A stretch of DNA of 64,000 nucleotides, from IMG/VR virus record IMGVR_UViG_3300044633_003049, positions 62,001-126,000 of that record; one strand, given 5' to 3'. The position numbers and the translations under genes are program-made. This stretch comes from a virus. The notes below the pieces were generated by a model. That model was not told the origin of the DNA. It saw only the letters and a list, made by a program, of their open reading frames with translations, and made no database searches. Of the stretch, positions 1 through 64,000 are shown piece after piece; within the stretch, counting starts at the first letter, position 1, and each line of letters opens with the position of its first letter.

Positions 1-2025
1 TTCCGTAGTTATGTTAATATAAGAATTTTCATGATTCACACATAATGTCGGGACTAACATCCATTCAGGTAAAATATTTTTAACAAAATTACCCTCACCA
101 TCTATCCAATTTGCATCTATTTCATAATCATTTTTTTTAATTCCAATATTTAAAAAATATTTTATTTCTTCTTTTATCGATTCAATTTCTTGTGAATTAA
201 ATATGTGACTATAAAATTCATTTTCAGCATTTGGATTATAGTCAGGTATTAACGACCAATTTATATCCTCTAATAAATTATTTTTTTTCAATAAACATAA
301 CAACGCATACCTATGTCTTTTAGGTCCTTTATTAAAACACATAAAAAATTTACCTTTTTTTTCTGTTATTAAAGAACACTCTCCCTCCATTTCTAATACT
401 CTAGTTGATGAGAATGGTAAAAAATTAATTTTATATACGTTAATATCACTATTATGTTCTTTTTTAATATCATCAATTAATGAGTTATTATTAATAAAAT
501 AAAATTGTTTTGGATTTAAATTATTTTTAATTACAAAATTATTAAGTTCTAAAAACCCGTTTTCGTCATCTGATTCGTGTTCTGTAACAAATCCCACGTA
601 AAAATTTTCACATTTTAACAAAACATTTTTTAAATTTTCATTAAAAAATTGTTCAAATTTTGCTTGTTTAAAAATTTGTTCATAATTAAATCCATGTAAT
701 GTTATGAAATAATAAAAATTTTCATCGGGTCTCTCATATACTTCATTAAATCTACATTTTTTTAATTCAAATTTATCATTACTCGATAATGTATTTTGTA
801 GATATCCAAAAAAAAGTCCTTTATCTAAATATGACCACATTAAATGATGCATATCTCCAAAATGTAAATTAGGAAAATGTTTTTTACCGTTATAATTTGT
901 ATTGTCAATGTCTAACCAATCATCATACACTAAATTTATTGTATTTTTTTTAATCATATTTTTAATCGTATTTAAAAAGTAACTTGGGATTACATCCTGA
1001 TTAATTGCATCATGTACCTCATATGTATATTCTTTAAATAATTCAATTAATTCTTTTGGTAAAAAAGGATCTTTTTCTATGATTTCTAACGCTCTTTTTT
1101 TATTTCTTTTAATCTTATCTTTAATAATATTGTTTAAATCATTTAAATTTTTATTTTTAAGATTTAATAAATTATTAACTACACCATCAGTTCTTTCCTT
1201 TAAATTTGGTTTTTTATCAAATGTATAATCAATTATTTCGTGATATAATTCAAATCCATATTCTTCTAATATATAATTTTGGTTCATATAACCTAAACAT
1301 ATAAATGGTTGTTCTAATAAAATCGCCTTAAAGGTTTTTTCTGTTACAAAAAGAAAATCATCACTAGATTCTGTTACAATTGTTAAAAATGTATTGGGTA
1401 TCAATATTTGTTTTGTCCATTCATTTAATATTTGTTTTCCGTCGTCTTCTAAATCAATATTTAACAATGTTTCGTTCCAATATTTAAATTCGTAATTAAT
1501 TTGGTAATCATCGTATTTAATCATTCTCCAAGATACTAAACCATCGTTTAATAGTTCATGTTTTGATAGGTTATCAATTAATTCACATCTATGATATCTT
1601 GACTTATTATTGTAGCATAGATAAAGATAATTAAAATTATTTCTATCTATTATATTTTCAAAATTAGATATTTGTGATTTTAAATGGTACATTGTATAGT
1701 GTAACAATGAAGTTCCCCAGGGTAATATATTTATATAATCAACTATACGTTTATTACCAAATATTGATTCCGATTTATGTATGTGATGTTGGTATTCGGC
1801 ACCACAAATAATATATAATTTAATATTCCTATCAATCAATAAATTTTTAAAAATTTTAAAGTTTTCTTCGTTATCTAACGCACGAAAAGATGCCTCAGTG
1901 ATATTAAAAAAAAATATTTTGTTAAAATTATATCTTTTAATTTCATCAATAATGTAAGATAAACCTTGTCCTACTCTTCCATCAACATGTGATATATTAT
2001 AGATTCCAACTCTTTTATCTAACAT
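1..2025 (-). CDS. Tandem-fused GT10-like glycosyltransferase family protein (3' end cut by window edge)
   Basis: The frame is open from an ATG at 2025 to base 1 (675 codons, no stop), so the C-terminus lies outside the window. Two homologous units are visible. The first ends in a block with VTESSDDFLFVTEKTFKA and QPFICLG, the pattern I see in the single-unit paralogs at 3875-5164, 6451-7716 and 10471-11760. The second begins near residue 350 with NLVYDDWLD and contains FFMCFNKGPKRHR and LEDINWSLIP, closely matching the start and middle of the 6451-7716 protein. The T-E-K-x-x-K-x-(I/P) block resembles the C-terminal motif of GT10 alpha-fucosyltransferases, so sugar transfer is likely, but donor and acceptor are unknown. 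The start overlaps the upstream gene by 11 bases. Confidence 0.7.
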   Translation of the reverse strand, partial: MLDKRVGIYNISHVDGRVGQGLSYIIDEIKRYNFNKIFFFNITEASFRALDNEENFKIFKNLLIDRNIKLYIICGAEYQHHIHKSESIFGNKRIVDYINILPWGTSLLHYTMYHLKSQISNFENIIDRNNFNYLYLCYNNKSRYHRCELIDNLSKHELLNDGLVSWRMIKYDDYQINYEFKYWNETLLNIDLEDDGKQILNEWTKQILIPNTFLTIVTESSDDFLFVTEKTFKAILLEQPFICLGYMNQNYILEEYGFELYHEIIDYTFDKKPNLKERTDGVVNNLLNLKNKNLNDLNNIIKDKIKRNKKRALEIIEKDPFLPKELIELFKEYTYEVHDAINQDVIPSYFLNTIKNMIKKNTINLVYDDWLDIDNTNYNGKKHFPNLHFGDMHHLMWSYLDKGLFFGYLQNTLSSNDKFELKKCRFNEVYERPDENFYYFITLHGFNYEQIFKQAKFEQFFNENLKNVLLKCENFYVGFVTEHESDDENGFLELNNFVIKNNLNPKQFYFINNNSLIDDIKKEHNSDINVYKINFLPFSSTRVLEMEGECSLITEKKGKFFMCFNKGPKRHRYALLCLLKKNNLLEDINWSLIPDYNPNAENEFYSHIFNSQEIESIKEEIKYFLNIGIKKNDYEIDANWIDGEGNFVKNILPEWMLVPTLCVNHENSYINITTE

Positions 2026-2752
2026 TTATATTTTTTAAAAATGGTAATATTATTTCTTTTGTAAACATTTCATGCCCATAATCATTTGGGTGAATTCCTA
2101 TATATCCATTAAAATCAGGTTTATTAAAACCTTTATCTTTACAATTAATTTTAACCCATTCATGACACCCATTTATCGGTAAGAATTTCTCAAAATTTAC
2201 CATATTAAATAAATATTCAACTTCAGGATGTTTTAATGTTGTTTCGTTTTCTTTATTTAAAATATCCATATATGTGGTCATAAAATATTTTATATTATTT
2301 TTTTCTAAATATAATTGTACTAATAAAATATTTCGTAACGTTTCTATCATTGCACCTACATATGTATGGAAATTTTGATACCACATTTTAGCTAATGGTG
2401 TGTTCCAATGTGAATTTATTATAACCCAATTTTTACGGTTTTCAACTATACTTGTTGGGTTTTCTTCCCATCCGTCTACATTCTCTAATCTTAAATTATT
2501 ATCTATAAAGAAATTGTGTCTATCAATACCACTCCACATGATACCGACAATTATTTCTTCACTTTTTTTTGTTTTTAATTGTTCATTAACATTATATAAA
2601 ACCTTTTGAGCAATAATGTTATTTCCTTGACATGGCATTGATACGTTCAATAAGTCATATTCATTTAACTCTTTAAGTTTGTATGCCCAACTCCAAGGTT
2701 GGTGTGTAAAACTACAACCACTAGCAATTAAAATTTTTTTATTTTCCTCCAT
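2015..2752 (-). CDS. SGNH/GDSL-hydrolase-like protein
   Basis: This 245-residue protein has the hallmarks of the SGNH fold. Near the N-terminus ASGCSFT carries the candidate nucleophile Ser (block I), CQGNNIIAQ carries block II/III-type Gly and Asn, and IHPNDYGHEMF near the C-terminus supplies the His of block V. The family includes esterases, lipases and carbohydrate O-acyl hydrolases or transferases. In a sugar island an O-acyl-editing role is plausible but unproven. It is one of four such genes in the window (with 7713, 9521 and 15394). Its start overlaps the end of the dehydrogenase gene by 14 bases, which suggests translational coupling. Confidence 0.7.
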   Translation of the reverse strand: MEENKKILIASGCSFTHQPWSWAYKLKELNEYDLLNVSMPCQGNNIIAQKVLYNVNEQLKTKKSEEIIVGIMWSGIDRHNFFIDNNLRLENVDGWEENPTSIVENRKNWVIINSHWNTPLAKMWYQNFHTYVGAMIETLRNILLVQLYLEKNNIKYFMTTYMDILNKENETTLKHPEVEYLFNMVNFEKFLPINGCHEWVKINCKDKGFNKPDFNGYIGIHPNDYGHEMFTKEIILPFLKNINVR

Positions 2753-3878
2753 AATAAACTGTGTCTTTGTATTTTCTTTCTCTCCATGGGTCTAATACAA
2801 TACTACCTTCAGGGAAAACAGTATCATTATGTGTTCCTCTATGCCCTAATAAGTATATTGCGGGTCCGTCTATTAAATCAAAATTCATTGGGTAATTTAA
2901 ATAATGAGCGATTAATCTCGTATAAGAACCATCCACATACGGAACACCAGGTTTAAAACTTTCTCCCATAATTACAAGTGGTAAATTATATTTATCCTTT
3001 AGTTCCATCATTTTATTAGCAATATTATGTGCCTGTTCCTCTCTTGATTTCATTACTGCATCAAATAAATCATATGTTAAACCATATTCTTGTGCCATAA
3101 ACCTCAACGCAATATTATCTCTCGGATGACATCCTCCACCATCTCCCATTCCAGCTTTCATATAAGCCGGTCCCATAATTCTATACGAACTTCTCTCTAA
3201 TGCACCAGTAACAATATCGGTATTCATATTACCATTTTTTTCCGCTACATCCATTATCATATTCACTAATGATAACTTAGTAGAAATAAATGTGTTATAA
3301 AATATTTTAATAGCCTCCGCATCGTCCCATGTACCTATTTCACATCTTGTTTCGGGGTGTATGAATGTTCCGTAGAACTCTGTTAGTTTTTCCGCGTCTC
3401 CCGTTCTTGACCCGTCCTCCGTACCTATTATTAACATTTCTGGTTTGACCATATCTTCTTTAACTGTACCCATTGCAATTAGGTATGGATTATATATAAA
3501 ACGATAATTTTTAACCAATGGTATAAATTCACGTCTTGTGGTGCCGGGTAAAACTGTTGATATTAAAACAACTAACTGTTCTTTTGTTGTATGTTGATTT
3601 ATCTCATTCAAAATACCCTTAACAATTGAATAGTCAAAATCTTTTGGTTCCAAATGTGATGTTGGTTGACTCCCATCGTAATCTTTGTGATGTGGGGTCG
3701 GTACCGCAATGAATATCAATTCCCTATCTCTACAAACATCTTCTAATGATGTTGTCATAGATATTGTACTATCCTTAATTTCCATCACATCGTAACCAAG
3801 AACATCGTGATTAGCACTCTGCATAACTTCAGCGGCCTCTTTTCCTAATTTACCAATTCCAATAAATCCAATTCTCAT
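2739..3878 (-). CDS. UDP-glucose/GDP-mannose 6-dehydrogenase family protein
   Basis: A protein of 379 residues, slightly shorter than the usual 390-450. It opens with a Rossmann NAD-binding motif (GFIGIGKLG), then ISTVLPGTTR of the N-terminal domain and NPYLIAMGTVKED at the domain boundary. The motif GGGCHPRDN places the catalytic Cys at residue 250. GESFKPGVPYVDGS near residues 305-320 matches the C-terminal UDP-binding domain. The family oxidises the C6 hydroxyl of a nucleotide sugar to a carboxylate using two NAD+. This would feed uronic-acid-type sugars to the glycosyltransferases around it. It overlaps its neighbours by 14 and 4 bases, so it belongs to one operon with them. Confidence 0.85.
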   Translation of the reverse strand: MRIGFIGIGKLGKEAAEVMQSANHDVLGYDVMEIKDSTISMTTSLEDVCRDRELIFIAVPTPHHKDYDGSQPTSHLEPKDFDYSIVKGILNEINQHTTKEQLVVLISTVLPGTTRREFIPLVKNYRFIYNPYLIAMGTVKEDMVKPEMLIIGTEDGSRTGDAEKLTEFYGTFIHPETRCEIGTWDDAEAIKIFYNTFISTKLSLVNMIMDVAEKNGNMNTDIVTGALERSSYRIMGPAYMKAGMGDGGGCHPRDNIALRFMAQEYGLTYDLFDAVMKSREEQAHNIANKMMELKDKYNLPLVIMGESFKPGVPYVDGSYTRLIAHYLNYPMNFDLIDGPAIYLLGHRGTHNDTVFPEGSIVLDPWRERKYKDTVYYGGK

Positions 3879-5164
3879 ATTAATTTCTTTTTGTTACCAT
3901 TTTTATTTATATCTTCCCAAATACCTATTAAAACTTCTTTAATTGTTTTAGATTCGTCGGTTTCACCGTAATTTTCAAAATAATAAGTTTTGAAATGGTT
4001 GTAATTAAATTCACATATCTCAAACATTTCTTCTCTCAATTTTTTTAATTCATCTAAAGATTTTAAACTAAATTTTTCTAACTCATTAACAATCATTTTA
4101 GATCTTTTATCCCTATCAGGTTCATCATCATAACTCTCATCTATCCATCTATCAAACGTTTTGAAACCGATTGATTTTAAATACTTTAACGAATACTGAT
4201 TACCGTAAACCATAAATGGATGACCTACCATAATTGGTTTCCAAATTTTTTCAGAAAAAAATAGTGTCCCGTCATCAACTAATGTTTCCGTAACTACTGA
4301 AATAAATGTTTTTTTAAAATCTTCAACAGTTATGTTAACCGCCAAATTATATTTTAATTCAGGCATCGTATCAATCGTCATTGGTGTTTCATTATCAAAA
4401 AATGATTTTATATTATCTGAAACTTCATAAGGTATTTCTGAAATTTTATCTATACTAATTAATCCTTTATATATAAGATTTTTTTCCAATAAATCAATTA
4501 TAAATCTTATTCTTTGATGTCTATATTGTCTATTATAGGATAAAAAAAGATATTTTTCATTTGTCGGTTCAAAAGATACGATTCTCCCCTTATATTTATT
4601 CCACGGCTCAAAATGTGAAACCCCTTTTGCTCCAAACCCTAAATTTCTTTCAATTACTATTTTTTCTGACAATAAATTTCCACACACATAAAAGATAGAA
4701 TTTTTTGGTAAATTTGATTCTAATCTCCATTTTTCTATTATCTCAAAATCTTCATTATTTTCCATTCCGGAATAACCTTCATATATAAAAAACATTAATA
4801 TTTTAGATTTACCATTTCTTATATCATCTATATAATTCTTTGAAATGCATGAAAACCCAATATCTAAATTATTTTCAAAAAACGTATTCGTATATATATT
4901 AATAATGTATATATGTGACGAACCATTTAATTCGTTTTTTGGTGTATATTGAATTAAATTACAAATTTTAGGTGTAGTTTGATGTCTTAAATGTTCTAAG
5001 TCAAACATTTCACCATCTTCCGTTAATACATTCCATTCCCCCAATGTATGTGGAATTGCCAATTTTTTTGATTCCTTTATATACCAAGTTTTAGAAGATC
5101 CGTTAGGTCTGTAATAATCAAAAATACTGTCCCAATCTTCTAAACTACAAATAATTTTTTCCAT
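3875..5164 (-). CDS. GT10-like glycosyltransferase family protein
   Basis: A 429-residue member of the island's GT-like paralog family. Shared landmarks are an N-terminal variable part, YLFLSYNRQYRHQRIRF in the middle (compare FACLNKRLRPHRIWF in the 10471 gene), then VVTETLVDDG, FFSEKIWKPIMVGHPF and FKTFDRWIDESYDDEPDRDK. The TE...SEK-x-x-K-P block is like the donor-binding end of GT10 fucosyltransferases. I infer a cytosolic glycosyltransferase; the substrate is unknown. It is the first gene of the leftward unit that starts at the divergent spacer 5165-5257, and it overlaps the next gene by 4 bases (ATGA type). Confidence 0.65.
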   Translation of the reverse strand: MEKIICSLEDWDSIFDYYRPNGSSKTWYIKESKKLAIPHTLGEWNVLTEDGEMFDLEHLRHQTTPKICNLIQYTPKNELNGSSHIYIINIYTNTFFENNLDIGFSCISKNYIDDIRNGKSKILMFFIYEGYSGMENNEDFEIIEKWRLESNLPKNSIFYVCGNLLSEKIVIERNLGFGAKGVSHFEPWNKYKGRIVSFEPTNEKYLFLSYNRQYRHQRIRFIIDLLEKNLIYKGLISIDKISEIPYEVSDNIKSFFDNETPMTIDTMPELKYNLAVNITVEDFKKTFISVVTETLVDDGTLFFSEKIWKPIMVGHPFMVYGNQYSLKYLKSIGFKTFDRWIDESYDDEPDRDKRSKMIVNELEKFSLKSLDELKKLREEMFEICEFNYNHFKTYYFENYGETDESKTIKEVLIGIWEDINKNGNKKKLI

Positions 5165-5257
5165 ATTGATATATGAAATATAAGAAAATTTATTTAAAAA
5201 AACAATAAATTAACTAAAACTATTCGGTATTTAATTATTTTTTATTATATTAGTATT
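5165..5257. promoter_or_regulatory. Divergent promoter region
   Basis: This 93-base, very AT-rich spacer separates the leftward unit (5164 down) from the rightward three-gene block (5258 up), so promoters in both directions are expected. In the leftward direction it has CTTATATT (5177-5184 on the complement), also seen upstream of the 11760 and 26527 starts. It also has ATATGAAATATA (5171-5182), which recurs as a 12-base match upstream of the sigma-factor gene at 61864-61875. No TATTTATA late-type octamer is present. Confidence 0.4.
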
Positions 5258-5890
5258 ATGGTAAAAAATTTAAACGATAATCTACCAATTGTTAGGAATT
5301 CACTTTGGGATAAACATGGACTTATTCAATTCGAAAGGAAAATGGCCGACTATTGGGAATCTGGTAAAGTAAGAGGTCCCATACATTTAAATGGTGGTAA
5401 TGAGGACGAATTAATTGAAATTTTTAAACGAATTAAAAAAACCGATTGGGTTTTTTCGACTTGGAGATCCCATTATCATGCATTATTAAAAGGTGTTCCT
5501 TCGGAATGGTTAGAACAAGAGATATTGGAAGGTCGTTCAATAACGATTATAAACAAAGAAGAGAATTTTTATAGTTCAGGAATTGTTGCCGGTATTATAC
5601 CGATAGCGGTTGGTGCGGCAATTGCAAATAAAAGAAATGGTAGTAATGACATAGTATGGTGTTTTTTAGGTGACATGACATATGAAACAGGTATTTTCAT
5701 GGAAAACCACAAGTATGCCAAAAATTTTGATTTACCTATTAAATTTGTCATCGAAGATAATGGAGTATCGACAAATACCCCAACAATTGAAACGTGGGGG
5801 GTTAAAAGTGGAGTTCCAAATGACATTATTTGGTATGACTACGAAAAGCAATGGCCTCACTATGGTACAGGTAAATGGGTTATATTTTAA
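5258..5890 (+). CDS. Thiamine-diphosphate enzyme, E1-alpha-like subunit (short form)
   Basis: This 210-residue protein resembles the ThDP/Mg-binding (alpha) subunit of pyruvate- or acetoin-dehydrogenase-type E1 enzymes. It shows STWRSHYHAL with the conserved His region, SSGIVAGIIPIAVGAA, and the ThDP signature beginning GDMTYETG (Gly138-Asp139) and ending IEDN about 30 residues later. Typical E1-alpha proteins have 320-400 residues. This one stops soon after the ThDP motif with WPHYGTGKWVIF, which reads like a natural end rather than a break. It is followed 14 bases later by its likely partner. It probably decarboxylates or transfers a two-carbon unit of a 2-oxo acid or ketose; substrate unknown. 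Confidence 0.75.
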   Translation: MVKNLNDNLPIVRNSLWDKHGLIQFERKMADYWESGKVRGPIHLNGGNEDELIEIFKRIKKTDWVFSTWRSHYHALLKGVPSEWLEQEILEGRSITIINKEENFYSSGIVAGIIPIAVGAAIANKRNGSNDIVWCFLGDMTYETGIFMENHKYAKNFDLPIKFVIEDNGVSTNTPTIETWGVKSGVPNDIIWYDYEKQWPHYGTGKWVIF

Positions 5891-5904
5891 ACATTAAAAA
5901 TTAG

Positions 5905-6450
5905 ATGAATACACAACAACAAACACCTTATAAAGATGCATTGACTAACTCAATGACTTATTTAGGTCAACAAAATGATACAGTTTTTATTGGTCAACAA
6001 ATTATTTGGCCTGGAAACCCAATGAGTTCTACTTTAAATAATGTTTCTAAAGAAAAAATGATTGAGGTTCCTGTAATGGAAGATTCACAAATGGGAATGT
6101 CATTAGGGATGGCGATGGTCGGTAAGTTTGTTATTACATTCTACCCTCGTTGGGACTTTTTAATATGTGCAACAAATCAATTAGTTAACCATGTTGATAA
6201 AATTGGTTTAATGAGTGGTGGTGAATGGAAACCTAACATGATTATTCGTGTGGGTAAAGGTTCAGATAATCCATTGGATCCAGGTCATCAACATAAAGGT
6301 AATTATTTTAATGAATTTAAATCGATGTGTCCCAATATTAATTTTATCGATTTAAAAGATTGGGAATCAATTGAATTTCACTATAAAAATGCGTATGAAA
6401 AGGGTGGAATTCATGTTATAGTTGAGTATCCTGAACTTTATAATTTATAA
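5905..6450 (+). CDS. Thiamine-diphosphate enzyme, E1-beta/transketolase pyrimidine-domain-like subunit (short form)
   Basis: A 181-residue protein matching only the pyrimidine-binding domain of E1-beta. PVMEDSQMGMSLGMAMVG aligns with the E1-beta stretch around its conserved catalytic Glu (here Glu59), and FYPRWDFLICATNQLVNH follows as in E1-beta. Normal E1-beta has about 325 residues; the C-terminal transketolase domain is missing. With the 5258-5890 product this would form a minimal two-subunit ThDP enzyme, comparable in layout to sulfopyruvate or phosphonopyruvate decarboxylase pairs. A role in making a sugar precursor is inferred from the neighbours. Confidence 0.75.
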   Translation: MNTQQQTPYKDALTNSMTYLGQQNDTVFIGQQIIWPGNPMSSTLNNVSKEKMIEVPVMEDSQMGMSLGMAMVGKFVITFYPRWDFLICATNQLVNHVDKIGLMSGGEWKPNMIIRVGKGSDNPLDPGHQHKGNYFNEFKSMCPNINFIDLKDWESIEFHYKNAYEKGGIHVIVEYPELYNL

Positions 6451-7716
6451 ATGAATAACATTTTAAATTTAGTGTACGATATTTGGGATGGTGATGCTCC
6501 AATTTTTAACGGAAAGAGTCATTATCCGAATAAAATTTTTTGGGATTTTGAAGATTTTATAAAGTCGTATATTAATTCATTTTCAAATTGTGATGAGTCA
6601 GGTAAAATTGTAATTAAAAATCATAAAATTAAAGATGTTTATGACAATTCAAATGAAAAATTTTATTACGTAATTTGTCATGCTTCAATAAGTATTGATG
6701 AAATTATTAACGATAAACTAATCCTTTCTGAAGAAATTATTGAATGTTTAAAAATATGTAAAAATTTTAATCTTATATTTTTTTCTCATCATGAGTCAGA
6801 TAATGAAAATGGATTTGCCGTTTTAAATAACATTGGTGTTTCACCTAAACAAATATACATTGTTAATAACAATTATAAATTAAATCATTACGTCATTAAT
6901 TATAAGTCAGAAATTAACGTATATAGTATAATGTACTTACCAATCGTAGTTGCATTATCCCTTGAAAAAAATGACATACCATTTGATGTATATGAAAAAA
7001 ATAAATTTTTTATGTGTTTTAATAGAGGTCCTAAAATACATAGATGTAGCTTATTGATTTATATGTTAAAAAATAAATTATTAGATGACACAAATTGGTC
7101 TTTTATACCTTTATATTCTAAAAAATGTCAAAATTCAAATTATTTGTCTTTATTTGATGATAGTGAATTAGAGACACTACATGATGAAATTGAATATATT
7201 GATAATTTAAAAATAAAAATTAGTGACACCGAGGTAAATGATTTAGAATTTGATGATAATAATGAAATAACAATTATAAACCCAATTTATGTAAACAGGC
7301 TTTATCCACCAGACATACCGCACAATTATAAAAACGCATATATTAATATTGTTACGGAATCACAATTTATTGATTTAGGAAATGTTATTCATATAACCGA
7401 AAAATCATTTAAACCATTTTTTTACTATCAGTTTCCGATTATTTTGGCAACACACCACCACATTAAATCATTAAAAGAAAAATATAATTTTGATTTTTTT
7501 GATGATGTAATTAATCATAGTTATGATAATGAGCCGGATCAAAAGAAAAGATTTAAAATGATTACAGAAGAATTAAAAAGATTACATGAAAATAAAGAGA
7601 CTTTAATTGAATTTTATTCAAAAAATTCACAAAGATTTGAAGATAATAAAAACAAAGTAATTCAAATAGGCAAAAATAAAAGTGATTATCTTTTTATTAA
7701 AAATTTATTAAATTAA
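6451..7716 (+). CDS. GT10-like glycosyltransferase family protein
   Basis: A 421-residue, single-unit member of the GT-like family. It is most similar to the second half of the 1-2025 fusion: both have a NLVYD start, MCFN(R/K)GPK-x-HR in the middle and D-x-NWS-x-IP after it. The C-terminal block is NIVTESQFIDLG, HITEKSFKPFFYYQFP and HSYDNEPDQKKR. The ATG directly follows the stop of the E1-beta-like gene, so the three plus-strand genes form one unit. It converges with the 7713-8450 gene, sharing 4 bases at their stops. No terminator hairpin is visible at the junction. Confidence 0.65.
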   Translation: MNNILNLVYDIWDGDAPIFNGKSHYPNKIFWDFEDFIKSYINSFSNCDESGKIVIKNHKIKDVYDNSNEKFYYVICHASISIDEIINDKLILSEEIIECLKICKNFNLIFFSHHESDNENGFAVLNNIGVSPKQIYIVNNNYKLNHYVINYKSEINVYSIMYLPIVVALSLEKNDIPFDVYEKNKFFMCFNRGPKIHRCSLLIYMLKNKLLDDTNWSFIPLYSKKCQNSNYLSLFDDSELETLHDEIEYIDNLKIKISDTEVNDLEFDDNNEITIINPIYVNRLYPPDIPHNYKNAYINIVTESQFIDLGNVIHITEKSFKPFFYYQFPIILATHHHIKSLKEKYNFDFFDDVINHSYDNEPDQKKRFKMITEELKRLHENKETLIEFYSKNSQRFEDNKNKVIQIGKNKSDYLFIKNLLN

Positions 7717-8450
7717 TAATGTGCTTTTATTATAAAATCATATAACATATCAGAAATTAATTTATACCCATGGATATTAGGATGTTGGGTTGGTCTATCT
7801 TTATAATTTTCACTATGTTCCCAAATATCTTCTCTGTTTGTATCGTTCAAGAAATCTCTTATGGTTTTTTTACCGAACCTCCAATAATATTTTTTATCAA
7901 TTATATCTAACCTATCATCATGTTTATTTAATTCAATTATCATACTTTCAAAAGCATCACACATTACATATTTAACTTCATAAAAATCAAACATCTTCTG
8001 TAAAAAAATAATATAGTTTTGGTTAACTATATTATAATAATTTTGATTAAATAAATTGGATACGTATAATTCTTTAAATGAACACAAAAAATTATTATAT
8101 TTTTCATTTTCACTTTGATATGACTCAACGAATTTGTGGGGATATTCTATTAAGTGTTTTATTGACCAGCTAACCCATTCGTTTTTAGGTAAAAATGGTA
8201 CCAAATCCCTTAAAGATGATGACCACATAATAACCACAATATCATTTTTTTCAATCTTACCTTCAATTAAATCGTCAACAATTTTATTAAAAATATTTAA
8301 ATTTGAATTTCCTGAAATGCCGTTATTAATGGATTTTACATTAAGTTTATCTGACACTATTTTTAGCCAAGAATGTTTTTTCCATTCATTTCTATTATTA
8401 GTGGTTCCTTGTCCCTCAGTCCAACTATCTCCATATCCATGTAACCTCAT
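7713..8450 (-). CDS. SGNH-hydrolase-like protein
   Basis: SGNH-type motifs are HGYGDSWTEGQG at the N-terminus (GDS block with the nucleophile Ser), NGISGNSNLN (Gly/Asn block) and QHPNIHGYKL near the C-terminus (catalytic His). I start at the ATG at 8450 (245 residues), one base after the stop of the upstream oxygenase gene. The longer reading from 8516 uses a TTG and would overlap that gene by 65 bases. MW-S-S (VIMWSSS) after the central strand resembles MWSG in the 2015-2752 paralog. Probably an O-acyl esterase or transferase on a glycan. Confidence 0.7.
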   Translation of the reverse strand: MRLHGYGDSWTEGQGTTNNRNEWKKHSWLKIVSDKLNVKSINNGISGNSNLNIFNKIVDDLIEGKIEKNDIVVIMWSSSLRDLVPFLPKNEWVSWSIKHLIEYPHKFVESYQSENEKYNNFLCSFKELYVSNLFNQNYYNIVNQNYIIFLQKMFDFYEVKYVMCDAFESMIIELNKHDDRLDIIDKKYYWRFGKKTIRDFLNDTNREDIWEHSENYKDRPTQHPNIHGYKLISDMLYDFIIKAHY

Positions 8451-8451
8451 A

Positions 8452-9063
8452 TTACTTATTAAATGATACAATTGAGTATCTTGGAAATTGTGCATACTCC
8501 TCAACTGAACTAACAAAGTGAGGTGATCTAAAAACTTTATTATTTAGTAATGTAACCCTATTGAATTTAGGTAGAACTTGTTTATTAAATTCAAAATCTT
8601 TATCATCAACAACGTTTAGTATTCCTCCCCAATCCCACATCCATTTTTCATTTACATAGTATATTAAATTAATGTGTCCACCATAATCATCAATGTGTGT
8701 TCTGAAGTAATCTCCTTTATCTGATTTGTGACATCTAATGTCAAATTCATTCAATTCAAATGGTGATACTTCCTTTAACATCGGTACAAAAAATTCATTG
8801 TACGTATTTTTAATATCTTCGTTTTGTTCTAATGTAACGGACCTACTATATCTTGTTGAGTATATTTCGTCTCCTTTAGGTAAGTAAGGTGATTCGGTTT
8901 TAAAAACGTGCTCAAAGTGATTTTCTCTTACTTGATGTTTAAGTTCCCATGTTTGTTCATTTACGAATAAATCATGTATTTTTTTTGCAACATCGGTCGG
9001 TAAAAAATTGTCAATTACTGTGTAACCAATTTCCAATAAATCGCTTTTGTTTTTAGTGTACAT
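8452..9063 (-). CDS. 2-oxoglutarate/Fe(II)-dependent oxygenase (prolyl-hydroxylase-like)
   Basis: A 203-residue protein with the full iron and cosubstrate set: His123 and Asp125 in HIDDYGG, distal His182 in SPHFVSSV, and Arg195 in PRYSIVSFNK, which would bind the 2-oxoglutarate carboxylate. NLIYYVNEKW and WGGILNVV match strands typical of P4H-type phage oxygenases. It should hydroxylate a protein side chain or a small molecule. The target is unknown. It sits in the sugar island next to two SGNH genes, so modification of a sugar, lipid or fibre protein is possible. Confidence 0.8.
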   Translation of the reverse strand: MYTKNKSDLLEIGYTVIDNFLPTDVAKKIHDLFVNEQTWELKHQVRENHFEHVFKTESPYLPKGDEIYSTRYSRSVTLEQNEDIKNTYNEFFVPMLKEVSPFELNEFDIRCHKSDKGDYFRTHIDDYGGHINLIYYVNEKWMWDWGGILNVVDDKDFEFNKQVLPKFNRVTLLNNKVFRSPHFVSSVEEYAQFPRYSIVSFNK

Positions 9064-9073
9064 AAAATTACAT

Positions 9074-9514
9074 TTAACCTTCTTCTTCTGTTATGTCGGT
9101 TTTACTCCAACTTATTCCCCAATTTTGAAATTCAGCCGCCAAACAATCAAGTTTATAATCTTTTCTACCTCCCACAACTTCTTGTATTTTATTCTTTGCG
9201 GTATTTCTAACACCATTTAACCCATGTGTTAATTCTAAATTATTTCCATCTTTTATACCTTTACGATAATTAGATTCGTTATGCCAAATATGTAAATTGG
9301 TTTGTGCTAAAACAACTATTGCTCTGATGGTTTCTGCATTTATAGTGTTAGGATGTTCATTTAAAAATAATTGAACGTCATGTTGAATGTCTCTTATTTC
9401 TTGTGAGTATTCCTCTTTATGTTCAGTTATAAAAACTTCCTTTAATTGTGATATACTTAACCTATCTACTAATTCTGCCAAAGTCGGCAAATACTTTCTT
9501 TCGTTGTTTTTCAT
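9074..9514 (-). CDS. Conserved phage protein of unknown function
   Basis: 146 residues, mostly helical in appearance. It starts with YLPTLAELVDRLSISQLKEV, a pattern I associate with small uncharacterised proteins of T4-like marine phages. The C-terminus is acidic (DITEEEG). No catalytic motif or membrane segment is visible. It lies between the oxygenase and an SGNH gene with spacers of 10 and 6 bases, so it is in the same operon. Confidence 0.6.
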   Translation of the reverse strand: MKNNERKYLPTLAELVDRLSISQLKEVFITEHKEEYSQEIRDIQHDVQLFLNEHPNTINAETIRAIVVLAQTNLHIWHNESNYRKGIKDGNNLELTHGLNGVRNTAKNKIQEVVGGRKDYKLDCLAAEFQNWGISWSKTDITEEEG

Positions 9515-9520
9515 TTTATA

Positions 9521-10471
9521 TTATTTATTTTTTGGTATTAAGGAATCTCCCATTGTTATTATGTGTTTATATATGATTTCCGATATTACTTCATGACCTT
9601 TATATGATGGGTGTGAACATTTTGTAATATAACCATAATCACTTATTTTATCAATTGAAACAGATAATTTCCTAAAATTATCCATGCTCAATATTAAATC
9701 TAATAAATCGTCTCTCTTTTCTAAAGATAACAATAAATCAGTTACACATAAACTCCCATTTGGGTATAAAAACGTATTCCAATCTATTATATCAACTAAA
9801 CCATTAACTCTTTTTGGTTCCCTGTACATTGTGTTATCATCATGTGAAACACCTTTTATATTATCAATTAATGATTTTCTATTTATATCATTTTCAAAAC
9901 CACTTGTTAATACTAATTTAGCATTATTAACAATACACCAATTTTTTACTAATGATATATTTAACAATAATTCTATTACTGAAGATTTATCACTATGTGC
10001 ATAATTTAAATATCCACCAAAAAAATCTTTTTCTGGATTGTCATCATTAATTGAAGGCCATATTGTTTTAAAATGAACATGTTCAGCATATTCTTTATGT
10101 ACAAAATCAAACCTTTCTCTTCCACTTAACATAAAAACAACAATTTTTTCTTTTGCCATTTCTAAATTTAACTCTGGATGTAAATACAATTCATTTGCCG
10201 CCGCCCTGTTACCTCTCCCTAACATGCCAAAATTTATGGGGGTAAAATCAGTTAAATAATTTTCACAAATCTTATTAACCCATGAATTTTTATAATTGGA
10301 TTCTAAAACATCTACGTTCTCATTTAAATTCATTTTATTAATGTCCCAATCATATTTTTCCCACAAATCTATTGAGCAAGCTCCCTGCCCTTGGGTGAAA
10401 CTATCCCCTAACCCAATTAATATTTTTGAGTTTTTATCAATTTTTAAATTTTTTTCTTGCCAATAATACAT
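9521..10471 (-). CDS. SGNH-hydrolase-like protein
   Basis: 316 residues. Motifs are IGLGDSFTQGQGAC (GDS block), FGMLGRGNRAAANE (Gly/Asn block) and CSHPSYKGHEVISE (C-terminal His block). VFMLSGRERF replaces the MWSG/MWSS stretch of the paralogs. It is the largest of the four SGNH-like proteins, with an extra internal segment of about 80 residues. It overlaps the upstream GT-like gene by one base (stop and start share a base at 10471). The repeated pairing of GT-like and SGNH-like genes here suggests glycan transfer plus O-acyl editing. Confidence 0.7.
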   Translation of the reverse strand: MYYWQEKNLKIDKNSKILIGLGDSFTQGQGACSIDLWEKYDWDINKMNLNENVDVLESNYKNSWVNKICENYLTDFTPINFGMLGRGNRAAANELYLHPELNLEMAKEKIVVFMLSGRERFDFVHKEYAEHVHFKTIWPSINDDNPEKDFFGGYLNYAHSDKSSVIELLLNISLVKNWCIVNNAKLVLTSGFENDINRKSLIDNIKGVSHDDNTMYREPKRVNGLVDIIDWNTFLYPNGSLCVTDLLLSLEKRDDLLDLILSMDNFRKLSVSIDKISDYGYITKCSHPSYKGHEVISEIIYKHIITMGDSLIPKNK

Positions 10472-11760
10472 TATATTAATTTTATTTTAGGTATTTTAAA
10501 AACTTCATTTGAGTATCTTTCTAACTCAAGAAATTCAATTGGTCTATTTATTAGTTTATCCATAAAAGTTCTATAATTGTGTTCTACAATTTCTTCCATA
10601 GACTTAAACCAACTTAATTTATCTTCTATGTTTATTATTTTTTTTATGGATTCTACAATTGCTTCCATTCTTTCAAAAGTCGGTAATGAGTCATAACTTT
10701 CGTCAATAAATCCATCAAACGTTCGATAACCAGTTTCTCTTAATTTTTTTAGGGTATCTTTATTACCCATTATAATAAACGGTTGTCTACACGCTATTAC
10801 TTTATATGTTTTTTCACTAATAAACATTGTATTATTACTATCACCACAATGTGCTTCACTAATAACTGTTACAAACGTATCCAAACAAATTTGATCATTA
10901 AACCTTCTTATGTAATGATTATCGTCCATTTCATCATTTCTTTTTCCATAAACTAATAATGGTAAGTTTTCAGTTAAATTTTCAACATAGTCGGGTTCTA
11001 TAGTTTTACCTTCAAAGTACCAATTACTTTTTTCAAATTTATTCATACTAACGAGACCTTTATCTAAAATACCGGCTTCAAACATATACTTATAAAACCA
11101 TATTCTATGTGGTCTTAGTCTTTTATTAAGACAAGCAAATGATTTTATGTTATCAATATTATCTGTTTTATATTTTATATGATTCTCCCACGTTGGTAAA
11201 CTTTCATTTCTATGTGGCATATGTAAAACTGTTATACCTAAATCCAACTCAAAATGTGGATATCCAATTACTTTAATCCTTTCAATGATTTCATTATCAT
11301 TCGCCCATTTTGTGTAAAATTCTTCAACCACCATATTACCAGTCACATAAACAACCTGTTTTGGTGATATTTTCCATTCTCTACATTCTTTATGAAACCA
11401 ATCCCATAACCATTCTGTTTGATATCCTTCAAAACTTTGGTCAATTAATAGGATAGCGTCTTCATTTTGTAAATCCCTTAAATATTTTTCATTAAGATGT
11501 GAGAATAGACTTTTAACATTTTCGTAATAACCAGTCCAATCCTCTGGACTATGGTTTACCCCACATGAAATTATATATTTTTTTATATCTTCATTACTAT
11601 CGTGAAAAGTATGTGTTGTGTTTATTTCATTCGATACGTAAAATAAATGACTTGCATTTAATAATGGGGACACACCAAATCTACGAATCCCAGATGGGTT
11701 TACATCTTCACAATTGGTAAAATTTAAAAAATTTTTTCCGTCTTCAAATATAAATTTCAT
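10471..11760 (-). CDS. GT10-like glycosyltransferase family protein
   Basis: 429 residues, the same length and plan as the 3875-5164 paralog. FACLNKRLRPHRIWF lies mid-protein, followed by VTVISEAHCGDSNN, FISEKTYKVIACRQPFI and YRTFDGFIDESYDSLP. The (S/T)EK-(T/I)-x-K block recalls GT10 fucosyltransferases. Gene direction upstream of the ATG shows CTTATATT about 18 bases away, a possible -10-like element also found at the 5164 and 26527 starts. Donor and acceptor are unknown. Confidence 0.65.
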   Translation of the reverse strand: MKFIFEDGKNFLNFTNCEDVNPSGIRRFGVSPLLNASHLFYVSNEINTTHTFHDSNEDIKKYIISCGVNHSPEDWTGYYENVKSLFSHLNEKYLRDLQNEDAILLIDQSFEGYQTEWLWDWFHKECREWKISPKQVVYVTGNMVVEEFYTKWANDNEIIERIKVIGYPHFELDLGITVLHMPHRNESLPTWENHIKYKTDNIDNIKSFACLNKRLRPHRIWFYKYMFEAGILDKGLVSMNKFEKSNWYFEGKTIEPDYVENLTENLPLLVYGKRNDEMDDNHYIRRFNDQICLDTFVTVISEAHCGDSNNTMFISEKTYKVIACRQPFIIMGNKDTLKKLRETGYRTFDGFIDESYDSLPTFERMEAIVESIKKIINIEDKLSWFKSMEEIVEHNYRTFMDKLINRPIEFLELERYSNEVFKIPKIKLI

Positions 11761-11787
11761 ATTACAAGTTATTCTTCAATATAAGTA

Positions 11788-12699
11788 TTATTTTTGGGAT
11801 TTAAAAGACATAATATTGAAATAATTACGAATACCTTCTTCATAGTTAATGTGTTCAAAATCTACATATTTTTTTAATAAACTAAAATCAACTCCATAAT
11901 CTCTACTGTCATTTGTAAAATTTTCAAAGTATTCAAATGATTTTATTTTTTTTATAATATTAATCAGTTCTAATTTATTTATATTCAATTCATTGACTCC
12001 AATATTTAAAATTGGTTCGTTAAATTGTATGTTTACTAAAGTGGTTATAATTTTAACACAATCAATAACATGTAAATGTGGTCTTTTAGCTAAAGGGTCG
12101 TATATTTCAATTGGTTTTTTGTCAATTACATCATTTATTATATTATTAATAAAAACGTCATTTCTCCATATTTTAGTGGCAGATGTATTATAATCAAAAT
12201 TACCGTAAAGTGTTGATAATCTTAATATTTTAAAATTTGAATTTTTATTTTCGGTAATAATTTTCTCACACTCTATTTTCATTTTTGAATAGAGTGACGT
12301 TGGTATAACCTCTGAATTTTCATTTACAATGTCTTCCGTCTTACCGTAGACACTACAACTACTAATAAAATATACCTTGGGTGTTCTATATATCCCAGAC
12401 CAATTAAATGAGTTTATGAATGTATTAAAATAACTAACTTCAGTTTCAACTTGTTTTTCTGTATCTAATTCATTTAATCTAGGTTGTGATAAATAAAATA
12501 TCATATCAAAAGATGGGTAATGAAAATCAGATCTAAGTGTTATTCCACCTACGTCTCCGTGTATTTTTTTACATTCTATTAAATCTTGTGTATTATATTT
12601 GAACTTATCAAATACGACTACATTGTGCCCTTTTTTTGTTAGTTTCTTAGATAATGGTATACCTAAATAACCTCCTCCTCCTATTAGTAAAATATTCAT
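11788..12699 (-). CDS. NAD-dependent epimerase/dehydratase (extended SDR)
   Basis: 303 residues. N-terminal NAD-binding motif ILLIGGGGYLGIP, the catalytic YxxxK as YSKMK after FISSCSVYGK, then LRLSTLYG as in sugar-nucleotide epimerases. HVIDCVKIITTLV near residue 215 is typical of the family. It probably epimerises, dehydrates or reduces a nucleotide sugar. It lies one base after the amidinotransferase gene, in a run with an aminotransferase, so it may act in the same pathway. Confidence 0.82.
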   Translation of the reverse strand: MNILLIGGGGYLGIPLSKKLTKKGHNVVVFDKFKYNTQDLIECKKIHGDVGGITLRSDFHYPSFDMIFYLSQPRLNELDTEKQVETEVSYFNTFINSFNWSGIYRTPKVYFISSCSVYGKTEDIVNENSEVIPTSLYSKMKIECEKIITENKNSNFKILRLSTLYGNFDYNTSATKIWRNDVFINNIINDVIDKKPIEIYDPLAKRPHLHVIDCVKIITTLVNIQFNEPILNIGVNELNINKLELINIIKKIKSFEYFENFTNDSRDYGVDFSLLKKYVDFEHINYEEGIRNYFNIMSFKSQK

Positions 12700-12700
12700 A

Positions 12701-13711
12701 TTATTCTCTTATCATATCGGCCGTGACACAATGAAAAGACCCTCCAAGCGTTCTTGAATGTCTTAATTTACAATCCAATGCCTCAATATTGTATTTTTTT
12801 AATTCTTTAATCAGTTCAGTTTGTCTATTGTCCACAATAACTGTATTTTCATCTATTGATAACAAATTAATACCAACCCATACTGAAGCTCGTTCAACTT
12901 TATGGTAACCGATGTCCACCATTGGTGGTGACCATATTTTATCCCAAGATTTTAACATCTCAGGCATATTATTTTCATTTACTCTTTCTGGATTTAACAA
13001 ACAAAGACCCTCACGGAGTAATGCGATGGTTGAATCCAAGTGGCTATATGAATACATGTTTTCAAGGATATGTACCTTGTATTGGTCTCCTAATAGGTTT
13101 TGTAACCATTTTCCACCTAACTTGTTACCAGTATTACTAACAAGATATAAAATATCTTTATTTGACCTCAAAATATTAGCAGCATCAAACACAGGTTCTC
13201 TCTCGGTTAATGTTAATTTAGATAAATCATCTCTTTGGTAACTGTCATCATTCAAGATTGGTTTTGGTGCGGATATCCACTTTGCCCCTTCGTTCATGTA
13301 TTCAATAAATTGATTTCTAAAACAATATGTTTCATATTGTCTTGACCTTAATGTCATAGGGGCTTCCAATATTGTATTTCCAATAACTGTAACAGTATCT
13401 CTTGGACAGAAAGTGTAATATTGGTCTGTTTTCCAAAAACCATTACTTATTACATTTTCAGTATTAATAACTTCGGGTCTTCTAACTTTAATATCAAGGT
13501 CTTTTAATACTTTTACTAAATTTTCTAAATCCTCATATGTTTCTTCATACACCTTATCGTCAAAATTACCTTGTTCTATATATGGGATTCTGTCTTTATC
13601 GGCATAATTAATTGCATGTAAATCTATACCATGTTTTGGCATATTAGCGTTGTCGATTGTACCTACAAACACCTCCTTTAATTTACCCCATTCATTATTA
13701 ACTGATATCAT
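12701..13711 (-). CDS. Amidinotransferase family protein (glycine/inosamine-phosphate amidinotransferase-like)
   Basis: 336 residues. The family signature is nearly complete: EPVFDAANILR (substrate/catalytic Asp region), SHLDSTIALLREG with the catalytic His-x-Asp, and LGGSFHCVTADMIRE with the catalytic Cys at residue 328. Members move an amidino group from arginine to an amine, as in creatine synthesis (glycine amidinotransferase) or streptomycin synthesis (StrB on an inosamine phosphate). The gene overlaps the aminotransferase gene by 14 bases, so the acceptor may be an amino-sugar made by that enzyme. This is inference. Confidence 0.85.
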   Translation of the reverse strand: MISVNNEWGKLKEVFVGTIDNANMPKHGIDLHAINYADKDRIPYIEQGNFDDKVYEETYEDLENLVKVLKDLDIKVRRPEVINTENVISNGFWKTDQYYTFCPRDTVTVIGNTILEAPMTLRSRQYETYCFRNQFIEYMNEGAKWISAPKPILNDDSYQRDDLSKLTLTEREPVFDAANILRSNKDILYLVSNTGNKLGGKWLQNLLGDQYKVHILENMYSYSHLDSTIALLREGLCLLNPERVNENNMPEMLKSWDKIWSPPMVDIGYHKVERASVWVGINLLSIDENTVIVDNRQTELIKELKKYNIEALDCKLRHSRTLGGSFHCVTADMIRE

Positions 13712-14300
13712 TTTTTCTAAAAATTTCTAATTTTGTCAAATCTGGCCAATCATTAATTGTCCATTCTTTTGGTTTATTTAATATTGCTGTTGGTAATTTA
13801 GTTAAACCTTCTTCCGCAATTTCAGGTGTCATATAATAATGATATCCAACCATATCTATATTTTGTTCTTTCCACGGTATATTTGGTAATCTACCGTCAT
13901 ATGACATTTTTTTTAATTTAATAGCAGCTTCTTGATTGTCGGTTAATATCATGCCACCTCTTCCCAATGATAAATGTTTTTGATATTGAAAACTAATTGA
14001 CATGAAAGTTTTAGGAATATAACTATTTGGTTTCCATAAAACTGCGGCATCGATAACACTATATGAAAGATAATAAAAATCTTTCCAATTTTGAGTTCTC
14101 CATTCTAATCCTAAATTTAATTTTTTAGCTAAAAACGGAATTGAGATGTAAGTTTGTTTAGGAACATTAATTGATTTTACATTATTATAACGTAAACATA
14201 ATTCAATTCCATGTGTACAACTATCGACCGCAACGGCAAACGGAGATCCGAAGAACTCCGCAATTTTTTTTTCAAATTCTATTACAGTGTTAAAATCCAT
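13698..14300 (-). CDS. Short DegT/DnrJ/EryC1/StrS-type PLP aminotransferase
   Basis: 200 residues against about 360-390 for a complete family member. The core is recognisable: FGSPFAVAVDSCTHGIELCL at the start, the PLP-contacting Asp in YSVIDAAVLW, and the Schiff-base Lys region FQYQKHLSLGRGGMILTD. The small C-terminal domain is missing, and the gene ends cleanly with an overlap into the amidinotransferase gene. It may be a natural short form or a domain that works with a partner. The family usually aminates keto-sugars. It overlaps the upstream gene by 11 bases. Confidence 0.75.
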   Translation of the reverse strand: MDFNTVIEFEKKIAEFFGSPFAVAVDSCTHGIELCLRYNNVKSINVPKQTYISIPFLAKKLNLGLEWRTQNWKDFYYLSYSVIDAAVLWKPNSYIPKTFMSISFQYQKHLSLGRGGMILTDNQEAAIKLKKMSYDGRLPNIPWKEQNIDMVGYHYYMTPEIAEEGLTKLPTAILNKPKEWTINDWPDLTKLEIFRKNDIS

Positions 14301-15390
14301 CTTTAAGATTATCAGGAATTAATTTTGATAAAGTTCTGTAATCTAAATTTTCATGCCCAAAATAATAACCGTCTGGTTGTAGCCAATTTGGATTGAGAAA
14401 TTTATCTTTTATTTTTGTTTCCCAGTCATCATTTACAGAGACTGCCGGTTGATTTCTATAATACTCTGCAAATTCGCTCCATGTTGATTGGTCTGATTTA
14501 ATTAAAAATTTACAATAACTTAATGAAAATAAATCAACGATATTTTCAATAACATTTCCTCTAATTAAATCATTAATATTCATTTCCGAATTTAATAAAT
14601 ACTCTTTTATTATTGGGACAATATCGAATCTGGTTATAATAGAGTCACCATATTTATCTTTATAATATGAGAAAAATTCATATGGTAAATCTGTACTTAA
14701 ATAAAATTTTTGGTCTGGATTAATTTTAAGAATATTATCAATAATATTGAAGTATTTTTCATCTTCGACAAAGTCATAATATTTATTTACCTTTGGTTTT
14801 ATATTTTTCATTTTTGAAAAATCTTTTCTTATTTCAACAGGTAAATTAAAAATATCTTCCTCGGAACAATTCACTCCACTATTTCTTCTAATATGAATAC
14901 CTACAACATCATAAGTATTTCTTCTAAGTAAATCTTCAATAAATTGATCTTTCAACCTAACATATTTCAACGGCCTTTCCTTTAATGTTCTTTTATATAA
15001 TGAATGAATATGTTGATAACCAAAATCACAGTACCAATGGTCATCATCTGACAATGATTTCCCATCATCATATATTAACCTTAACTTATCTTTATCTATT
15101 TTTGACGATAATCTTACATTAAAATTTTCAACATCTAAAACCGTTAAAAAATTTAAATCTTTAACCCTTTTATCATACTCATATGAAATAAATGTTGAGG
15201 TTTCTGGTAAACTTATTAAGGTGAGTTCAGGCCAATCAGTTTTATCTAACATAATTCTGAATTCACAATCATTACGTCTATTTATATCATAGGCCACTTC
15301 CCAATGAAATATTCTATTACATAAACCAGTATCATTATTTTCCCAACCACCGTATGGTTCTGACCATCTTAATGTTCTTTTGTATATCAT
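14290..15390 (-). CDS. Fucosyltransferase-like glycosyltransferase (NodZ/O-fucosyltransferase type)
   Basis: 366 residues. VVGIHIRRNSGV is the H-x-R-R motif of the GT11/GT23/GT65-68 fold, which contacts the GDP-sugar phosphate. KFYLSTDLPYEFFS and LFSLSYCKFLIKSDQSTWSEFA match the later YLATD and DLxxLSxCxxxxxxxxSTFS motifs of the same fold. GGWENNDTGLCNRIFHW at the N-terminus corresponds to the N-terminal G-x-x-N-R donor-side loop. A GDP-sugar (often GDP-fucose) donor is expected from the fold, not shown. The gene follows an SGNH gene with 3 bases between. Confidence 0.7.
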   Translation of the reverse strand: MIYKRTLRWSEPYGGWENNDTGLCNRIFHWEVAYDINRRNDCEFRIMLDKTDWPELTLISLPETSTFISYEYDKRVKDLNFLTVLDVENFNVRLSSKIDKDKLRLIYDDGKSLSDDDHWYCDFGYQHIHSLYKRTLKERPLKYVRLKDQFIEDLLRRNTYDVVGIHIRRNSGVNCSEEDIFNLPVEIRKDFSKMKNIKPKVNKYYDFVEDEKYFNIIDNILKINPDQKFYLSTDLPYEFFSYYKDKYGDSIITRFDIVPIIKEYLLNSEMNINDLIRGNVIENIVDLFSLSYCKFLIKSDQSTWSEFAEYYRNQPAVSVNDDWETKIKDKFLNPNWLQPDGYYFGHENLDYRTLSKLIPDNLKDGF

Positions 15391-15393
15391 ATT

Positions 15394-16158
15394 TTAAAAT
15401 TTATCTTTTAATAAATCAAACCATTTATTAGCTAAAATTTCACTATCCTCATTTGATACGTGAAATGGATTTTTGGTTTCTTTATTCTCATTATAATATG
15501 TCCATGGATTTAGTTCATCTAAATTTTTAATAACATTATCTTTACAAAAATAAAAATATTTATCATCTAATATAGGTGTTATTAAATGAAAATCAATATT
15601 ATTTGATAATAATTTATACGCACCTTCTGAAATTATCCACGTATCTTGTTGTTTTTTCCATTCCATGTCGTAAAGAAATTGAAAATAATTATTTACAATT
15701 TTTTTCATCTCTTCGTTTACAATATTCTCATATAATATATTATTAATTGAGTTACTTAACATGGTTGGGGTACTGTTGTTAAATATTATATTTTTACCGC
15801 TCTCTTCTAAACTATTTTTATATGAAATATTCGATAATCCGTTATTAGATTTAAAATAATGATTTTTCCATTTTTCAAAGTAATTATTTACTTTTAAATC
15901 ATTTAAGGGTATTTCAATTCTATCAGGACTAGTTGTACCAATAATAATATGATGGGGGTTATGTTTTATAACTTCATCAATCTGTAATCTTATACATTGA
16001 TTACTGACACCTCCCTTCGCGTATGTCATAATTTCACAACCTAACATTTCTTTAAGAATATCTGTAAAATGTTTTCCATGTCCATTTTCTAAATTATTAT
16101 CGTCTTTAGAAATTGACGCCATAAAACTATCACCACAAATACCCAATATTTTTTTCAT
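15394..16158 (-). CDS. SGNH-hydrolase-like protein (divergent)
   Basis: 254 residues. The N-terminus KKILGICGDSFMAS supplies the GDS block and YAKGGVSNQCIRLQ the Gly/Asn block. IIIGTTSPDRIEIPL replaces the MWSG-type stretch. At the C-terminus NPFHVSNEDSEILANKWF may carry the catalytic His, in a weaker context than the other three SGNH paralogs (no HP-x-x-x-GH). Probably the same type of O-acyl hydrolase or transferase, with lower certainty on activity. Confidence 0.6.
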   Translation of the reverse strand: MKKILGICGDSFMASISKDDNNLENGHGKHFTDILKEMLGCEIMTYAKGGVSNQCIRLQIDEVIKHNPHHIIIGTTSPDRIEIPLNDLKVNNYFEKWKNHYFKSNNGLSNISYKNSLEESGKNIIFNNSTPTMLSNSINNILYENIVNEEMKKIVNNYFQFLYDMEWKKQQDTWIISEGAYKLLSNNIDFHLITPILDDKYFYFCKDNVIKNLDELNPWTYYNENKETKNPFHVSNEDSEILANKWFDLLKDKF

Positions 16159-16164
16159 TATAGG

Positions 16165-17613
16165 CTACTTATTATAATTTTCTTTATCCGAAATATAAAC
16201 ACCAGGTTCAAAATGTGTTATTCTACCGTCAGTAACTTTAACATCACCAATTGTATTGTCAACCACCAATGAATTATACCAATCTTCCAACTCAGGAAAT
16301 GTTGCGACAAAATTCTTATTTCTACGAATATCATATTGAACATAAAAACTCTTAAAATCGTGATATTGCATTGACATGTCCATTTCACTTGTGTTATGAC
16401 CTCTATTAACAACTTCAATGTAATCAATTAATCTTTGAATTTGAGCCCCTTCATTCATATTAATTAATGGATTTTTTTTATGTTTTCTCCACCACATTGA
16501 TAACTTACCATGTAAATCATGTTTGACGTCATCTGGTAATGTAAGTGGTGACATAAATGCTGGCCATCTTAATATGTTAAAATCTACAATTGGTTTATGT
16601 GTTCCGTATTTTTCTTTTAATTTCAACATATCATCTAAAAATTCGGTAATACTAAATAAACACAAACTATTAATTGTCATCATAATAACAACTTGTCTAA
16701 TTTTAGCACTCTCAATTACTTTAACTAAATTACTTCTCCATAGTTCATAATTTAAACCATCTCTAATATATTCTGCTTGTGCACCATAAGCCTCACAACT
16801 TGTGTATAAATCAAACTCTTTGATGTCTAATTCGTGAGATATACTAATTAACCTATTCACAGTCATTTCATTAAGACCTAGGTTAGAATTGACTGCAAGT
16901 CGTAAATTAGGGGATGGGTATTGTTTCATTGTATCCATAAACTGCCAGAAATTACGAGATTGTGATGGTTCCCCACCAGTTACACGTATTTCCATTAATT
17001 TTTGTGATAACTCAGGCCACCATTTTAAAAAGGCATCCACATATGGATTATTCTCATTGTACTTACCATAAATCTCTGACCAAGATCCGTCAGCATAATA
17101 TGCCCCCGCACTTGTTGTTTTGAATTTCTGATATGGACCGTTATCTTTTATGTCTTTACCCCATGTTGTTGAGTATCCCGAATTACAATATGAACAAGCA
17201 AAATTACAAGTTCTATCAAATGATACCTCAATAGTTTGTGGTACAATGTCCGCATCCCAAGGTAGTTCTTTTAATGCCGCAATATCTTCTGAACTATATA
17301 TTTGACTCTTATATACTCTATCTGAAATATTATTTCTACCGATATCCTCAATTTTCCAACAATAAGAACATTCAGCCGGTTTAACACCCTCTAACATCAT
17401 TTTACGAATTTCTTTTTTGAAATCAGTATTATGTAATGCCGCAGGGTTGGTTTTAATTGCTTCAACATCTATTGGATGTGGTAATGGTAGGTGACATGAA
17501 TTTGTAAACCCATGACCTAAATGTAAACTAACATTTAACCATTTTGCCGCACAAAAACTACAACTTATCTTATTTAAATGTTCATCTCTCCAATTTGACA
17601 ATTCTTCTGACAT
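16165..17613 (-). CDS. Twitch-domain radical SAM protein
   Basis: 482 residues. An N-terminal Cys-rich unit (SCSFCAAKWLNV, SCHLPLPHPI, NPAALHN, AECSYCWKIED) precedes the radical SAM core. The core's CxxxCxxC is Cys136, Cys140 and Cys143 in CNFACSYCNSGYS, followed by RVTGGEPSQSRNF (the GGE motif for SAM binding). This matches the family with an N-terminal twitch-type auxiliary Fe-S domain. Substrates of this family are not known to me; peptide or sugar modification are both possible. A fused paralog sits at 18383-21184. An ATG at 17613 follows a 48-base AT-rich spacer. Confidence 0.82.
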   Translation of the reverse strand: MSEELSNWRDEHLNKISCSFCAAKWLNVSLHLGHGFTNSCHLPLPHPIDVEAIKTNPAALHNTDFKKEIRKMMLEGVKPAECSYCWKIEDIGRNNISDRVYKSQIYSSEDIAALKELPWDADIVPQTIEVSFDRTCNFACSYCNSGYSTTWGKDIKDNGPYQKFKTTSAGAYYADGSWSEIYGKYNENNPYVDAFLKWWPELSQKLMEIRVTGGEPSQSRNFWQFMDTMKQYPSPNLRLAVNSNLGLNEMTVNRLISISHELDIKEFDLYTSCEAYGAQAEYIRDGLNYELWRSNLVKVIESAKIRQVVIMMTINSLCLFSITEFLDDMLKLKEKYGTHKPIVDFNILRWPAFMSPLTLPDDVKHDLHGKLSMWWRKHKKNPLINMNEGAQIQRLIDYIEVVNRGHNTSEMDMSMQYHDFKSFYVQYDIRRNKNFVATFPELEDWYNSLVVDNTIGDVKVTDGRITHFEPGVYISDKENYNK

Positions 17614-17661
17614 GTTTTCTATTTTTTATAATATAATATTTTTTATTGATAATCTGAAACG

Positions 17662-18399
17662 TTATTTAATATATTCCTTAGGTACTCTTTCTAAAAAATT
17701 TGTATTTTTAGACTCATCATAAATTATACCTAAATTATTGATATTGTTAAAATTATGAAGAAAAAGAATGTCGTTATAAAATTCTTCCTCTAATATAACA
17801 TCAGTTTCACTTTGATAAATTAATTTAGAAAAATTAATATCACTATGGTTAACTATAGTTGAAAAATGATTAACATCCACTTGACAATAATATCTAGCAT
17901 TTTCAAAATCGCATTCAGGGCTGGAACATCCTAAAAATAAACCTGGATTTTTATAATCATCAATTAAGTTACCCTCAAAACTAATTCTATTATTTTCTTC
18001 AAAATTTTTATAAACTATAATTTCATTTTCTTTTTTTATGACAGTTATAATTACCCCTTTATGGATGTCCTCTTTTTTTATGTCTTTAAATGGAATAAAA
18101 TTAAAAGATTCCTCTATTTCGGTTTTATTCCAAAACTCAAATGCCATAGTATTTGTAGTTTTATTATATGATAACCCAATATTTTTACCAGGTTTACCAT
18201 ATATCATACAAATTTCATCGGTAATAAATTCTTCTGTTATTTTAAAATCACATGTAATAATGTAATTATCATTTAATAAGAATTCATCTAATATTTTATT
18301 ATTTGTTTTGTTATATTCGGTTACATATTGATTATCATGATGGGTTGACATATCCCATTGAAACTTAACCCAATAAGGTTGTTTATAATTTATTATCAT
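17662..18399 (-). CDS. Stand-alone LamG-like (concanavalin A-like) domain protein
   Basis: 245 residues, one domain. It is clearly homologous to the two N-terminal modules of the next gene: shared landmarks are GKPGKNIGLSYN (compare MPGKNFGISYD), FEFWNKT, HKGVIITVI, LFLGCSSP (compare YFGCHNP) and the VDVNHFS stretch. These are the strands of a LamG or lectin-like beta-sandwich. No catalytic motif is present, so a sugar-binding or targeting role is likely. It overlaps the 18383-21184 gene by 17 bases. It may have arisen by duplication of a module from that gene. Confidence 0.6.
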   Translation of the reverse strand: MIINYKQPYWVKFQWDMSTHHDNQYVTEYNKTNNKILDEFLLNDNYIITCDFKITEEFITDEICMIYGKPGKNIGLSYNKTTNTMAFEFWNKTEIEESFNFIPFKDIKKEDIHKGVIITVIKKENEIIVYKNFEENNRISFEGNLIDDYKNPGLFLGCSSPECDFENARYYCQVDVNHFSTIVNHSDINFSKLIYQSETDVILEEEFYNDILFLHNFNNINNLGIIYDESKNTNFLERVPKEYIK

Positions 18400-21184
18400 T
18401 TCTTATTTGCTTTATAAAATTAATTAATTCGGGATAATACTCCTCACAATTTACTCCTCTTCTTTTTTCATATTCATCAATGAATTTAATAAAATCTCTT
18501 TTACTACTATCAAATTCTTTAATGTCAGTATCGTAATCTGTAATGAAGATGTCTTTTATTCTTGAAATTTTTTCAATCTCTTGGGTTGAAAATCCGACGT
18601 CTTCAATAGTTTGTTGTTCATAGAAATTAATACTTCTATATGTTGAATTAAATTTCATGTACTTTAACCACCTATTAAAGTACTCAACATCAATATAATC
18701 TTTCAATACTCTAAAACTCATAAATGAAGGATGTCTCAAATATGATGTATCTAAAATAACTGCCGAGTTCCAATATCTTGATGTATTGAAATGTTTAAGT
18801 TTAAAACTATGTATTTTTTTAATTAGTTTTTCGTATGAAAATATACTAAACATATTAAAAGTTGACATTACTACAATGGTTACTTTGTCCAATACCGTTA
18901 AAATTTTATCTATGTTTGAGAATAGTCTATCAAACTCCAATCCAAATCTTGTGTATTCGGCTTGTTTACCGTATCCTTCACATGATGTAAACAATATTAC
19001 CTCCTTAACTCTACCTTCAGCAATTATTTTTTCTAATTTTAAAATTAATTTATCAATCAACTCATCTGATACACCTAAATTGCTATTGATTGATAATTTT
19101 AAATTTTCGTTAGGTGTGTCAGTTTCCAATATGAAATCTAATACTTTCCATGTGTCTTTTGATAATAGAGGTTCTCCACCGGTAATTCTAAAAGTATCTA
19201 AAGTTGAATATAATTCAGGGAACCATTCCCAAAACGCTTCCACATATGGATTTTCATCTGTTTGTTTATATGGTTTAGTATTTCTTTCCTCCATCCTTCT
19301 GAGACCATTAAATTCATGTGTATCTAACATATATCCTCCGTGTTCGTTAATCTCTTCCATCCATTTGGTCGAATATTCAGGTCCACAATACGCACATTTA
19401 AAATTACATGTGTTAGAAAAATTAACTTCAACATATTTTGGGTTGTAGTTATCTCTCCAATGTAAGTTGGCAATTTCGTCAAAGTGAGGTTCAGACCATG
19501 GTTCCGCAGATTTAAAAAATCTATCAGAAAATGAATCGGAATGATCTTCTACATTCCAACAATAATTACATTCACTTGGTCTTTTGTTTTCCAACATTTC
19601 TTTCCTAGCTCTCTTCTTTACATTACTATTGTGTAATGCGGTTGGGTTTCTTTTAATTTCATCTAACCCTATTTTATGTGGTTCAGGATGGTGACAACTA
19701 TGTGTTGTTCCATTATGTAAATGCATAGTCACTTGTGTCCATTTAGCCAAACAAAAACCACAACCAACTTTATTTAATTTTTCTTTAACAAGATTAAAAT
19801 CTACCATTGTCTTAAATGTTAATAAATCAACAAGTTCGATTGATGTTTCTTTATTTAAATTGTCAAAAATTTCATCAATATTATCAGTTTTTTTAAAATT
19901 AAAATAAGTTAAAGAATTATCTGTTTTTGTTAGTTTTTCTAAATCAACAATATTCATAATTCCATCATAAATACTAAAATGATTTAATTCCATTTCAGTA
20001 AAACATTTATGATTTTCTAATAAAGAACTTGGATTATGGCAACCGAAATAAATTGATTCCGTATTGTATTCAGATATTAAATTATCTTTAACTTCAATTG
20101 TGTCAATTAATTTAAAATTATGATACAATTCGAAATATTCATTCTTTTTATAAATTAAACTAATAGTAATTCCATTATGTAAATCGTTACGATTTATTTT
20201 ATAGTTTTTGTGGCAATGAAATTCTTTATTTTCTTCATCTTTTTGTGTCCAATATTCAAAAACAAACTTCTCGACTTCATAATCAAAGCTAATACCAAAG
20301 TTTTTACCTGGTATTCCAAAAAATCCAATTTTCTCATCTTGAGTAAAATGACGTTCTATTTTAAAAATAATATTTAATGAAAAATCTCTATTTGTTAATA
20401 AATTAGATTCTAAATTGGTTTTTAATTTAAATGGTTTTTTATGTTCAATTTTTAATCCAGGTACCCTTTTTCTTTTTAATTTTATTCTATCCGCAACACT
20501 GACATTTAATTCACTAAATGAAATGTTTATTAGTTTATCTTTTTGATTTTGTATTAGAAAATAATTATAGTCTTCTTTATGAACTAAATATTTTTCCTTT
20601 AAATCAAAGTAACATAACAAATTATCATTAAGATTTTTACTATTATAAAATTTTTCAACATCTTCTATATTCGCCTCTCCATTAAAAATACTAAAATGTT
20701 TTAAATCTAATTCTGTAAAACATTTGTGTTTGTGATTATCAGCATCGGGGTTATGACAACCAAAATAAAGTGGTTGGGTATAGTAATCTTCAATTAAAGG
20801 GTCGTCTAATTCTACATCGAAAAATATATTAAAGTCATGATATAATTCTAATATATTTTTTTCTTTATCGTAATGTATAGTTAAAACAAGACCATTTTCA
20901 ACATCAATTCTATTAATATGGAAATCTTTATGGCAGTGAAAATTATCTCTACCGTTCAACCCTTTTGTCCAAAATTCAAATACAAAAGTCTCAACTTCAA
21001 AATCATAACTAATTCCAAAGTTTTTACCTGGCATACCTAAAAATCCTAATTTTTCATTATCGTAAAAATTTTCAACTTTAAATTCAATTGTTAAATAGGA
21101 ACTATCAGATAAAAACGGATTTATCTTATTACTATCAAGATTATTAATTTCAAATAACCAAGGTTTTTGATTTTCTACTTTCAT
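18383..21184 (-). CDS. Double LamG-like domain fused to twitch-domain radical SAM protein
   Basis: 933 residues in three parts. Residues about 1-215 and 240-440 are two LamG-like repeats (GMPGKNFGISYD and GIPGKNFGISFD; YFGCHNP in both; LKHFSIFNG and LNHFSIYDG). From about 470 follows a full twitch radical SAM protein: GCGFCLAKWTQV, SCHHPEPHKI, NPTALHN, ECNYCWNVED, then CxxxCxxC at Cys593, Cys597 and Cys600 (CNFKCAYCGPEYS) and FRITGGEPLLSKD. The catalytic part is the paralog of 16165-17613. I know of no described enzyme with this lectin-like front end. It overlaps its neighbours by 17 and 4 bases. Confidence 0.8.
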   Translation of the reverse strand: MKVENQKPWLFEINNLDSNKINPFLSDSSYLTIEFKVENFYDNEKLGFLGMPGKNFGISYDFEVETFVFEFWTKGLNGRDNFHCHKDFHINRIDVENGLVLTIHYDKEKNILELYHDFNIFFDVELDDPLIEDYYTQPLYFGCHNPDADNHKHKCFTELDLKHFSIFNGEANIEDVEKFYNSKNLNDNLLCYFDLKEKYLVHKEDYNYFLIQNQKDKLINISFSELNVSVADRIKLKRKRVPGLKIEHKKPFKLKTNLESNLLTNRDFSLNIIFKIERHFTQDEKIGFFGIPGKNFGISFDYEVEKFVFEYWTQKDEENKEFHCHKNYKINRNDLHNGITISLIYKKNEYFELYHNFKLIDTIEVKDNLISEYNTESIYFGCHNPSSLLENHKCFTEMELNHFSIYDGIMNIVDLEKLTKTDNSLTYFNFKKTDNIDEIFDNLNKETSIELVDLLTFKTMVDFNLVKEKLNKVGCGFCLAKWTQVTMHLHNGTTHSCHHPEPHKIGLDEIKRNPTALHNSNVKKRARKEMLENKRPSECNYCWNVEDHSDSFSDRFFKSAEPWSEPHFDEIANLHWRDNYNPKYVEVNFSNTCNFKCAYCGPEYSTKWMEEINEHGGYMLDTHEFNGLRRMEERNTKPYKQTDENPYVEAFWEWFPELYSTLDTFRITGGEPLLSKDTWKVLDFILETDTPNENLKLSINSNLGVSDELIDKLILKLEKIIAEGRVKEVILFTSCEGYGKQAEYTRFGLEFDRLFSNIDKILTVLDKVTIVVMSTFNMFSIFSYEKLIKKIHSFKLKHFNTSRYWNSAVILDTSYLRHPSFMSFRVLKDYIDVEYFNRWLKYMKFNSTYRSINFYEQQTIEDVGFSTQEIEKISRIKDIFITDYDTDIKEFDSSKRDFIKFIDEYEKRRGVNCEEYYPELINFIKQIRNDNKL

Positions 21185-22599
21185 TTCATTGTAACATTTA
21201 TAAATTTAGTATTTTCATATAAAGATACATCAATATTTTCAACATTCAAAACATTTAATATATTGTTTAATCCATCTTCATTATGTTTAATTAAACCCTG
21301 TTGCATCTCCATAACAAATCTTTTTTCGTTTCTAGCGGTAGTTTCCCCCTTAGCCCATTTTCCTTTAACATAACCCTCATCTATATGGGGTATACAGTCA
21401 AAATTACCTTCCTTTCTGAATGGAATCACATTTTCAACCACATTAATATTTTCTTTTGAAATGTTAACATTAAATTCACATTCTTCTTTATTAATATTTT
21501 CTACAACTCCCTTTTTAAAATCCATTTGTAATAACAATCCATCTGAATCATGTAACGCTTCATTGATATCATTTATTGATTTATTAAAAATTCTAATTTC
21601 CGCAATTTTACCTTTAAAAAATGTATTAACGTGTGAACAAAATCCAATTATAAATGGTTGTAGATTATTATATGGTTTTAATTTTTTCTCAATTTTAAAT
21701 GGTGTGTTTTGTTTAGTTCCGTTTTGATTATTAATTAATTCATCGTTTATATATAATGACATCTCCTTTCTTTTACTATTATATGACATTGTCACCCATG
21801 TCCATTGATTTTCATATCTTTTTGCATAGTTGTAATAGTGATTACTATCTTTATCATACATAACCATATTAACTGAACGTGAATTATTAAACGATAATCC
21901 CCAAGTCCAAGAATCTAATTTTCTTATTAATGGGTACTCAATGAATTTCTTTTCTTCGTCCCCAACAAGCCAAATCGGTACCTTTTCTGGTTGTTGTTCA
22001 GCATTAAATAATATTGATATTGTATGGTCATTATCCAAACAACTATCTAATTCTTTATTAGACGGTATAATTATAAAGTTATTTATTCCATTAAAAGTTG
22101 CCGTTGTTTTATTTTTATAAGTTTTAAAAACATTATTCGTTGTATATCCTTCTAAATAACATCTCCAAAATAAGTCATCATCTTCCTGACCCCAATCCCA
22201 ATATTCATTTGAATATCCATTGGTTTTATATGCTTGTTCTTTTGTGAATAAAACGACACCTCCAAAGTATTGATCATAACCTAACCCGTAATTATATTTT
22301 GATAACTTTGTTGCAATGTGTGTTGGATGTTCTTCAGGATACGAATAATCAGCATCTACTTGTGGTAACATATCAACATCGTGCCATGCAACATAGTCAC
22401 ATCCGTCTTCAAACGCGTAATGTGCTGCAATATTTTTCATTGCACCTCTATTGAATAACTTTTCGTCTACTTGGTGACCAACATAAAACGTATGGTCAAT
22501 TCCATTATCTGTTAAATGTTTTGATAGATGTGGTATTAATTTATCAATGTGTTCTTTTCTATCTCTATATGGTATACAAATACCTAATTTATGACTCAT
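21181..22599 (-). CDS. GT7-like galactosyltransferase with an inserted LamG-like domain
   Basis: 472 residues. The N-terminal half has the beta-1,4-galactosyltransferase (GT7) motifs in order: CIPYRDRKEHID, LFNRGAMKNIA, WHDVDMLP (metal-binding DVD), YFGGVVLFTKEQ and YWDWGQEDDDLFWRC (the W-G-x-E-D-D-D catalytic loop). About residues 160-365 form a LamG-like sandwich (TFNGINNFIIIP, WTWVTMSYNSKR, GKIAEIRIFNKS). After it the GT7 C-terminus resumes: CIPHIDEGY, ETTARNEKRF, EDGLNNILNVLNVE and KFINVTM. So the lectin-like fold is nested in the transferase rather than appended. Likely transfers galactose or a related sugar. Confidence 0.8.
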   Translation of the reverse strand: MSHKLGICIPYRDRKEHIDKLIPHLSKHLTDNGIDHTFYVGHQVDEKLFNRGAMKNIAAHYAFEDGCDYVAWHDVDMLPQVDADYSYPEEHPTHIATKLSKYNYGLGYDQYFGGVVLFTKEQAYKTNGYSNEYWDWGQEDDDLFWRCYLEGYTTNNVFKTYKNKTTATFNGINNFIIIPSNKELDSCLDNDHTISILFNAEQQPEKVPIWLVGDEEKKFIEYPLIRKLDSWTWGLSFNNSRSVNMVMYDKDSNHYYNYAKRYENQWTWVTMSYNSKRKEMSLYINDELINNQNGTKQNTPFKIEKKLKPYNNLQPFIIGFCSHVNTFFKGKIAEIRIFNKSINDINEALHDSDGLLLQMDFKKGVVENINKEECEFNVNISKENINVVENVIPFRKEGNFDCIPHIDEGYVKGKWAKGETTARNEKRFVMEMQQGLIKHNEDGLNNILNVLNVENIDVSLYENTKFINVTMK

Positions 22600-24047
22600 A
22601 TTGCTACGTTAACGTGTGTTATGTTTTCACTTATCTGAATTTTTGAATGTTCAGCAAATTCCAATGTTGATAATCCGTCATTTTCCAATAACTCGTCATT
22701 TAATCTAACTTCATTATAAAATCTTAATTGATTCCATCTGGTTGCTTTGAATTTCCATTTGTTTTTATAAAACCCATTTTCTTTGTGTGGTAATAATGCA
22801 AATGTCGATTCTCTTCTATGTGGTATTTTTATTCTTTTATATTTTTCAAATTCTAAATCAACAATTTCACAATTAAAAATTTTACCGTTATTTAAATTAT
22901 CCGATAAATCTTTTAATTTATAACCTTCAGTAAAATTAGGGTCATAATATAGTTGTAGGTCTTGTGATGATATATAATCACCAAAATTTTCCTTTAAATT
23001 ATTATTTTCATTTTTAGATATTTCTAAAATTTCATTGTCATTTAAATTACAATTGTATACTGCGAATGTTGAAATATAACCATTAAAATAATTAGGATAT
23101 TGAGAATTAGGTGTGTCATTTCTTTTTGGGTTACCTACACCTAAATAAAAATATTTTTCATTATCGTATGAACGTATTTTTTTATAAAATACTTCTTTCC
23201 CAATCAGTTTTCCGTCTTGATATACTTTAATAACGTCGTTAATGTTGTCTAACACAACACATATATTCGTTTTATAATTTGTTATTATATTTGAATTAAC
23301 ATAAACCGCATTATTGTCTTTATCAAAAGTGCAGAAATTATATCTACGAAATGAATTATACGTAATTGAAAAATCGTATCCTGGAATTGAAAATATAGTA
23401 AAATCGTCAGAGTCTTTTGTATGGTCTAATATTAAATCAGTAGGATAAAACGAAACGAAAAATGTCATATTTTGATTAAGTTTAAATTCATTTCTTGCCT
23501 TAACATATGCATTTATACCATTAAGTTTTAATACTTTTGATGGTGATGTCCCCACATTCTGAATATCTAAATCATTTAATGGTATACCTTTTTTTTCACA
23601 TCTATAAAGTAAGTCAGTGTCCTCATAACCCCAACCCCAATACTTATTGGAATACCCATCTATTTGACGAAAATGTTCCATTGGGAACATTACAACTCCT
23701 CCAAAATATTCTTCGAAGGTTAATTTTTTATCATACTCTTCATTATTTAAAAAATGTGTTGATAAATGTAACGGGACCTCTGAATATGAATAATCAACAT
23801 GTATTGGCATCATGTCAATATCATGAAATACGACATAATCACAATTTAATTCTTCAGCATACTTAAATCCGATATTTAATAATGTTCCCCTATTAAATAA
23901 TTTAGCATCGTCTTGGTTAATAACAATTAATTCATAATTGATATCAAATTTTTCCATATATCTAACAAATCGTCTACTAAATTCTTTTAAATGACTTCTT
24001 CTATTTCTATATGGAACAACGACTCCTAATTTTTTACTTTTTTCCAC
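22596..24047 (-). CDS. GT7-like galactosyltransferase with an inserted LamG-like domain (paralog)
   Basis: 483 residues, same plan as 21181-22599. GT7 motifs are VVPYRNRRSHLKEF, LFNRGTLLNIGF, FHDIDMMP, YFGGVVMFPMEHF and YWGWGYEDTDLLYRC; the last has D-T-D where the paralog has D-D-D. A LamG-like domain fills about residues 170-350 (KLNGINAYVK, FYLGVGNP, YFNGYISTFAVY). The GT7 end returns with ALLPHKENGFY, TRWNQLRFYNE, NDGLSTLEFAE and THVNVAI. The start is GTG at 24047; no ATG lies nearby. It overlaps both neighbours (14 and 4 bases). Confidence 0.8.
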   Translation of the reverse strand: MEKSKKLGVVVPYRNRRSHLKEFSRRFVRYMEKFDINYELIVINQDDAKLFNRGTLLNIGFKYAEELNCDYVVFHDIDMMPIHVDYSYSEVPLHLSTHFLNNEEYDKKLTFEEYFGGVVMFPMEHFRQIDGYSNKYWGWGYEDTDLLYRCEKKGIPLNDLDIQNVGTSPSKVLKLNGINAYVKARNEFKLNQNMTFFVSFYPTDLILDHTKDSDDFTIFSIPGYDFSITYNSFRRYNFCTFDKDNNAVYVNSNIITNYKTNICVVLDNINDVIKVYQDGKLIGKEVFYKKIRSYDNEKYFYLGVGNPKRNDTPNSQYPNYFNGYISTFAVYNCNLNDNEILEISKNENNNLKENFGDYISSQDLQLYYDPNFTEGYKLKDLSDNLNNGKIFNCEIVDLEFEKYKRIKIPHRRESTFALLPHKENGFYKNKWKFKATRWNQLRFYNEVRLNDELLENDGLSTLEFAEHSKIQISENITHVNVAI

Positions 24048-24264
24048 TCTTAGTTGTTACTTTACTGTCCTCAACGAAACCTTCTTTTACAAATTTGTTA
24101 TGAAATTCCGCTAGATAATATTGGGCTCTGTTACCCCACTCATCTTTATCGATTTCTTCAAACCAAACGGTTAAAGAATCTAATGAATTTGCAATTTTTT
24201 CTAAGGCTTTTACTTTTCTTGTTTCGAGAGCCATTAACTCGTCATTTGATGGTTTTACACTCAT
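24034..24264 (-). CDS. Small helical protein, unknown
   Basis: 76 residues, no recognised family. It begins MSVKPSNDELMALETRKV and reads as a short amphipathic helix or coiled coil (ALEKIANSLDSLTVWFEEI), ending in a basic tail (KSGKK). It is wedged between two glycosyltransferase genes with overlaps of 4 and 14 bases, so it is translated with them. It could be an accessory subunit, which is a guess. Confidence 0.6.
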   Translation of the reverse strand: MSVKPSNDELMALETRKVKALEKIANSLDSLTVWFEEIDKDEWGNRAQYYLAEFHNKFVKEGFVEDSKVTTKSGKK

Positions 24265-25118
24265 ATTGATGTTATTTTATTTATTAATTTATTCCAACTT
24301 TTATATCTGTTATATTCGGGATATATTAATCCCAATTCAAACATATATTCTCTTTTATTTAGATTTATTTTATATTTTGTTTTTAACAATTCAGTGAACA
24401 TTTTAAAATACTCATCTGAATAAGAATAATCTTCTTTTAATTCTGCAACCGCTTTCACTCTATCTATGGAAGTTTTATCCCATTTAAAATGATGTACTTG
24501 AACTGAATAGGATGGTATTGGTGCAATTGATGGATGACCCCAACCTTGCCATTTCCATGTGGTGTGTCCATCAATATTTGCATAGTGTTGACCTGAAGTA
24601 ATTTGTATTCCACCTCTAATTAAACATATTTTATTTGGACACGCTTTACTCATATGATATCTAAAAAAACCGGCATTTGGAAATTGTTCCCATATTGATA
24701 CATCATCTTTTAATTCAACAAACTCACCATCTTCTCCAATTCTATCAATAAAACCACCTCGAACAATATCCCATCCAAATTCTTCACAATCGTTAATTAA
24801 TGAAACAATATCATCATCAGGATATAAATGAAATTCATCAATGTCGGCAATCACCCACCAATCAAATGGTATTTGATCCTTAATGAAGTTATATAATGCG
24901 GTTACTTTCTCCCAATCAAAAACTCTATCTTCAATGACCTTAACAATCTTCACATTGTCATGGTCTTTAATAATTTCATTTATATCTTCTTCTAATGTTG
25001 GGTATAAATCTGTTTTATAAATTGCAATGTTAATCTCATCAACATATCTTTTATAATGTTTGATGAAATGTGGAAGTAAATTAACTCCGTGACCTATAAC
25101 TGTTAATAACCTAACCAT
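24261..25118 (-). CDS. GT2/GT92-like glycosyltransferase
   Basis: 285 residues. It starts VRLLTVIGHGVNLLPHFIKHY, as in GT92-type and related GT-A proteins that begin with an acceptor-side strand and a helix. The metal-binding motif is VIADIDEFHLYP (D-x-D-E-F). Later HTTWKWQGWGHPS and VQVHHFKWDKTS supply the conserved His/Trp cluster of that group. A soluble, metal-dependent glycosyltransferase is likely; donor unknown. It shares a 4-base overlap with the upstream gene-pair junction and one base with the methyltransferase gene. Confidence 0.75.
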   Translation of the reverse strand: MVRLLTVIGHGVNLLPHFIKHYKRYVDEINIAIYKTDLYPTLEEDINEIIKDHDNVKIVKVIEDRVFDWEKVTALYNFIKDQIPFDWWVIADIDEFHLYPDDDIVSLINDCEEFGWDIVRGGFIDRIGEDGEFVELKDDVSIWEQFPNAGFFRYHMSKACPNKICLIRGGIQITSGQHYANIDGHTTWKWQGWGHPSIAPIPSYSVQVHHFKWDKTSIDRVKAVAELKEDYSYSDEYFKMFTELLKTKYKINLNKREYMFELGLIYPEYNRYKSWNKLINKITSI

Positions 25119-25843
25119 TATTTTTTATTAATTACCGTTATACCGCTTGATGCTGGTTTGTTAGGTAATATACGAAAATTAAATAAATTAATCAAATTAT
25201 AAAGTGGATTTTTTTCTAATTCTTTAATAAATTTTGATGGACCGTCAAATCTATGGTGGTCTTTTTTTGCGTCCTCTGAAACTATTAATGATTCCTCGTA
25301 ATCTGAATCTGTATCGTGAATAACAATAATACCTTTATCGGTTAATAGTGTTGAATATAATTCAAAATCTTTCTTAACTCCTTCATATGAATGGTCACCA
25401 TCTATAAAGATAAAATCTAATTTAATATCTTGTAAAACAAAGAAATTATAATATGCATCTTCTGATGTTGATTTAATCAATCTGGGTTGAAACGTATGTC
25501 GGTAGTATGAATACTCATCCTCAAGGTCGTTAGGTCCTCCTACCCCATTACAAGCGTCAACCAGATAGGTTACACCAATATCACCCCAATTTAAAGTGTC
25601 GTTACCTTCAAATATTCCTTGTTTATGTAAATCTAATCTTGCTTGTGTTATAATACGAGGTATATATCCACCACCAGAACCGATACATGCGCAGTTCTTG
25701 GCTCTCATATGTTGTATTAACGAATAAACTATAATACCATCACCTAAATGTTCTTCGGTGGCACCATGTGTCCATCTATAAGGTACAGGTTCACCATAAT
25801 TGGTTGTAATTTTTTCTTTAATAAAATCTTGATTGGTAATCAT
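25118..25843 (-). CDS. SAM-dependent methyltransferase (CmcI/Methyltransf_24-like)
   Basis: 241 residues with a class I Rossmann methyltransferase layout. The glycine-rich motif I is CIGSGGGYIPRI. The strand-4/5 motif DFIFIDGDHSYEGVKKDFEL, followed by GIIVIHDTDSD, is the hallmark of the CmcI/Methyltransf_24 group. These often methylate sugars or natural products. The C-terminal FNFRILPNKPASSG resembles the end of the same family. In this island O-methylation of a sugar is a reasonable guess. Confidence 0.75.
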   Translation of the reverse strand: MITNQDFIKEKITTNYGEPVPYRWTHGATEEHLGDGIIVYSLIQHMRAKNCACIGSGGGYIPRIITQARLDLHKQGIFEGNDTLNWGDIGVTYLVDACNGVGGPNDLEDEYSYYRHTFQPRLIKSTSEDAYYNFFVLQDIKLDFIFIDGDHSYEGVKKDFELYSTLLTDKGIIVIHDTDSDYEESLIVSEDAKKDHHRFDGPSKFIKELEKNPLYNLINLFNFRILPNKPASSGITVINKK

Positions 25844-25846
25844 AAC

Positions 25847-26527
25847 TTATTGTTTTATTACATTTATAACATTATCTTTTAACATATTAAACAATTCATT
25901 ATCTTTTTGTATATACACATTTGATAGTTTTGATGCAATATGTATTGAGAATCCTTCTCCACCTGCGTATATTTCTTTAATTCTTCTGATATCACAACTT
26001 TCTCTCACCACTTGCAACTTTTCATATTGTAAAAAGAAATCATCTTTAAGTCCTTGATTATTAAAGACAATGAAATATTCGTTAATTGTTTCTAACTCTG
26101 TAAATGTTGGTAATAATTTATCAACGTACTTCTTATATTCATCCCAATCTGGTGCAGTTAAATTGATTTCACCGATAAACTCTTTATTAACTTTATTTGA
26201 TAATAGATTATCAATGTATGTGATTCCGTCTTTGAATTTGTGGTTTTTTAAATCGTTAATAATTGAATAGTCATTGATGATGGTGTCGGCATCAATTAAT
26301 ATTGCTATGTTATGATATTTTAATATTTCTTTAACTAATATTATCTTATCATGATATGACTTAAGGTGTCTACCATAGTATATAGTTTTAGTTGTAAATT
26401 GTTCTGTGTCATCGGTTAAGACATAACAATCAATTCCAATATCTTTTAAATTGGTAACTTTTTCTTTTGTACTATTAAAATAGGAAACGTCACCGAAACA
26501 CATTACTCCTATACCGATATTATTCAT
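25847..26527 (-). CDS. Putative GT-A-fold glycosyltransferase
   Basis: The ATG at 26527 gives 226 residues; a longer reading from a TTG at 26554 looks spurious. The order IGIGVMCFGD, IDCYVLTDDTEQF, SYHDKIILVKEIL and ILIDADTII (D-x-D) is that of GT-A enzymes of the GT6/GT8/GT34 kind. GGEGFSIHIASKL may be the acceptor loop. No close family is recognised. It is the most upstream gene of the island and sits directly behind the fibre genes (41-base gap). CTTATATT lies 7 bases before the ATG. Confidence 0.55.
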   Translation of the reverse strand: MNNIGIGVMCFGDVSYFNSTKEKVTNLKDIGIDCYVLTDDTEQFTTKTIYYGRHLKSYHDKIILVKEILKYHNIAILIDADTIINDYSIINDLKNHKFKDGITYIDNLLSNKVNKEFIGEINLTAPDWDEYKKYVDKLLPTFTELETINEYFIVFNNQGLKDDFFLQYEKLQVVRESCDIRRIKEIYAGGEGFSIHIASKLSNVYIQKDNELFNMLKDNVINVIKQ

Positions 26528-26568
26528 ACCTATAATATAAGAAAAATATTTCAATAATTAAAATATTA

Positions 26569-28230
26569 TTATCTAATATAGACTTCCACTCTTGCACTTC
26601 TATTGATACCGGTAGTATCTTGACAACACCCAATCATATCTCCACCAGAATAGTTTCCATATCTACTATCCATACCAATACCACCACTTACATCATCCGA
26701 ACCTCTATATGGTCCTACTGCCAAAGTAGCTGGAGATGTGTATAATCCTTCACCATTTTCATTCCAACCAAACCCCCATCTAACTTTTGCATCCGTTGTA
26801 CCAAAATATAATGGGTTATTTCTAAAATTAAATCCATAAAATCTAATATCCACCTGACTTGAAAATACTCCACTTGCCCAACCAGTAAAAGTTTTTGCAT
26901 CTCTTAAAAAATATCCACCATAAGTACCACCATCACCACTTTCGTATGTTCCTGCATTAGTAAAAAAATCTACTAAATTTGTTCGCGTACTAGCTCTACC
27001 ACCATTAAACCCTTTTTCCATCCATATCCAATTTCCTGTTCCCGCAATACTACCACCAGTAGTTGGAATATCGGGCCATCTAGCCATTAAATCTGTACCT
27101 TCAAAATAATTGAATGCGTCATATTTAGCATCACCATCATCTTGATTTAAGTTATTTTGATTTAATACATTTTGTGTTGTCCAATAACTTGCCCCATAAT
27201 TAAAAGTAGTTCCTCTTGTGGCTTTCATTACCATCATCCAACCTCCTCCATCATATGCACTATCCATAATACAAAATGTTTTTCTTGGGCCAATGTTAGG
27301 TAAATTTATATAATATACCCCATTTGGTGCATTTGAATTTAAGGTTTTTATTGTTTGTGCCGAATCGGCCGGATTAAATGCTGAACCTAATGGTGTATCT
27401 ACTCCGTATCTACCTCTTTGTTCATTAAATATATTTCCAATTTCTTCATCACTTAATGCTCGGTTATAAATCATAACTGCTCCTAAATAACCAATAAGTA
27501 ATTCTCCCGTATTACCTTCACCAAATCTCAATGTTTCAGTATTTGTAGTTGAACTAACGGCACCTGTTACATATGCACATCGTATTGTATCAATAAATGT
27601 TGCTTTTGATGACCCGTCACTTCTAATGACAACTTGTTGCCACTTACTTCCTATTATTGAATTATTGGGTGTATCTATCGCTGCCAATGAGTAATTTGTT
27701 TCATAATGAATATATCCGAATGCACTTCTCAATGTTGCGGCGTATTGTTGTGAATCTCCTTTACTAATTAATCCGTGCCAAGTTCCACCACCTAATGATG
27801 GATTTACCCAAATTAACGCAGTATATTGTTGGGTACTCGTAAAATCCAATGAACTATGATGTGCAACGTTTGCTCTTGCGGTTCCATCAAAATATAAAGA
27901 ACCTCCTCCGGTCGTATTAAATGAAACACCTGAACCAGGTAGAGTTAAATTATTTGAATTTCCTGATAAATCTGTTAATGTACTACCATTACCACTATAA
28001 CATTGTGGATCACCAGCATCTATATAACAAACTAAACCAGATGTGCTATAATTTTCTTTTCTTTTTTGTGCGCTCATCCACTTAGTACCATCATACACTT
28101 CAACTTCGGTACGACTTGAATTATATCGTATCATACCAGTTGTTGGTGATGGTCTTTGTGTTCCAGTTCCCGATGGTAGTCCTAAATATCCGGTAGAACT
28201 TGTTATTGTTGTATTTTTAAGTGTTGCCAT
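26569..28230 (-). CDS. Tail adhesin: LamG-like plus fibrinogen-like C-terminal domain
   Basis: 553 residues. Residues 1-50 form an anchor module (TGYLGLPSGTGTQRPSPTTG, then IRYNSSRTEVEVYDG) shared with the two next upstream proteins. About 65-275 is a LamG-like domain (CYIDAGDP, LSGNSNNLTL, GAVMIYNRALSDEE). From about 285 the layout GVYYINLP, TFCIMDSAYDGGGWMMVMKA and the Gly/Cys-rich end (GGDMIGCCQDTT) matches fibrinogen-like or collagen-tail recognition domains, which bind sugars or amines in animals. Likely a distal receptor-binding tail protein. Confidence 0.75.
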   Translation of the reverse strand: MATLKNTTITSSTGYLGLPSGTGTQRPSPTTGMIRYNSSRTEVEVYDGTKWMSAQKRKENYSTSGLVCYIDAGDPQCYSGNGSTLTDLSGNSNNLTLPGSGVSFNTTGGGSLYFDGTARANVAHHSSLDFTSTQQYTALIWVNPSLGGGTWHGLISKGDSQQYAATLRSAFGYIHYETNYSLAAIDTPNNSIIGSKWQQVVIRSDGSSKATFIDTIRCAYVTGAVSSTTNTETLRFGEGNTGELLIGYLGAVMIYNRALSDEEIGNIFNEQRGRYGVDTPLGSAFNPADSAQTIKTLNSNAPNGVYYINLPNIGPRKTFCIMDSAYDGGGWMMVMKATRGTTFNYGASYWTTQNVLNQNNLNQDDGDAKYDAFNYFEGTDLMARWPDIPTTGGSIAGTGNWIWMEKGFNGGRASTRTNLVDFFTNAGTYESGDGGTYGGYFLRDAKTFTGWASGVFSSQVDIRFYGFNFRNNPLYFGTTDAKVRWGFGWNENGEGLYTSPATLAVGPYRGSDDVSGGIGMDSRYGNYSGGDMIGCCQDTTGINRSARVEVYIR

Positions 28231-28236
28231 AATTTT

Positions 28237-28944
28237 TTATTTTATCCATAATTGAACATGTGAAAGATAATGTGCTTCATCTGCTTGTGCCTGATCTGCT
28301 CCACATACATGTCTTGCTGTAAATGATGTTGATGTGTGGTCATAATATCCACTATCAAATATCACATATCCATCATTTCCATAAGTACCATTTCCCCAAG
28401 GTCTATAAGTGTATGTTTTTGGATTACTCCAAGTTGCGGACGCCCCTGATTGTAAAACTGATGTTGATGGTGCGGCATTATAAATTTTTGTAAATCTCCA
28501 AAATTCAGTTTCTGTTCCTGATGAATTCATTAAATATAAATTACTTGTTTCGGTATCCAATGAGTCCACTAAATGCCAAAATACCATATAACGAACTTGT
28601 GTATGTGTTGGAATTGAACTCAATGTTAATGTATATGTTGCAGGACCTGTCGACCAACCATGTGCGGTGACATGTCCTAATTCGCCAAAGTTTAACATTG
28701 AGAATGTTGTACTATTATTCCAATTTCCTGTATATAAATTCGCATCTCTACCTTCGTAATAATGTAAATAACTTTCCGTTCTAGCATAAGGATTTAACCA
28801 ATTATTAATATAAACTTCAGGTCTACCTAAAGTAGTATTATATCTAACATATCCATTAGACGGAGATGGTCTTTCAGCTGTACTACCTGTTGGTAATCCA
28901 ATAAATCCAGTGTCGTTAATTGTTAAATTTTTTAAACTTGCCAT
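28237..28944 (-). CDS. Tail adhesin with shared anchor module
   Basis: 235 residues. The N-terminal module (LTINDTGFIGLPTGS, RPSPSNGYVRYNTT) matches those of 26569 and 28950 and presumably fits the same fibre attachment site. The remaining 170 residues are beta-rich (TYTLTLSSIPTHTQVRYMVF; YLSHVQLWIK at the end) with no family I recognise; a lectin-like jelly roll is plausible. It is spaced 6 and 5 bases from its neighbours. Confidence 0.6.
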   Translation of the reverse strand: MASLKNLTINDTGFIGLPTGSTAERPSPSNGYVRYNTTLGRPEVYINNWLNPYARTESYLHYYEGRDANLYTGNWNNSTTFSMLNFGELGHVTAHGWSTGPATYTLTLSSIPTHTQVRYMVFWHLVDSLDTETSNLYLMNSSGTETEFWRFTKIYNAAPSTSVLQSGASATWSNPKTYTYRPWGNGTYGNDGYVIFDSGYYDHTSTSFTARHVCGADQAQADEAHYLSHVQLWIK

Positions 28945-28949
28945 TATAT

Positions 28950-29813
28950 TTAAATATTAAATCTATTTCTTTGCGCGTTATAATTTTGTAAAACTTGAGC
29001 TCCACTTAATCCTATACTATATATTCTTGCAATTGCAATTTGTCCTTGAAAATTATGCAACCCATCTGTCAATCCACTTCCATATGTTCCAACTACATAT
29101 GTGGCGGCGGCAATTGTCCCTGTCTGTGCCGCAGACCATACTTCGGTACCATTCACATATGCTTTACTCGTTGAACCATCCCATGTACCTACAATGTGTG
29201 ACCAAACATTATTGGGGATATTACCAACTGCACTATATGGTCTACTACTATCGGTAGTATTTGCCCAATGTAAAGAGTGTGTACTACCACCATCTGCGGA
29301 ATTAAATATACCTAAATATGTCGTATTTGTTGCAGAAACCACACCACCTCTCACAGTTCCCGTACTTACTGTTCTTGTTGGTTTAATCCAACCTTCCATA
29401 GTTATTTGTGTTGTTGGTAATGTATTTAATGTAGAAATTCTAATATAATCATTAGTTCCGTCAAATGAAACGGTACCTCCCGAACCATCAGCTGGTGTAT
29501 ATGTTGGACTGTTTACAAATATCCCATGTGCACATTGTGAACTAACATCATACCACACATTACCACCGCGATAACTCGTTGGTTTACCACTATCTAAATG
29601 AAGTAATAAGTTTGATGTTACAATACCACCTTCCGCAATTCTACCGGTTGTTTGATCTATCCAATAACTACCGTTGTAATATTCAACTAAACCCATAGTT
29701 GTATTAAATCTAACATATCCAGTCAATGGTGACACAGGTCTTTGTGCTGTTGTTCCCGATGGTAATTGTATATAACCAGTGTCGTTTATGGTAAGATTTG
29801 TAAGATTTGACAT
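28950..29813 (-). CDS. Tail adhesin: anchor module plus LamG-like domain
   Basis: 287 residues. The anchor module LTINDTGYIQLPSGTTAQRP, then GYVRFNTTMG, is the same as in the two following genes. A LamG-like domain spans about residues 65-285: LLLHLDSGKP, VSFDGTNDYIRIS, TMEGWIKPTR, WSHIVGTWDGS, KAYVNGTEVW and IAIARIYSIGLSG. These are textbook strands of the Laminin_G_3-type fold. It is a probable glycan-binding adhesin of the tail. Confidence 0.75.
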   Translation of the reverse strand: MSNLTNLTINDTGYIQLPSGTTAQRPVSPLTGYVRFNTTMGLVEYYNGSYWIDQTTGRIAEGGIVTSNLLLHLDSGKPTSYRGGNVWYDVSSQCAHGIFVNSPTYTPADGSGGTVSFDGTNDYIRISTLNTLPTTQITMEGWIKPTRTVSTGTVRGGVVSATNTTYLGIFNSADGGSTHSLHWANTTDSSRPYSAVGNIPNNVWSHIVGTWDGSTSKAYVNGTEVWSAAQTGTIAAATYVVGTYGSGLTDGLHNFQGQIAIARIYSIGLSGAQVLQNYNAQRNRFNI

Positions 29814-29815
29814 TA

Positions 29816-30082
29816 TTAAGGTTTTGGATTGTTTTCTTTAACCTCTTTTATTTTATTAAACCATTCACCATTACTTGTTAAACTTCCACTCACATTTAAT
29901 TCATGCCACAACATATCTAATTGATTACCTAATGATGGGTATATTTGTTGTCTATCTCTTTGATATTGTGTTGAGTAATGTTCTGCTAAACCAACATAGA
30001 AACCATATCTTTGGTCTTCTGTAAGTGGTGTTCCATCAACTGGACTTAATAATGGTTCTCCTTTATCTAATTCGTGTATCAT
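29816..30082 (-). CDS. Small conserved phage protein (tail-fibre-associated type)
   Basis: 88 residues. The C-terminal half YPSLGNQLDMLWHEL followed by EWFNKIKEVKENNPKP fits a pattern seen in small proteins near tail-fibre genes of many phages (YPS-x-x-x-QLDM ... I-x-x-VK-x-x-x-PKP). The exact role is unknown to me. A fibre-assembly or baseplate part is plausible from its place between fibre genes. Confidence 0.65.
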   Translation of the reverse strand: MIHELDKGEPLLSPVDGTPLTEDQRYGFYVGLAEHYSTQYQRDRQQIYPSLGNQLDMLWHELNVSGSLTSNGEWFNKIKEVKENNPKP

Positions 30083-30091
30083 ATTATATAA

Positions 30092-30532
30092 TTATTTTAC
30101 TCTTGTTAATATTGACGATTCATATCCCGATGAATTTAATATTCTTATATTAAAATAAACAGTTAATCCATTTTGTCCTGATGTATTGGTAAATCTTAAC
30201 CAATTTCTATCAACATTACCTTCTTGATAATGAGAAACTGAATAATCTCCCCACGATAAAATTGGTGTGTGTTGTAATCCATATCTTGATACATCAAACT
30301 CAAATATTCCATATCTCCATGTTCCCGTTGTAAAATTAAAAAAATTACAAAGTCCAATTGTTCTTGCGTATCCACTAACATTACATATTAAATCAACGGA
30401 AGAACCATTATTAATCGCCGCCGTTCCTGTCCATTCATTCATTGCCCCATATGTATTACTCATTAACATTTTTGGTGATGTTATTGAAGTTGCAGTTAAT
30501 TCAGAAGATGTTGTTGCTATTAAATTTGCCAT
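30092..30532 (-). CDS. Small tail protein, paralog 1 of 3
   Basis: 146 residues, one of three tandem paralogs. It begins MANLIATTSSELTATSI and ends with a beta-rich half (WLRFTNTSGQNGLTVYFNIR, SILTRVK). The shared pattern is a MA(T/N)L-x-x-TT start, ISQYGLQ/VSRYGLQ near the centre, an (L/C)RF-x-N strand and a final (S/T)-x-LT-x-(R/Y)V. No known family is recognised. Probably a small structural or receptor-binding protein of the tail tip. Confidence 0.6.
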   Translation of the reverse strand: MANLIATTSSELTATSITSPKMLMSNTYGAMNEWTGTAAINNGSSVDLICNVSGYARTIGLCNFFNFTTGTWRYGIFEFDVSRYGLQHTPILSWGDYSVSHYQEGNVDRNWLRFTNTSGQNGLTVYFNIRILNSSGYESSILTRVK

Positions 30533-30999
30533 TATCTTACTCGTTGTGTTAAATATGATGATGTGAAATCACCGGGTCCTTGTACATTTAATACAAAGAG
30601 ATATGTACCATTACCCCATTCAGAACCTATCGTATTGTAGAATCTACAATAATTTGTCCCATATGATGGATTATGTCTAGCGGCAGACCACGTACCTGTA
30701 CTTGTTAATGTTTGTATATTAAAACCATATTCAGATAATTGCCAATAAAAACTACCACAATGTATTTGAGATTGATAGCAAACCCAACTACAAAACCCAT
30801 ACATACGATTATGAACTCCCGTATTACCAAATAGGTCAACATAATTTGTTGCACTATTAACCGTTGTTGGGATAAAGACTGTTCCACTATACTCCCTCAT
30901 CATATGATTATAACTTGTATTATTTAATATACGTGGTGATGTGAAACTCGTAGATGTGGTTAAAATACCATTTACTGTTGTATTTTGTAAAGTTGCCAT
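30532..30999 (-). CDS. Small tail protein, paralog 2 of 3
   Basis: 155 residues. It starts MATLQNTTVNGILTTST, resembling both the small paralogs and the anchor start of the 26569-29813 adhesins (MATLKNTTI). Central LSEYGFNIQ and NYCRFYNTIGSEWGNGTYLF match the other two copies; it ends SSYLTQRVR. The gene overlaps its upstream and downstream partners by one base each. Confidence 0.6.
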   Translation of the reverse strand: MATLQNTTVNGILTTSTSFTSPRILNNTSYNHMMREYSGTVFIPTTVNSATNYVDLFGNTGVHNRMYGFCSWVCYQSQIHCGSFYWQLSEYGFNIQTLTSTGTWSAARHNPSYGTNYCRFYNTIGSEWGNGTYLFVLNVQGPGDFTSSYLTQRVR

Positions 31000-31469
31000 T
31001 ATACGTATCTTGTTAAAATTGGTGACGTTATTGCGTTAGCATTTGGAGCAAATAATGTTATATTAACTAAACATGTGGCATTTCCCCACGATACGTTATA
31101 TTGATTTGTAAATCTTAACCAACTTTTACTACCATCACTTGGGTCTTGGTAATATGAGAATGTTATTAGTTGGTCGTTAGTTGGTCCTGATGTAATTTGT
31201 AAACCATATTGTGATAATGCAAACCAAACATTTTGAGTACCGTTATAACTTTGATATGATAAAAAACTAATATAACCTGTTACCCATTGCCAATTACTAT
31301 TATTACAAAGAACATCTGTATATGGTGTGGCGGTATAATATGGTGATATTACAGAAACATTTCCACCCCATTGTTGTAAAGCCATTGGATTAGAACAAAT
31401 TGTACTACTTGCATTTGACGTAGATGTTGCATTGTATGTTGTTGCAGTTGTACCTATTAATGTCGCCAT
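30999..31469 (-). CDS. Small tail protein, paralog 3 of 3
   Basis: 156 residues. It starts MATLIGTTATTYNAT. The central stretch VWFALSQYGLQITSG and SWLRFTNQYNVSWGNATCLV align with copies 1 and 2, and it ends ITSPILTRYV. It begins at the last base of the S74-bearing fibre gene stop codon region, so translation is probably coupled. Confidence 0.6.
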   Translation of the reverse strand: MATLIGTTATTYNATSTSNASSTICSNPMALQQWGGNVSVISPYYTATPYTDVLCNNSNWQWVTGYISFLSYQSYNGTQNVWFALSQYGLQITSGPTNDQLITFSYYQDPSDGSKSWLRFTNQYNVSWGNATCLVNITLFAPNANAITSPILTRYV

Positions 31470-34400
31470 TATTTATTTGATTTAAGTTCTTCAATTTCTT
31501 TCTTTAAATCTTTTATTGCTTCAATCAAATATGAAACTACTCTACCGTAAGAAACGGAATCAGGTAATCCTTCTTCATTTTTATTTACCAATTCAGGTGC
31601 AATTTCATTTAACTCTTCCGCTATTAAACCAATCTCTTTAACACCTGTATCTTTTTTAATGTATGAAACACCTCTCATTTTAAGAACATTATCTAAACCA
31701 TATTTTAAAGTTTCAATGTTATCCTTATATCTTACTGATGAGTTTTCTGTTAATGTTCCACCTACTGTTAAGTTACCGGTTGTTGATACTGCACCTGTTA
31801 CCGTTAATGTTGAACCATCAAATGTTAAATTCGCTTCCGCATTTAACGTAACACCACCGACACTTGTCATTACTCTATTATCTACCGCATTTGTGATTGT
31901 TGTTGTACCACTAGAACCTGATGAACCGTTGGTTCCATTACTACCACTTGTTCCTGAACTACCGTTCGTTCCGTTAGAACCCGAAGTACCATTCGTTCCA
32001 TTAGAACCTGATGAACCTGAACTACCATTAGTTCCATTAGAACCTGAACTACCATTTGTACCGTTACTACCACTAGTTCCTGAAGAACCATTTGTACCGT
32101 TAGAACCTGAAGTTCCTGATGTTGCCGCAGTATATGATGTTCCGTTAATATTTAAACTTGTTACACTTAATGAACCTGTAACTTCTGTATTTGTACTAAT
32201 TTTAACAGTTGTACCGTCATCTGAAATATTACTATCACCAAGATGTTCTTGACCTAATGATTTTAATACTCTATTAGTTGTTGGTAAAATCTCATTTCCT
32301 AAACTATTGTAAGTTTGAGCACCTACCATAACTACCGAAGACGTTACGGTTGATTGATTTGTGTGAACATAAACAAACTGATTGTTTAATGAGTCAAATA
32401 AGAATGAACCTGAAACTAATGGTGATGAACCACTATCTAACACTGACAAACCAGCAAATCTTACACCAGGAGATGAAGCGTTAACCGTAATGACATTGTC
32501 ATTTACTCTTAGTTGAGACGCTGTCACATAAATTATTGATGATGACCCTAAAACATTTAAGTTTTGTGTAATTGTTAATGAACCAGTAATTGTTGTGTTT
32601 GAATTAATATTAACTAATGAAGCATTATCGGTTATGTTTGAATTAACCATACTGTTAGACGAGAACTTACCCAAAACATTGTCAGTACCAGAAACTGTAA
32701 CTGAAGTTCCTGAAGAACCATTTGTTCCGTTAGAACCTGAACTACCATTTGTTCCGTTAGAACCACTTGAACCTGAACTACCGTTTGTTCCATTACTACC
32801 TGATGTACCATTTGTTCCATTACTACCTGATGTACCATTTGTTCCATTACTACCTGATGTACCATTTGTTCCACTAGTTCCGTTTGTGCCGTTAGACCCT
32901 GATGATCCGTTACTTCCACTTGTCCCCGAAGAACCGTTGGTTCCATTAGAACCTGATGTTCCTGATGTCATTGAACTAAATGTTGTACCATTAACAGTAA
33001 TTCCGTTTGTGAAATTTGCTGAACCTGATACTATAATATCATCAGCAAAAACAACACTATTACCACCTGAACTTAATATTTTAAATCCGTCTTGAACTAT
33101 AACATTTCCTCTAATGTCAACCGAACCTGTCGTTGGGTCAATTAATATATTACCTCCGCCAGATGATTTCAATTGGATATCTCCATCCGCTGTTTGAAAT
33201 GTAATTGTATCTGTACCTTGTTCTAAAATTTTAATTGATTGACCGTTGTCGGTTGTAATCTGTAATTCTTGATTTGTCGAACCTAATACTTTTTGTCCGT
33301 CAATGTATAAAGATGCACTTGATAAGTATAAGTGTCTAAACGGATTCGTTACCGTACCTAAATCATATGACCCACTACCAAAAGGTATTAATGATCCACT
33401 AAATGTTTGGTCTCCTTTAAATGTGTTTGATCCTGTAGTTGCTAAACCTGATGTACTTGATCCACCTGTGAGTGGTGTTCCATTAACTAATAGACTACCT
33501 GAAATATAAACGTTATTAAATTGTTTTAATGAACTACCTAAATTATATAGACCATTTGCTGATGGTGTTATTGTCCCAACAGCAGATAAATCTTGAGCAC
33601 CTTCTACTTGATGTCCACCTCTAACTATATGAACTTCACCCGCTTGTGCAATTGGGAATGTTATTTGTAAATTGTTTGAATCTATTGATGTTATCTCACT
33701 TGGGATTATAACTTTTCTATTACTATCCCAAACTGTTACACCTGGATAATCAATGTCTAAATTGTGAGCAACAGACCATGTTGTTGCCGATGTGTATGTT
33801 TCTGTATAACCACCAATACCACTAGCACCTGTTGCACCGACACCACCTAATGTGGCAATCACTGTACCTGTTTGTGCAATTGAAAAATATACTTCAATAT
33901 TATTAGAATCTATCGCTCTAATTCCTGTTGGTATAACAACATAACCATCACTATCAAATACTGTAATTGATGGGTATCTTTCATTCATACCATGATTTAA
34001 TGACCATGTGGTTGCCGCAACTGTAACTGTTGTCTTCATTGTTGAACCTGAAACAATAAATGGATTTTCAACATATGAGGCGGTTAAGGCGTATGTTGCA
34101 AATGATGATGTTCCTGCAAATGTAGATGTATTTGAACCTGTATATGTGTTAAATGCCGTTTCGTCTAACTTACCTGTACCCACAACTGCACCATTAACAT
34201 ATAATGATCCAGTAATCTTTACTGATCCAGTAAAATTGTGATTATCGTCAAATGTATTACCAAATGCGGTAGAACCTGATTCATACAATACCGAAGATGT
34301 AACTAATGCTGTGTGAATTTCTTTTGCTGTAAGTGTTCCTGTAATTGTTAAATCACCATTTACTTTTGCGTTATTTGTGGTTTCCCAAACTGAACCTGTT

Positions 34401-35305
34401 AAAGCAAATAAACTATCTCCTGATGTTCCTGATGAACCGTTGGTTCCGTTAGACCCACTAGTTCCAGAACTACCGTTTGTTCCATTACTACCACTAGTTC
34501 CTGAAGACCCGTCTGTTCCATTAGAACCTGATGAACCGTTAGTTCCGTTAGAACCTGAAGAACCATTCGTTCCGTTAGAGCCTGAAGTTCCTGATGAACC
34601 GTTGGTTCCATTTGACCCTGATGTTCCAGAAGATCCTGATGAACCATTTGTACCATTACTACCACTAGTTCCTGAAGAACCGTTGGTTCCGTTACTTCCT
34701 GATGTACCACTTGTAGTTGAGGTATATTCAGTTCCGTTTATATTAAATGAACCTGTTAAATTAATTGAACCTGATAGAACTAAATTATTATTCTCATCAA
34801 GTAACATTTGTCTGTTACCATTTCTACTGAAAACTAAACCATCAACATCGGTTGTTGCACCTCTTGCAGCACCTATCGTCCAATTCTCACCGCTCCAATT
34901 AAAACGAATACCTGCAGCAACTCTATCTGGAGTGTTGAAACTTGCAGGATTGTAAACTGAACTATCAGGTACGAATGCTTGAACATTTGCAACAGGGTCA
35001 GAACCCGAAACGACTAATGATGTTAATGATGTGTTACCTAAAACTTTTAAAGAACCTGTAACATTTAATGAACCCGTAATATTTTCTGTTCCAAGTAAAT
35101 TGAAACTTCCACTTAGATTTAATGAACCTGTGTTTTGAGTATTTGTAGTTAAAACTTCCTCTATTGAGGCTGATAATGATCCTGATTTGGCAAAATATAA
35201 TTTACCATCGGTTGTGTTTATTGCTAATTCTCCTAATTGTAATTGGGAATTGGTAGGCCTATTCCCACCAGTGGAACTTCTACGTAGTTTTACTATTTGA
35301 CTCAT
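31469..35305 (-). CDS. Long tail fibre with Gly-triplet repeats and S74 intramolecular chaperone
   Basis: 1278 residues. The start SQIVKLRRSSTGGNRPTNSQ, then LQLGELAINTTDGKLYFA, is a common fibre N-terminus. Three G-X-Y blocks (units such as GTSGSNGTNGSSG, near bases 34420-34710, 32705-32960 and 31905-32125) alternate with beta-repeat segments. The C-terminus (SVRYKDNIETLKYGLDNVL, then GLIAEELNEIAPELV and a coiled tail) is the peptidase S74 chaperone that trimerises and cleaves itself off. Expressed from a TATTTATA site 60 bases upstream, with a structured leader. Confidence 0.85.
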   Translation of the reverse strand: MSQIVKLRRSSTGGNRPTNSQLQLGELAINTTDGKLYFAKSGSLSASIEEVLTTNTQNTGSLNLSGSFNLLGTENITGSLNVTGSLKVLGNTSLTSLVVSGSDPVANVQAFVPDSSVYNPASFNTPDRVAAGIRFNWSGENWTIGAARGATTDVDGLVFSRNGNRQMLLDENNNLVLSGSINLTGSFNINGTEYTSTTSGTSGSNGTNGSSGTSGSNGTNGSSGSSGTSGSNGTNGSSGTSGSNGTNGSSGSNGTNGSSGSNGTDGSSGTSGSNGTNGSSGTSGSNGTNGSSGTSGDSLFALTGSVWETTNNAKVNGDLTITGTLTAKEIHTALVTSSVLYESGSTAFGNTFDDNHNFTGSVKITGSLYVNGAVVGTGKLDETAFNTYTGSNTSTFAGTSSFATYALTASYVENPFIVSGSTMKTTVTVAATTWSLNHGMNERYPSITVFDSDGYVVIPTGIRAIDSNNIEVYFSIAQTGTVIATLGGVGATGASGIGGYTETYTSATTWSVAHNLDIDYPGVTVWDSNRKVIIPSEITSIDSNNLQITFPIAQAGEVHIVRGGHQVEGAQDLSAVGTITPSANGLYNLGSSLKQFNNVYISGSLLVNGTPLTGGSSTSGLATTGSNTFKGDQTFSGSLIPFGSGSYDLGTVTNPFRHLYLSSASLYIDGQKVLGSTNQELQITTDNGQSIKILEQGTDTITFQTADGDIQLKSSGGGNILIDPTTGSVDIRGNVIVQDGFKILSSGGNSVVFADDIIVSGSANFTNGITVNGTTFSSMTSGTSGSNGTNGSSGTSGSNGSSGSNGTNGTSGTNGTSGSNGTNGTSGSNGTNGTSGSNGTNGSSGSSGSNGTNGSSGSNGTNGSSGTSVTVSGTDNVLGKFSSNSMVNSNITDNASLVNINSNTTITGSLTITQNLNVLGSSSIIYVTASQLRVNDNVITVNASSPGVRFAGLSVLDSGSSPLVSGSFLFDSLNNQFVYVHTNQSTVTSSVVMVGAQTYNSLGNEILPTTNRVLKSLGQEHLGDSNISDDGTTVKISTNTEVTGSLSVTSLNINGTSYTAATSGTSGSNGTNGSSGTSGSNGTNGSSGSNGTNGSSGSSGSNGTNGTSGSNGTNGSSGTSGSNGTNGSSGSSGTTTITNAVDNRVMTSVGGVTLNAEANLTFDGSTLTVTGAVSTTGNLTVGGTLTENSSVRYKDNIETLKYGLDNVLKMRGVSYIKKDTGVKEIGLIAEELNEIAPELVNKNEEGLPDSVSYGRVVSYLIEAIKDLKKEIEELKSNK
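31905..34710 (-). repeat. Three blocks of collagen-like Gly-X-Y repeats in the fibre gene
   Basis: Blocks lie near 31905-32125, 32705-32960 and 34420-34710. Every third residue is Gly; X is Ser or Thr and Y is Ser, Asn or Thr (Asn-rich here, where the other three long fibres are Asp-rich). No Pro occurs in the repeats. The DNA is a patchwork of near-identical 9- to 18-base units, so it should be prone to slippage and recombination. Confidence 0.85.
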
Positions 35306-35326
35306 ATATATGTGTTCTAAATCCTT

Positions 35327-35361
35327 GTGATATATATCACGGTTAACGACCTATGTAGGTC
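35327..35361. promoter_or_regulatory. Structured leader of the fibre gene: two perfect inverted repeats
   Basis: Between the TATTTATA site and the ATG of the 31469-35305 gene lie GACCTA-TG-TAGGTC (35348-35361) and the perfect 14-base palindrome GTGATATATATCAC (35327-35340). Both would lie in the mRNA leader. They may form hairpins that affect mRNA stability or translation, or act as DNA operators. There is no U-run, so a terminator is unlikely. Confidence 0.45.
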
Positions 35362-35365
35362 TTAT

Positions 35366-35373
35366 TATAAATA
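35366..35373 (-). promoter_or_regulatory. Putative phage late promoter octamer (TATTTATA)
   Basis: Reads GTATTTATAATAAG in gene direction, 60 bases before the ATG of the S74 fibre gene at 35305. One of ten instances (nine exact) of the same octamer just ahead of structural and morphogenesis genes in this window. Confidence 0.5.
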
Positions 35374-35382
35374 CATTTAATA

Positions 35383-35414
35383 AATAAAAAAGGAGACTTT
35401 TTTACGGTCTCCTT
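35383..35414 (-). terminator. Rho-independent terminator after the propeller fibre gene
   Basis: Stem AAGGAGAC (35390-35397) pairs with GTCTCCTT (35407-35414) across a 9-base loop. In the minus direction it is followed by a run rich in T (the A-rich 35383-35389 on the plus strand). It lies 18 bases after the stop of the 35433-37373 gene. Confidence 0.75.
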
Positions 35415-35432
35415 GAATGTTTTTATTTATTG

Positions 35433-37373
35433 TTAATATTTTGCGGCTATTGAGTTAACTCTATTGTTCATTATGGTATTACCATTTGTTGTTGCTGACC
35501 AAGTTAAACCGTCGGTTGATGTTGCCAATTGATTTGGTCCTCCTACACCGCCCGCAACCCATTTAGTACCGGCCCAAGTTACACTTAACGCCGAGAATGA
35601 GAATATTGTGTTTCCGTTTGTAGATCCCGACCATGTTATACCATCAGATGAATATGCCAATGCGTTTGTACCTTGTCCTGCGGCAACCCATTGTGAACCA
35701 TTATATGATATACCATAACCAGTACCTGAGATTCTGCTATTTCCACTTGTTGAACCTGTCCATGTTATGCCGTCTGATGAATATGCGATTCTATTTGCAC
35801 CTGTACCAACTGCAACCCATTTATCACCACCCCAAACTACATTATTACATGATCCTGTAAATATTGTACCACTGTTTGCGGATGCCGTCCAAGATATACC
35901 ATCATCTGAATATGCTATTGTTGTTCTATTTCCAGTACCACCAGCAGGTGATGAACCTACCGCAACCCATCTACTTCCATTATATGCCACAGTATTTGGT
36001 ACACTACCAATTACATTCGAATTTGATGCCGCTGTCCAAGTTATACCATCTGTTGAATATGCAAATTTGGCGGCGCCTGATGAAATACCGACCGCAACCC
36101 ATTTATCTCCTCCATATCCTATACCTCTAACATTTGTTGTAAACATGGATGAACCATTTGTTGATCCCGACCATGTATTTCCATCAGAAGACCAAAGTAA
36201 AGCATTTGAATTACCTCCACCTGCAGTTCCTCCTGCAACAAATATATTTCCATCAGTTGCAACGGCAAGTGCCGGTTGGGTTATAAATGTGGCACCATTA
36301 GATGAATTTGTCCAATTATCACCACCATCATATGAATAACTTAATACGTTTACAGCACCCGCAGCAACAATTACATTAGTCGTCATTGATGTTGCTGTCG
36401 GTGTTATTGTTGGTGTTGGTGTATTGGTAGGTGTGTTAGTTGGTGTGATACTTGGTGTTACCGTATTTGTTGGTGTATTTGTTGGAGTAGGAGTAGGAGT
36501 TTCGGTATTCGTAGGAGTTGGTGTTAATACTTCAGTTTCTGTAGGAGTAGGAGTAGGAGTTTCGGTATTCGTAGGAGTTGGGGTTGGAGTTATATAAGTA
36601 CTCTCACAATCATTACATCCACCAGTTCCAAATGATGTGGTAAACGCGTCGTCTATCGGAGCATTTATCTTACCAATGACTGAATAACACCCACTTGGTG
36701 TTGCTCCTGTGAATGTGTAATAGTTTACATCTCCAAGAACTATAAATCCTGGTCCTAAATCGACAACTAAAACATTTAGATTAGTACATCCTGAAATTGT
36801 GTATGTAGTTATTGAACTCGAATCAGTTGGAGTTGGAGTTGGTGTATTCGTAGGTGTTTCTGTTGGAGTATTAGTTGGTGTTGGTGTTGTAGTATTGGTA
36901 GGTGTTGGTGTAGGTGTATCAGGAATTATTTCACTAGATGTTGGAGTTGGTGTGACTGTTGCAGTTGGTGTAATAGTTGGTGTTGGGGTTGGAGGTGGTG
37001 CACCTTCACCATATGATGTGAAATGACCATTATCATTTAACCAAGTTTTAGCATCAGTTGCATTTGTAAATGGTTCTAAACCATCTGTTATTGGTAAAAC
37101 GTTTAATAACTCTAATAAAGATTGTTCTGTTAAATCTGTTGATCTCCAGAAATTAATATATGAATCCTCATCTGTCGGTGTTGGATGATTTCCCGTTGGT
37201 ACTTGGTTGGCAATAACATAACCTAACTCTTCATCAGGTCCCATCCACCATTTAACCCCACCTGGATTTTGTGAATAATCTTGTTCTGAAACACCTATTG
37301 CGATGTTTCCAATTTGTGTTGTTCCATCTATGGTGGATCCTGTGTTGTATGCGAAGGGTCTTGTTGTTGCCAT
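35433..37373 (-). CDS. Tail protein with Pro/Thr-rich stalk and seven-bladed Asp-box propeller
   Basis: 646 residues. An N-terminal domain (about 1-125, with [18 protein letters not shown]) is followed by PTPT-rich linkers. A small Cys-containing domain ([15 protein letters not shown] to GGCNDC) lies between two linkers. From about residue 335 come seven repeats of the type YS-x-DG-x-x-W...W-(V/I)-A-x-G, i.e. Asp-box/BNR blades (for example [19 protein letters not shown]). A lone strand (NVIVAAG) before the first blade would close the ring. It probably forms a sugar-binding seven-bladed propeller. Confidence 0.75.
36385..36990 (-). repeat. Pro/Thr-rich (PTPTNTPT) linker repeats
   Basis: Low-complexity codons encode alternating Pro-Thr with Asn, Glu or Ser ([16 protein letters not shown]-like) in two stretches, near 36385-36595 and 36820-36990, flanking the small Cys domain. 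Such segments act as stiff, mucin-like stalks and are classic O-glycosylation targets. Similar linkers occur near 38100-38220 and 38865-39060 in the next gene. Confidence 0.8.
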
Positions 37374-37380
37374 TATGTTA

Positions 37381-37388
37381 TATAAATA
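37381..37388 (-). promoter_or_regulatory. Putative phage late promoter octamer (TATTTATA)
   Basis: Reads GTATTTATATAACATA in gene direction, only 7 bases ahead of the ATG at 37373. If the octamer acts as a -10 element the transcript would be leaderless or nearly so. Confidence 0.5.
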
Positions 37389-37398
37389 CTTTTATTTT

Positions 37399-39093
37399 TT
37401 ATAATCCGTATTTTGTTTTATCCGAATTAAAGTTTTGTAAAACTTCAGTTGATGTTAATGCTCTATTATAAAATCTTATTATTCCATAACGACCAGCAAA
37501 ATAACCGGCAGTTGACGCATTATATGTTGTAGTATCTATTGCCCCAAAATGCATATACCATGAATTTGCAATTTGAACCCAAGGTGGATACCAATTTATT
37601 GTAGATGGGGTACCAGCAGTGCCGTTTATATAACCTGTTAATGTGGTACCACTATATGTTTTAACAACTTGAATCCAATTATTAAGATATGTTGCAGCAC
37701 CATTAACCACTCTTTGAACACCATTAGTTTGATTATATATATTAGAAATTATTGATTGAACTGGCCCGGTTTGAAATATTTGACCACCCGCATAATGATA
37801 ACCCGAATTTGGAGTTTGATCTCCCGTATCTGACCATAAACAATCATCAACCGCAGTTGGTCTTATCCATATTTCAAGTGTATGTGCAGTATTACCCGCG
37901 TTATATGAGTTTGGACTTGTGATATAATCATTTACACCATCAAATGTGAAATAACCACCAACACCTGAAGTATATGTTGGGCTATTACTTATCGTTGCAT
38001 TTCTATTATTACCCGATAAGTCATATAATGTAGTTCCACTTACGTAACTTGAAACATTACCTGGATCATAATAAAAATAAGAATTTGACACAGGTTGTAT
38101 TGCTGACGATGTTGTTACAGTAGGTGTTGGAGTAACAGTTGATGTGTTCGTTGGTGTAACGGTAGGTGTAGGAGTATTCGTAACCGTCGGCGTAGGTGTA
38201 ACGGTAGGTGTTGGAGTTGGTTCCACAAATCTTGGTGCCAAATAATTGTATTGTTCCGTTATTTCAGCAAGATTTAATTGTCTGTTGTAAAAATACATGT
38301 TGGCAACATGTCCCCAAGGTTGAGCAACAACATCATTATTACCCAATCCCCAATGTGTATTTCCACCCGAACCCTCATTGATTGTGCTTCCCACCTGTGA
38401 ACCATTTATGTAGAATTTTTGAGATGAGTTAGTTCCAACTACCGCAAATTGAACCCAAACACCATTTGAAGCTGAAACATCATACCCTGAACTTACGAAT
38501 CCTGTTGCCCAATATCCTAATGTGTTTGATGCATTAGGTATAGTAATTGGTGTGATTTTAGTAGATCCTTTTGTGTAAAGTAATGTTCTAAACGATGAAG
38601 GATTACTTGTCATCAATCTTGTCCAAGTAATATATGTGTACCCTGTTGTTGGTAACGTAGGTCCTGTTGCGTTGTAATCAACTCTATTATTCCCTGTCGT
38701 ACAATCAAAACATTTTATACCATTAAGAACTGTGTAAGTCGCACCAATTAATGTATGATTATATCCACTTGTTACATCGTAAACTGTTGTTCCTGTACCA
38801 GGATAACTTGAATTATTATATGCGTCTAATTGAATAACCAATCCATTTGTTATTATATTTGGAGTTGATGATGGTGTCGGTGTAACTGTATTGGTTGGCG
38901 TAACGGAACTCGTTGGTGTAACCGTAGGTGTTGGTGTAACTGTTGGTGTCGATGTTGTGGTATTCGTTGGTGTAACACTAGGAGTTGGTGTAATAGTATT
39001 TGTTGGTGTAACTGTAGGAGTTACACTTGGTGTAGGAGTTGGTGTTACATTTGAGTTTGGAACTATCTTAATTTTATTAAATAATATACCCAT
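37399..39093 (-). CDS. Tail adhesin with two LamG-like domains on Pro/Thr-rich stalks
   Basis: 564 residues. A short N-terminus (MGILFNKIKIVPNSN) is followed by PT-rich repeats. The first LamG-like domain spans about 80-290 (LVIQLDAYNNS, YITWTRLM, VWVQFAVVGTNSSQKFYING, NMYFYNRQLN). A PTPT linker and a second LamG-like domain follow, about 335-564 (YFYYDPGNVSSY, FTFDGVNDYITS, TLEIWIRPT, GIIRFYNRALTSTE). No catalytic residues are evident. A bivalent glycan-binding fibre tip is the likely role. Confidence 0.75.
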   Translation of the reverse strand: MGILFNKIKIVPNSNVTPTPTPSVTPTVTPTNTITPTPSVTPTNTTTSTPTVTPTPTVTPTSSVTPTNTVTPTPSSTPNIITNGLVIQLDAYNNSSYPGTGTTVYDVTSGYNHTLIGATYTVLNGIKCFDCTTGNNRVDYNATGPTLPTTGYTYITWTRLMTSNPSSFRTLLYTKGSTKITPITIPNASNTLGYWATGFVSSGYDVSASNGVWVQFAVVGTNSSQKFYINGSQVGSTINEGSGGNTHWGLGNNDVVAQPWGHVANMYFYNRQLNLAEITEQYNYLAPRFVEPTPTPTVTPTPTVTNTPTPTVTPTNTSTVTPTPTVTTSSAIQPVSNSYFYYDPGNVSSYVSGTTLYDLSGNNRNATISNSPTYTSGVGGYFTFDGVNDYITSPNSYNAGNTAHTLEIWIRPTAVDDCLWSDTGDQTPNSGYHYAGGQIFQTGPVQSIISNIYNQTNGVQRVVNGAATYLNNWIQVVKTYSGTTLTGYINGTAGTPSTINWYPPWVQIANSWYMHFGAIDTTTYNASTAGYFAGRYGIIRFYNRALTSTEVLQNFNSDKTKYGL

Positions 39094-39099
39094 ATAAAC

Positions 39100-39107
39100 T
39101 ATAAATA
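39100..39107 (-). promoter_or_regulatory. Putative phage late promoter octamer (TATTTATA)
   Basis: Reads ATATTTATAGTTTAT in gene direction, 6 bases ahead of the ATG at 39093. It again implies a very short or absent mRNA leader. Confidence 0.5.
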
Positions 39108-39128
39108 TATTATATTGTCTTTATGGAT

Positions 39129-39158
39129 AAAAAAAGGAGGACTTTTTGAGTCCTCCTT
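39129..39158 (-). terminator. Rho-independent terminator after the 39178 fibre gene
   Basis: A perfect 10-base stem, AAGGAGGACT (39134-39143) with AGTCCTCCTT (39149-39158), and a 5-base loop. The A-run on its left gives a U-tract for leftward transcripts. It lies 19 bases beyond the stop of 39178-43560. Confidence 0.8.
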
Positions 39159-39177
39159 GTTAATTTTTATTCTACTT

Positions 39178-42100
39178 TTAGAACGTTCCTCCGTCTATTG
39201 TATCGGTGAAGGTTAACGTTCCGTCAGATGTTTTATAACCTAACATTGATGTAACCGCCACACTTGAAGATGTTGCTGAAATCTCACCAAATACATCAGT
39301 TGAGTTTTTGAATGTTACAGTTGAGGTGTTTGTACCCGCATCTGCACCATTTCCACTTACTTTCAATGTACCCGCTATTACTGTGTTTCCTGATGCTGAT
39401 TCAACTGTGAATTTATCTGTGTTGAATTGTAATGTTGTACCTGAGTAAGTTAATAAACTATCAGTAATTGTATTATCAGCCGATGCGATTGGGAATGTTC
39501 CACTTGTTAAACTTGTTTCACTTCCTAATGTTGCTGCAGTTGTTCCAACTATTTTACTTGAACTATTTGAACCGTTTACAGTTAACCATTTGTTATTAAG
39601 AGAATCCCATAATAATGAACCTGATTGATCCGCTGAACCTGAATCATATCCACTGATACCTGCGTATCTTTGGAATGGTGAGTAAGCGTTTACTAATATG
39701 ATATTATCACCGATTGCTACTGTATTTGATTGTAAACTTACATTTGTTGATGAACCTAATACTTGTAAGTTTCCTGATACAAATAAATCACCACCTAAAC
39801 TTGTTAATGAACCTGAACCAACTGTGAACGCTCCTGTAACACTTGTATTACCTTGTATATTTGTTTTTCCTGTTACAACTAAATCTGAATTAACTGTTAC
39901 ATTTGTTCCATTATCAACTATACTTGAATCTACTAATGTGATTGTTGCTCCTGTTGAATCAAATTTACCAATGTAGTTGTTTGTACCTGTTACTGATACT
40001 GATGTACCTGACGTACCATCTGTACCATTTGAACCACTTGTTCCTGAAGAACCATCAGTACCATTACTACCTGAAGTGCCATCTGTTCCGTTTGAACCAC
40101 TAGTTCCTGAACTACCATCTGTTCCGTTTGAACCACTAGTTCCTGAACTACCATCTGTTCCGTTAGAACCTGAGCTACCGTCCGTACCATTAGAACCACT
40201 AGTTCCTGAACTACCATCTGTACCATTTGATCCTGAACTACCATCTGTTCCGTTAGAACCAGAACTTCCGTCAGTACCATTTGAACCACTTGTTCCTGAA
40301 GAACCGTCGGTGCCATTACTTCCTGATGAACCTGAAGAACCATCTGTACCATTAGAACCTGATGAACCTGATGAACCTGATGAACCATCTGTTCCATTAG
40401 AACCTGATGAACCTGAAGATCCGTCTGTACCATTAGAACCTGATGAACCTGATGAACCATCTGTTCCATTAGAACCTGATGAACCATCTGTACCATTAGA
40501 ACCTGAACTACCATCTGTACCATTTGATCCACTAGAACCTGATGTACCATCAGTACCATTTGACCCACTAGAACCTGATGTACCGTCGGTACCATTACTT
40601 CCTGATGTACCTGAAGTTGCTGCGGTATATGATGTACCATTAATTGTTAAATCACCACCAACTAAATTTATTGATCCTGAAACTAAAACTGAACCAGTGA
40701 ATTGGTGATTATCGTCAGGCGTATCTCCGAATTTAGTTGAACCTGAAGTATATAACACTGAAGATGTTACATAATCAATATGTAATTCTTTAGCAGTTAA
40801 TATACCATTAATGTATGTGTCTCCATTTACTCTGAATGTTCCATCAGATTGAATTGATGCACTTACACTTCCACTTACTATTTTGTTTAATTCTAATCCT
40901 GTAACTCCACTTGCTGGAATGTTATATAATCCACCTCCATCTCCAGTAAATGAACCTGATATTGTTCCAGTTTTTACTGTTAATGAACCTGTTATTTCTA
41001 CATTGTTTGTTGTTCTCCATATTCCAGAACCTAAACTTGTTTCGGCAAATAAACTATCTCCTGATGTACCTGAAGAACCGTCGGTACCATTACTTCCTGA
41101 AGAACCATCAGTACCATTAGAACCTGAACTACCGTCTGTTCCGTTAGAACCTGATGAACCTGAAGAACCATCTGTACCGTTTGACCCACTAGAACCTGAA
41201 GTACCGTCTGTTCCATTAGAACCTGATGAACCTGATGAACCTGAACTACCATCTGTTCCGTTAGACCCAGAACTTCCGTCAGTACCATTTGAACCACTTG
41301 TTCCTGAGGAACCGTCGGTACCATTTGAACCTGAAGAACCATCGGTACCGTTTGACCCACTTGTTCCAGAACTTCCGTCTGTACCATTAGAACCTGATGA
41401 ACCTGAAGAACCGTCAGTTCCGTTTGACCCACTTGTTCCTGAAGAACCATTACCACCAATAGTGGCAATTACCGTACCTGTTTGAGCTTCGTTAAAATAT
41501 ACTTTTAAGTTATTACTATCAATAACGTGAATTTCCGTTGGTATTACAACTTTATCACTACCATCAAACACATTAACCGCTGGATATTTGTATCCTAAAT
41601 TGTGGTTGAATGACCATGTTGTTGATGCTGAACCAATTACTAATGTTTTAGTTTGACCTGAAACAATTACAGCGTTTTCCGCATATACTGCATATGATGC
41701 TGAAGTTGCAAATGATGCTGTACCTGCAAATGATGAGGTAACTGAAGATGTATAAGCGTTAAATGCTGTTTCATCTAATTTACCCGTACCAATTGCTTGA
41801 CCGTTTAATGATATTGAACCTGTAATATTAACACTACCTGTAAATTGATGTGTATCATCTAACGTATCACCAAATCTATTTGAACCTGAAGTAAATAACA
41901 CTGAAGAAGTCACATAATCCATGTGTATTTCTCTTGCTGTTAATATACCATTGATATTAACATCTGAACTAATTGTAACAGTTGTACCATCATCACTAAT
42001 ACTTGAATCTACTAACGTTGTAGTTGCTCCTGTTTGGAATTTACCAATTGTATTGTTTGTACCACTTACAGTTACCGATGTACCTGAAGAACCGTCGGTA

Positions 42101-43560
42101 CCATTACTTCCTGATGAACCTGATGTACCATCTGTTCCGTTTGAACCAGAAGTTCCTGAACTTCCATCGGTACCATTAGAACCACTAGTTCCTGAAGAAC
42201 CATCTGTTCCGTTAGACCCCGATGAACCATCCGTACCATTTGAACCTGAAGAACCATCCGTTCCGTTTGACCCACTAGAACCAGATGTACCATCAGTACC
42301 ATTTGAACCTGAAGTACCTGAAGAACCGTCGGTACCATTAGAACCTGAAGTACCTGAAGTCATTGCTAAGAATGAAACTCCGTTTATTGTTAAATCACCT
42401 TCAGTGATATTAACTGAACCTGAAAGAATATTTATTGATCCTGTAAATTGGTGTGTGTCATCGTTAGTATCTCCGAATTTAGTAGATCCTGAAGTATATA
42501 ATATAGATGAAGTAACATAATCAATATGTAATTCTTTCGCAGTTAATATACCGTTGATGTATGTATCACCGTTTACTCTGAATGTTCCATCAGATTGTAT
42601 AGACGCACTAACTGAACCGCTTACTATTTTATTTAATTCTAATCCTGTAACTCCTGAAGCTGGAATGTTATATAAACCCCCACCATCACCTGTAAATGAA
42701 CCTGATATTGTACCAGTTTTAACAGTTAAAGAGCCTGTAATTTCTACATTATTGGTTGTTGTCCATATTCCAGAACCTAAACTTGTTTCAGCAAACAATG
42801 AATCTCCTGATGTACCTGAAGAACCGTCTGTTCCGTTTGATCCTGAAGAACCATCCGTACCATTAGAACCTGAAGAACCGTCAGTACCATTAGAACCTGA
42901 AGAACCAGAACTTCCGTCTGTTCCGTTTGATCCTGAAGAACCTGAACTACCGTCTGTACCATTAGAACCTGAAGAACCGTCGGTTCCATTACTTCCTGAT
43001 GTGCCTGAAGAACCGTCAGTTCCGTTACTTCCTGATGAACCTGATGTACCATCTGTTCCGTTTGAACCTGAAGTTCCTGAAGTTGCTGCCGTATATGATG
43101 TTCCGTTTATAAATAAACTACCCGTAACATTTAAAGAACCACTTACATTAACTTGACTACCGAATGTTGCGGTTGTACCTGTTAAATTAGTAATTGTTAC
43201 ACCACTGATAGTATTACCTTCAATGTTACCAACTAAATTTAATTTGACATTACCACCCGCACCGTCATTATTTAATATGTATAATTTATTTTCACCACTA
43301 GCGTAGAATGGTGTACCGTCTAATGTTGAACCATACGTTCCCGCAGAAATCGTTGGTGCATTAGCTCCTTGATACATCTTGGACACCGCCTTAAATGCAC
43401 CTGCAACTCCTTCATCTCCAATTGCTGGTGAACCGATAAAGATAAAAGGACCTGATAAGTCATTTATCGAACCGGTTGCGATGATTAATTCACCATTTCT
43501 TGCCGTTGTATTTTTGAGGATTTCTAACGAACCCCTCCTGTGTTTAATAATTTGTGCCAT
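39178..43560 (-). CDS. Very long tail fibre with four Gly-triplet repeat blocks
   Basis: 1460 residues. The start AQIIKHRRGSLEILKNTTAR, then NGELIIATGSI, is a fibre N-terminus related to that of 31469-35305. Four G-X-Y blocks (units such as GTDGSSGSNGTDGSSG) separate beta-structured segments of the type ITGSLTVKTGTISGSF, LTAKELHIDYVTSS and GSTKFGDT. One segment of about 125 residues is present twice. The C-terminus lacks the S74 chaperone (it ends FTDTIDGGTF). A TATTTATA site lies 21 bases upstream and a strong terminator follows. Confidence 0.8.
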   Translation of the reverse strand: MAQIIKHRRGSLEILKNTTARNGELIIATGSINDLSGPFIFIGSPAIGDEGVAGAFKAVSKMYQGANAPTISAGTYGSTLDGTPFYASGENKLYILNNDGAGGNVKLNLVGNIEGNTISGVTITNLTGTTATFGSQVNVSGSLNVTGSLFINGTSYTAATSGTSGSNGTDGTSGSSGSNGTDGSSGTSGSNGTDGSSGSNGTDGSSGSSGSNGTDGSSGSSGSNGTDGSSGSNGTDGSSGSNGTDGSSGTSGDSLFAETSLGSGIWTTTNNVEITGSLTVKTGTISGSFTGDGGGLYNIPASGVTGLELNKIVSGSVSASIQSDGTFRVNGDTYINGILTAKELHIDYVTSSILYTSGSTKFGDTNDDTHQFTGSINILSGSVNITEGDLTINGVSFLAMTSGTSGSNGTDGSSGTSGSNGTDGTSGSSGSNGTDGSSGSNGTDGSSGSNGTDGSSGTSGSNGTDGSSGTSGSNGTDGTSGSSGSNGTDGSSGTSVTVSGTNNTIGKFQTGATTTLVDSSISDDGTTVTISSDVNINGILTAREIHMDYVTSSVLFTSGSNRFGDTLDDTHQFTGSVNITGSISLNGQAIGTGKLDETAFNAYTSSVTSSFAGTASFATSASYAVYAENAVIVSGQTKTLVIGSASTTWSFNHNLGYKYPAVNVFDGSDKVVIPTEIHVIDSNNLKVYFNEAQTGTVIATIGGNGSSGTSGSNGTDGSSGSSGSNGTDGSSGTSGSNGTDGSSGSNGTDGSSGTSGSNGTDGSSGSNGTDGSSGSSGSSGSNGTDGTSGSSGSNGTDGSSGSSGSNGTDGSSGSNGTDGSSGSNGTDGSSGTSGDSLFAETSLGSGIWRTTNNVEITGSLTVKTGTISGSFTGDGGGLYNIPASGVTGLELNKIVSGSVSASIQSDGTFRVNGDTYINGILTAKELHIDYVTSSVLYTSGSTKFGDTPDDNHQFTGSVLVSGSINLVGGDLTINGTSYTAATSGTSGSNGTDGTSGSSGSNGTDGTSGSSGSNGTDGSSGSNGTDGSSGSNGTDGSSGSSGSNGTDGSSGSSGSNGTDGSSGSSGSSGSNGTDGSSGSSGSNGTDGSSGTSGSNGTDGSSGSNGTDGSSGSNGTDGSSGTSGSNGTDGSSGSNGTDGSSGTSGSNGTDGSSGTSGSNGTDGTSGSNGTDGSSGTSGSNGTDGTSGTSVSVTGTNNYIGKFDSTGATITLVDSSIVDNGTNVTVNSDLVVTGKTNIQGNTSVTGAFTVGSGSLTSLGGDLFVSGNLQVLGSSTNVSLQSNTVAIGDNIILVNAYSPFQRYAGISGYDSGSADQSGSLLWDSLNNKWLTVNGSNSSSKIVGTTAATLGSETSLTSGTFPIASADNTITDSLLTYSGTTLQFNTDKFTVESASGNTVIAGTLKVSGNGADAGTNTSTVTFKNSTDVFGEISATSSSVAVTSMLGYKTSDGTLTFTDTIDGGTF
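39990..40615 (-). repeat. Longest collagen-like Gly-X-Y repeat block (39178 gene)
   Basis: About 205 residues of uninterrupted Gly triplets with Ser, Thr, Asn and Asp at X and Y and no Pro. The other blocks of this gene lie near 41060-41450, 42075-42355 and 42800-43070. In the neighbouring genes blocks lie near 44345-44780, 45055-45540, 48470-48840 and 49220-49745. On the opposite strand these give long VPxxPxxP-type open frames that are not genes. Confidence 0.85.
40690..41065 (-). repeat. Internal long direct repeat, copy A (copy B at 42436-42811)
   Basis: The segment encoding FAETSLGSGIW to FTGSVLVSG-type residues recurs 1746 bases away with no length change. The two protein copies are almost identical (for example GDGGGLYNIPASGVTGLELN in both). 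A weaker relative sits in the 43662 gene (GDGAGLYNIPATGVTGLQLD). This suggests recent duplication of a fibre segment. Confidence 0.8.
42436..42811 (-). repeat. Internal long direct repeat, copy B
   Basis: Partner of copy A at 40690-41065 in the same gene and orientation. Most differences are at third codon positions, so the protein sequence is under selection or the duplication is recent. Confidence 0.8.
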
Positions 43561-43581
43561 CTACTTTGTGTTTGTTTTGTT

Positions 43582-43589
43582 TATAAATA
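43582..43589 (-). promoter_or_regulatory. Putative phage late promoter octamer (TATTTATA)
   Basis: Reads CTATTTATAAACAAAAC in gene direction, 21 bases ahead of the ATG at 43560. The 101-base gap to the next gene (43561-43661) holds nothing else I can recognise. Confidence 0.5.
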
Positions 43590-43661
43590 GTGTATTTTAC
43601 TACATCCACCGAATTATTTCTATTGTTTTTTAATATATTTTTATTATTAATTTGTTTTTTT

Positions 43662-46163
43662 TTAAAATCCTCCCAAATCCATGACACTTCCAGTACCCAT
43701 ATCATATGTTATTACTCTTTGTCCTTGCATTGAAAGTGACGCGGATATCATTTGTGATTGAATTTGAGCTTGCATAATAGCTATTGCTCCTGATACTATT
43801 AATGACTCTCTTAATGGATCCGAAGCAGTTAATATTGTTGTACCATTAACTGTTAGGTCACCATTAATAACAACTGAACCTGATGTACGTAATGAACCAG
43901 TAAACAGATGTAAATCATCTGATGTATCTCCAAACTTAGTCGAACCTGATGAATAAAGAACTGAAGATGTTACATAATTAATATGTAATTCTCTCGCAGT
44001 TAATGTACCGTCAATATTAACATCAGTATTAACTCTTAACGTACCGTCAGCCATTGAAGCACTTACACTTCCACTAATGATTCTATCTAATTGTAATCCT
44101 GTAACTCCTGTAGCTGGAATGTTATATAAACCTGCACCGTCTCCTTTGAAAGATGCGGTAATAAAACCACCATTCTCAATGTATATGTTAGAACCACTTG
44201 TTAATACTAATGACGCACTTTCATTTAATAAAACATTTGCGTCATTAATACCTAATTGAGAAGATATACTTAATGAACCTGTAATTTGGATATCGTTTGT
44301 TGTTGTCCAAACACCTGGTGATGTTTCAGCAAATAATGAATCTCCTGATGTACCTGAAGTTCCGTTAGTACCATTACTTCCACTTGTACCAGAACTTCCG
44401 TCGGTACCGTTAGAACCTGAAGAACCATTTGTACCATCTACTCCTGATATACCTGAAGAACCTGAACTACCATCTGTACCATTACTACCACTTGTTCCCG
44501 AAGAACCATCGGTTCCATTACTTCCACTAGTTCCTGAAGAACCATCTGTTCCGTTGGAACCTGATGAACCAGAACTTCCATCTGTACCATTACTACCCGA
44601 TGAACCATCGGTTCCATTACTTCCTGAAGAACCTGAAGTACCGGAAGAACCATCAGTACCATTACTACCCGATGAACCATCGGTTCCATTACTTCCTGAA
44701 GAACCTGAAGTACCATCCGTACCGTTAGAACCACTTGTACCGGAACTACCATCGGTACCGTTTGAACCTGATGTTCCTGATGTCATTGCGGAGAATGAAA
44801 CTCCGTCTATCGATAAACTACCGCTTACTATGTTAATTGACCCCGAAACAAATACCGAACCTGTAAATTGATGTGTATCATCATGTGTGTCACCAAATTT
44901 GGTTGAACCTGAACTATATAATACTGATGAAGAAACTAATGTAACATTATATTCTTCCGCAGTTAAAACACCTTTAATTTTTACTGAACCCGTAATTTCT
45001 ACATTGTTGGTTGTTGTCCAAAAAGAACCACTATTCGCAAATAAAGAATCTCCTGAGGTTCCCGAACTACCATCAGTTCCATTAGAACCTGAAGTACCGG
45101 AAGAACCATCAGTACCATTACTACCTGAAGTACCATCTGTTCCATTACTTCCTGAAGAACCATCCGTACCGTTACTTCCTGAAGTACCTGAACTACCATC
45201 GGTTCCATTTGAACCACTAGTTCCTGAAGAACCGTCAGTTCCGTTAGAACCTGAACTTCCGTCTGTACCATCTACCCCTGATATACCTGAAGTACCTGAA
45301 GATCCATCGGTACCATTACTACCACTAGTTCCTGAACTACCATCGGTACCATTACTTCCACTTGTACCAGAACTTCCGTCGGTACCGTTAGAACCTGAAG
45401 TTCCGTCTGTACCATTAGAACCTGAAGTACCTGAAGAACCATCGGTTCCGTTTGAACCTGATGAACCACTTGTACCAGAACTACCATCACTACCTGAAGT
45501 ACCTGAAGTACCATCAGCACCACTTGTACCTGATGTACCTGAAGATGATGCTACAGATGTCACTAACGCATCTTTTAATGTTCTACCAACATATTGATAT
45601 GCCGTTATGTAAACATATTTTGTATTATCAGGGGCATCTGCAGTTAAAACAAACTGAAGAACACCCGTTTTATAATCAAATACAAATTTTGTAGGGTCTA
45701 ATTGATCACCGGCAGATGGTGAAGATGAGTTAGTTGAAACAAAAACTTTAACACCATAACCCGCTGGACTGTCTTCCGCGTTGGCGGTAGATAGTGAGGG
45801 GATTGAATATTTTGGTGATATGAAGTTTTTTTGTTGATTGGAATCAATTAATTGAGCATCGATACCTGCCGTAGTACCTGTAGTAAAAAACCAAACTTGG
45901 TTATTCGTACTTGATTTGGTCATCTTGTAACGATAGTAATACTTCATTACTTGTTGACCACCTGAAGAATAAATTGATAAATTGTCTCCACTTGTTCCAA
46001 AAGGAACGCTACTTACTGGTATTAAATCTTGATCTACATAAATCTCATTAGCATTAATATCCAACACCGAAGTGAAAGCTTCTTGAGCATCGGTAAAAGT
46101 TTCGTGTGTGTATCTTCTACTTTGGAGTAACCTTGGGGATTTTTTACTGTTATCTATCGACAT
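43662..46163 (-). CDS. Tail fibre with distinct N-terminal domain and two Gly-triplet blocks
   Basis: 833 residues. The first 210 form a separate domain (YTHETFTDAQEAFTSVLDIN, YYYRYKMTKSSTNNQVWFF, YITAYQYVGRTLKDAL), unlike the other fibres and probably for baseplate or collar attachment. Then come two G-X-Y blocks (near 45055-45540 and 44345-44780) and beta segments shared with 39178 (LTARELHINYVTSSVLYSSG). The C-terminus is short (VITYDMGTGSVMDLGGF). It follows the 46170 gene by 6 bases and is probably co-transcribed from the 49937 site. Confidence 0.75.
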   Translation of the reverse strand: MSIDNSKKSPRLLQSRRYTHETFTDAQEAFTSVLDINANEIYVDQDLIPVSSVPFGTSGDNLSIYSSGGQQVMKYYYRYKMTKSSTNNQVWFFTTGTTAGIDAQLIDSNQQKNFISPKYSIPSLSTANAEDSPAGYGVKVFVSTNSSSPSAGDQLDPTKFVFDYKTGVLQFVLTADAPDNTKYVYITAYQYVGRTLKDALVTSVASSSGTSGTSGADGTSGTSGSDGSSGTSGSSGSNGTDGSSGTSGSNGTDGTSGSNGTDGSSGTSGSNGTDGSSGTSGSNGTDGSSGTSGISGVDGTDGSSGSNGTDGSSGTSGSNGTDGSSGTSGSNGTDGSSGSNGTDGTSGSNGTDGSSGTSGSNGTDGSSGTSGDSLFANSGSFWTTTNNVEITGSVKIKGVLTAEEYNVTLVSSSVLYSSGSTKFGDTHDDTHQFTGSVFVSGSINIVSGSLSIDGVSFSAMTSGTSGSNGTDGSSGTSGSNGTDGTSGSSGSNGTDGSSGSNGTDGSSGTSGSSGSNGTDGSSGSNGTDGSSGSSGSNGTDGSSGTSGSNGTDGSSGTSGSNGTDGSSGSSGISGVDGTNGSSGSNGTDGSSGTSGSNGTNGTSGTSGDSLFAETSPGVWTTTNDIQITGSLSISSQLGINDANVLLNESASLVLTSGSNIYIENGGFITASFKGDGAGLYNIPATGVTGLQLDRIISGSVSASMADGTLRVNTDVNIDGTLTARELHINYVTSSVLYSSGSTKFGDTSDDLHLFTGSLRTSGSVVINGDLTVNGTTILTASDPLRESLIVSGAIAIMQAQIQSQMISASLSMQGQRVITYDMGTGSVMDLGGF

Positions 46164-46169
46164 TTCTTA

Positions 46170-49100
46170 TTAACTAAAAGTTGTTGTTATTGATGTTATT
46201 GGCGTTGGGTCCCCCTTGTATCTTACAATTACATAAATATTAGTATATGTAGCGTTTAGTATCATACCATCCGCACTAATTAATGGTATTGTGTATGTAT
46301 TACTTGAAACTGAACTTGTGTTACAACGATTTACGTATATACTTGAACCAAATGGATTTGTTCCGTCAGTATTTGCAGTAATTGTTCCTAAGTTTGTTAA
46401 AGCATTTGATGGGTCAAAAAATCTTGGTGGTGTATATAAACCACTCTTTGTCGATTCAAATAAAATTAATGATGAAACAGAATTACTTGTTGTTGAGTCC
46501 CAATTTACAAGTGCCGTTCCCATGTTTAAAGTCATTGTAAGTTTTACTCCCGCGTTGGTTGTAACTTTTCTAACATAATATTTGTAATCACTTGTATCAC
46601 TTGGATTTTCTAACCAATACTTGTAAGCTCCACCAGGTTTAACTAAGAAACCAGGTTTAACTTGTAAATCGTTTGCACCTAAATTATATAAACCAAATGC
46701 AGTATCCCAAGCTGTTCCTGTGAATGATAAAATATTATCACTTAATTGTATTCTATTGTTTTCACCAAGGAATGGTTCAGAGTTAGATGCCCCACCATTT
46801 GTTGCAGTATCACCTGTTTGTGGTCTACCATAATACGCTAAACTACCACTCGCACTTGGTTGTCCAAATGTACCCGCCGTATGATAAGAAACTGTTGATG
46901 TGTTTGTTGTTGTACTTCCACCTTTATTTAATCCATTTATTTGTAATGAAAAAGATGTTGTACCTAAACCTGTTTGACTTATATTTTCATCAGACGCTGT
47001 AGGTGCAAATGAAGATGTTGTATATACTTTTACAATATCAGTTTCATAAGGAACCGTTCCTGTACTTCTAACAGTTACACCTGTAGAATCATAAACTGCG
47101 TTTGCAGTTTGTATTGTTCCTCCCGCAGTTGATACGGTTAATACTCCACCCGATTCAGTTACTAACGCATCAGAATCTGTAATTGTTGCAATACCCGTAC
47201 CAGCATAATATAAAGGATTAAACAATCCTAATACTGAACCCGATATTGTATATGTTGCCGAACTTAAATAAGGTGCTCCACTCAATGAACGAGACACTGC
47301 GGTTATTCCATTAACACTCACACCACTAAATGTAGGTGTCTGTGCCGGTATGTTTGTTGATATTGTTGTTAATGGTGCGTAAAATATTTCAGTACTACGT
47401 GTTTGTGGTGTTGTATATGTACTTGATCCACTAGCTATTGCAATAGACGACGTTATATGATAATAACCACTTCCACTAATTGCAGTTGCCCCTGCGTTAT
47501 AAATTGCCGGTGAGAAAACCGTTACATATTTACCATCTTGATATGCTGCAGGAATAACAGCAGGATTTGCCGTGTTAATCTTTGCTAATGTAACTCCGTT
47601 AGTTGTACCAGCACCTGTTTGTGTAATGAGTGCCTGTGAACTTGAAGTTGCCGTATCTGTTTTAGAACTATTATCTTTAAATTTAAAGGTGAATGAACCC
47701 GAAACTTTAAATGAAGTTGGAGTTCCACTACTTAATGTACCTAAACCGAATAATTGAGAGTCAACTGATGATGAAACTATTGTAGAACCACCGGCAACAC
47801 TCGTATACGTTTCGTAATATCCTGAATTAGTATAAATTGGAGAAATACCACTGAAGATTGTTGAACCTGTGGTTGCAAAACCTTTACTTTGTAAGTAAGT
47901 AATTGTTGGATTACTTGAGTTTAATGGTATACTACCAACCGTAACCGTTCCCGTCGCATTATTATTAGGGACTGTTGTATATGAACTATATGTTTTTGTA
48001 TTTGGTGCTGCGTCAGGTGCTGAAGATGATAATAAACCAGCAACAAATCTTAATATTTCAGAAACATCTGTATTTTCATTGAAGTTATTAAAATAAGAAC
48101 CATTTAAACTTGATTGCCATGGATTTGATGTTGGAACACCTACGTTGATGTTTTCAGCATGTATTGATTGTGATACCGATAATGCATATTTGTTACTGAC
48201 ACTGCCATCAGGTGAGTTTAATAAAACTTCACTACCTGTAATTTCTTGATTTCCTTTTAGAGTTATTGACCCTGTAACTAAAAGTGAACCTGTAAATAAA
48301 TGTGTATCATTTTGACTGTCACCGAAATTAGTCGAACCGCTCGCATATTGAACGGTCATGTTGGTAACCGACGACGATACTATTAATTCGTTAATGGTTA
48401 ATTTACCATCAATTGTTACGTCATTTTTTGTGTACCAATTTGAACCTGTTAATGCAAATAAACTATCACCAGAAGTTCCTGAAGAACCATCACTACCTGA
48501 AGTACCAATTGCCCCATCTGACCCACTCGTTCCAGACGTTCCTGATGTACCATCTGTTCCATTAGAACCACTCGTTCCTGAAGAACCATCACTACCTGAT
48601 GTTCCATCTGTTCCATTAGAACCACTCGTTCCTGAAGAACCGTCCGTACCATCTACACCAGAAATACCCGATGTACCATCACTACCTGATGTTCCACTTG
48701 AACCGTCGGTACCATTAGAACCTGAAGTGCCATCCGTACCATTAGAACCTGAAGTACCGGAACTACCATTCGTACCATTAGAACCTGATGTACCTGAAGA
48801 ACCATCCGTACCATCACTACCTGAAGTACCTGCCGTACCTGTCAAACCAGGTACACCTAAAGGAATGATTAAAAACTCATCATTATTATTTGGAGTTGTT
48901 CCACCGACTGATAATTGACTAACTGTATATTTTTCATACCCACTATCTAATGGGTCAACAACATCAATTTTTAATAATTTAAATGTTGTTGCGTCCCCTA
49001 CTTTAACTAATTTTAAAATTGTTCCAATAGTTAATCCGTCTAAATAAGATTCAAAATCTTGATTTGGTGAATATGCAACATTATCTATTGAAATACTCGT

Positions 49101-49916
49101 TGTTGATGTTAACCAAGCTGCCGAATTTAAATTGAAATATCCACTTCCTGGATCAACACTTGTGTTTGTGTTTCCACTATATCTCCAAATTGCTAAATGT
49201 CCTTCATATCCTGCATATCCACTTGTACCTGATGTACCATTTATACCACTTGTGCCTGATGTACCACTTGTTCCAACTCCACTTGTACCTGAAGTACCAT
49301 CTGTTCCACTTGTTCCTGAAGTACCATCTGTTCCGTCACTTCCATTAATTCCAGACGTACCATCAGTACCGCTTGTTCCTGATGTACCATTTATACCACT
49401 TGTGCCTGATGAACCATTACTACCTGAAGAACCATTAGACCCACTAGTACCTGATGTACCATCTGTACCATTAGAACCTGAAGTACCACTTATTCCACCT
49501 CCAGTACCACCTGTTATTGTAACTATTACATCACCATTACCACTATCGGTAACCGTAGCACCACTAAATGTAATTTTATCAACATTATTAATTGTTGTTG
49601 TTCCGTCTGTTAACGTAATTGCCGTACCCGTACCACTTGTACCTGAAGTTCCTGAAGAACCAGTACCACTAGAACCTGAAGTTCCTGATGTACCAGCAAC
49701 ACCTGAAGAACCACTTGTACCTGAAGAACCTGACAATCCACCGGTACCACCAGTACCTCCTGCCGCAATTAAAGCTGTAACACTTGTTCCGGAGATATAA
49801 AGATTGTCCGCATATACCGCATGTAATGAACCAGATGGAGAACCTAAGTTAATTGTCGACCCCGAAGGGACGTTCTCGGTATCAACTTGGGTCCAATTTA
49901 TTTTTTGTAATGCCAT
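46170..49916 (-). CDS. Tail fibre with large non-repetitive C-terminal region
   Basis: 1248 residues. N-terminus ALQKINWTQVDTENVPSGST, then Gly-Thr/Ser repeats that include GTSGTSG and GGTGGTGG forms (near 49220-49745). A beta segment (NTSVDPGSGYFNLNSAAWLT, FLIIPLGVPG) and another repeat block (48470-48840) follow. The C-terminal 650 residues are non-repetitive and beta-rich (TYSSYTTVPNNNATGTV, RYKGDPTPITSITTTFS), with no S74 chaperone. Probably a long fibre or whisker with its own receptor-binding end. Confidence 0.75.
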   Translation of the reverse strand: MALQKINWTQVDTENVPSGSTINLGSPSGSLHAVYADNLYISGTSVTALIAAGGTGGTGGLSGSSGTSGSSGVAGTSGTSGSSGTGSSGTSGTSGTGTAITLTDGTTTINNVDKITFSGATVTDSGNGDVIVTITGGTGGGISGTSGSNGTDGTSGTSGSNGSSGSNGSSGTSGINGTSGTSGTDGTSGINGSDGTDGTSGTSGTDGTSGTSGVGTSGTSGTSGINGTSGTSGYAGYEGHLAIWRYSGNTNTSVDPGSGYFNLNSAAWLTSTTSISIDNVAYSPNQDFESYLDGLTIGTILKLVKVGDATTFKLLKIDVVDPLDSGYEKYTVSQLSVGGTTPNNNDEFLIIPLGVPGLTGTAGTSGSDGTDGSSGTSGSNGTNGSSGTSGSNGTDGTSGSNGTDGSSGTSGSDGTSGISGVDGTDGSSGTSGSNGTDGTSGSDGSSGTSGSNGTDGTSGTSGTSGSDGAIGTSGSDGSSGTSGDSLFALTGSNWYTKNDVTIDGKLTINELIVSSSVTNMTVQYASGSTNFGDSQNDTHLFTGSLLVTGSITLKGNQEITGSEVLLNSPDGSVSNKYALSVSQSIHAENINVGVPTSNPWQSSLNGSYFNNFNENTDVSEILRFVAGLLSSSAPDAAPNTKTYSSYTTVPNNNATGTVTVGSIPLNSSNPTITYLQSKGFATTGSTIFSGISPIYTNSGYYETYTSVAGGSTIVSSSVDSQLFGLGTLSSGTPTSFKVSGSFTFKFKDNSSKTDTATSSSQALITQTGAGTTNGVTLAKINTANPAVIPAAYQDGKYVTVFSPAIYNAGATAISGSGYYHITSSIAIASGSSTYTTPQTRSTEIFYAPLTTISTNIPAQTPTFSGVSVNGITAVSRSLSGAPYLSSATYTISGSVLGLFNPLYYAGTGIATITDSDALVTESGGVLTVSTAGGTIQTANAVYDSTGVTVRSTGTVPYETDIVKVYTTSSFAPTASDENISQTGLGTTSFSLQINGLNKGGSTTTNTSTVSYHTAGTFGQPSASGSLAYYGRPQTGDTATNGGASNSEPFLGENNRIQLSDNILSFTGTAWDTAFGLYNLGANDLQVKPGFLVKPGGAYKYWLENPSDTSDYKYYVRKVTTNAGVKLTMTLNMGTALVNWDSTTSNSVSSLILFESTKSGLYTPPRFFDPSNALTNLGTITANTDGTNPFGSSIYVNRCNTSSVSSNTYTIPLISADGMILNATYTNIYVIVRYKGDPTPITSITTTFS

Positions 49917-49936
49917 TGTAAAAGTAAACTCTTTTA

Positions 49937-49944
49937 GATAAATA
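49937..49944 (-). promoter_or_regulatory. Putative phage late promoter octamer (TATTTATC variant)
   Basis: Reads GTATTTATCTAAAAG in gene direction, 20 bases ahead of the ATG at 49916; one mismatch to TATTTATA. It probably drives 46170-49916 and 43662-46163. Confidence 0.4.
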
Positions 49945-49966
49945 CTTTTATTTAGGTATATTACAT

Positions 49967-49998
49967 AAAAAAAGGGATTTTTTTTAATCCCTTTTTTT
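49967..49998 (-). terminator. Strong bidirectional-looking terminator
   Basis: A 13-base perfect stem: A7GGGATT (49967-49979) pairs with AATCCCT7 (49986-49998) across a 6-base T loop. The stop codon of the glutaredoxin gene is immediately next to it at 49999. The symmetrical A and T runs would let it end transcription both ways. Confidence 0.85.
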
Positions 49999-50271
49999 TT
50001 ATATATGTTTTTTAATCATTTCTATGAGTTCTTCCTTACTTTCATAGTCTCTTTCGGGAACAAAAACTATCCCTTCATCTGTACCTTCATTGGGTAAAAA
50101 CACCGTTGGCACTGCGTTGTGACCTGTTTGTGAAACTACTTTGTCCCATATTTCTTTGTTCTCCTCAATTTCTATTTCATCAAAATCTATCTTCTCTTTA
50201 TTTAATAAATTTTTTAAAACAGTGCAATGAGAACAATTATTTAGTGTAAAAATAATTACCTTACTACCCAT
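49999..50271 (-). CDS. Glutaredoxin
   Basis: 90 residues. The active site is CSHC in FTLNNCSHCTVLKNLL, with the cis-Pro motif NAVPTVFLP further on. Length and fold match glutaredoxins, although the dithiol is CSHC rather than CPYC. Together with the adjacent thioredoxin gene (3-base gap) it probably supplies electrons to ribonucleotide reductase or keeps host redox balance during infection. Confidence 0.85.
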   Translation of the reverse strand: MGSKVIIFTLNNCSHCTVLKNLLNKEKIDFDEIEIEENKEIWDKVVSQTGHNAVPTVFLPNEGTDEGIVFVPERDYESKEELIEMIKKHI

Positions 50272-50274
50272 AAA

Positions 50275-50580
50275 CTATAATGTGTCTAAAATTTTTGTAT
50301 AAACGCTGTCAATATTTGCACCAAGTGATCTGTTTACTAACACATCTCCATTATAAATCATAATTGTAGGTACAGTACTAATACCTAACTCCATAACTGC
50401 GTCTTGATTTTCATCAACATTTACTTTAACAAATGTAACGTCAGGATATCCTGATGATAATTCTGTTAATCTTGGTGCTAATGCCTTACATGGTGAACAC
50501 CAATCGGCTGTGTACTGAACTAATAATTTTTTTCCTTCTGATTGTAATTGTGCAACTTGTGCGGATGTAACGTATTCCAT
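50275..50580 (-). CDS. Thioredoxin
   Basis: 101 residues. VQYTADWCSPCKALAP has the CxxC as CSPC, a variant of CGPC. VKVNVDENQDAVMELGISTVPTIMIYNGD carries the cis-Pro loop, typical of thioredoxin. It lies between the AAA ATPase and glutaredoxin genes with 9- and 3-base gaps. Confidence 0.9.
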   Translation of the reverse strand: MEYVTSAQVAQLQSEGKKLLVQYTADWCSPCKALAPRLTELSSGYPDVTFVKVNVDENQDAVMELGISTVPTIMIYNGDVLVNRSLGANIDSVYTKILDTL

Positions 50581-50589
50581 TTTATAATT

Positions 50590-51678
50590 TTAAAATCCTA
50601 TTTTATTTCCTTTTGTGGATGTTTTATAGACCTCTGTGTCTATGTTATAAATATCAGCTAAAACCATACCTTCCCCAACTTCTTGATTTTTTTCTAAATG
50701 TTTTAATAATTTGTTTGTGTCATCAATTGAAAGTTTCTCAAACTTATGTTCAGCAATTAAACGACCCTTACGAAGAAGAGCTTGGTCTATCTTCTCTCTC
50801 TTCATGTTAAAGGTTGCAATAACTTGAATGTTCAAACAGTCACCTAAAATACCGTCAGTTAAGTTAAGGATATTAGAAACTCCCGCAGGTGAACCATTAC
50901 CTTCTCTGTCTGATATAACTCTTTCAGCATCCTCAATAATCAATATAGAGTTCTTATGGTCCATTAAAAATGGAATGATTGTTGGTTCAGATAACATTTC
51001 AGCCATTGATGGTGGGATGAATAAAATATCCTTATCTTTTACTAAACTTGTCAAATGTTTAATGTATGAGGTCTTACCTGTACCAGGATCTCCGTGTAAA
51101 AGAATAATTCCCTTATCATATTCAGAATTTAATCTATCAACAATGACATCGTGTATTTTTAAAAACTCAGAACCATAGTTCAATTCTAAATCAGTAGGTG
51201 GAACAAATAAATCATAATCTTCAGTATCTAAATGACCCATGTCACTTTTAACAAGTTGAATACTCGCTTTCTTTTTTGGTCTTTGGTGTATTTTAATTAC
51301 ATCTAAATCTAATTGGTCTTTTAATTCACCCTTTTTAATGTCATATGAAAAATCTAATAATAATAAATCATCTTTAGATTTTTTATTTGTGTTGTTATTG
51401 TTACTACTATAAACTCTAATTATAATTTCTTTACTATCATATACAAATAAAGATTGTGAAGAAGAATCGTGTCTTTTATTTTTTATGTTACATCTCGCCT
51501 CTTCAACAAACCCCAATTTTTTTAATTCATCTATTATCATTGGGTCGTAGAATGTTCCACCATCTAAAAATTTAGAAGGTATTTTATCATACTTAATCGT
51601 ATAGTACTGTTCAGTTGGTGTTTCACTTCCATATACAGTATCGTAAATTGCATAATTTTGGGGTAATAATTTTTCCAT
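50590..51678 (-). CDS. AAA+ ATPase
   Basis: 362 residues. The N-terminal 170 residues are unique (begins EKLLPQNYAIYDTVYGSE). The ATPase follows with Walker A LLHGDPGTGKTSYIK, Walker B SILIIEDAERVI, sensor 1 VIATFNMKREK and Arg finger ALLRKGRLIAEH. The layout is similar to BCS1/CDC48-like phage ATPases that remodel or unfold proteins; the partner is unknown. It has a TATTTATA site 8 bases ahead of its ATG. Confidence 0.8.
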   Translation of the reverse strand: MEKLLPQNYAIYDTVYGSETPTEQYYTIKYDKIPSKFLDGGTFYDPMIIDELKKLGFVEEARCNIKNKRHDSSSQSLFVYDSKEIIIRVYSSNNNNTNKKSKDDLLLLDFSYDIKKGELKDQLDLDVIKIHQRPKKKASIQLVKSDMGHLDTEDYDLFVPPTDLELNYGSEFLKIHDVIVDRLNSEYDKGIILLHGDPGTGKTSYIKHLTSLVKDKDILFIPPSMAEMLSEPTIIPFLMDHKNSILIIEDAERVISDREGNGSPAGVSNILNLTDGILGDCLNIQVIATFNMKREKIDQALLRKGRLIAEHKFEKLSIDDTNKLLKHLEKNQEVGEGMVLADIYNIDTEVYKTSTKGNKIGF

Positions 51679-51686
51679 TGATTAAA

Positions 51687-51694
51687 TATAAATA
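51687..51694 (-). promoter_or_regulatory. Putative phage late promoter octamer (TATTTATA)
   Basis: Reads TTATTTATATTTAATCA in gene direction, 8 bases ahead of the ATG at 51678. It would drive the AAA ATPase, thioredoxin and glutaredoxin genes. Confidence 0.5.
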
Positions 51695-51713
51695 AAATGT
51701 TTGTAAATAAAAA

Positions 51714-52052
51714 CTAATTAAGACAAATTAAACCAAAATTGGGAAAAGGAAGTCCGATAAAAACTCCATTATCGTAATTGAAATCCTCGCTTTTAATTTC
51801 CACTTTTTTTGTAAATGATTTTTTTTCAATTACATTTATTGCTAATATTGTCTTTCGTAATAATTCAAATTGGTCTCTATTAAGCATTGATTCTCCTGAC
51901 TTAGTAAAATTCTTTTGAGCAATTTCAGTTAAATGTTTAAAGAATAATTCTTCGTTAGTTCCACTTAAAAAATATTCACCAGCTTCTTTGTTTGTTGCAA
52001 AGTAATTTTTAACTGACTGAACATAAATTAAAACTTCGGGTGATAAATCCAT
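51714..52052 (-). CDS. Conserved phage protein of unknown function
   Basis: 112 residues. Start MDLSPEVLIYVQSVKNYFAT; a helical middle (RDQFELLRKTILAINVIEKK) and a short hydrophobic end (GLPFPNFGLICLN). No catalytic motif. It overlaps the NusG-like gene by one base, so it is translated with it; a role near transcription or gene expression is only a positional guess. Confidence 0.6.
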   Translation of the reverse strand: MDLSPEVLIYVQSVKNYFATNKEAGEYFLSGTNEELFFKHLTEIAQKNFTKSGESMLNRDQFELLRKTILAINVIEKKSFTKKVEIKSEDFNYDNGVFIGLPFPNFGLICLN

Positions 52053-52582
52053 TATATCTTTTCTATTTGTGATAACATTAAAGAAACGGCAGTGTTACGC
52101 CCAAATATTTTTATTTCAACGTCAACTCGGTCACCTTTAACTTCAGATATGGTTCCTTCAAATGATGTGAATGGACCTTCGTTTACTTTAACTTGTTCTC
52201 CTGAAATGTATTTCAATTTCTTTGCATCAATATGTTCTTCTAATGTATCATCTTTCAATATTCTTCTTACATCAGTTTCTTTTAATAACATTGGCATCCG
52301 ATCTCCCATCATACCCATAATATTTGGAATCAAAGATATGACTTTTAAATCATCATCTTGTAATCTTTTAATAGATTCAAAATAAAGATATCCACTATAT
52401 AATACTTTCTCTCTTAAAACTTTTTTATTTTTAAGAACTACCAATTCTTTTTCAGTTGGACATACGAATCTCACAATATTAGAAATTCTACCTAATCCGA
52501 TGTCTTTATTAAATTGTTCGTTTAATGATCTTTCTTTCCCTGGTAAAACTTTTACCACATACCATGCTGTTTCCATATTCAT
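52052..52582 (-). CDS. NusG-like transcription elongation factor
   Basis: 176 residues. The N-terminal NGN domain begins AWYVVKVLPGKERSLNEQF. The C-terminal KOW domain is recognisable: SGEQVKVNEGPFTSFEGTI, then VEIKIFGRNTAVSL with the final MLSQIEKI. NusG/RfaH-type proteins bind RNA polymerase and affect pausing or termination. A phage copy could help read-through of the phage's long operons. The ATG is at 52582 or 52576 (both in frame); a TATTTATA site lies 5 bases before the first. Confidence 0.85.
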   Translation of the reverse strand: MNMETAWYVVKVLPGKERSLNEQFNKDIGLGRISNIVRFVCPTEKELVVLKNKKVLREKVLYSGYLYFESIKRLQDDDLKVISLIPNIMGMMGDRMPMLLKETDVRRILKDDTLEEHIDAKKLKYISGEQVKVNEGPFTSFEGTISEVKGDRVDVEIKIFGRNTAVSLMLSQIEKI

Positions 52583-52587
52583 TTTTT

Positions 52588-52595
52588 TATAAATA
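52588..52595 (-). promoter_or_regulatory. Putative phage late promoter octamer (TATTTATA)
   Basis: Reads ATATTTATAAAAAAATGAATATG in part: the octamer ends 5 bases before the first ATG (52582) and 11 before the second (52576). If it is a -10 element, the second ATG or a leaderless start is favoured. Confidence 0.5.
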
Positions 52596-52598
52596 TAA

Positions 52599-53441
52599 TT
52601 AATAGTTCATTATTAAAAGTTCAGTACCCATATTTTGTTTACCGTCTTTTTTAGCCGCAGCTGCTTTAGCAAAATCTTTTTGATTCCATTTATATTGGTC
52701 TTTTGGAAACCATTCAACCAATTTAGGAAAATCGTAATATGACAAACTAAATTTACCTTCAATGTTTTTAATACACTCCGCCAATCTTGTGTGATCATTC
52801 ACATCAAAGTCATGATTTGAATAGTAATTTTCAGTTTTCCAATATGGTGGGTCCATATAGAAATAAGTTGTTGGTGAATCATATTTTTCAACAACCACCT
52901 CAAAATCCATATTCTCAACAAACGTTAACTTATCAAAATGTTCTCTATACTTTGGGTGTTTTAATTTATCCATAAAGATTAAAACTTTACAACGATACTT
53001 TCCTTTATAATCTGTGTAAGCGGCAGTTTCAGGTTTTGATCCTGAGAATACTTGACACAACACATAAACATACTTCCCCGCAATGTCTAAACTATTTTCT
53101 TCGGTGATAACTAATTCAGGATTAAATACCTCTTTTTGGTATGTTTTAAACATTTCAGCATATTCGGGTGGTGTATCAATTACACCTAATTGTTGGCACG
53201 GGTATTTTGCTAACTCCTCCCATAGAATGTCATATTGTTTAGACCATTTCATTAGGTTAGCATTTAACCTATTATAGTCATTATACACTACCGTTTTAAG
53301 ATTGGGGAACTTACTTAAATCCATATTAAAAAATACCCAGAACATCCCACTAAACCCTTCAACATATGTTTCAATATCCGTCGGGATTTGTGGTACTATC
53401 CATTTACCTATACGAGCTTTACCTCCGATGTAACTAATCAT
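52599..53441 (-). CDS. D12-class adenine-specific DNA methyltransferase (Dam-like)
   Basis: 280 residues. The N-terminal SAM-binding motif is ISYIGGKARIGKWI and the catalytic motif IV is FYMDPPYW (DPPY). YVEGFSGMFWVFFN is the F-x-G-x-G motif of the alpha class. Such enzymes make N6-methyladenine, which may protect phage DNA or mark it. No partner restriction endonuclease is visible in this window. It starts at the divergent spacer 53442-53512. Confidence 0.85.
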   Translation of the reverse strand: MISYIGGKARIGKWIVPQIPTDIETYVEGFSGMFWVFFNMDLSKFPNLKTVVYNDYNRLNANLMKWSKQYDILWEELAKYPCQQLGVIDTPPEYAEMFKTYQKEVFNPELVITEENSLDIAGKYVYVLCQVFSGSKPETAAYTDYKGKYRCKVLIFMDKLKHPKYREHFDKLTFVENMDFEVVVEKYDSPTTYFYMDPPYWKTENYYSNHDFDVNDHTRLAECIKNIEGKFSLSYYDFPKLVEWFPKDQYKWNQKDFAKAAAAKKDGKQNMGTELLIMNY

Positions 53442-53512
53442 TTATCATTCATTATATTTAAAAATATAACAAAAAAAATTGATAAAGAGAAATTAAAAGT
53501 ATATATTTTAAT
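53442..53512. promoter_or_regulatory. Divergent promoter region
   Basis: A 71-base AT-rich spacer between the leftward methylase gene and the rightward small gene pair. In the rightward direction GTATATATTTTAAT ends just before the ATG at 53513, a weak relative of the TATTTATA octamer. No hairpin or clear TTGACA element is visible. Confidence 0.35.
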
Positions 53513-53665
53513 ATGAGTTGCACATCTTGTAAAGAAAAAAAGAACATTAAAGAGGAGTTAATTAAATCTGGGGATTTTGTACCTAAGGGAATTGTTATAT
53601 TCTCAATTATATGGTTTATTCTAGGTGGTTACGGTCTCTATTCTTTAATTATAAAACTATTATGA
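53513..53665 (+). CDS. Small CxxC single-span membrane protein
   Basis: 50 residues. It begins MSCTSCKEKKNIKEEL with a CTSC pair, then GIVIFSIIWFILGGYGLYSL, a single membrane span near the C-terminus. Its stop overlaps the ATG of the next gene as ATGA, which supports a real coding unit. Function unknown; the paired Cys could bind a metal or Fe-S cluster. Confidence 0.6.
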   Translation: MSCTSCKEKKNIKEELIKSGDFVPKGIVIFSIIWFILGGYGLYSLIIKLL

Positions 53666-54303
53666 AAAACGGGAAATATTTTATAGTACTTTTCTGTAAC
53701 CAAAAAAGGGTTAAAATATTACATAGGAGTATGAGAAGAACCACCGCATATGAATATTGGAGGGAGTTTAAGACCCAACAAGTTCCACCCTTTCTTAAAC
53801 AACAAGGGGGTGAGAGAAAAAAAAATGAATTAGTTTTTGAATTGGCACTTATCTTCCCAAATAACCGTTGGGCAACTGCAACATATGTTAGAGATAGTTT
53901 GGGTAGGAATCAACCAGCAATAATTGAAAACGATAAATTTCGTATCAAAGAGATAATCCCGTATTGGCAAGAAGAACAGATATACGATTACCAAATAAAG
54001 AAGAGAATTAGATATCATGTAATGATGGAACAAATATTACCCATAACAGAGGTTGCTCAAATTTTCACTTTAAACAATAAACTATTTGTACAGGTTGATG
54101 ATGATATTAAGTTATTTGGGAATAAGAATATAAACGACGCCAATAGACTATTTGAAATTGTAAAAAAGGATTTGGTGAGTAGAAAAAAAGGTAATTTCTT
54201 TTTTGTTAAAGACATAACCACACACCAAAGAAGTTTATTATATAAACTATTAGAATCTAAAGGATTTAAAAAAGAAGAACTTTTTAGACATTATTCGTAT
54301 TAA
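53662..54303 (+). CDS. Conserved-looking phage protein of unknown function
   Basis: I start at the ATG at 53662 (213 residues, KNGKYFIVLFCNQKRV), which overlaps the upstream stop by 4 bases. A longer reading from 53611 would run through the preceding gene. The protein is basic (RRTTAYEYWREF, IKKRIRYHVMMEQ) with no recognised motif. It ends LESKGFKKEELFRHYSY. It converges with 54284-54517, overlapping by 20 bases. Confidence 0.55.
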   Translation: MKNGKYFIVLFCNQKRVKILHRSMRRTTAYEYWREFKTQQVPPFLKQQGGERKKNELVFELALIFPNNRWATATYVRDSLGRNQPAIIENDKFRIKEIIPYWQEEQIYDYQIKKRIRYHVMMEQILPITEVAQIFTLNNKLFVQVDDDIKLFGNKNINDANRLFEIVKKDLVSRKKGNFFFVKDITTHQRSLLYKLLESKGFKKEELFRHYSY

Positions 54304-54517
54304 ATACAATATCAATTAACCCTATCGTAATATTAAACTTACCTTTAGGGTTCTCCAATTTACTTCCATATTTTTTTTGTATACTCTGAAACACTCTATC
54401 AAACTCCATATTTGATAATTCAAAAACAATTGTTGTTGATTTAGTCTCGGCGTTTACCTTTTCTAATAAATCCGATATAATAGCTAATTGATTTAATAAC
54501 TCACCTTTTTTTTCCAT
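54284..54517 (-). CDS. Small protein of unknown function
   Basis: 77 residues, ATG at 54517: EKKGELLNQLAIISDLLEKV, then a beta-like stretch TTIVFELSNMEFDRVF and a C-terminus IGLIDIVFNTNNV. No known family. It overlaps the next upstream gene by 17 bases and the convergent gene by 20. Confidence 0.5.
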   Translation of the reverse strand: MEKKGELLNQLAIISDLLEKVNAETKSTTIVFELSNMEFDRVFQSIQKKYGSKLENPKGKFNITIGLIDIVFNTNNV

Positions 54518-54704
54518 GTCCTAATATCTTTAATATCTTATCTATTATAGATACTTTCTTTTTTGGTTTCGGCTGAAACATTTTATTTTTATCCAGTGAT
54601 TTGATTTCATCAATCATCCTGTTCTTGCTCGTCTCTATCTCCAACGAGTCCTTCTCTATCTCCTTCCTCAGTATCTCCAATCCCTGTTGTATTCTCTTGT
54701 CCAT
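54501..54704 (-). CDS. Small basic coiled-coil protein (overlaps next gene by 95 bases)
   Basis: 67 residues: MDKRIQQGLEILRKEIEKDS followed by a basic tail (FQPKPKKKVSIIDKILKILG, HGKKR). The reading overlaps the end of 54610-55065 in another frame by 95 bases. A shorter start at 54617 (38 residues) would nearly remove the overlap, so the true start is uncertain. Confidence 0.5.
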   Translation of the reverse strand: MDKRIQQGLEILRKEIEKDSLEIETSKNRMIDEIKSLDKNKMFQPKPKKKVSIIDKILKILGHGKKR

Positions 54705-55065
54705 AATTATCTAATAAATTTAAACCTTTTAATTTATCTAATGATTCATTCTTAAATAGTTCTTGTAATTCTTTTACTTTCGATTGGAAAAGTTTTTGTT
54801 TCTCTTCTTCATCTTTATTTACTTTAAATATTTCTAATGCACAAGCAAAAACAACATCATATCCTTCTTGTGTTGCACTTGAAATTAAAGACATTAACGT
54901 AAACTTTTCATTCTTATCTTGAATTTTAACTACAACCGAACGATACGGTTTTAAAATTTCTTCGTATTTCCAATTTAATGGTAATTTAATATCTAAACTA
55001 ACATTATTTTCAATTTCTCTTAACGAATGAAAATATGGTCTTATTGATTTTATTGATTCAAACAC
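54610..55065 (-). CDS. Conserved-looking phage protein, GTG start
   Basis: 151 residues starting at GTG (55065). FESIKSIRPYFHSLREIEN, then IKLPLNWKYEEILKPYRSVV, SATQEGYDVVFACALEIFKV, a helical stretch KVKELQELFKNESLDKLKG and an acidic low-complexity tail (GDTEEGDREGLVGDRDEQEQ). No recognised family. Confidence 0.55.
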   Translation of the reverse strand: MFESIKSIRPYFHSLREIENNVSLDIKLPLNWKYEEILKPYRSVVVKIQDKNEKFTLMSLISSATQEGYDVVFACALEIFKVNKDEEEKQKLFQSKVKELQELFKNESLDKLKGLNLLDNYGQENTTGIGDTEEGDREGLVGDRDEQEQDD

Positions 55066-55069
55066 GGTA

Positions 55070-55246
55070 TTATGTTAATATGAATGTTATTATATATGAA
55101 ACAGCAAGATATATTAAAACCTGTTCAATTTTTGACAAAACTAAAGGTTCAGGATTATCTTGGAATAATTTAATTGTAAATTCAGTAATTAATCTCATTG
55201 AAAATAATATACTGATTACAAATAAAAATATTTTAACTTGGTACAT
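55070..55246 (-). CDS. Small two-span membrane protein
   Basis: 58 residues from the ATG at 55246. Two hydrophobic segments: YQVKIFLFVISILFSM and IEQVLIYLAVSYIITFIL. A longer reading to 55294 uses a non-ATG start inside the histone-like gene. Function unknown; holin- or regulator-like size is noted without further support. Confidence 0.5.
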   Translation of the reverse strand: MYQVKIFLFVISILFSMRLITEFTIKLFQDNPEPLVLSKIEQVLIYLAVSYIITFILT

Positions 55247-55424
55247 CGTCGTATTTTTTAATTTCTTCAAGGATGTCCTTGCGATAAATGGCAATTAATA
55301 ATTTAATTTCTTGAGCGTATTTTCTAGCTCTAATTGATGCACTTCGGTTTCCTTTATCATAAACCTTTTGTGTATCTACTGACATTTTCTCTACTAGGTC
55401 CTTTATTTTATTTAAGGTTTCCAT
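55233..55424 (-). CDS. Histone H1-like (Hc1-type) DNA-binding protein
   Basis: 63 residues. The pattern NKIKDLVEKMSVDTQKVYDK, then GNRSASIRARKYAQEIK and LIAIYRKDILEEIKK, follows Bacteroidota histone H1-like proteins (short acidic-basic helices with KGN-x-x-(A/S)-x-x-R-(A/V)-RK). These bind DNA non-specifically. In a phage it may condense the phage or host genome or protect it. Also a clue to the host phylum. Confidence 0.75.
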   Translation of the reverse strand: METLNKIKDLVEKMSVDTQKVYDKGNRSASIRARKYAQEIKLLIAIYRKDILEEIKKYDDVPS

Positions 55425-55464
55425 AATATTATTCGGTTTTTAATATGAATATACGGAAAAATAT

Positions 55465-55920
55465 CTACTTTTTCAAGTTTTGTTCAAACAATTTGTAAAT
55501 TTCGGTCAACATATCCAATTCGGACCTGGTCTTTCTATGTTTAAAATCAAATAATTTAAAAAAATATTGGGTTATTTTTATTTGATTATCATCAAGTTGT
55601 GCAAAATAATACGCCTCTAAAAAGAAGTTCCAACAGTATTCGTAACAATTGCCTCTCTCTTTAAAAAATATCTTTTCTTTATTGAAATTTTCAATGGTTT
55701 TATCCCAACACCAAGTAAAATGATTTTTTTGGTCCTCCTCTAATTCAAACACTTCAGGTCCCAAATACGTCTCTTGTAAAAGATTATATAATGACATAAG
55801 AAAGTCATAGAAAAGTTCTGTCTTCTCACGACTTATGTTGTAAGCTCTATACCAAACGTCAATTTGATTTTTGTAACTTTCGGAATGTACAAACTCTAAA
55901 TAACCTTCTTTATTTTCCAT
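55465..55920 (-). CDS. Protein of unknown function (helical, phage-type)
   Basis: 151 residues rich in aromatic and acidic residues: SREKTELFYDFLMSLYNLLQ, HFTWCWDKTIENFNKE, FKHRKTRSELDMLTEIYKLF. Seemingly all-helical. No known family or catalytic motif. Gene direction upstream shows ATCTTTATATTATAATA, possibly a -10-like element. Confidence 0.5.
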   Translation of the reverse strand: MENKEGYLEFVHSESYKNQIDVWYRAYNISREKTELFYDFLMSLYNLLQETYLGPEVFELEEDQKNHFTWCWDKTIENFNKEKIFFKERGNCYEYCWNFFLEAYYFAQLDDNQIKITQYFFKLFDFKHRKTRSELDMLTEIYKLFEQNLKK

Positions 55921-55969
55921 AACCTTATTATATTATAATATAAAGATTAAAGAATTTAAAAAAAAGAAA

Positions 55970-57232
55970 TTATTGAGTTTTTTTATTGTATTCTGAAATA
56001 TTCTTCATTTTCTTGATTTCATTGTCAAGAACACTTGAAAAATTTACTTTTGATTCACTAACTGGAACCTTTTCTTTAGAATATAAAACTCTATTCTTTT
56101 TATCTTCTTCTCTATCTTTAACTTGTTTTTCTATCTTTTTAGCGGTTTCAGGAGTTTGAATGTGATTACCTTCTTTTTCTTTTGCTTCTTTTCCTTTCTC
56201 CGCACCGTTTGATGGTTTAATACTTGCAGGTTCGGTAACTTTACCATTACCCATCAATGTATCTCCTTCTATCGCCATCTTCAATCTTTTCTTAAATTGT
56301 TCTGATGGTTCAATATCATATTCTAAATTTTCTAAACCAGCATAGTTTTTAGCAATTTCATCTTCTTGTTCTGGTGTATTTTTTCTTGCAACCTTTTCAC
56401 CCTTACCAATAGCTTTAGGAAATTCAGGATTGTCGTTACCATCAAATGATGCTAATTTTTTCATTTTAGTTTCAACGTCAGCTAAATGTGCCTTATTTTC
56501 TTTACCACTTTCAAGATGTGATTTTTCGGCAGCTTGTAAACCAGGAATTGATTCATTAACCATCTTACTGATTAATTTGATTAATTCGGTTTCAGTTAAA
56601 CGTACCGTTTTCTTTTTTGATTCGTACATTCCGCCTCCACACTCACATATTTCTTTATCACATTTTTCACAAGATTTCTTTTCTTCAGCCATTTCGTCAG
56701 GTGTTTCTTCACCTTTATCTACATAACTGTGTTTTCTTCTACCCCTTAACATATTTTCAAAATCGTCATCACCTTTTTCCTCTTCTTCCATAGAAGAACT
56801 ACCACACTCATCACACTCTTCTTCATCTGATGAATCTTGACCTTTCATGATTTTAAAATCTTGACCATCAATCTTACCATTGTGATTTTTATCAAGTTTA
56901 TCTTGATTACCCACTAATTTTTCGTCCATTTGTGTATTTTCCATATTTTCTGTTTCTTCTAATTGGTCGTTCATCTCATCAAGTTTATTCATCATATCAT
57001 CATGACTTTCATAAACTCCTTTTTCGATGATTAGTTCACCATCTTTATGTTTAGCCTTATAATCAGGTAATGCGTCGTTCGCTTCTTCTTCAGATTCAAA
57101 TGTTGCTAAAGGTATACCTTCACATTTTATATGATAAACTTCTTTCTTACCATTATTCTCTTCCATAATTGTCTTTCTAATTTCGTTAGAAACGATGTTT
57201 TCAATAATTGTTGTTAATTCGCTTACTTTCAT
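55970..57232 (-). CDS. Acidic phage protein with Ca-binding-like loop and Cys clusters
   Basis: 420 residues, strongly acidic. Mid-protein DKNHNGKIDGQDF fits an EF-hand or dockerin calcium loop. Two Cys clusters, CDECGSSS and CEKCDKEICECGG, could bind zinc. The KTVRLTETELIKLISKMVNES motif near residue 215 is a pattern I have seen in phage head or scaffold proteins with an N-terminal domain repeat. The C-terminal third is charged and helical. Head-core or scaffold role is a guess from context. Confidence 0.55.
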   Translation of the reverse strand: MKVSELTTIIENIVSNEIRKTIMEENNGKKEVYHIKCEGIPLATFESEEEANDALPDYKAKHKDGELIIEKGVYESHDDMMNKLDEMNDQLEETENMENTQMDEKLVGNQDKLDKNHNGKIDGQDFKIMKGQDSSDEEECDECGSSSMEEEEKGDDDFENMLRGRRKHSYVDKGEETPDEMAEEKKSCEKCDKEICECGGGMYESKKKTVRLTETELIKLISKMVNESIPGLQAAEKSHLESGKENKAHLADVETKMKKLASFDGNDNPEFPKAIGKGEKVARKNTPEQEDEIAKNYAGLENLEYDIEPSEQFKKRLKMAIEGDTLMGNGKVTEPASIKPSNGAEKGKEAKEKEGNHIQTPETAKKIEKQVKDREEDKKNRVLYSKEKVPVSESKVNFSSVLDNEIKKMKNISEYNKKTQ

Positions 57233-57234
57233 AA

Positions 57235-58080
57235 TTAAATAAATATCTTGTTAATCTCATTTAATACGATATTTTCCACATCTTTATGTAGAATTCCGTA
57301 TTTTTTTGATATTTCCTTAATGGATTCTTGTAATTCATCGTCTTCGTGTATGAATTCAATTGCACCAGTGTCACCTTGGTTACAATAAGGGAATTTCTTA
57401 CACTTCTCTTTAACTTTTACAAAAACACTATCAGGACCTCCCCATTTAGGGAAATTCCTATCTGTAACCGCTCTACCTTTGTAGATACTTTTAGGTCCGT
57501 CTATTTTTAATGGATTTTTACGTCCACCTTTAGTTGTTTTACCAAATGCCGGAACATCAAATTGTCCAGCGTCACCTGCGGTCACTTCTTTAATCTCTTC
57601 CTCTTCAGTAAGGTTTAGATTAGGTATACTTGAAATTGGTCTTTTAACCACTTTTGATTTACCAAACAAAGGACCACTAAATGATCCTGAAGAGTCTGCA
57701 CCAGTTTCTTTAACCTCTTCCTTTTTCTTTTTTGTCATATTCACAACCCACAATTTTGGGTTAATCCCTTTGTCAATTAATCCCGCCAATCTTGTATTAC
57801 CACCTAAAAGATGATAATCATTATCCCCAAATTTAACCACCATTGGTATTTCTACTTTACCCTTTTTAAATGCTTTATTAAATCTTTCCTTTTTTTCGTC
57901 TTCTAATGTGTCAAAATCTAAATCAACATTCTTTAACACATCTTTAATCTTATTGTAATTGGTAATATCGTAATCGTTTGATGCAATATCTTTCCAACCA
58001 TCCTTACCCATTTTTTCAAATTCACGGTAACGAAGTGCTTCCATCCACTCATGGTCAATATTTGGTTTAAGGTACTTCAT
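57235..58080 (-). CDS. ParB/sulfiredoxin-like domain protein
   Basis: Starts at the ATG at 58080 (281 residues); TAATG overlap with the upstream stop. VVKFGDNDYHLLGGNTRLAG, then LIDKGINPKLWVV, resembles the ParB/Srx fold (HLLGGN-x-R matches the G-x-H/N-R nucleotide-binding loop). The rest (TAGDAGQFDVPAFGKTTKGG, KYGILHKDVENIVLNEI) is unique. Possibly a regulator, kinase-like or nuclease-like enzyme; activity unknown. Confidence 0.55.
   Translation of the reverse strand: MKYLKPNIDHEWMEALRYREFEKMGKDGWKDIASNDYDITNYNKIKDVLKNVDLDFDTLEDEKKERFNKAFKKGKVEIPMVVKFGDNDYHLLGGNTRLAGLIDKGINPKLWVVNMTKKKKEEVKETGADSSGSFSGPLFGKSKVVKRPISSIPNLNLTEEEEIKEVTAGDAGQFDVPAFGKTTKGGRKNPLKIDGPKSIYKGRAVTDRNFPKWGGPDSVFVKVKEKCKKFPYCNQGDTGAIEFIHEDDELQESIKEISKKYGILHKDVENIVLNEINKIFI
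57238..57245 (-). promoter_or_regulatory. Weak late promoter candidate (TATTTATT variant)
   Basis: Reads GATATTTATTTAATT in gene direction, 5 bases before the ATG at 57232, inside the end of the 57235-58080 gene. One mismatch to TATTTATA. Confidence 0.3.
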
Positions 58081-58319
58081 TATCTCACACCTTTTAATGC
58101 ACTTTCCCAAAATCCCTTTCTCTGCCACAAGGTCTTAAAAAGTTCAACAACCACTTTAGTTGAAAGGTCAACGATTTTATCATCTATTTTTTTGGTACCT
58201 AACTCATCTTGAATCATTTTAACAACGATTCTTGTGGCTTGGGTTGAATCCATAAAATCTTTAATCTCCCTTTTGGTGATTCTTTCTATTTCTTTTTTAT
58301 CTTGGTCTGTTAATGCCAT
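58080..58319 (-). CDS. Small conserved phage protein
   Basis: 79 residues: ALTDQDKKEIERITKREIKD followed by FMDSTQATRIVVKMIQDELG and a C-terminal helix with KTLWQRKGFW. The LT-x-x-DKKEI-x-x-I-x-(R/K)-(R/K)-EIKDF start is a pattern I have seen in small proteins of T4-like marine phages. No function known. Confidence 0.6.
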   Translation of the reverse strand: MALTDQDKKEIERITKREIKDFMDSTQATRIVVKMIQDELGTKKIDDKIVDLSTKVVVELFKTLWQRKGFWESALKGVR

Positions 58320-58846
58320 TATATGTTATTATCTCTTTGATTTATTAATGGTTCAATTGATGTTTTGAATGTTTCATCAAATTTCGCCAATTTTTCTAAC
58401 GCTGTTGCAACATTTTGTTCAAGTTTCAACATATCAGCATTAATATAAACACCACTTTCGGTTCCAGCGATAAAAACAAAGTTAATATCTTCATCTGGTA
58501 AATAACCATCCAATCTGATTTGGTCTTGGTTAATGGTCATCCCTGGGTCAAATTCTGCTATTTGTGAAACTTGTTGTTTGAAATTATCAATTAAACCTGA
58601 AATTGTAGTTTTTTGTGTTTCACTCAATGTCATGTCAGCTTGATCTGTAGATAATAACTTAACATCAACATTATTAATTACTGTAACGTCATTTTTTTGT
58701 TCTTGACTTGCATCATCAGATAATGTAGATTCGAACTCAGCAACCTCATTAATTGATTGTTTTGATATTTTAGATTCTGTTATAGACCTAATGGTCTTTA
58801 ACATATTCTTGGTTACATCATAATCTGTTTTCATTTTCATTTGCAT
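58319..58846 (-). CDS. Phage protein of unknown function (possible head-assembly)
   Basis: I start at the ATG at 58846 (175 residues); a longer reading from a TTG at 58864 is less likely. It has a mixed alpha/beta sequence: NMLKTIRSITESKISKQ, VTVINNVDVKLLSTDQADMT, FVFIAGTESGVYINADMLKL and EKLAKFDETFKTSIEPL. No family recognised. It has an exact TATTTATA site 42 bases upstream, inside the preceding gene. Confidence 0.5.
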   Translation of the reverse strand: MQMKMKTDYDVTKNMLKTIRSITESKISKQSINEVAEFESTLSDDASQEQKNDVTVINNVDVKLLSTDQADMTLSETQKTTISGLIDNFKQQVSQIAEFDPGMTINQDQIRLDGYLPDEDINFVFIAGTESGVYINADMLKLEQNVATALEKLAKFDETFKTSIEPLINQRDNNI

Positions 58847-59441
58847 AATTAAAAAAGACCCCAAAATTAAAAGAAGGGTTTATATCTGTATAAATACTTG
58901 AAAAGTTGGATTTACATACTATTCCTTTGAAATTAGATATGTTTTCTAAATATCCTTGGGACGGTACGGTTTGTTTTGGTATTTCGTGTTTATCACATAG
59001 GGAATCACATAGTTCAGATAGTGAATTCATTTGGATTTCAGTGTACTTATCCCAAAAATAGTAGTTTCTCCAATTACGTATATGGGGTTCTGACCTATAT
59101 GGGTCTCCAATCCAATTATTAAGGACACCAGTGATGGTGTTCTTATTCAACCAACCCAAGTTCTCAATTGCTATTTTAATCATCCTCTTATCGTTCTGTG
59201 AGTCATTAAACGTATTAGAACTATAGTTGGTATCAAACAATTGATATGTACTACCTAATTTTGTAACTATAAAATGTGGGATGTCATCAAACTTACCATT
59301 ATTACGATGTTCAATTTTATTAACAAAGTCGTCAAATCTTCTTTGTGTATCGTATAGGAATATTTGAGTTTTTTTAGATTTTCTTTTATTAATAATTAAA
59401 CTATTATAATCTATTTTTTCTATTTCGTGTATTACTAACAT
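58818..59441 (-). CDS. Amidase_2/T7-lysozyme-fold protein, probably degenerate at zinc ligands
   Basis: 207 residues. The outline fits N-acetylmuramoyl-L-alanine amidase_2: IPHFIVTKLGSTYQLFDTNY (like YHYVI...G-x-IYQL), KYTEIQMNSLSELCDSLCDK (like YT-x-AQ-x-x-x-L), and YTDINPSFNF at the end (like TDPGP-x-F). The first His of the usual H-x-(S/T) is not in place (QIFLYDTQR), and the third His before the DPG-like end is replaced (IVCKSNFSSIYTD). It is probably structural or regulatory rather than lytic, or has a shifted metal site. Its start overlaps the -1-frame extension of the next gene. Confidence 0.5.
   Translation of the reverse strand: MLVIHEIEKIDYNSLIINKRKSKKTQIFLYDTQRRFDDFVNKIEHRNNGKFDDIPHFIVTKLGSTYQLFDTNYSSNTFNDSQNDKRMIKIAIENLGWLNKNTITGVLNNWIGDPYRSEPHIRNWRNYYFWDKYTEIQMNSLSELCDSLCDKHEIPKQTVPSQGYLENISNFKGIVCKSNFSSIYTDINPSFNFGVFFNYANENENRL
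58889..58896 (-). promoter_or_regulatory. Putative phage late promoter octamer (TATTTATA), intragenic
   Basis: Reads GTATTTATACAGATA in gene direction, within the 3' end of the amidase-like gene, 42 bases ahead of the ATG at 58846. It would allow separate expression of 58319-58846 and genes after it. Confidence 0.4.
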
Positions 59442-59649
59442 TTTTCTTAATGAATTTAGGACCTAAATCAGTTAGTGGTGAGTTAAGAGTTATATCCTCA
59501 TTTGGTATTATAACCTTATTATTTTCCAAATCATATAGTACTTGGTTTGGATTTACGTCATCTTTTTCCCAATATAAATTATCAGAATCTTGAGATTCTA
59601 ACGTTGGGACGTTTTTTTCCGTTATTGGAATTTGGGGGTCTACTAATTT
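59404..59649 (-). CDS. Start-less -1-frame extension of the upstream membrane protein gene
   Basis: From 59649 to the TAA at 59404-59406 a frame encodes 81 residues (KLVDPQIPITEKNVPTLESQ..., then VLYDLENNKVIIPNEDI..., ending NTRNRKNRL) but has no ATG or GTG start near its beginning. It directly follows the slippery run GAAAAAAAAAATTAG at the end of 59643-61010. A -1 shift at the A-run gives a fused protein of about 535 residues. Composition and codon flow look like coding sequence. One more A in the run would have the same effect, so an assembly error is an alternative. Confidence 0.55.
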   Translation of the reverse strand, partial: KLVDPQIPITEKNVPTLESQDSDNLYWEKDDVNPNQVLYDLENNKVIIPNEDITLNSPLTDLGPKFIKKNVSNTRNRKNRL

Positions 59650-61010
59650 TTTTTTTCATCATTTTTTTCTAATGATGTGTCTTCTTCATTGTCGTAATGT
59701 AACCCTTCATTTCCATTCTGACCTATAATGTTCATTCTTTCGTCATCTTTAGGAATTTGACTTACTTTATAACCATTCTTTTTATGTTGTTCAATTGTTG
59801 TGAATATTTTATTATTTGCGGTTGTTGTTGGTTCTTCTTGTAAAATATTCTCTGTTTCAGGTTCTATAGTGGAAAAATTTCTTTTAATTTCTTCTTCAGT
59901 TGGTTCTTCTTGTAAAATTTTCTCCGTTTCTTCTTCAGTAAAGAATGGTTCTTCATCTTCTAAACCATCCATTAAAGTAACATCCCAATCTGATGTATCG
60001 TCATATAAACCTAATTCTTGGTCGTTCTTCATCATCTCCGCTAATAGTTCTCCACGTTTTTCACGTTCAATATCTGTCTTCATTTTATAATATTCGGCAG
60101 CAGATTTTAAATTGTCATTTGGTTTTGGTGGATTTAATAAAGTTTCTTCTAACTTCATTAAATCGTTTTCAGTTAAATGTAATCTTGTGGTTTCATCAAC
60201 AAAGTTTTTTAAATCTTCCGGAGACGATGGTTCTTTTTCATCCTCATCTTTCTTCTTACCTTCCATGGTTAATTGATTGAATGAAATAATTAACGCAACC
60301 GCCAATGGATCAAACACAATCACAATTAAAATTATAAAGAATTTAACAACAGAATTAAGTGGTACACCGAAAGATTCTGCTACAAAACGAAACCCCCCTA
60401 CTTCTTTTTCTAATTCAATATTATTATTTTTAATAACATTAATTGAATCTAATGATGCGTTGTTTTTTATTGTTAATTCATCAATTCTTTTTGAAATAGA
60501 ATTAATTTCTTTATCTGCGGATTTAATCATTTGAGACACTCTAGATGTTGATTTATCCTTATCAATTTGTTTGGTTAAATTTGTCTCTTGTGAATTACGA
60601 ATATTTTGTTGATTGTTTAATTGAGTGGTGTAACGAGATATTTCTAAATCATTTTTAGTAATTTGTGTTTGGTAAACTGCAATGTCTCTTTCAATTTTTT
60701 GTAATCCTAAATTTTGTTGTTGGAATGCATTTGAAAGATAACCGAAGATACCTGCAGATGTGATTAACATTAAAATAACAACGGAGGTGGTTAAATAAAT
60801 TTTACTAAGTAACTCTATTTTTTCCCACTTTTGTTTTAAATAAGTTGCGGTAACTAACTTTGCAAATTCTAATGAACTTGCCATAATCATAACGGCAATT
60901 GCAGCACCACTAAATAAAACACCAAGACCAGTTACTGAAAAATATGCAGCACTACCCGCAATCATAATAGCCGCCAGTGCAACCAAATACTTTAACCAAT
61001 TATTATTCAT
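59643..61010 (-). CDS. Phage membrane protein with coiled coil
   Basis: 455 residues in the zero frame. Three membrane spans near the N-terminus (about 6-24, 28-48 and 70-92: LVALAAIMIAGSAAYF, LFSGAAIAVMIMASSL, VVILMLITSAGIFGYL), a coiled coil (about 98-205), a fourth span (about 222-245: FFIILIVIVFDPLAVALIIS) and an acidic disordered tail. This layout recurs in T4-like marine phages; role unknown, perhaps inner-membrane remodelling or lysis control. It has a TATTTATA site 4 bases upstream. It ends in a frameshift-prone A-run. Confidence 0.7.
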   Translation of the reverse strand: MNNNWLKYLVALAAIMIAGSAAYFSVTGLGVLFSGAAIAVMIMASSLEFAKLVTATYLKQKWEKIELLSKIYLTTSVVILMLITSAGIFGYLSNAFQQQNLGLQKIERDIAVYQTQITKNDLEISRYTTQLNNQQNIRNSQETNLTKQIDKDKSTSRVSQMIKSADKEINSISKRIDELTIKNNASLDSINVIKNNNIELEKEVGGFRFVAESFGVPLNSVVKFFIILIVIVFDPLAVALIISFNQLTMEGKKKDEDEKEPSSPEDLKNFVDETTRLHLTENDLMKLEETLLNPPKPNDNLKSAAEYYKMKTDIEREKRGELLAEMMKNDQELGLYDDTSDWDVTLMDGLEDEEPFFTEEETEKILQEEPTEEEIKRNFSTIEPETENILQEEPTTTANNKIFTTIEQHKKNGYKVSQIPKDDERMNIIGQNGNEGLHYDNEEDTSLEKNDEKKN

Positions 61011-61013
61011 ACC

Positions 61014-61829
61014 TTATAAATAGTTTAAGAGACCAAAACTTTCGTTTCTTAGTTTCTTAATAGCCTTATCACGTAATTGTCTTATACGTTCTTTAGTACA
61101 ACCAAACTCCTCACCTAAATCTTCCAAGTTAGATTCTATACCCGTTAACCCATAATATCTTTCAATGATTATTTTTTCTCTATCATCCAACACACTTAAC
61201 ATTGCTGAAACTTTTTTCTTTATTTCTTCCGGTGAATTAAGAATGGCGTCAGGACTTTCAGCCTCTCTATTAGGTATAACATCAATTAATTGGTCACCAT
61301 CTTCATTAATTTCTTTATATAAACCAATACAGTATGGGAGATTAACACCGATTGGTGTTTCATCTTCAACATTGTTTATGAAGAAATTATCTTCTTCACT
61401 TATTTCAATTTTCTTTTGTTTTTGAGCATCTTGTACTAAATTTGAAGGTATACGAATTGTTCTACAGTTTTCATTTAGAGATGCCATTATTGATTGTCTA
61501 ACCCACCACACCGCGTATGAAATAAATTTTAAACCAGTCGTCGGGTCAAATCTTTCCGCCGCTTTAATTAAACCAATATTACCTTCTGAAATAATGTCCA
61601 ACAAATCCATTCCCTGATTTTGAAACATTTTAGCCACAGATATTACAAATCTTAAATTACCAACAACCAATTCATTATAAAGTTTTCCTCTAGTTTCTTT
61701 ATCTGTTTTTTTATTGTTTAATAATTCAAAAACTTCTTCCTGTCTTTGATGTGACATTACAGGAATTTTTCGTAAATCTTTGATATACAATTGAATCTCG
61801 TCTGGATTAACTAAAATGGATTTTTTCAT
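61014..61829 (-). CDS. RNA polymerase sigma-70 family factor
   Basis: 271 residues. Region 1.2 (YIKDLRKIPVMSHQRQEEVF), region 2 (GNLRFVISVAKMFQNQGMDL, then DIISEGNIGLIKAAERFD, KFISYAVWWVRQSI), a shortened region 3, and region 4 (LDDREKIIIERYYGL, GCTKERIRQLRDKAIKKL with the helix-turn-helix). The pattern YAVWWVRQSI and NQGMDLLDLI resembles Bacteroidota RpoD. It is far more complete than T4 gp55. It is a natural candidate to read the TATTTATA sites. Confidence 0.9.
   Translation of the reverse strand: MKKSILVNPDEIQLYIKDLRKIPVMSHQRQEEVFELLNNKKTDKETRGKLYNELVVGNLRFVISVAKMFQNQGMDLLDIISEGNIGLIKAAERFDPTTGLKFISYAVWWVRQSIMASLNENCRTIRIPSNLVQDAQKQKKIEISEEDNFFINNVEDETPIGVNLPYCIGLYKEINEDGDQLIDVIPNREAESPDAILNSPEEIKKKVSAMLSVLDDREKIIIERYYGLTGIESNLEDLGEEFGCTKERIRQLRDKAIKKLRNESFGLLNYL
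61015..61022 (-). promoter_or_regulatory. Putative phage late promoter octamer (TATTTATA)
   Basis: Reads CTATTTATAAGGTATG in gene direction, 4 bases before the ATG at 61010 and overlapping the stop region of the sigma-factor gene. The spacing again suggests a leaderless mRNA, unless it is chance. Confidence 0.45.
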
Positions 61830-61860
61830 GTGGTGTAAGTTTAAGTGGATGGATAGTACT

Positions 61861-61890
61861 AAGATATGAAATATATCTTAATTTTCAAAA
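61861..61890 (-). promoter_or_regulatory. Promoter or operator of the sigma-factor gene
   Basis: In gene direction TTGAAA (61881-61886 region) is followed 16 bases later by TATCTT, near-consensus sigma-70 spacing. The inverted repeat AAGATATGAAATATATCTT (61861-61879; 7-base arms, 5-base loop) overlaps the -10 side. Its core ATATGAAATATA matches the divergent region near 5171-5182. Could be early expression with an operator. Confidence 0.4.
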
Positions 61891-62324
61891 TTGTCAAGGA
61901 AGTTTTTTTCTTCTATTGTAAGGCTCTCAATTCCAGATTCTTCTATTTTTTCAAGTAATCTGTCTAAATCTAAAGTTTCCCTTTTTTTATTTTTCTCATA
62001 ATCTACCCTAATAATCGTATTATCAATAGTTGGGGTGAAAATTAAATCTTTGATTTGTTGGGGTAGATGAGCCGTGACCATATTTTCTCTTTGGAATAAG
62101 AAATAAAATTTAATATGTTCGTCAATTAATATTGTATATAATTCTCGGTCGACCTCTATTGGTTCCATTTCAGAATCAAATATTACTATTATATTCTCTG
62201 AATTTTCTATAATGAATCTAATTGATTTGATGACCTTGCTTTCACCTATAACATCAGTACAAAAATACTCGATATCCTCATGGTCATCGAACATACCAAA
62301 AATAAATAATACGTATGTATTCAT
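61878..62324 (-). CDS. Small protein with C-terminal DUF6576-like motif
   Basis: 148 residues. The body is unknown (NTYVLFIFGMFDDHEDIEYF...). The C-terminus LDRLLEKIEESGIESLTIEE with KNFLDNF matches a motif found at the end of many Bacteroidota proteins, including rhomboid-type ones (L-D-x-x-L-D/E-K-I-x-x-x-G-x-x-S-L-T-x-x-E-K). This supports a Bacteroidota host. Function unknown. Confidence 0.6.
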   Translation of the reverse strand: MNTYVLFIFGMFDDHEDIEYFCTDVIGESKVIKSIRFIIENSENIIVIFDSEMEPIEVDRELYTILIDEHIKFYFLFQRENMVTAHLPQQIKDLIFTPTIDNTIIRVDYEKNKKRETLDLDRLLEKIEESGIESLTIEEKNFLDNFEN

Positions 62325-62331
62325 TTATGTG

Positions 62332-62979
62332 TTATTTTTTGAGTTTAACTTTCCAATAAACACCTCCACCGATAAATGGAACCAATTTTCCATTAGTCCC
62401 TTCGTCATCAACTCTATTCGTTACTCCAACACCTAATCTATACATATGTCTATCGTCTTTATTTTTAAATAAAACACTGATACCTACAATATTGATTACA
62501 TTCGGTTTGTCAAATTTTGCGTCAATACCGAGGTACATTTCATTCTGTCTTGGTATTGGTGTGTACATTGTGTCTCTAACAATTTTTTGTTTTACGTCAC
62601 TTTTAAATGAGCGACCGACTATTCTACTATTAGATATTGTATCAAATAAAGTAACCGTTCCTATATTGTTTGGTAATTTAAGAACGTCTTTCTTAAACAT
62701 TTTCATTCCAATTGCATTTAATAATGCCGTCGTGTCAATTGGTTTATCTACCGGTACAGTATCGTGAACTGCATATGGAATCTGTACTTCTACGGGTATC
62801 TCAACTTCCACAAGAGACTCAACTTCTACCGTATCATGAACAGGGACTTCAAATCCAACCGTATCTCGTATTAAAACCGTTCTATTTGGCATTATACCCT
62901 TAGGATTAAGAAATTCTAAAATACATATTAATAATAAAATTAATATTATTATATGTCTGATGTCAAAAATTTTCTTCAT
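62332..62979 (-). CDS. Membrane-anchored envelope protein
   Basis: 215 residues. An N-terminal hydrophobic segment (HIIILILLLICILEFL) is followed by a beta-rich region with repeated V-x-V-P-V-(H/E)-D-T-V units (RDTVGFEVPVHDTVEVES, VAVHDTV-like), then a C-terminal beta-structure (YLGIDAKFDKPNVINIVGIS, PFIGGGVYWKVKLKK). The C-terminus could be a small outer-membrane-type beta domain. Probably part of the lysis or envelope module with the next two genes. Confidence 0.5.
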   Translation of the reverse strand: MKKIFDIRHIIILILLLICILEFLNPKGIMPNRTVLIRDTVGFEVPVHDTVEVESLVEVEIPVEVQIPYAVHDTVPVDKPIDTTALLNAIGMKMFKKDVLKLPNNIGTVTLFDTISNSRIVGRSFKSDVKQKIVRDTMYTPIPRQNEMYLGIDAKFDKPNVINIVGISVLFKNKDDRHMYRLGVGVTNRVDDEGTNGKLVPFIGGGVYWKVKLKK

Positions 62980-62980
62980 T

Positions 62981-63397
62981 TTACTTAAGAAGATAAAGAG
63001 ATGTCATTATTATACCTGCAAAACTTCCAACCTTATAAAGAAACGTTTTTCTTCTTTGTCCTTTTAATTCTTTAAATAAACTTTCAGATTTTTGTCTTTC
63101 TAATCCAAATTGCTCATCTTTTTTAGTGATGATTAATTCAAGATTACCGATTTTTTGTTCTTTTAATGAATCCTTTTGTTTGTATAAACCAATTTGTTCA
63201 TCTTTTAATGATACAACTTTATTTAATTCAACAACTTCAGCAACGGCACCGTCACCTTTCATAAGGTCTTTGATAACTAATTTAGCTACCGGTACTTTTA
63301 ATGCTACGATAGTGTCTACGTTAGTTTTTGTAACGGTCTGAGAAAAACTTTTCAAGGTCACTAAAGTTATAATTGTTAACAGAATCAATTTTTTCAT
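62981..63397 (-). CDS. Exported coiled-coil protein with C-terminal membrane segment (spanin-like)
   Basis: 138 residues. Sec-type signal peptide (KKLILLTIITLVTLKSFSQT), then a region typical of Bacteroidota phage and prophage proteins (VALKVPVAKLVIKDLMKGDG), a coiled coil (LKDEQIGLYKQKDSLKEQ) and a C-terminal span (GSFAGIIMTSLYLLK). It overlaps the next upstream gene by 77 bases in another frame, as in Rz/Rz1-type pairs. No lipobox Cys is visible. Confidence 0.5.
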   Translation of the reverse strand: MKKLILLTIITLVTLKSFSQTVTKTNVDTIVALKVPVAKLVIKDLMKGDGAVAEVVELNKVVSLKDEQIGLYKQKDSLKEQKIGNLELIITKKDEQFGLERQKSESLFKELKGQRRKTFLYKVGSFAGIIMTSLYLLK

Positions 63398-63659
63398 GTG
63401 TTTGGTTTTTAATAATAGTTATGTTTTTGGTAACGTTATTTACATTTGCATCGACTTTATCTATTTCTTTGTCGATGATAACCATTTGTTCGTTTAATTT
63501 AAGATTTTCATAATGAACAGAATCTATTTCATTTTGGATTGAATCTATTTTTTGGTTGTACCCCGCAACATCGGTTCTAATCCCGTTTGTTGTAAAAATA
63601 TTCCAAGCGGCCAAAACGATAATTATAACTAATAAAATGTTGGATTTATTTATCTTCAT
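63321..63659 (-). CDS. Inner-membrane coiled-coil protein (i-spanin-like)
   Basis: 112 residues. An N-terminal span (NILLVIIIVLAAWNIF) followed by a long periplasmic coiled coil (YNQKIDSIQNEIDSVHYENL...), the architecture of Rz-type i-spanins. It ends SDLEKFFSDRYKN. The pair with 62981-63397 could bridge inner and outer membranes. A TATTTATA site lies 13 bases before the ATG. Confidence 0.5.
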   Translation of the reverse strand: MKINKSNILLVIIIVLAAWNIFTTNGIRTDVAGYNQKIDSIQNEIDSVHYENLKLNEQMVIIDKEIDKVDANVNNVTKNITIIKNQTHEKIDSVNNYNFSDLEKFFSDRYKN

Positions 63660-63672
63660 ATCTATGTTTTAT

Positions 63673-63680
63673 TATAAATA
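63673..63680 (-). promoter_or_regulatory. Putative phage late promoter octamer (TATTTATA)
   Basis: Reads ATATTTATAATAAAAC in gene direction, 13 bases before the ATG at 63659 and just after the 63686-63707 terminator. A terminator next to a new promoter is a coherent boundary. Confidence 0.5.
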
Positions 63681-63685
63681 TGAAG

Positions 63686-63707
63686 AAAGGGGGTTTTATC
63701 CCCCTTT
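63686..63707 (-). terminator. Rho-independent terminator after the ClpP-like gene
   Basis: Stem AAAGGGGG (63686-63693) pairs perfectly with CCCCCTTT (63700-63707) across a 6-base loop. In the leftward direction it is followed by TTTCTTC, a weak U-tract. It is 2 bases beyond the stop of the protease gene. Confidence 0.7.
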
Positions 63708-63709
63708 AC

Positions 63710-64000
63710 TTACTTTTTCTTCTTTTTAACTATTTCGTCAATAATTCCATAGGAAAGTGCGTCTTCCGCATTTAACCACAAATCCCTTGAAGCGTCATTT
63801 TTAACCTGTTCTGCGGTTTTTCCACAATATTCACCTAATAATGTGAATAGAATTTCATTCACCTTTCTCCACTCTATCATGCTGATTTCAGCGTCTTGGA
63901 TGTTTCCAACTGCCCCACCTGATGATTGGTGTAACATGGTTTGGGAAAACCTCAATGACCCTCTTTTACCTTTGGTACCAGCCCCTAATAGGACCGAACC
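63710..64000 (-). CDS. ClpP-like serine protease (N-terminal part outside window)
   Basis: The frame is open from 64000 to 63710 (96 residues of the C-terminal part). The first codons read GSVLLGAGTKGKRGSL, matching the ClpP nucleophile region (GS-x-x-L-x-A-G). The catalytic His is in MLHQSSGGAVGN (codon at 63931), and DLWLNAEDALSYGIIDEI is the Asp/C-terminal region. A phage ClpP-type protein may be the prohead maturation protease. The short ATG-start reading from 63955 is only part of the gene. Confidence 0.8.
   Translation of the reverse strand, partial: GSVLLGAGTKGKRGSLRFSQTMLHQSSGGAVGNIQDAEISMIEWRKVNEILFTLLGEYCGKTAEQVKNDASRDLWLNAEDALSYGIIDEIVKKKKK

Follow-up and report, generated by a model that had tools for sequence, protein, structure and literature searches.

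Two adjacent genes on the minus strand of the window, which is the whole stretch of 64,000 nucleotides analysed here, encode paralogous glycosyltransferases of family GT7, and in each of them a LamG beta-sandwich is nested inside the catalytic fold. Sequence comparison shows the GT7 fold to be completed on the far side of LamG, so that a single active site draws on both halves; the structure models are consistent with this. We hold it to be a little better than an even chance that these two proteins, P0001 and P0002, are beta-1,4-galactosyltransferase-like, inverting and metal-dependent enzymes with one site across the insert that act in sequence, that LamG docks the acceptor and/or pairs the enzymes, and that the likeliest target lies on the virion. 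The two genes and their parts are located as follows.

22596..24047, minus strand: P0002 (P2 paralogue), GT7-LamG-GT7 enzyme of 483 aa with a GTG start, intact ORF
23568..24047, minus strand: GT7 N-core of P0002, aa ~1-160, with FNRG, HDIDM and WGWGYEDTD
22824..23555, minus strand: LamG insert of P0002, aa ~165-408
22599..22823, minus strand: resumed GT7 C-terminus of P0002, aa 409-483, with LLPH (His421, invariant)
21181..22599, minus strand: P0001 (P1 paralogue), GT7-LamG-GT7 enzyme of 472 aa, intact ORF
22126..22599, minus strand: GT7 N-core of P0001, aa ~1-158, with FNRG, HDVDM and WDWGQEDDD
21424..22122, minus strand: LamG insert of P0001, aa ~160-392
21184..21423, minus strand: resumed GT7 C-terminus of P0001, aa 393-472, with R.EG.F..(I/L)PH (His405, invariant), N..RF and DGLN

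The two ORFs share 4 nt (ATGA), and their products are 29% identical over the whole length. Searching Pfam found the domains in the order Glyco_transf_7N, Glyco_transf_7C and Laminin_G_3 in both proteins, with E-values for P0001 and P0002, respectively, of 3e-15 and 7e-19, of 4e-19 and 9e-20, and of 8e-9 in either case. Both exceed the curated cut-offs of PF13733 (GT7 N) and PF02709 (GT7 C), and the Laminin_G_3 match reaches 36 bits against a cut-off of 27.6. The features of GT7 membership are present as well, namely a DxD-type metal motif, the WGxED loop, and a C-terminal segment with the metal His, N..RF and DGL, while membership of LamG is given by the profile match above the cut-off and a ConA/pentraxin-like sandwich in the models. 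The resumed C-terminus carries no Pfam annotation, and neither PHROGs nor NCBIfam holds a family for P0001 or P0002. A preliminary description of this DNA had the GT7 motifs running in order up to WGxED with LamG following, which proved correct to within ~16 residues.

AlphaFold2 models were obtained with a mean pLDDT of 85.6 and pTM of 0.83 for P0001, and of 88.1 and 0.85 for P0002. In Foldseek searches the best PDB folds for the N-core (first ~155 residues) were beta4GalT7 and T1 (E ~1e-14), and LamG/pentraxin folds were matched next, separately from the GT7 part, in both models; no Foldseek alignment ran across the insert to GT7 structures. The secondary-structure order of the C-part agrees with GT7, and its GT7 identity rests on this agreement together with the profile tests described below. 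Models and profile tests together uphold the preliminary view of the middle part as a LamG/pentraxin sandwich and of the last part as the GT7 C-terminus.

The missing Pfam annotation of the C-terminal segment, and a Foldseek alignment to GT7 structures that covers only about the first 155 residues, would suit a simple GT7-LamG fusion with a C-terminal segment unrelated to GT7. We give this reading next to no chance, since it is contradicted by double, reciprocal and beta4GalT1 profile matches. Every one of the 133 distinct phage proteins tested is matched twice by a profile of contiguous (uninterrupted) bacterial GT7s, once over model positions ~3-167 and once over ~166-231, and ~240 residues separate the two matches. 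For the second match, E-values in the proteins shown as examples range from about 1e-7 to 1e-10. Reciprocally, a profile made from the post-LamG segments alone matches bacterial GT7 ORFs 0-5 residues after their N part. The full phage profile A1 matches human beta4GalT1 twice and in order, with the second match spanning N..RF..DGL; at 9.5 bits this match is weak alone, but its position is correct. The bacterial text RxGxFxPLxHDNxGF...N...DGLS also resembles the phage post-insert text RREGxFxCLPHxDEGF...N.KRF...DGLN, and R.G.F..LPH...G and N..RF...DGL are common to the phage proteins and the contiguous GT7s. The three profile tests agree that the GT7 C-terminus resumes after LamG, and with the Pfam order they bear out the nesting claimed for both neighbouring proteins.

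The insert gap measures 192-292 aa (median 241), starting ~16 residues past WGxED and ending ~10 before the invariant His, which is equivalent to the GT7 metal ligand. In B4GalT1 the Trp loop occupies residues 309-318 and the lid, which closes on substrate binding, residues 338-365 (PMC6198961). As judged from the sequence correspondence, the insert site is placed in the gap between these two elements and would adjoin the hinge or root of the lid.

The catalytic motifs are conserved on both sides of the insert. The post-insert His is kept in 87/87 P1 and 83/83 P2 proteins, HDxD is found in all of them, and FNRG and WGxED in nearly all. In some viruses a third GT7-LamG paralogue, P3, lies upstream of P2 (L134:1777-3246, L128:1771-3246, L130:1758-3212 and others). 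WGxED is degenerate in 12 of 20 P3 proteins, and His, whose status was read directly from the P3 sequences, is lost in all 12 of those (LEN, MEG or IEG instead); the other 8 have a WGYG.xD-like motif and all keep His. Such a joint loss is predicted by a single active site spanning LamG, and it may reflect just one or two evolutionary events. From these motifs, the 12 P3 proteins are likely pseudo-glycosyltransferases.

Viral and bacterial collections yielded 190 distinct nested proteins together with 94 contiguous ones (40 bacterial and 54 viral). In a core tree built from the N-core alone, with the insert excluded, the nested proteins all fall into one clade that contains no contiguous ones (support 0.77); it splits into P1 (n=87), P2 (n=83) and P3 (n=20), and a tree of the LamG domains recovers the same three groups. 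The single clade and the concordant LamG tree indicate that the insertion happened once, that the duplications came later, and that insert and core have been inherited as a unit; they reject separate insertions into P1 and P2. On this evidence a LamG sandwich entered a common ancestor at one point, between the metal-His strand at the lid root and the helix that follows the Trp-loop/WGxED, and gene duplication then gave P1, P2 and sometimes P3. Of the earlier statement that the architecture is present twice, the two nested copies stand, and the statement is refined to one insertion followed by duplication, with a third copy in some viruses. No LamG appended at an end was found among the contiguous proteins (0/94, none with a LamG match), and no reversion to a contiguous GT7 was seen inside the nested clade. 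Divergence has been faster in the insert than in the core (in P1, the mean pairwise identities are 0.40 and 0.68), which fits variable acceptors and also relaxed constraint.

The nested architecture is kept across many aquatic viruses, and the family was seen in metagenomic contigs only. Against 50,697 deposited phage records, tblastn of P0002 gave no match at E 1e-5, and tblastn of P0001 only a stray piece of 28.8% identity (E 0.1). Three full-length nested matches came from genomes labelled bacterial (L043-L045), on short MAG contigs of 9-23 kb assigned to Pelagibacterales and Flavobacteriales. The phage-type operon seen in viral loci recurs in L043 and L044; all three appear to be phage contigs that were binned as bacterial, and they were not counted as cellular genes.

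The window belongs to a virus record of 211,784 bases, that of a large contractile-tailed phage; the record has a gene for a contractile-tail sheath and a match to a Gp23-type capsid. The capsid match (G000:C1:23899-24081, outside the window) covers model positions 135-195 only, in a 100-aa open frame, and the gene may be either split or highly divergent. Around P0001 and P0002, the following genes were found in the window.

25847..26554, minus strand: protein of 235 aa without a Pfam match, in which the stretch 'LIDADTIIND' looks GT-like; a conserved family in part of the loci
25118..25843, minus strand: Methyltransf_24 methyltransferase, the conserved second gene upstream
24261..25118, minus strand: GT2-like protein with a weak Glyco_tranf_2_4 match
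18383..21184, minus strand: protein of 933 aa with two N-terminal LamG domains and a twitch radical-SAM enzyme (N_Twi_rSAM), overlapping P0001 by 4 nt
17662..18399, minus strand: LamG-only protein of 245 aa, close to the LamGs of the radical-SAM protein
16165..17613, minus strand: second twitch radical-SAM protein, within the gene cluster

The 235 aa protein may itself be GT-like. A small ORF of ~69 codons (~24057-24264, minus strand) lies between the GT2-like gene and P0002, and its ATG overlaps the stop of the GT2-like gene.

Across loci the conserved gene order is methyltransferase, GT2-like, P3 where present, P2, P1 and radical-SAM, often followed by LamG-only. Of 63 distinct loci, 56 have the GT2-like gene directly before their first GT7-LamG gene; the radical-SAM gene follows the GT7s in 56 of 65, and 47 GT7 pairs overlap by 4 nt. 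At least two GT7-LamG genes are found in 63 of 68 distinct loci, with three in 10. The number of LamGs fused to the radical-SAM relatives varies from none to two. Profile-profile comparison links the LamGs of the GT7s, the radical-SAM proteins and the LamG-only proteins, strongly for most pairs; the direct link of P1 or P3 to the radical-SAM LamGs is weak, as are the single-sequence links. Operon and tail LamGs showed no pairwise grouping in single-sequence comparison, and the corresponding profile test is weak, the trimmed tail profile being one sequence.

Virion-type genes with LamG, or tail-fibre genes, lie next to the operon in several viruses, but recognisable virion genes are not its neighbours in every virus (in L132 the neighbour is a phosphoesterase-like gene). 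In the window, sugar-related genes lie at ~2-26 kb, downstream of tail-fibre, collagen-like and LamG-bearing genes. Positions 2015-17613 hold genes for a UDP-glucose dehydrogenase, an epimerase, a DegT aminotransferase, an E1/transketolase-like pair, a GDSL-like protein and a 2OG-Fe(II) oxygenase; the oxygenase, together with the collagen-like fibre genes, is reminiscent of the way in which collagen is hydroxylated and glycosylated.

On the reading that we favour, P2 and P1 would add successive sugars to one growing glycan of the operon by metal-dependent transfer of a UDP-sugar, the GT2-like enzyme would start or extend this glycan, and the methyltransferase would cap it. LamG folds often bind proteins rather than sugars, and carbohydrate binding is not universal in the family. 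The nested LamG probably holds the molecule being glycosylated; sugar binding, donor, acceptor and target we infer. LamG may sit on the acceptor side, as the preliminary description proposed, and UDP-Gal, UDP-GalNAc or UDP-GlcNAc may be the donor. Since the operon adjoins virion-type genes in several viruses, the target is most likely a virion (tail or fibre) protein. The main alternative, which we consider possible though doubtful, is that the operon modifies a host surface glycan of O-antigen or capsule type, for example to block superinfection, and that LamG binds that glycan. The NDP-sugar genes nearby (epimerase, UDP-glucose dehydrogenase and DegT aminotransferase, with a dTDP-sugar isomerase in relatives) speak for it, and GT clusters of jumbo cyanophages have been read that way (PMC7824862); the adjoining virion-type genes speak against it, with a host glycan still compatible.

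The part played by LamG could also differ from that of acceptor docking. That it is an oligomerisation module, joining P1 to P2 or to P3 as an inactive partner with no acceptor contact, would suit the near-constant occurrence of these genes in pairs or triplets and the likely pseudoenzymes among P3, and nested DUF1975 domains make SdgA/SdgB dimerise and TarM and GtfA/B oligomerise (PMC8561734). We think this rather unlikely, however, since the LamG-only and LamG-radical-SAM proteins of the operon relate to the insert, and recognition of a common partner or substrate fits them better. A further reading, in our judgement unlikely, is that LamG is a shared recruitment code of the operon. The nested, radical-SAM-fused and standalone LamGs would bring several enzymes into one complex, for which a pseudo-GT P3 would be the scaffold in some viruses; this complex would make a modified glycan on a single virion target, and the nested LamG would in addition control when the GT7 lid closes. 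A passive insertion, in which LamG is a hitch-hiking domain of no function, could be suggested by its faster divergence, but it is very improbable given that LamG is present in all 190 nested proteins and inherited with the core, its fold is intact in the models, and the clade shows no return to a contiguous GT7.

The nested architecture shows that a conserved and catalytically critical fold can be split beside its moving lid by a whole binding domain of ~200 residues and still be under selection, and it would represent a natural design in which a GT-A enzyme links glycosyl transfer to the binding of its acceptor. The glycan-making operon is widespread in large aquatic phages and apparently has not been described before, and it bears on what their many glycosyltransferases modify. 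The preliminary description knew of no such architecture among described GT7 enzymes, and we likewise found no account of a nested GT7-LamG in the open-licence literature searched. In a survey of jumbo phages, LamG (in tail fibres) and GT clusters are reported as separate features (PMC7824862), and the core genome of a lineage of large aquatic phages includes four putative GT families (PMC12619734).

Compared with known systems, the phage proteins share with the animal beta-1,4-galactosyltransferases B4GALT1 and B4GALT7 the N-core motifs, the Trp-loop WGxED, the metal His before the lid and the C-terminal N..RF and DGL; the animal enzymes, unlike them, have a membrane stem, a catalytic chain of ~270-290 aa and no domain between Trp loop and lid. 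The nearest relatives found are GT7-like enzymes, bacterial and viral, that are contiguous (Pelagibacter, Azospirillum and short viral contigs). They carry the same motifs, with R.G.F..LPH straight after the helix, and differ in their length of ~250 aa and in having no insert. LamG/pentraxin-like domains of phage virion proteins have the same sandwich and match Laminin_G_3, but here LamG lies inside an enzyme and not in a fibre. In arrangement, a parallel is offered by the staphylococcal SdgA/SdgB, tandem GTs of one operon in which a beta-rich DUF1975, nested in the acceptor-binding domain, dimerises and binds the acceptor (PMC8561734), a double role that the nested LamG would resemble. SdgA/SdgB, GtfA/GtfB and TarM have a GT-B fold and another inserted fold, whereas P0001 and P0002 combine a GT-A-type GT7 with LamG and lack the GT-B fold with DUF1975 that marks the DUF1975 type, and the resemblance is therefore best regarded as a likeness of design and not of kinship.

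Follow-up and report, generated by a model that had tools for sequence, protein, structure and literature searches.

A gene of an uncultured large phage almost certainly undergoes a programmed change of reading frame at a run of ten adenines, through which one gene would give two proteins: a 455-amino-acid form that stops after the run and a 535-amino-acid form with a conserved C-terminal tail. Sequence comparison shows the run, the tail frame and selection on the tail. RNA-polymerase slippage is favoured as the main cause, and the best explanation as a whole is probably a probabilistic frame change giving two proteins, mostly by polymerase slippage and with a possible ribosomal share. The window is the whole stretch of DNA that was analysed (64,000 nucleotides of a 211,784-bp viral record), and all coordinates are positions within it.

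61014 to 61829, minus strand: upstream gene, a phage-encoded sigma-70-type factor
59643 to 61010, minus strand: the 0-frame gene, 455 amino acids, ending DEKKN-stop (tandem TAG TAG)
60090 to 60206, minus strand: linker segment resembling the C-terminal half of TacA/DUF1778 (Pfam PF08681, phmmer)
59647 to 59656, minus strand: the A10 slippery run (T10 on the plus strand), preceded by G and followed by TTAG
59404 to 59655, minus strand: tail open reading frame in the -1 frame (KKK plus 80 amino acids), without a start codon and entered only via the run
59503 to 59577, minus strand: the most conserved tail motif, LYWEKDDVNPNQVLYDLENNKVIIP (tail alignment; AF2 model of the relative L024)
58818 to 59441, minus strand: next gene, Amidase_2 (endolysin-like; Pfam 4e-7), its ATG inside the end of the tail reading frame

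At its 3′ end the 0-frame gene reads GAT GAA AAA AAA AAT TAG TAG, and the minus-strand context of the run is G-A10-TTAG-TAG. The original prediction of a gene ending on ten adenines was confirmed (ten T's at 59647-59656 on the plus strand), as was that of a -1 frame that lacks a start codon and stays open from the run as far as 59404 (the noted span, 59404-59660, comprises the extension and the run): read from 59655, this frame translates as KKKLVDPQ...RKNRL-stop, contains the peptide NVPTLESQDSDNLYWEK and has no ATG, GTG, TTG or CTG ahead of the conserved motif. Recomputation returned the same 535-residue fusion (454+1+80, the tail adding 81 residues) and the same 38 nt overlap between the tail reading frame and the amidase gene.

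Relatives were collected by gene search, tail search and tail-alignment search, and 26 distinct sequences were scored; the close relatives are all metagenomic contigs, and neither the tail nor the gene was found in GTDB genomes. Ten or eleven A's stand directly before the tail in all 26 loci, and in 23 of them the tail lies in the -1 frame behind the run (the exceptions are L009, L024 and L097), counts that come from related and hence non-independent loci, with homopolymer lengths taken from assemblies. The 0-frame stop falls zero to one codon past the run in most loci. At the run the codon phase is GAA AAA AAA AAN; L043, which reads TTA AAA AAA AAA, still has ten A's. The tails align on a conserved motif, LYWEKDDxNPNQVIYDLENNxVIIP, ten diverse tails have 12 invariant columns, and a basic C-terminus is common to many members. 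The conservation of run, frame and tail strongly upholds the predicted access to the -1 frame; what it does not establish is the ribosome as the agent, as had been proposed, because the A-run equally permits slippage by RNA polymerase, which would give an 11-A mRNA.

Homopolymers are error-prone, and a miscounted run in a true 11-A gene with a single open reading frame would mimic a frame change. The locus L009 could be read in this way: L008, L010 and L102, which are related to it, have A11, but L009 has A10, and with one A fewer its tail would be reached by a +1 shift or by deletion of one base. However, exactly ten A's recur in assemblies made independently, from different metagenomes, of this phage and its relatives (L002, L005, L003/L004, L037/L038 and L006/L007), so the objection that the gene really has 11 A's fails, and with A10 or A11, whichever a locus has, the tail is almost always out of frame. 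When the 11-A form, GAYG-A11-TTAR, was scanned for, 11 contigs came up, none of them with the tail. An error has practically no chance of being the explanation, and for the window's own group it is refuted by the independent assemblies.

Long homopolymers also mutate fast, and L009, one A off its sisters, might equally recall phase variation, in which replication slippage would toggle the run between ON genomes (tail in frame) and OFF genomes. The ON length was found in none of the loci examined, unlike what is expected of a contingency locus, and the two mutually similar loci with an in-frame tail, L024 and L097, keep A10 and reach the tail through different sequence 3′ of the run rather than through its length; we consider phase variation very improbable. 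In L024 and L097 the +1 frame meets a stop at once after the run, so a polymerase that dropped one A would still yield the short form; there, the long form is possibly the default, with slippage giving the short one.

The in-frame fusion of the tail in these two loci also argues against a reading of the tail as an independent small gene with a start codon of its own. A TTG, GTG or ATG does occur within the tail of some relatives, but in ten of 19 loci, among them the window's group, the motif has no ATG, GTG, TTG or CTG ahead of it, and in none does the tail frame contain an ATG, GTG or TTG before the run. Internal initiation in the tail is ruled out by this start-codon survey, and a separate gene is extremely unlikely.

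For most closely related pairs, dN/dS in the tail frame is 0.12-0.30, against about 0.4-1.5 in the other two frames, and substitutions in most close pairs fall mainly on third codon positions as read in the tail frame; the pair formed by the window and L006 departs from this (0.62, which is not below the values of its other two frames), and in distant pairs the comparison is saturated. Judged by its substitution pattern, the shifted-frame extension is conserved as a protein.

In the full 211,784-bp record, both strands counted, no other homopolymer reaches ten bases. In seven of 12 related records, too, neither strand has ten or more A's in a row anywhere but in the run of the tail gene, and the extra stretches inspected in other related records are intergenic or at a gene edge. 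Sense A-runs in genes were counted and compared with shuffles of third positions that keep amino acids, codon usage and 3-1 dinucleotides. A single run of at least ten A's was observed where 11.2 ± 2.5 were expected, seven of at least nine against 29, and 27 of at least eight against 62; the ratio of observed to expected is 0.93 for runs of at least six, 0.86 for at least seven, 0.44 for at least eight, 0.24 for at least nine and 0.09 for at least ten. AAG or GAG never occurs within the columns of the run, whereas 30 of the 37 other conserved K/E columns are mixed. The deficit of long A-runs, the lack of AAG and GAG in the run and the counts in related records together speak for selection that keeps the run unbroken over more than the seven bases that a ribosomal heptamer occupies.

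Three hallmarks of transcriptional slippage are present: an A/T run of about nine or more within a gene, its length kept among homologues (A10/A11, 26 loci), a shifted-frame extension that is conserved as protein, and under-representation of slippery runs in the genes of the genome. Polymerase would slip on the run to give a fraction of mRNAs with 11 (or 8) A's, which would be read into the tail. We infer polymerase as the slipping machine because a length of 10-11 A's is maintained whichever codon phase is used, long A-runs are avoided elsewhere in the genome and no consistent stimulator was seen: folding without pseudoknots gave no consistent downstream stem-loop (z scores were mixed), and no SD-like element was seen upstream near the run. 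A search for an RNA polymerase beta subunit encoded by the phage found none, and so the host polymerase is likely to transcribe the gene. A scan for the TTTG/TAnnTTTG promoter motif lent no support to the idea of a Bacteroidota host (four found, 4.1 expected).

Ranked second, and plausible though less probable than polymerase slippage, is programmed -1 ribosomal frameshifting or sliding on A-AAA-AAA or A-AAA-AAN, in which the mRNA stays A10. Every site offers one or two valid heptamers, and their position near the 0-frame stop in most loci also suits a ribosomal shift; L053, L055 and L056 have a dnaX-type A-AAA-AAG, and an identical G-A10-TTAR site occurs in tail-assembly-chaperone-like genes of other, unrelated phages. 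Seven A's would nevertheless be enough for a ribosome, yet all loci keep ten or eleven, whichever of the two codon phases they use, and no conserved stem-loop or SD-like element was seen. Such stimulators are common in -1 ribosomal frameshifting, but some known cases do without them. Ribosomes slide robustly on A11 in vitro, but only slightly on A9 or A10 (PMC4363877). Avoidance of A-runs could itself stem from ribosome sliding (PMC4363877) or from replication slippage. A ribosomal -1 slip on A-AAA-AAA may thus add to polymerase slippage or replace it.

Without translation of the tail, the gene and the amidase would lie 183-264 non-coding nt apart, in a genome that is about 95% coding. Wherever it was scored, the tail stop falls in a span from 38 nt past the amidase ATG (-38) to 21 nt short of it (+21), except in L042, where the tail stop lies -86 from an alternative upstream amidase ATG; the amidase motif pattern gave no match in L011 or L097, although L011 still reads into similar sequence. 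This conserved spacing suggests that slipped transcripts or ribosomes may help translation of the amidase. Translation of the tail would bring ribosomes over the gap of about 200 nt to the amidase start, and the slip fraction may thereby tune expression of the amidase, and with it lysis. We infer this coupling, as we do the ratio of the two products.

The N-terminal domain of the 455-amino-acid protein is probably of a membrane type, and is widely carried by named large phages of Stenotrophomonas, Xanthomonas, Pelagibacter, Microcystis and Flavobacterium. It has a long helical (coiled-coil-like) segment, with helices in the AF2 model of the relative L024, and is followed by an acidic, low-confidence linker. 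Two unlike N-terminal domains (MNNNWLKYL... and MKHWLNQNF...) precede a similar acidic linker, A-run and tail. The AF2 models are of low confidence (mean pLDDT 46 and 54), and in that of the in-frame L024 the tail motif (59503..59577(-) in the window) tentatively forms a short beta hairpin.

A sister subclade (L012, L014, L015, L019, L021, L025, L028 and L031-L033) has a different C-terminus, without the conserved tail, a point against the favoured explanation. Its members keep an in-frame A9-A11 run upstream of the stop, mostly by 340-390 nt, where a slip would truncate the protein early.

A stretch of the linker, residues 269-307, resembles the C-terminal portion of TacA/DUF1778 antitoxins, a portion seen in certain solved entries as a short chain. 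Scores above the gathering threshold of PF08681 were obtained for the window protein and for six relatives, and phmmer returned the solved DUF1778 chains 7zg5_C (E=3e-4), 7ak9_C and 6gtq_C. The likeness is confined to the C-terminal half of these antitoxins, since the PF08681 match covers just positions 36-79 or so of the 80 in the profile; the DNA-binding ribbon-helix-helix half is missing, and the window segment, unlike an antitoxin, sits inside a predicted membrane protein. The protein is accordingly not counted as an antitoxin, and no toxin gene was identified beside the gene at 61010..59643(-). As a guess from sequence resemblance, the segment might act as a decoy against GNAT toxins. A further, rather unlikely reading is that the A10 run serves as a ratio device tying the protein with the antitoxin-like segment to the amidase, in which the slipped fraction would set the share of tailed protein and, through translational coupling over the overlap, the amount of endolysin; polymerase slippage would then take part in setting lysis.

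Comparable behaviour, which also counts in favour of the polymerase, is known from the A9 run of Thermus dnaX, where slippage is transcriptional (PMC1088944), and from Shigella spa13 and mxiE, in which slippage extensions affect the next gene (review PMC5009743). As in these systems, the run in the window would give heterogeneous mRNA with short and long products, and the extension of spa13 likewise runs into the beginning of the following gene, whose expression it affects. The gene analysed here differs from them: it belongs to a phage, probably encodes a membrane domain, has an A10/A11 run and lies beside an amidase, and its slippage is putative.

The -1 frameshift of the phage tail-assembly-chaperone G/GT genes is similar in its short product and -1 tail, and chaperone-like genes carry the same G-A10-TTAR site. 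The window gene sits instead between a sigma factor and an amidase, and had no PHROG or Pfam match to the chaperone family, so it is not assigned to G/GT. A DNA scan of IMG/VR for GAYG-A10-TTAR (L126-L244) placed 90 of 119 sites in one tail-chaperone-like gene (e.g. L127:3-661, L163, L193 and L227), which has a long open -1 frame after the site; the -1 tail of L127 matches a PHROG tail assembly chaperone (3e-4). Less similar genes in the scan also have an open -1 frame.

The -1 ribosomal frameshift of Escherichia coli dnaX (A-AAA-AAG) shares with the window gene a slippery A-rich heptamer and a nearby stop. The dnaX shift gives a shorter product and uses an SD element and a stem-loop, whereas the shift in the window gene lengthens the product and no such signals were seen. 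The kind of recoding described here is already known, and the window gene appears to be a new user of it.

Overall, our work gives good support for the recoding of a gene of uncultured large phages that lies beyond the familiar tail-chaperone, capsid and transposase cases. The tail is dropped by standard gene calling, and comparisons of frame, selection and homopolymer avoidance can reveal recoding that annotation misses. The gene represents a clean, testable case for telling polymerase slippage from ribosomal slippage, and offers a hint of how an endolysin-like gene may be controlled.
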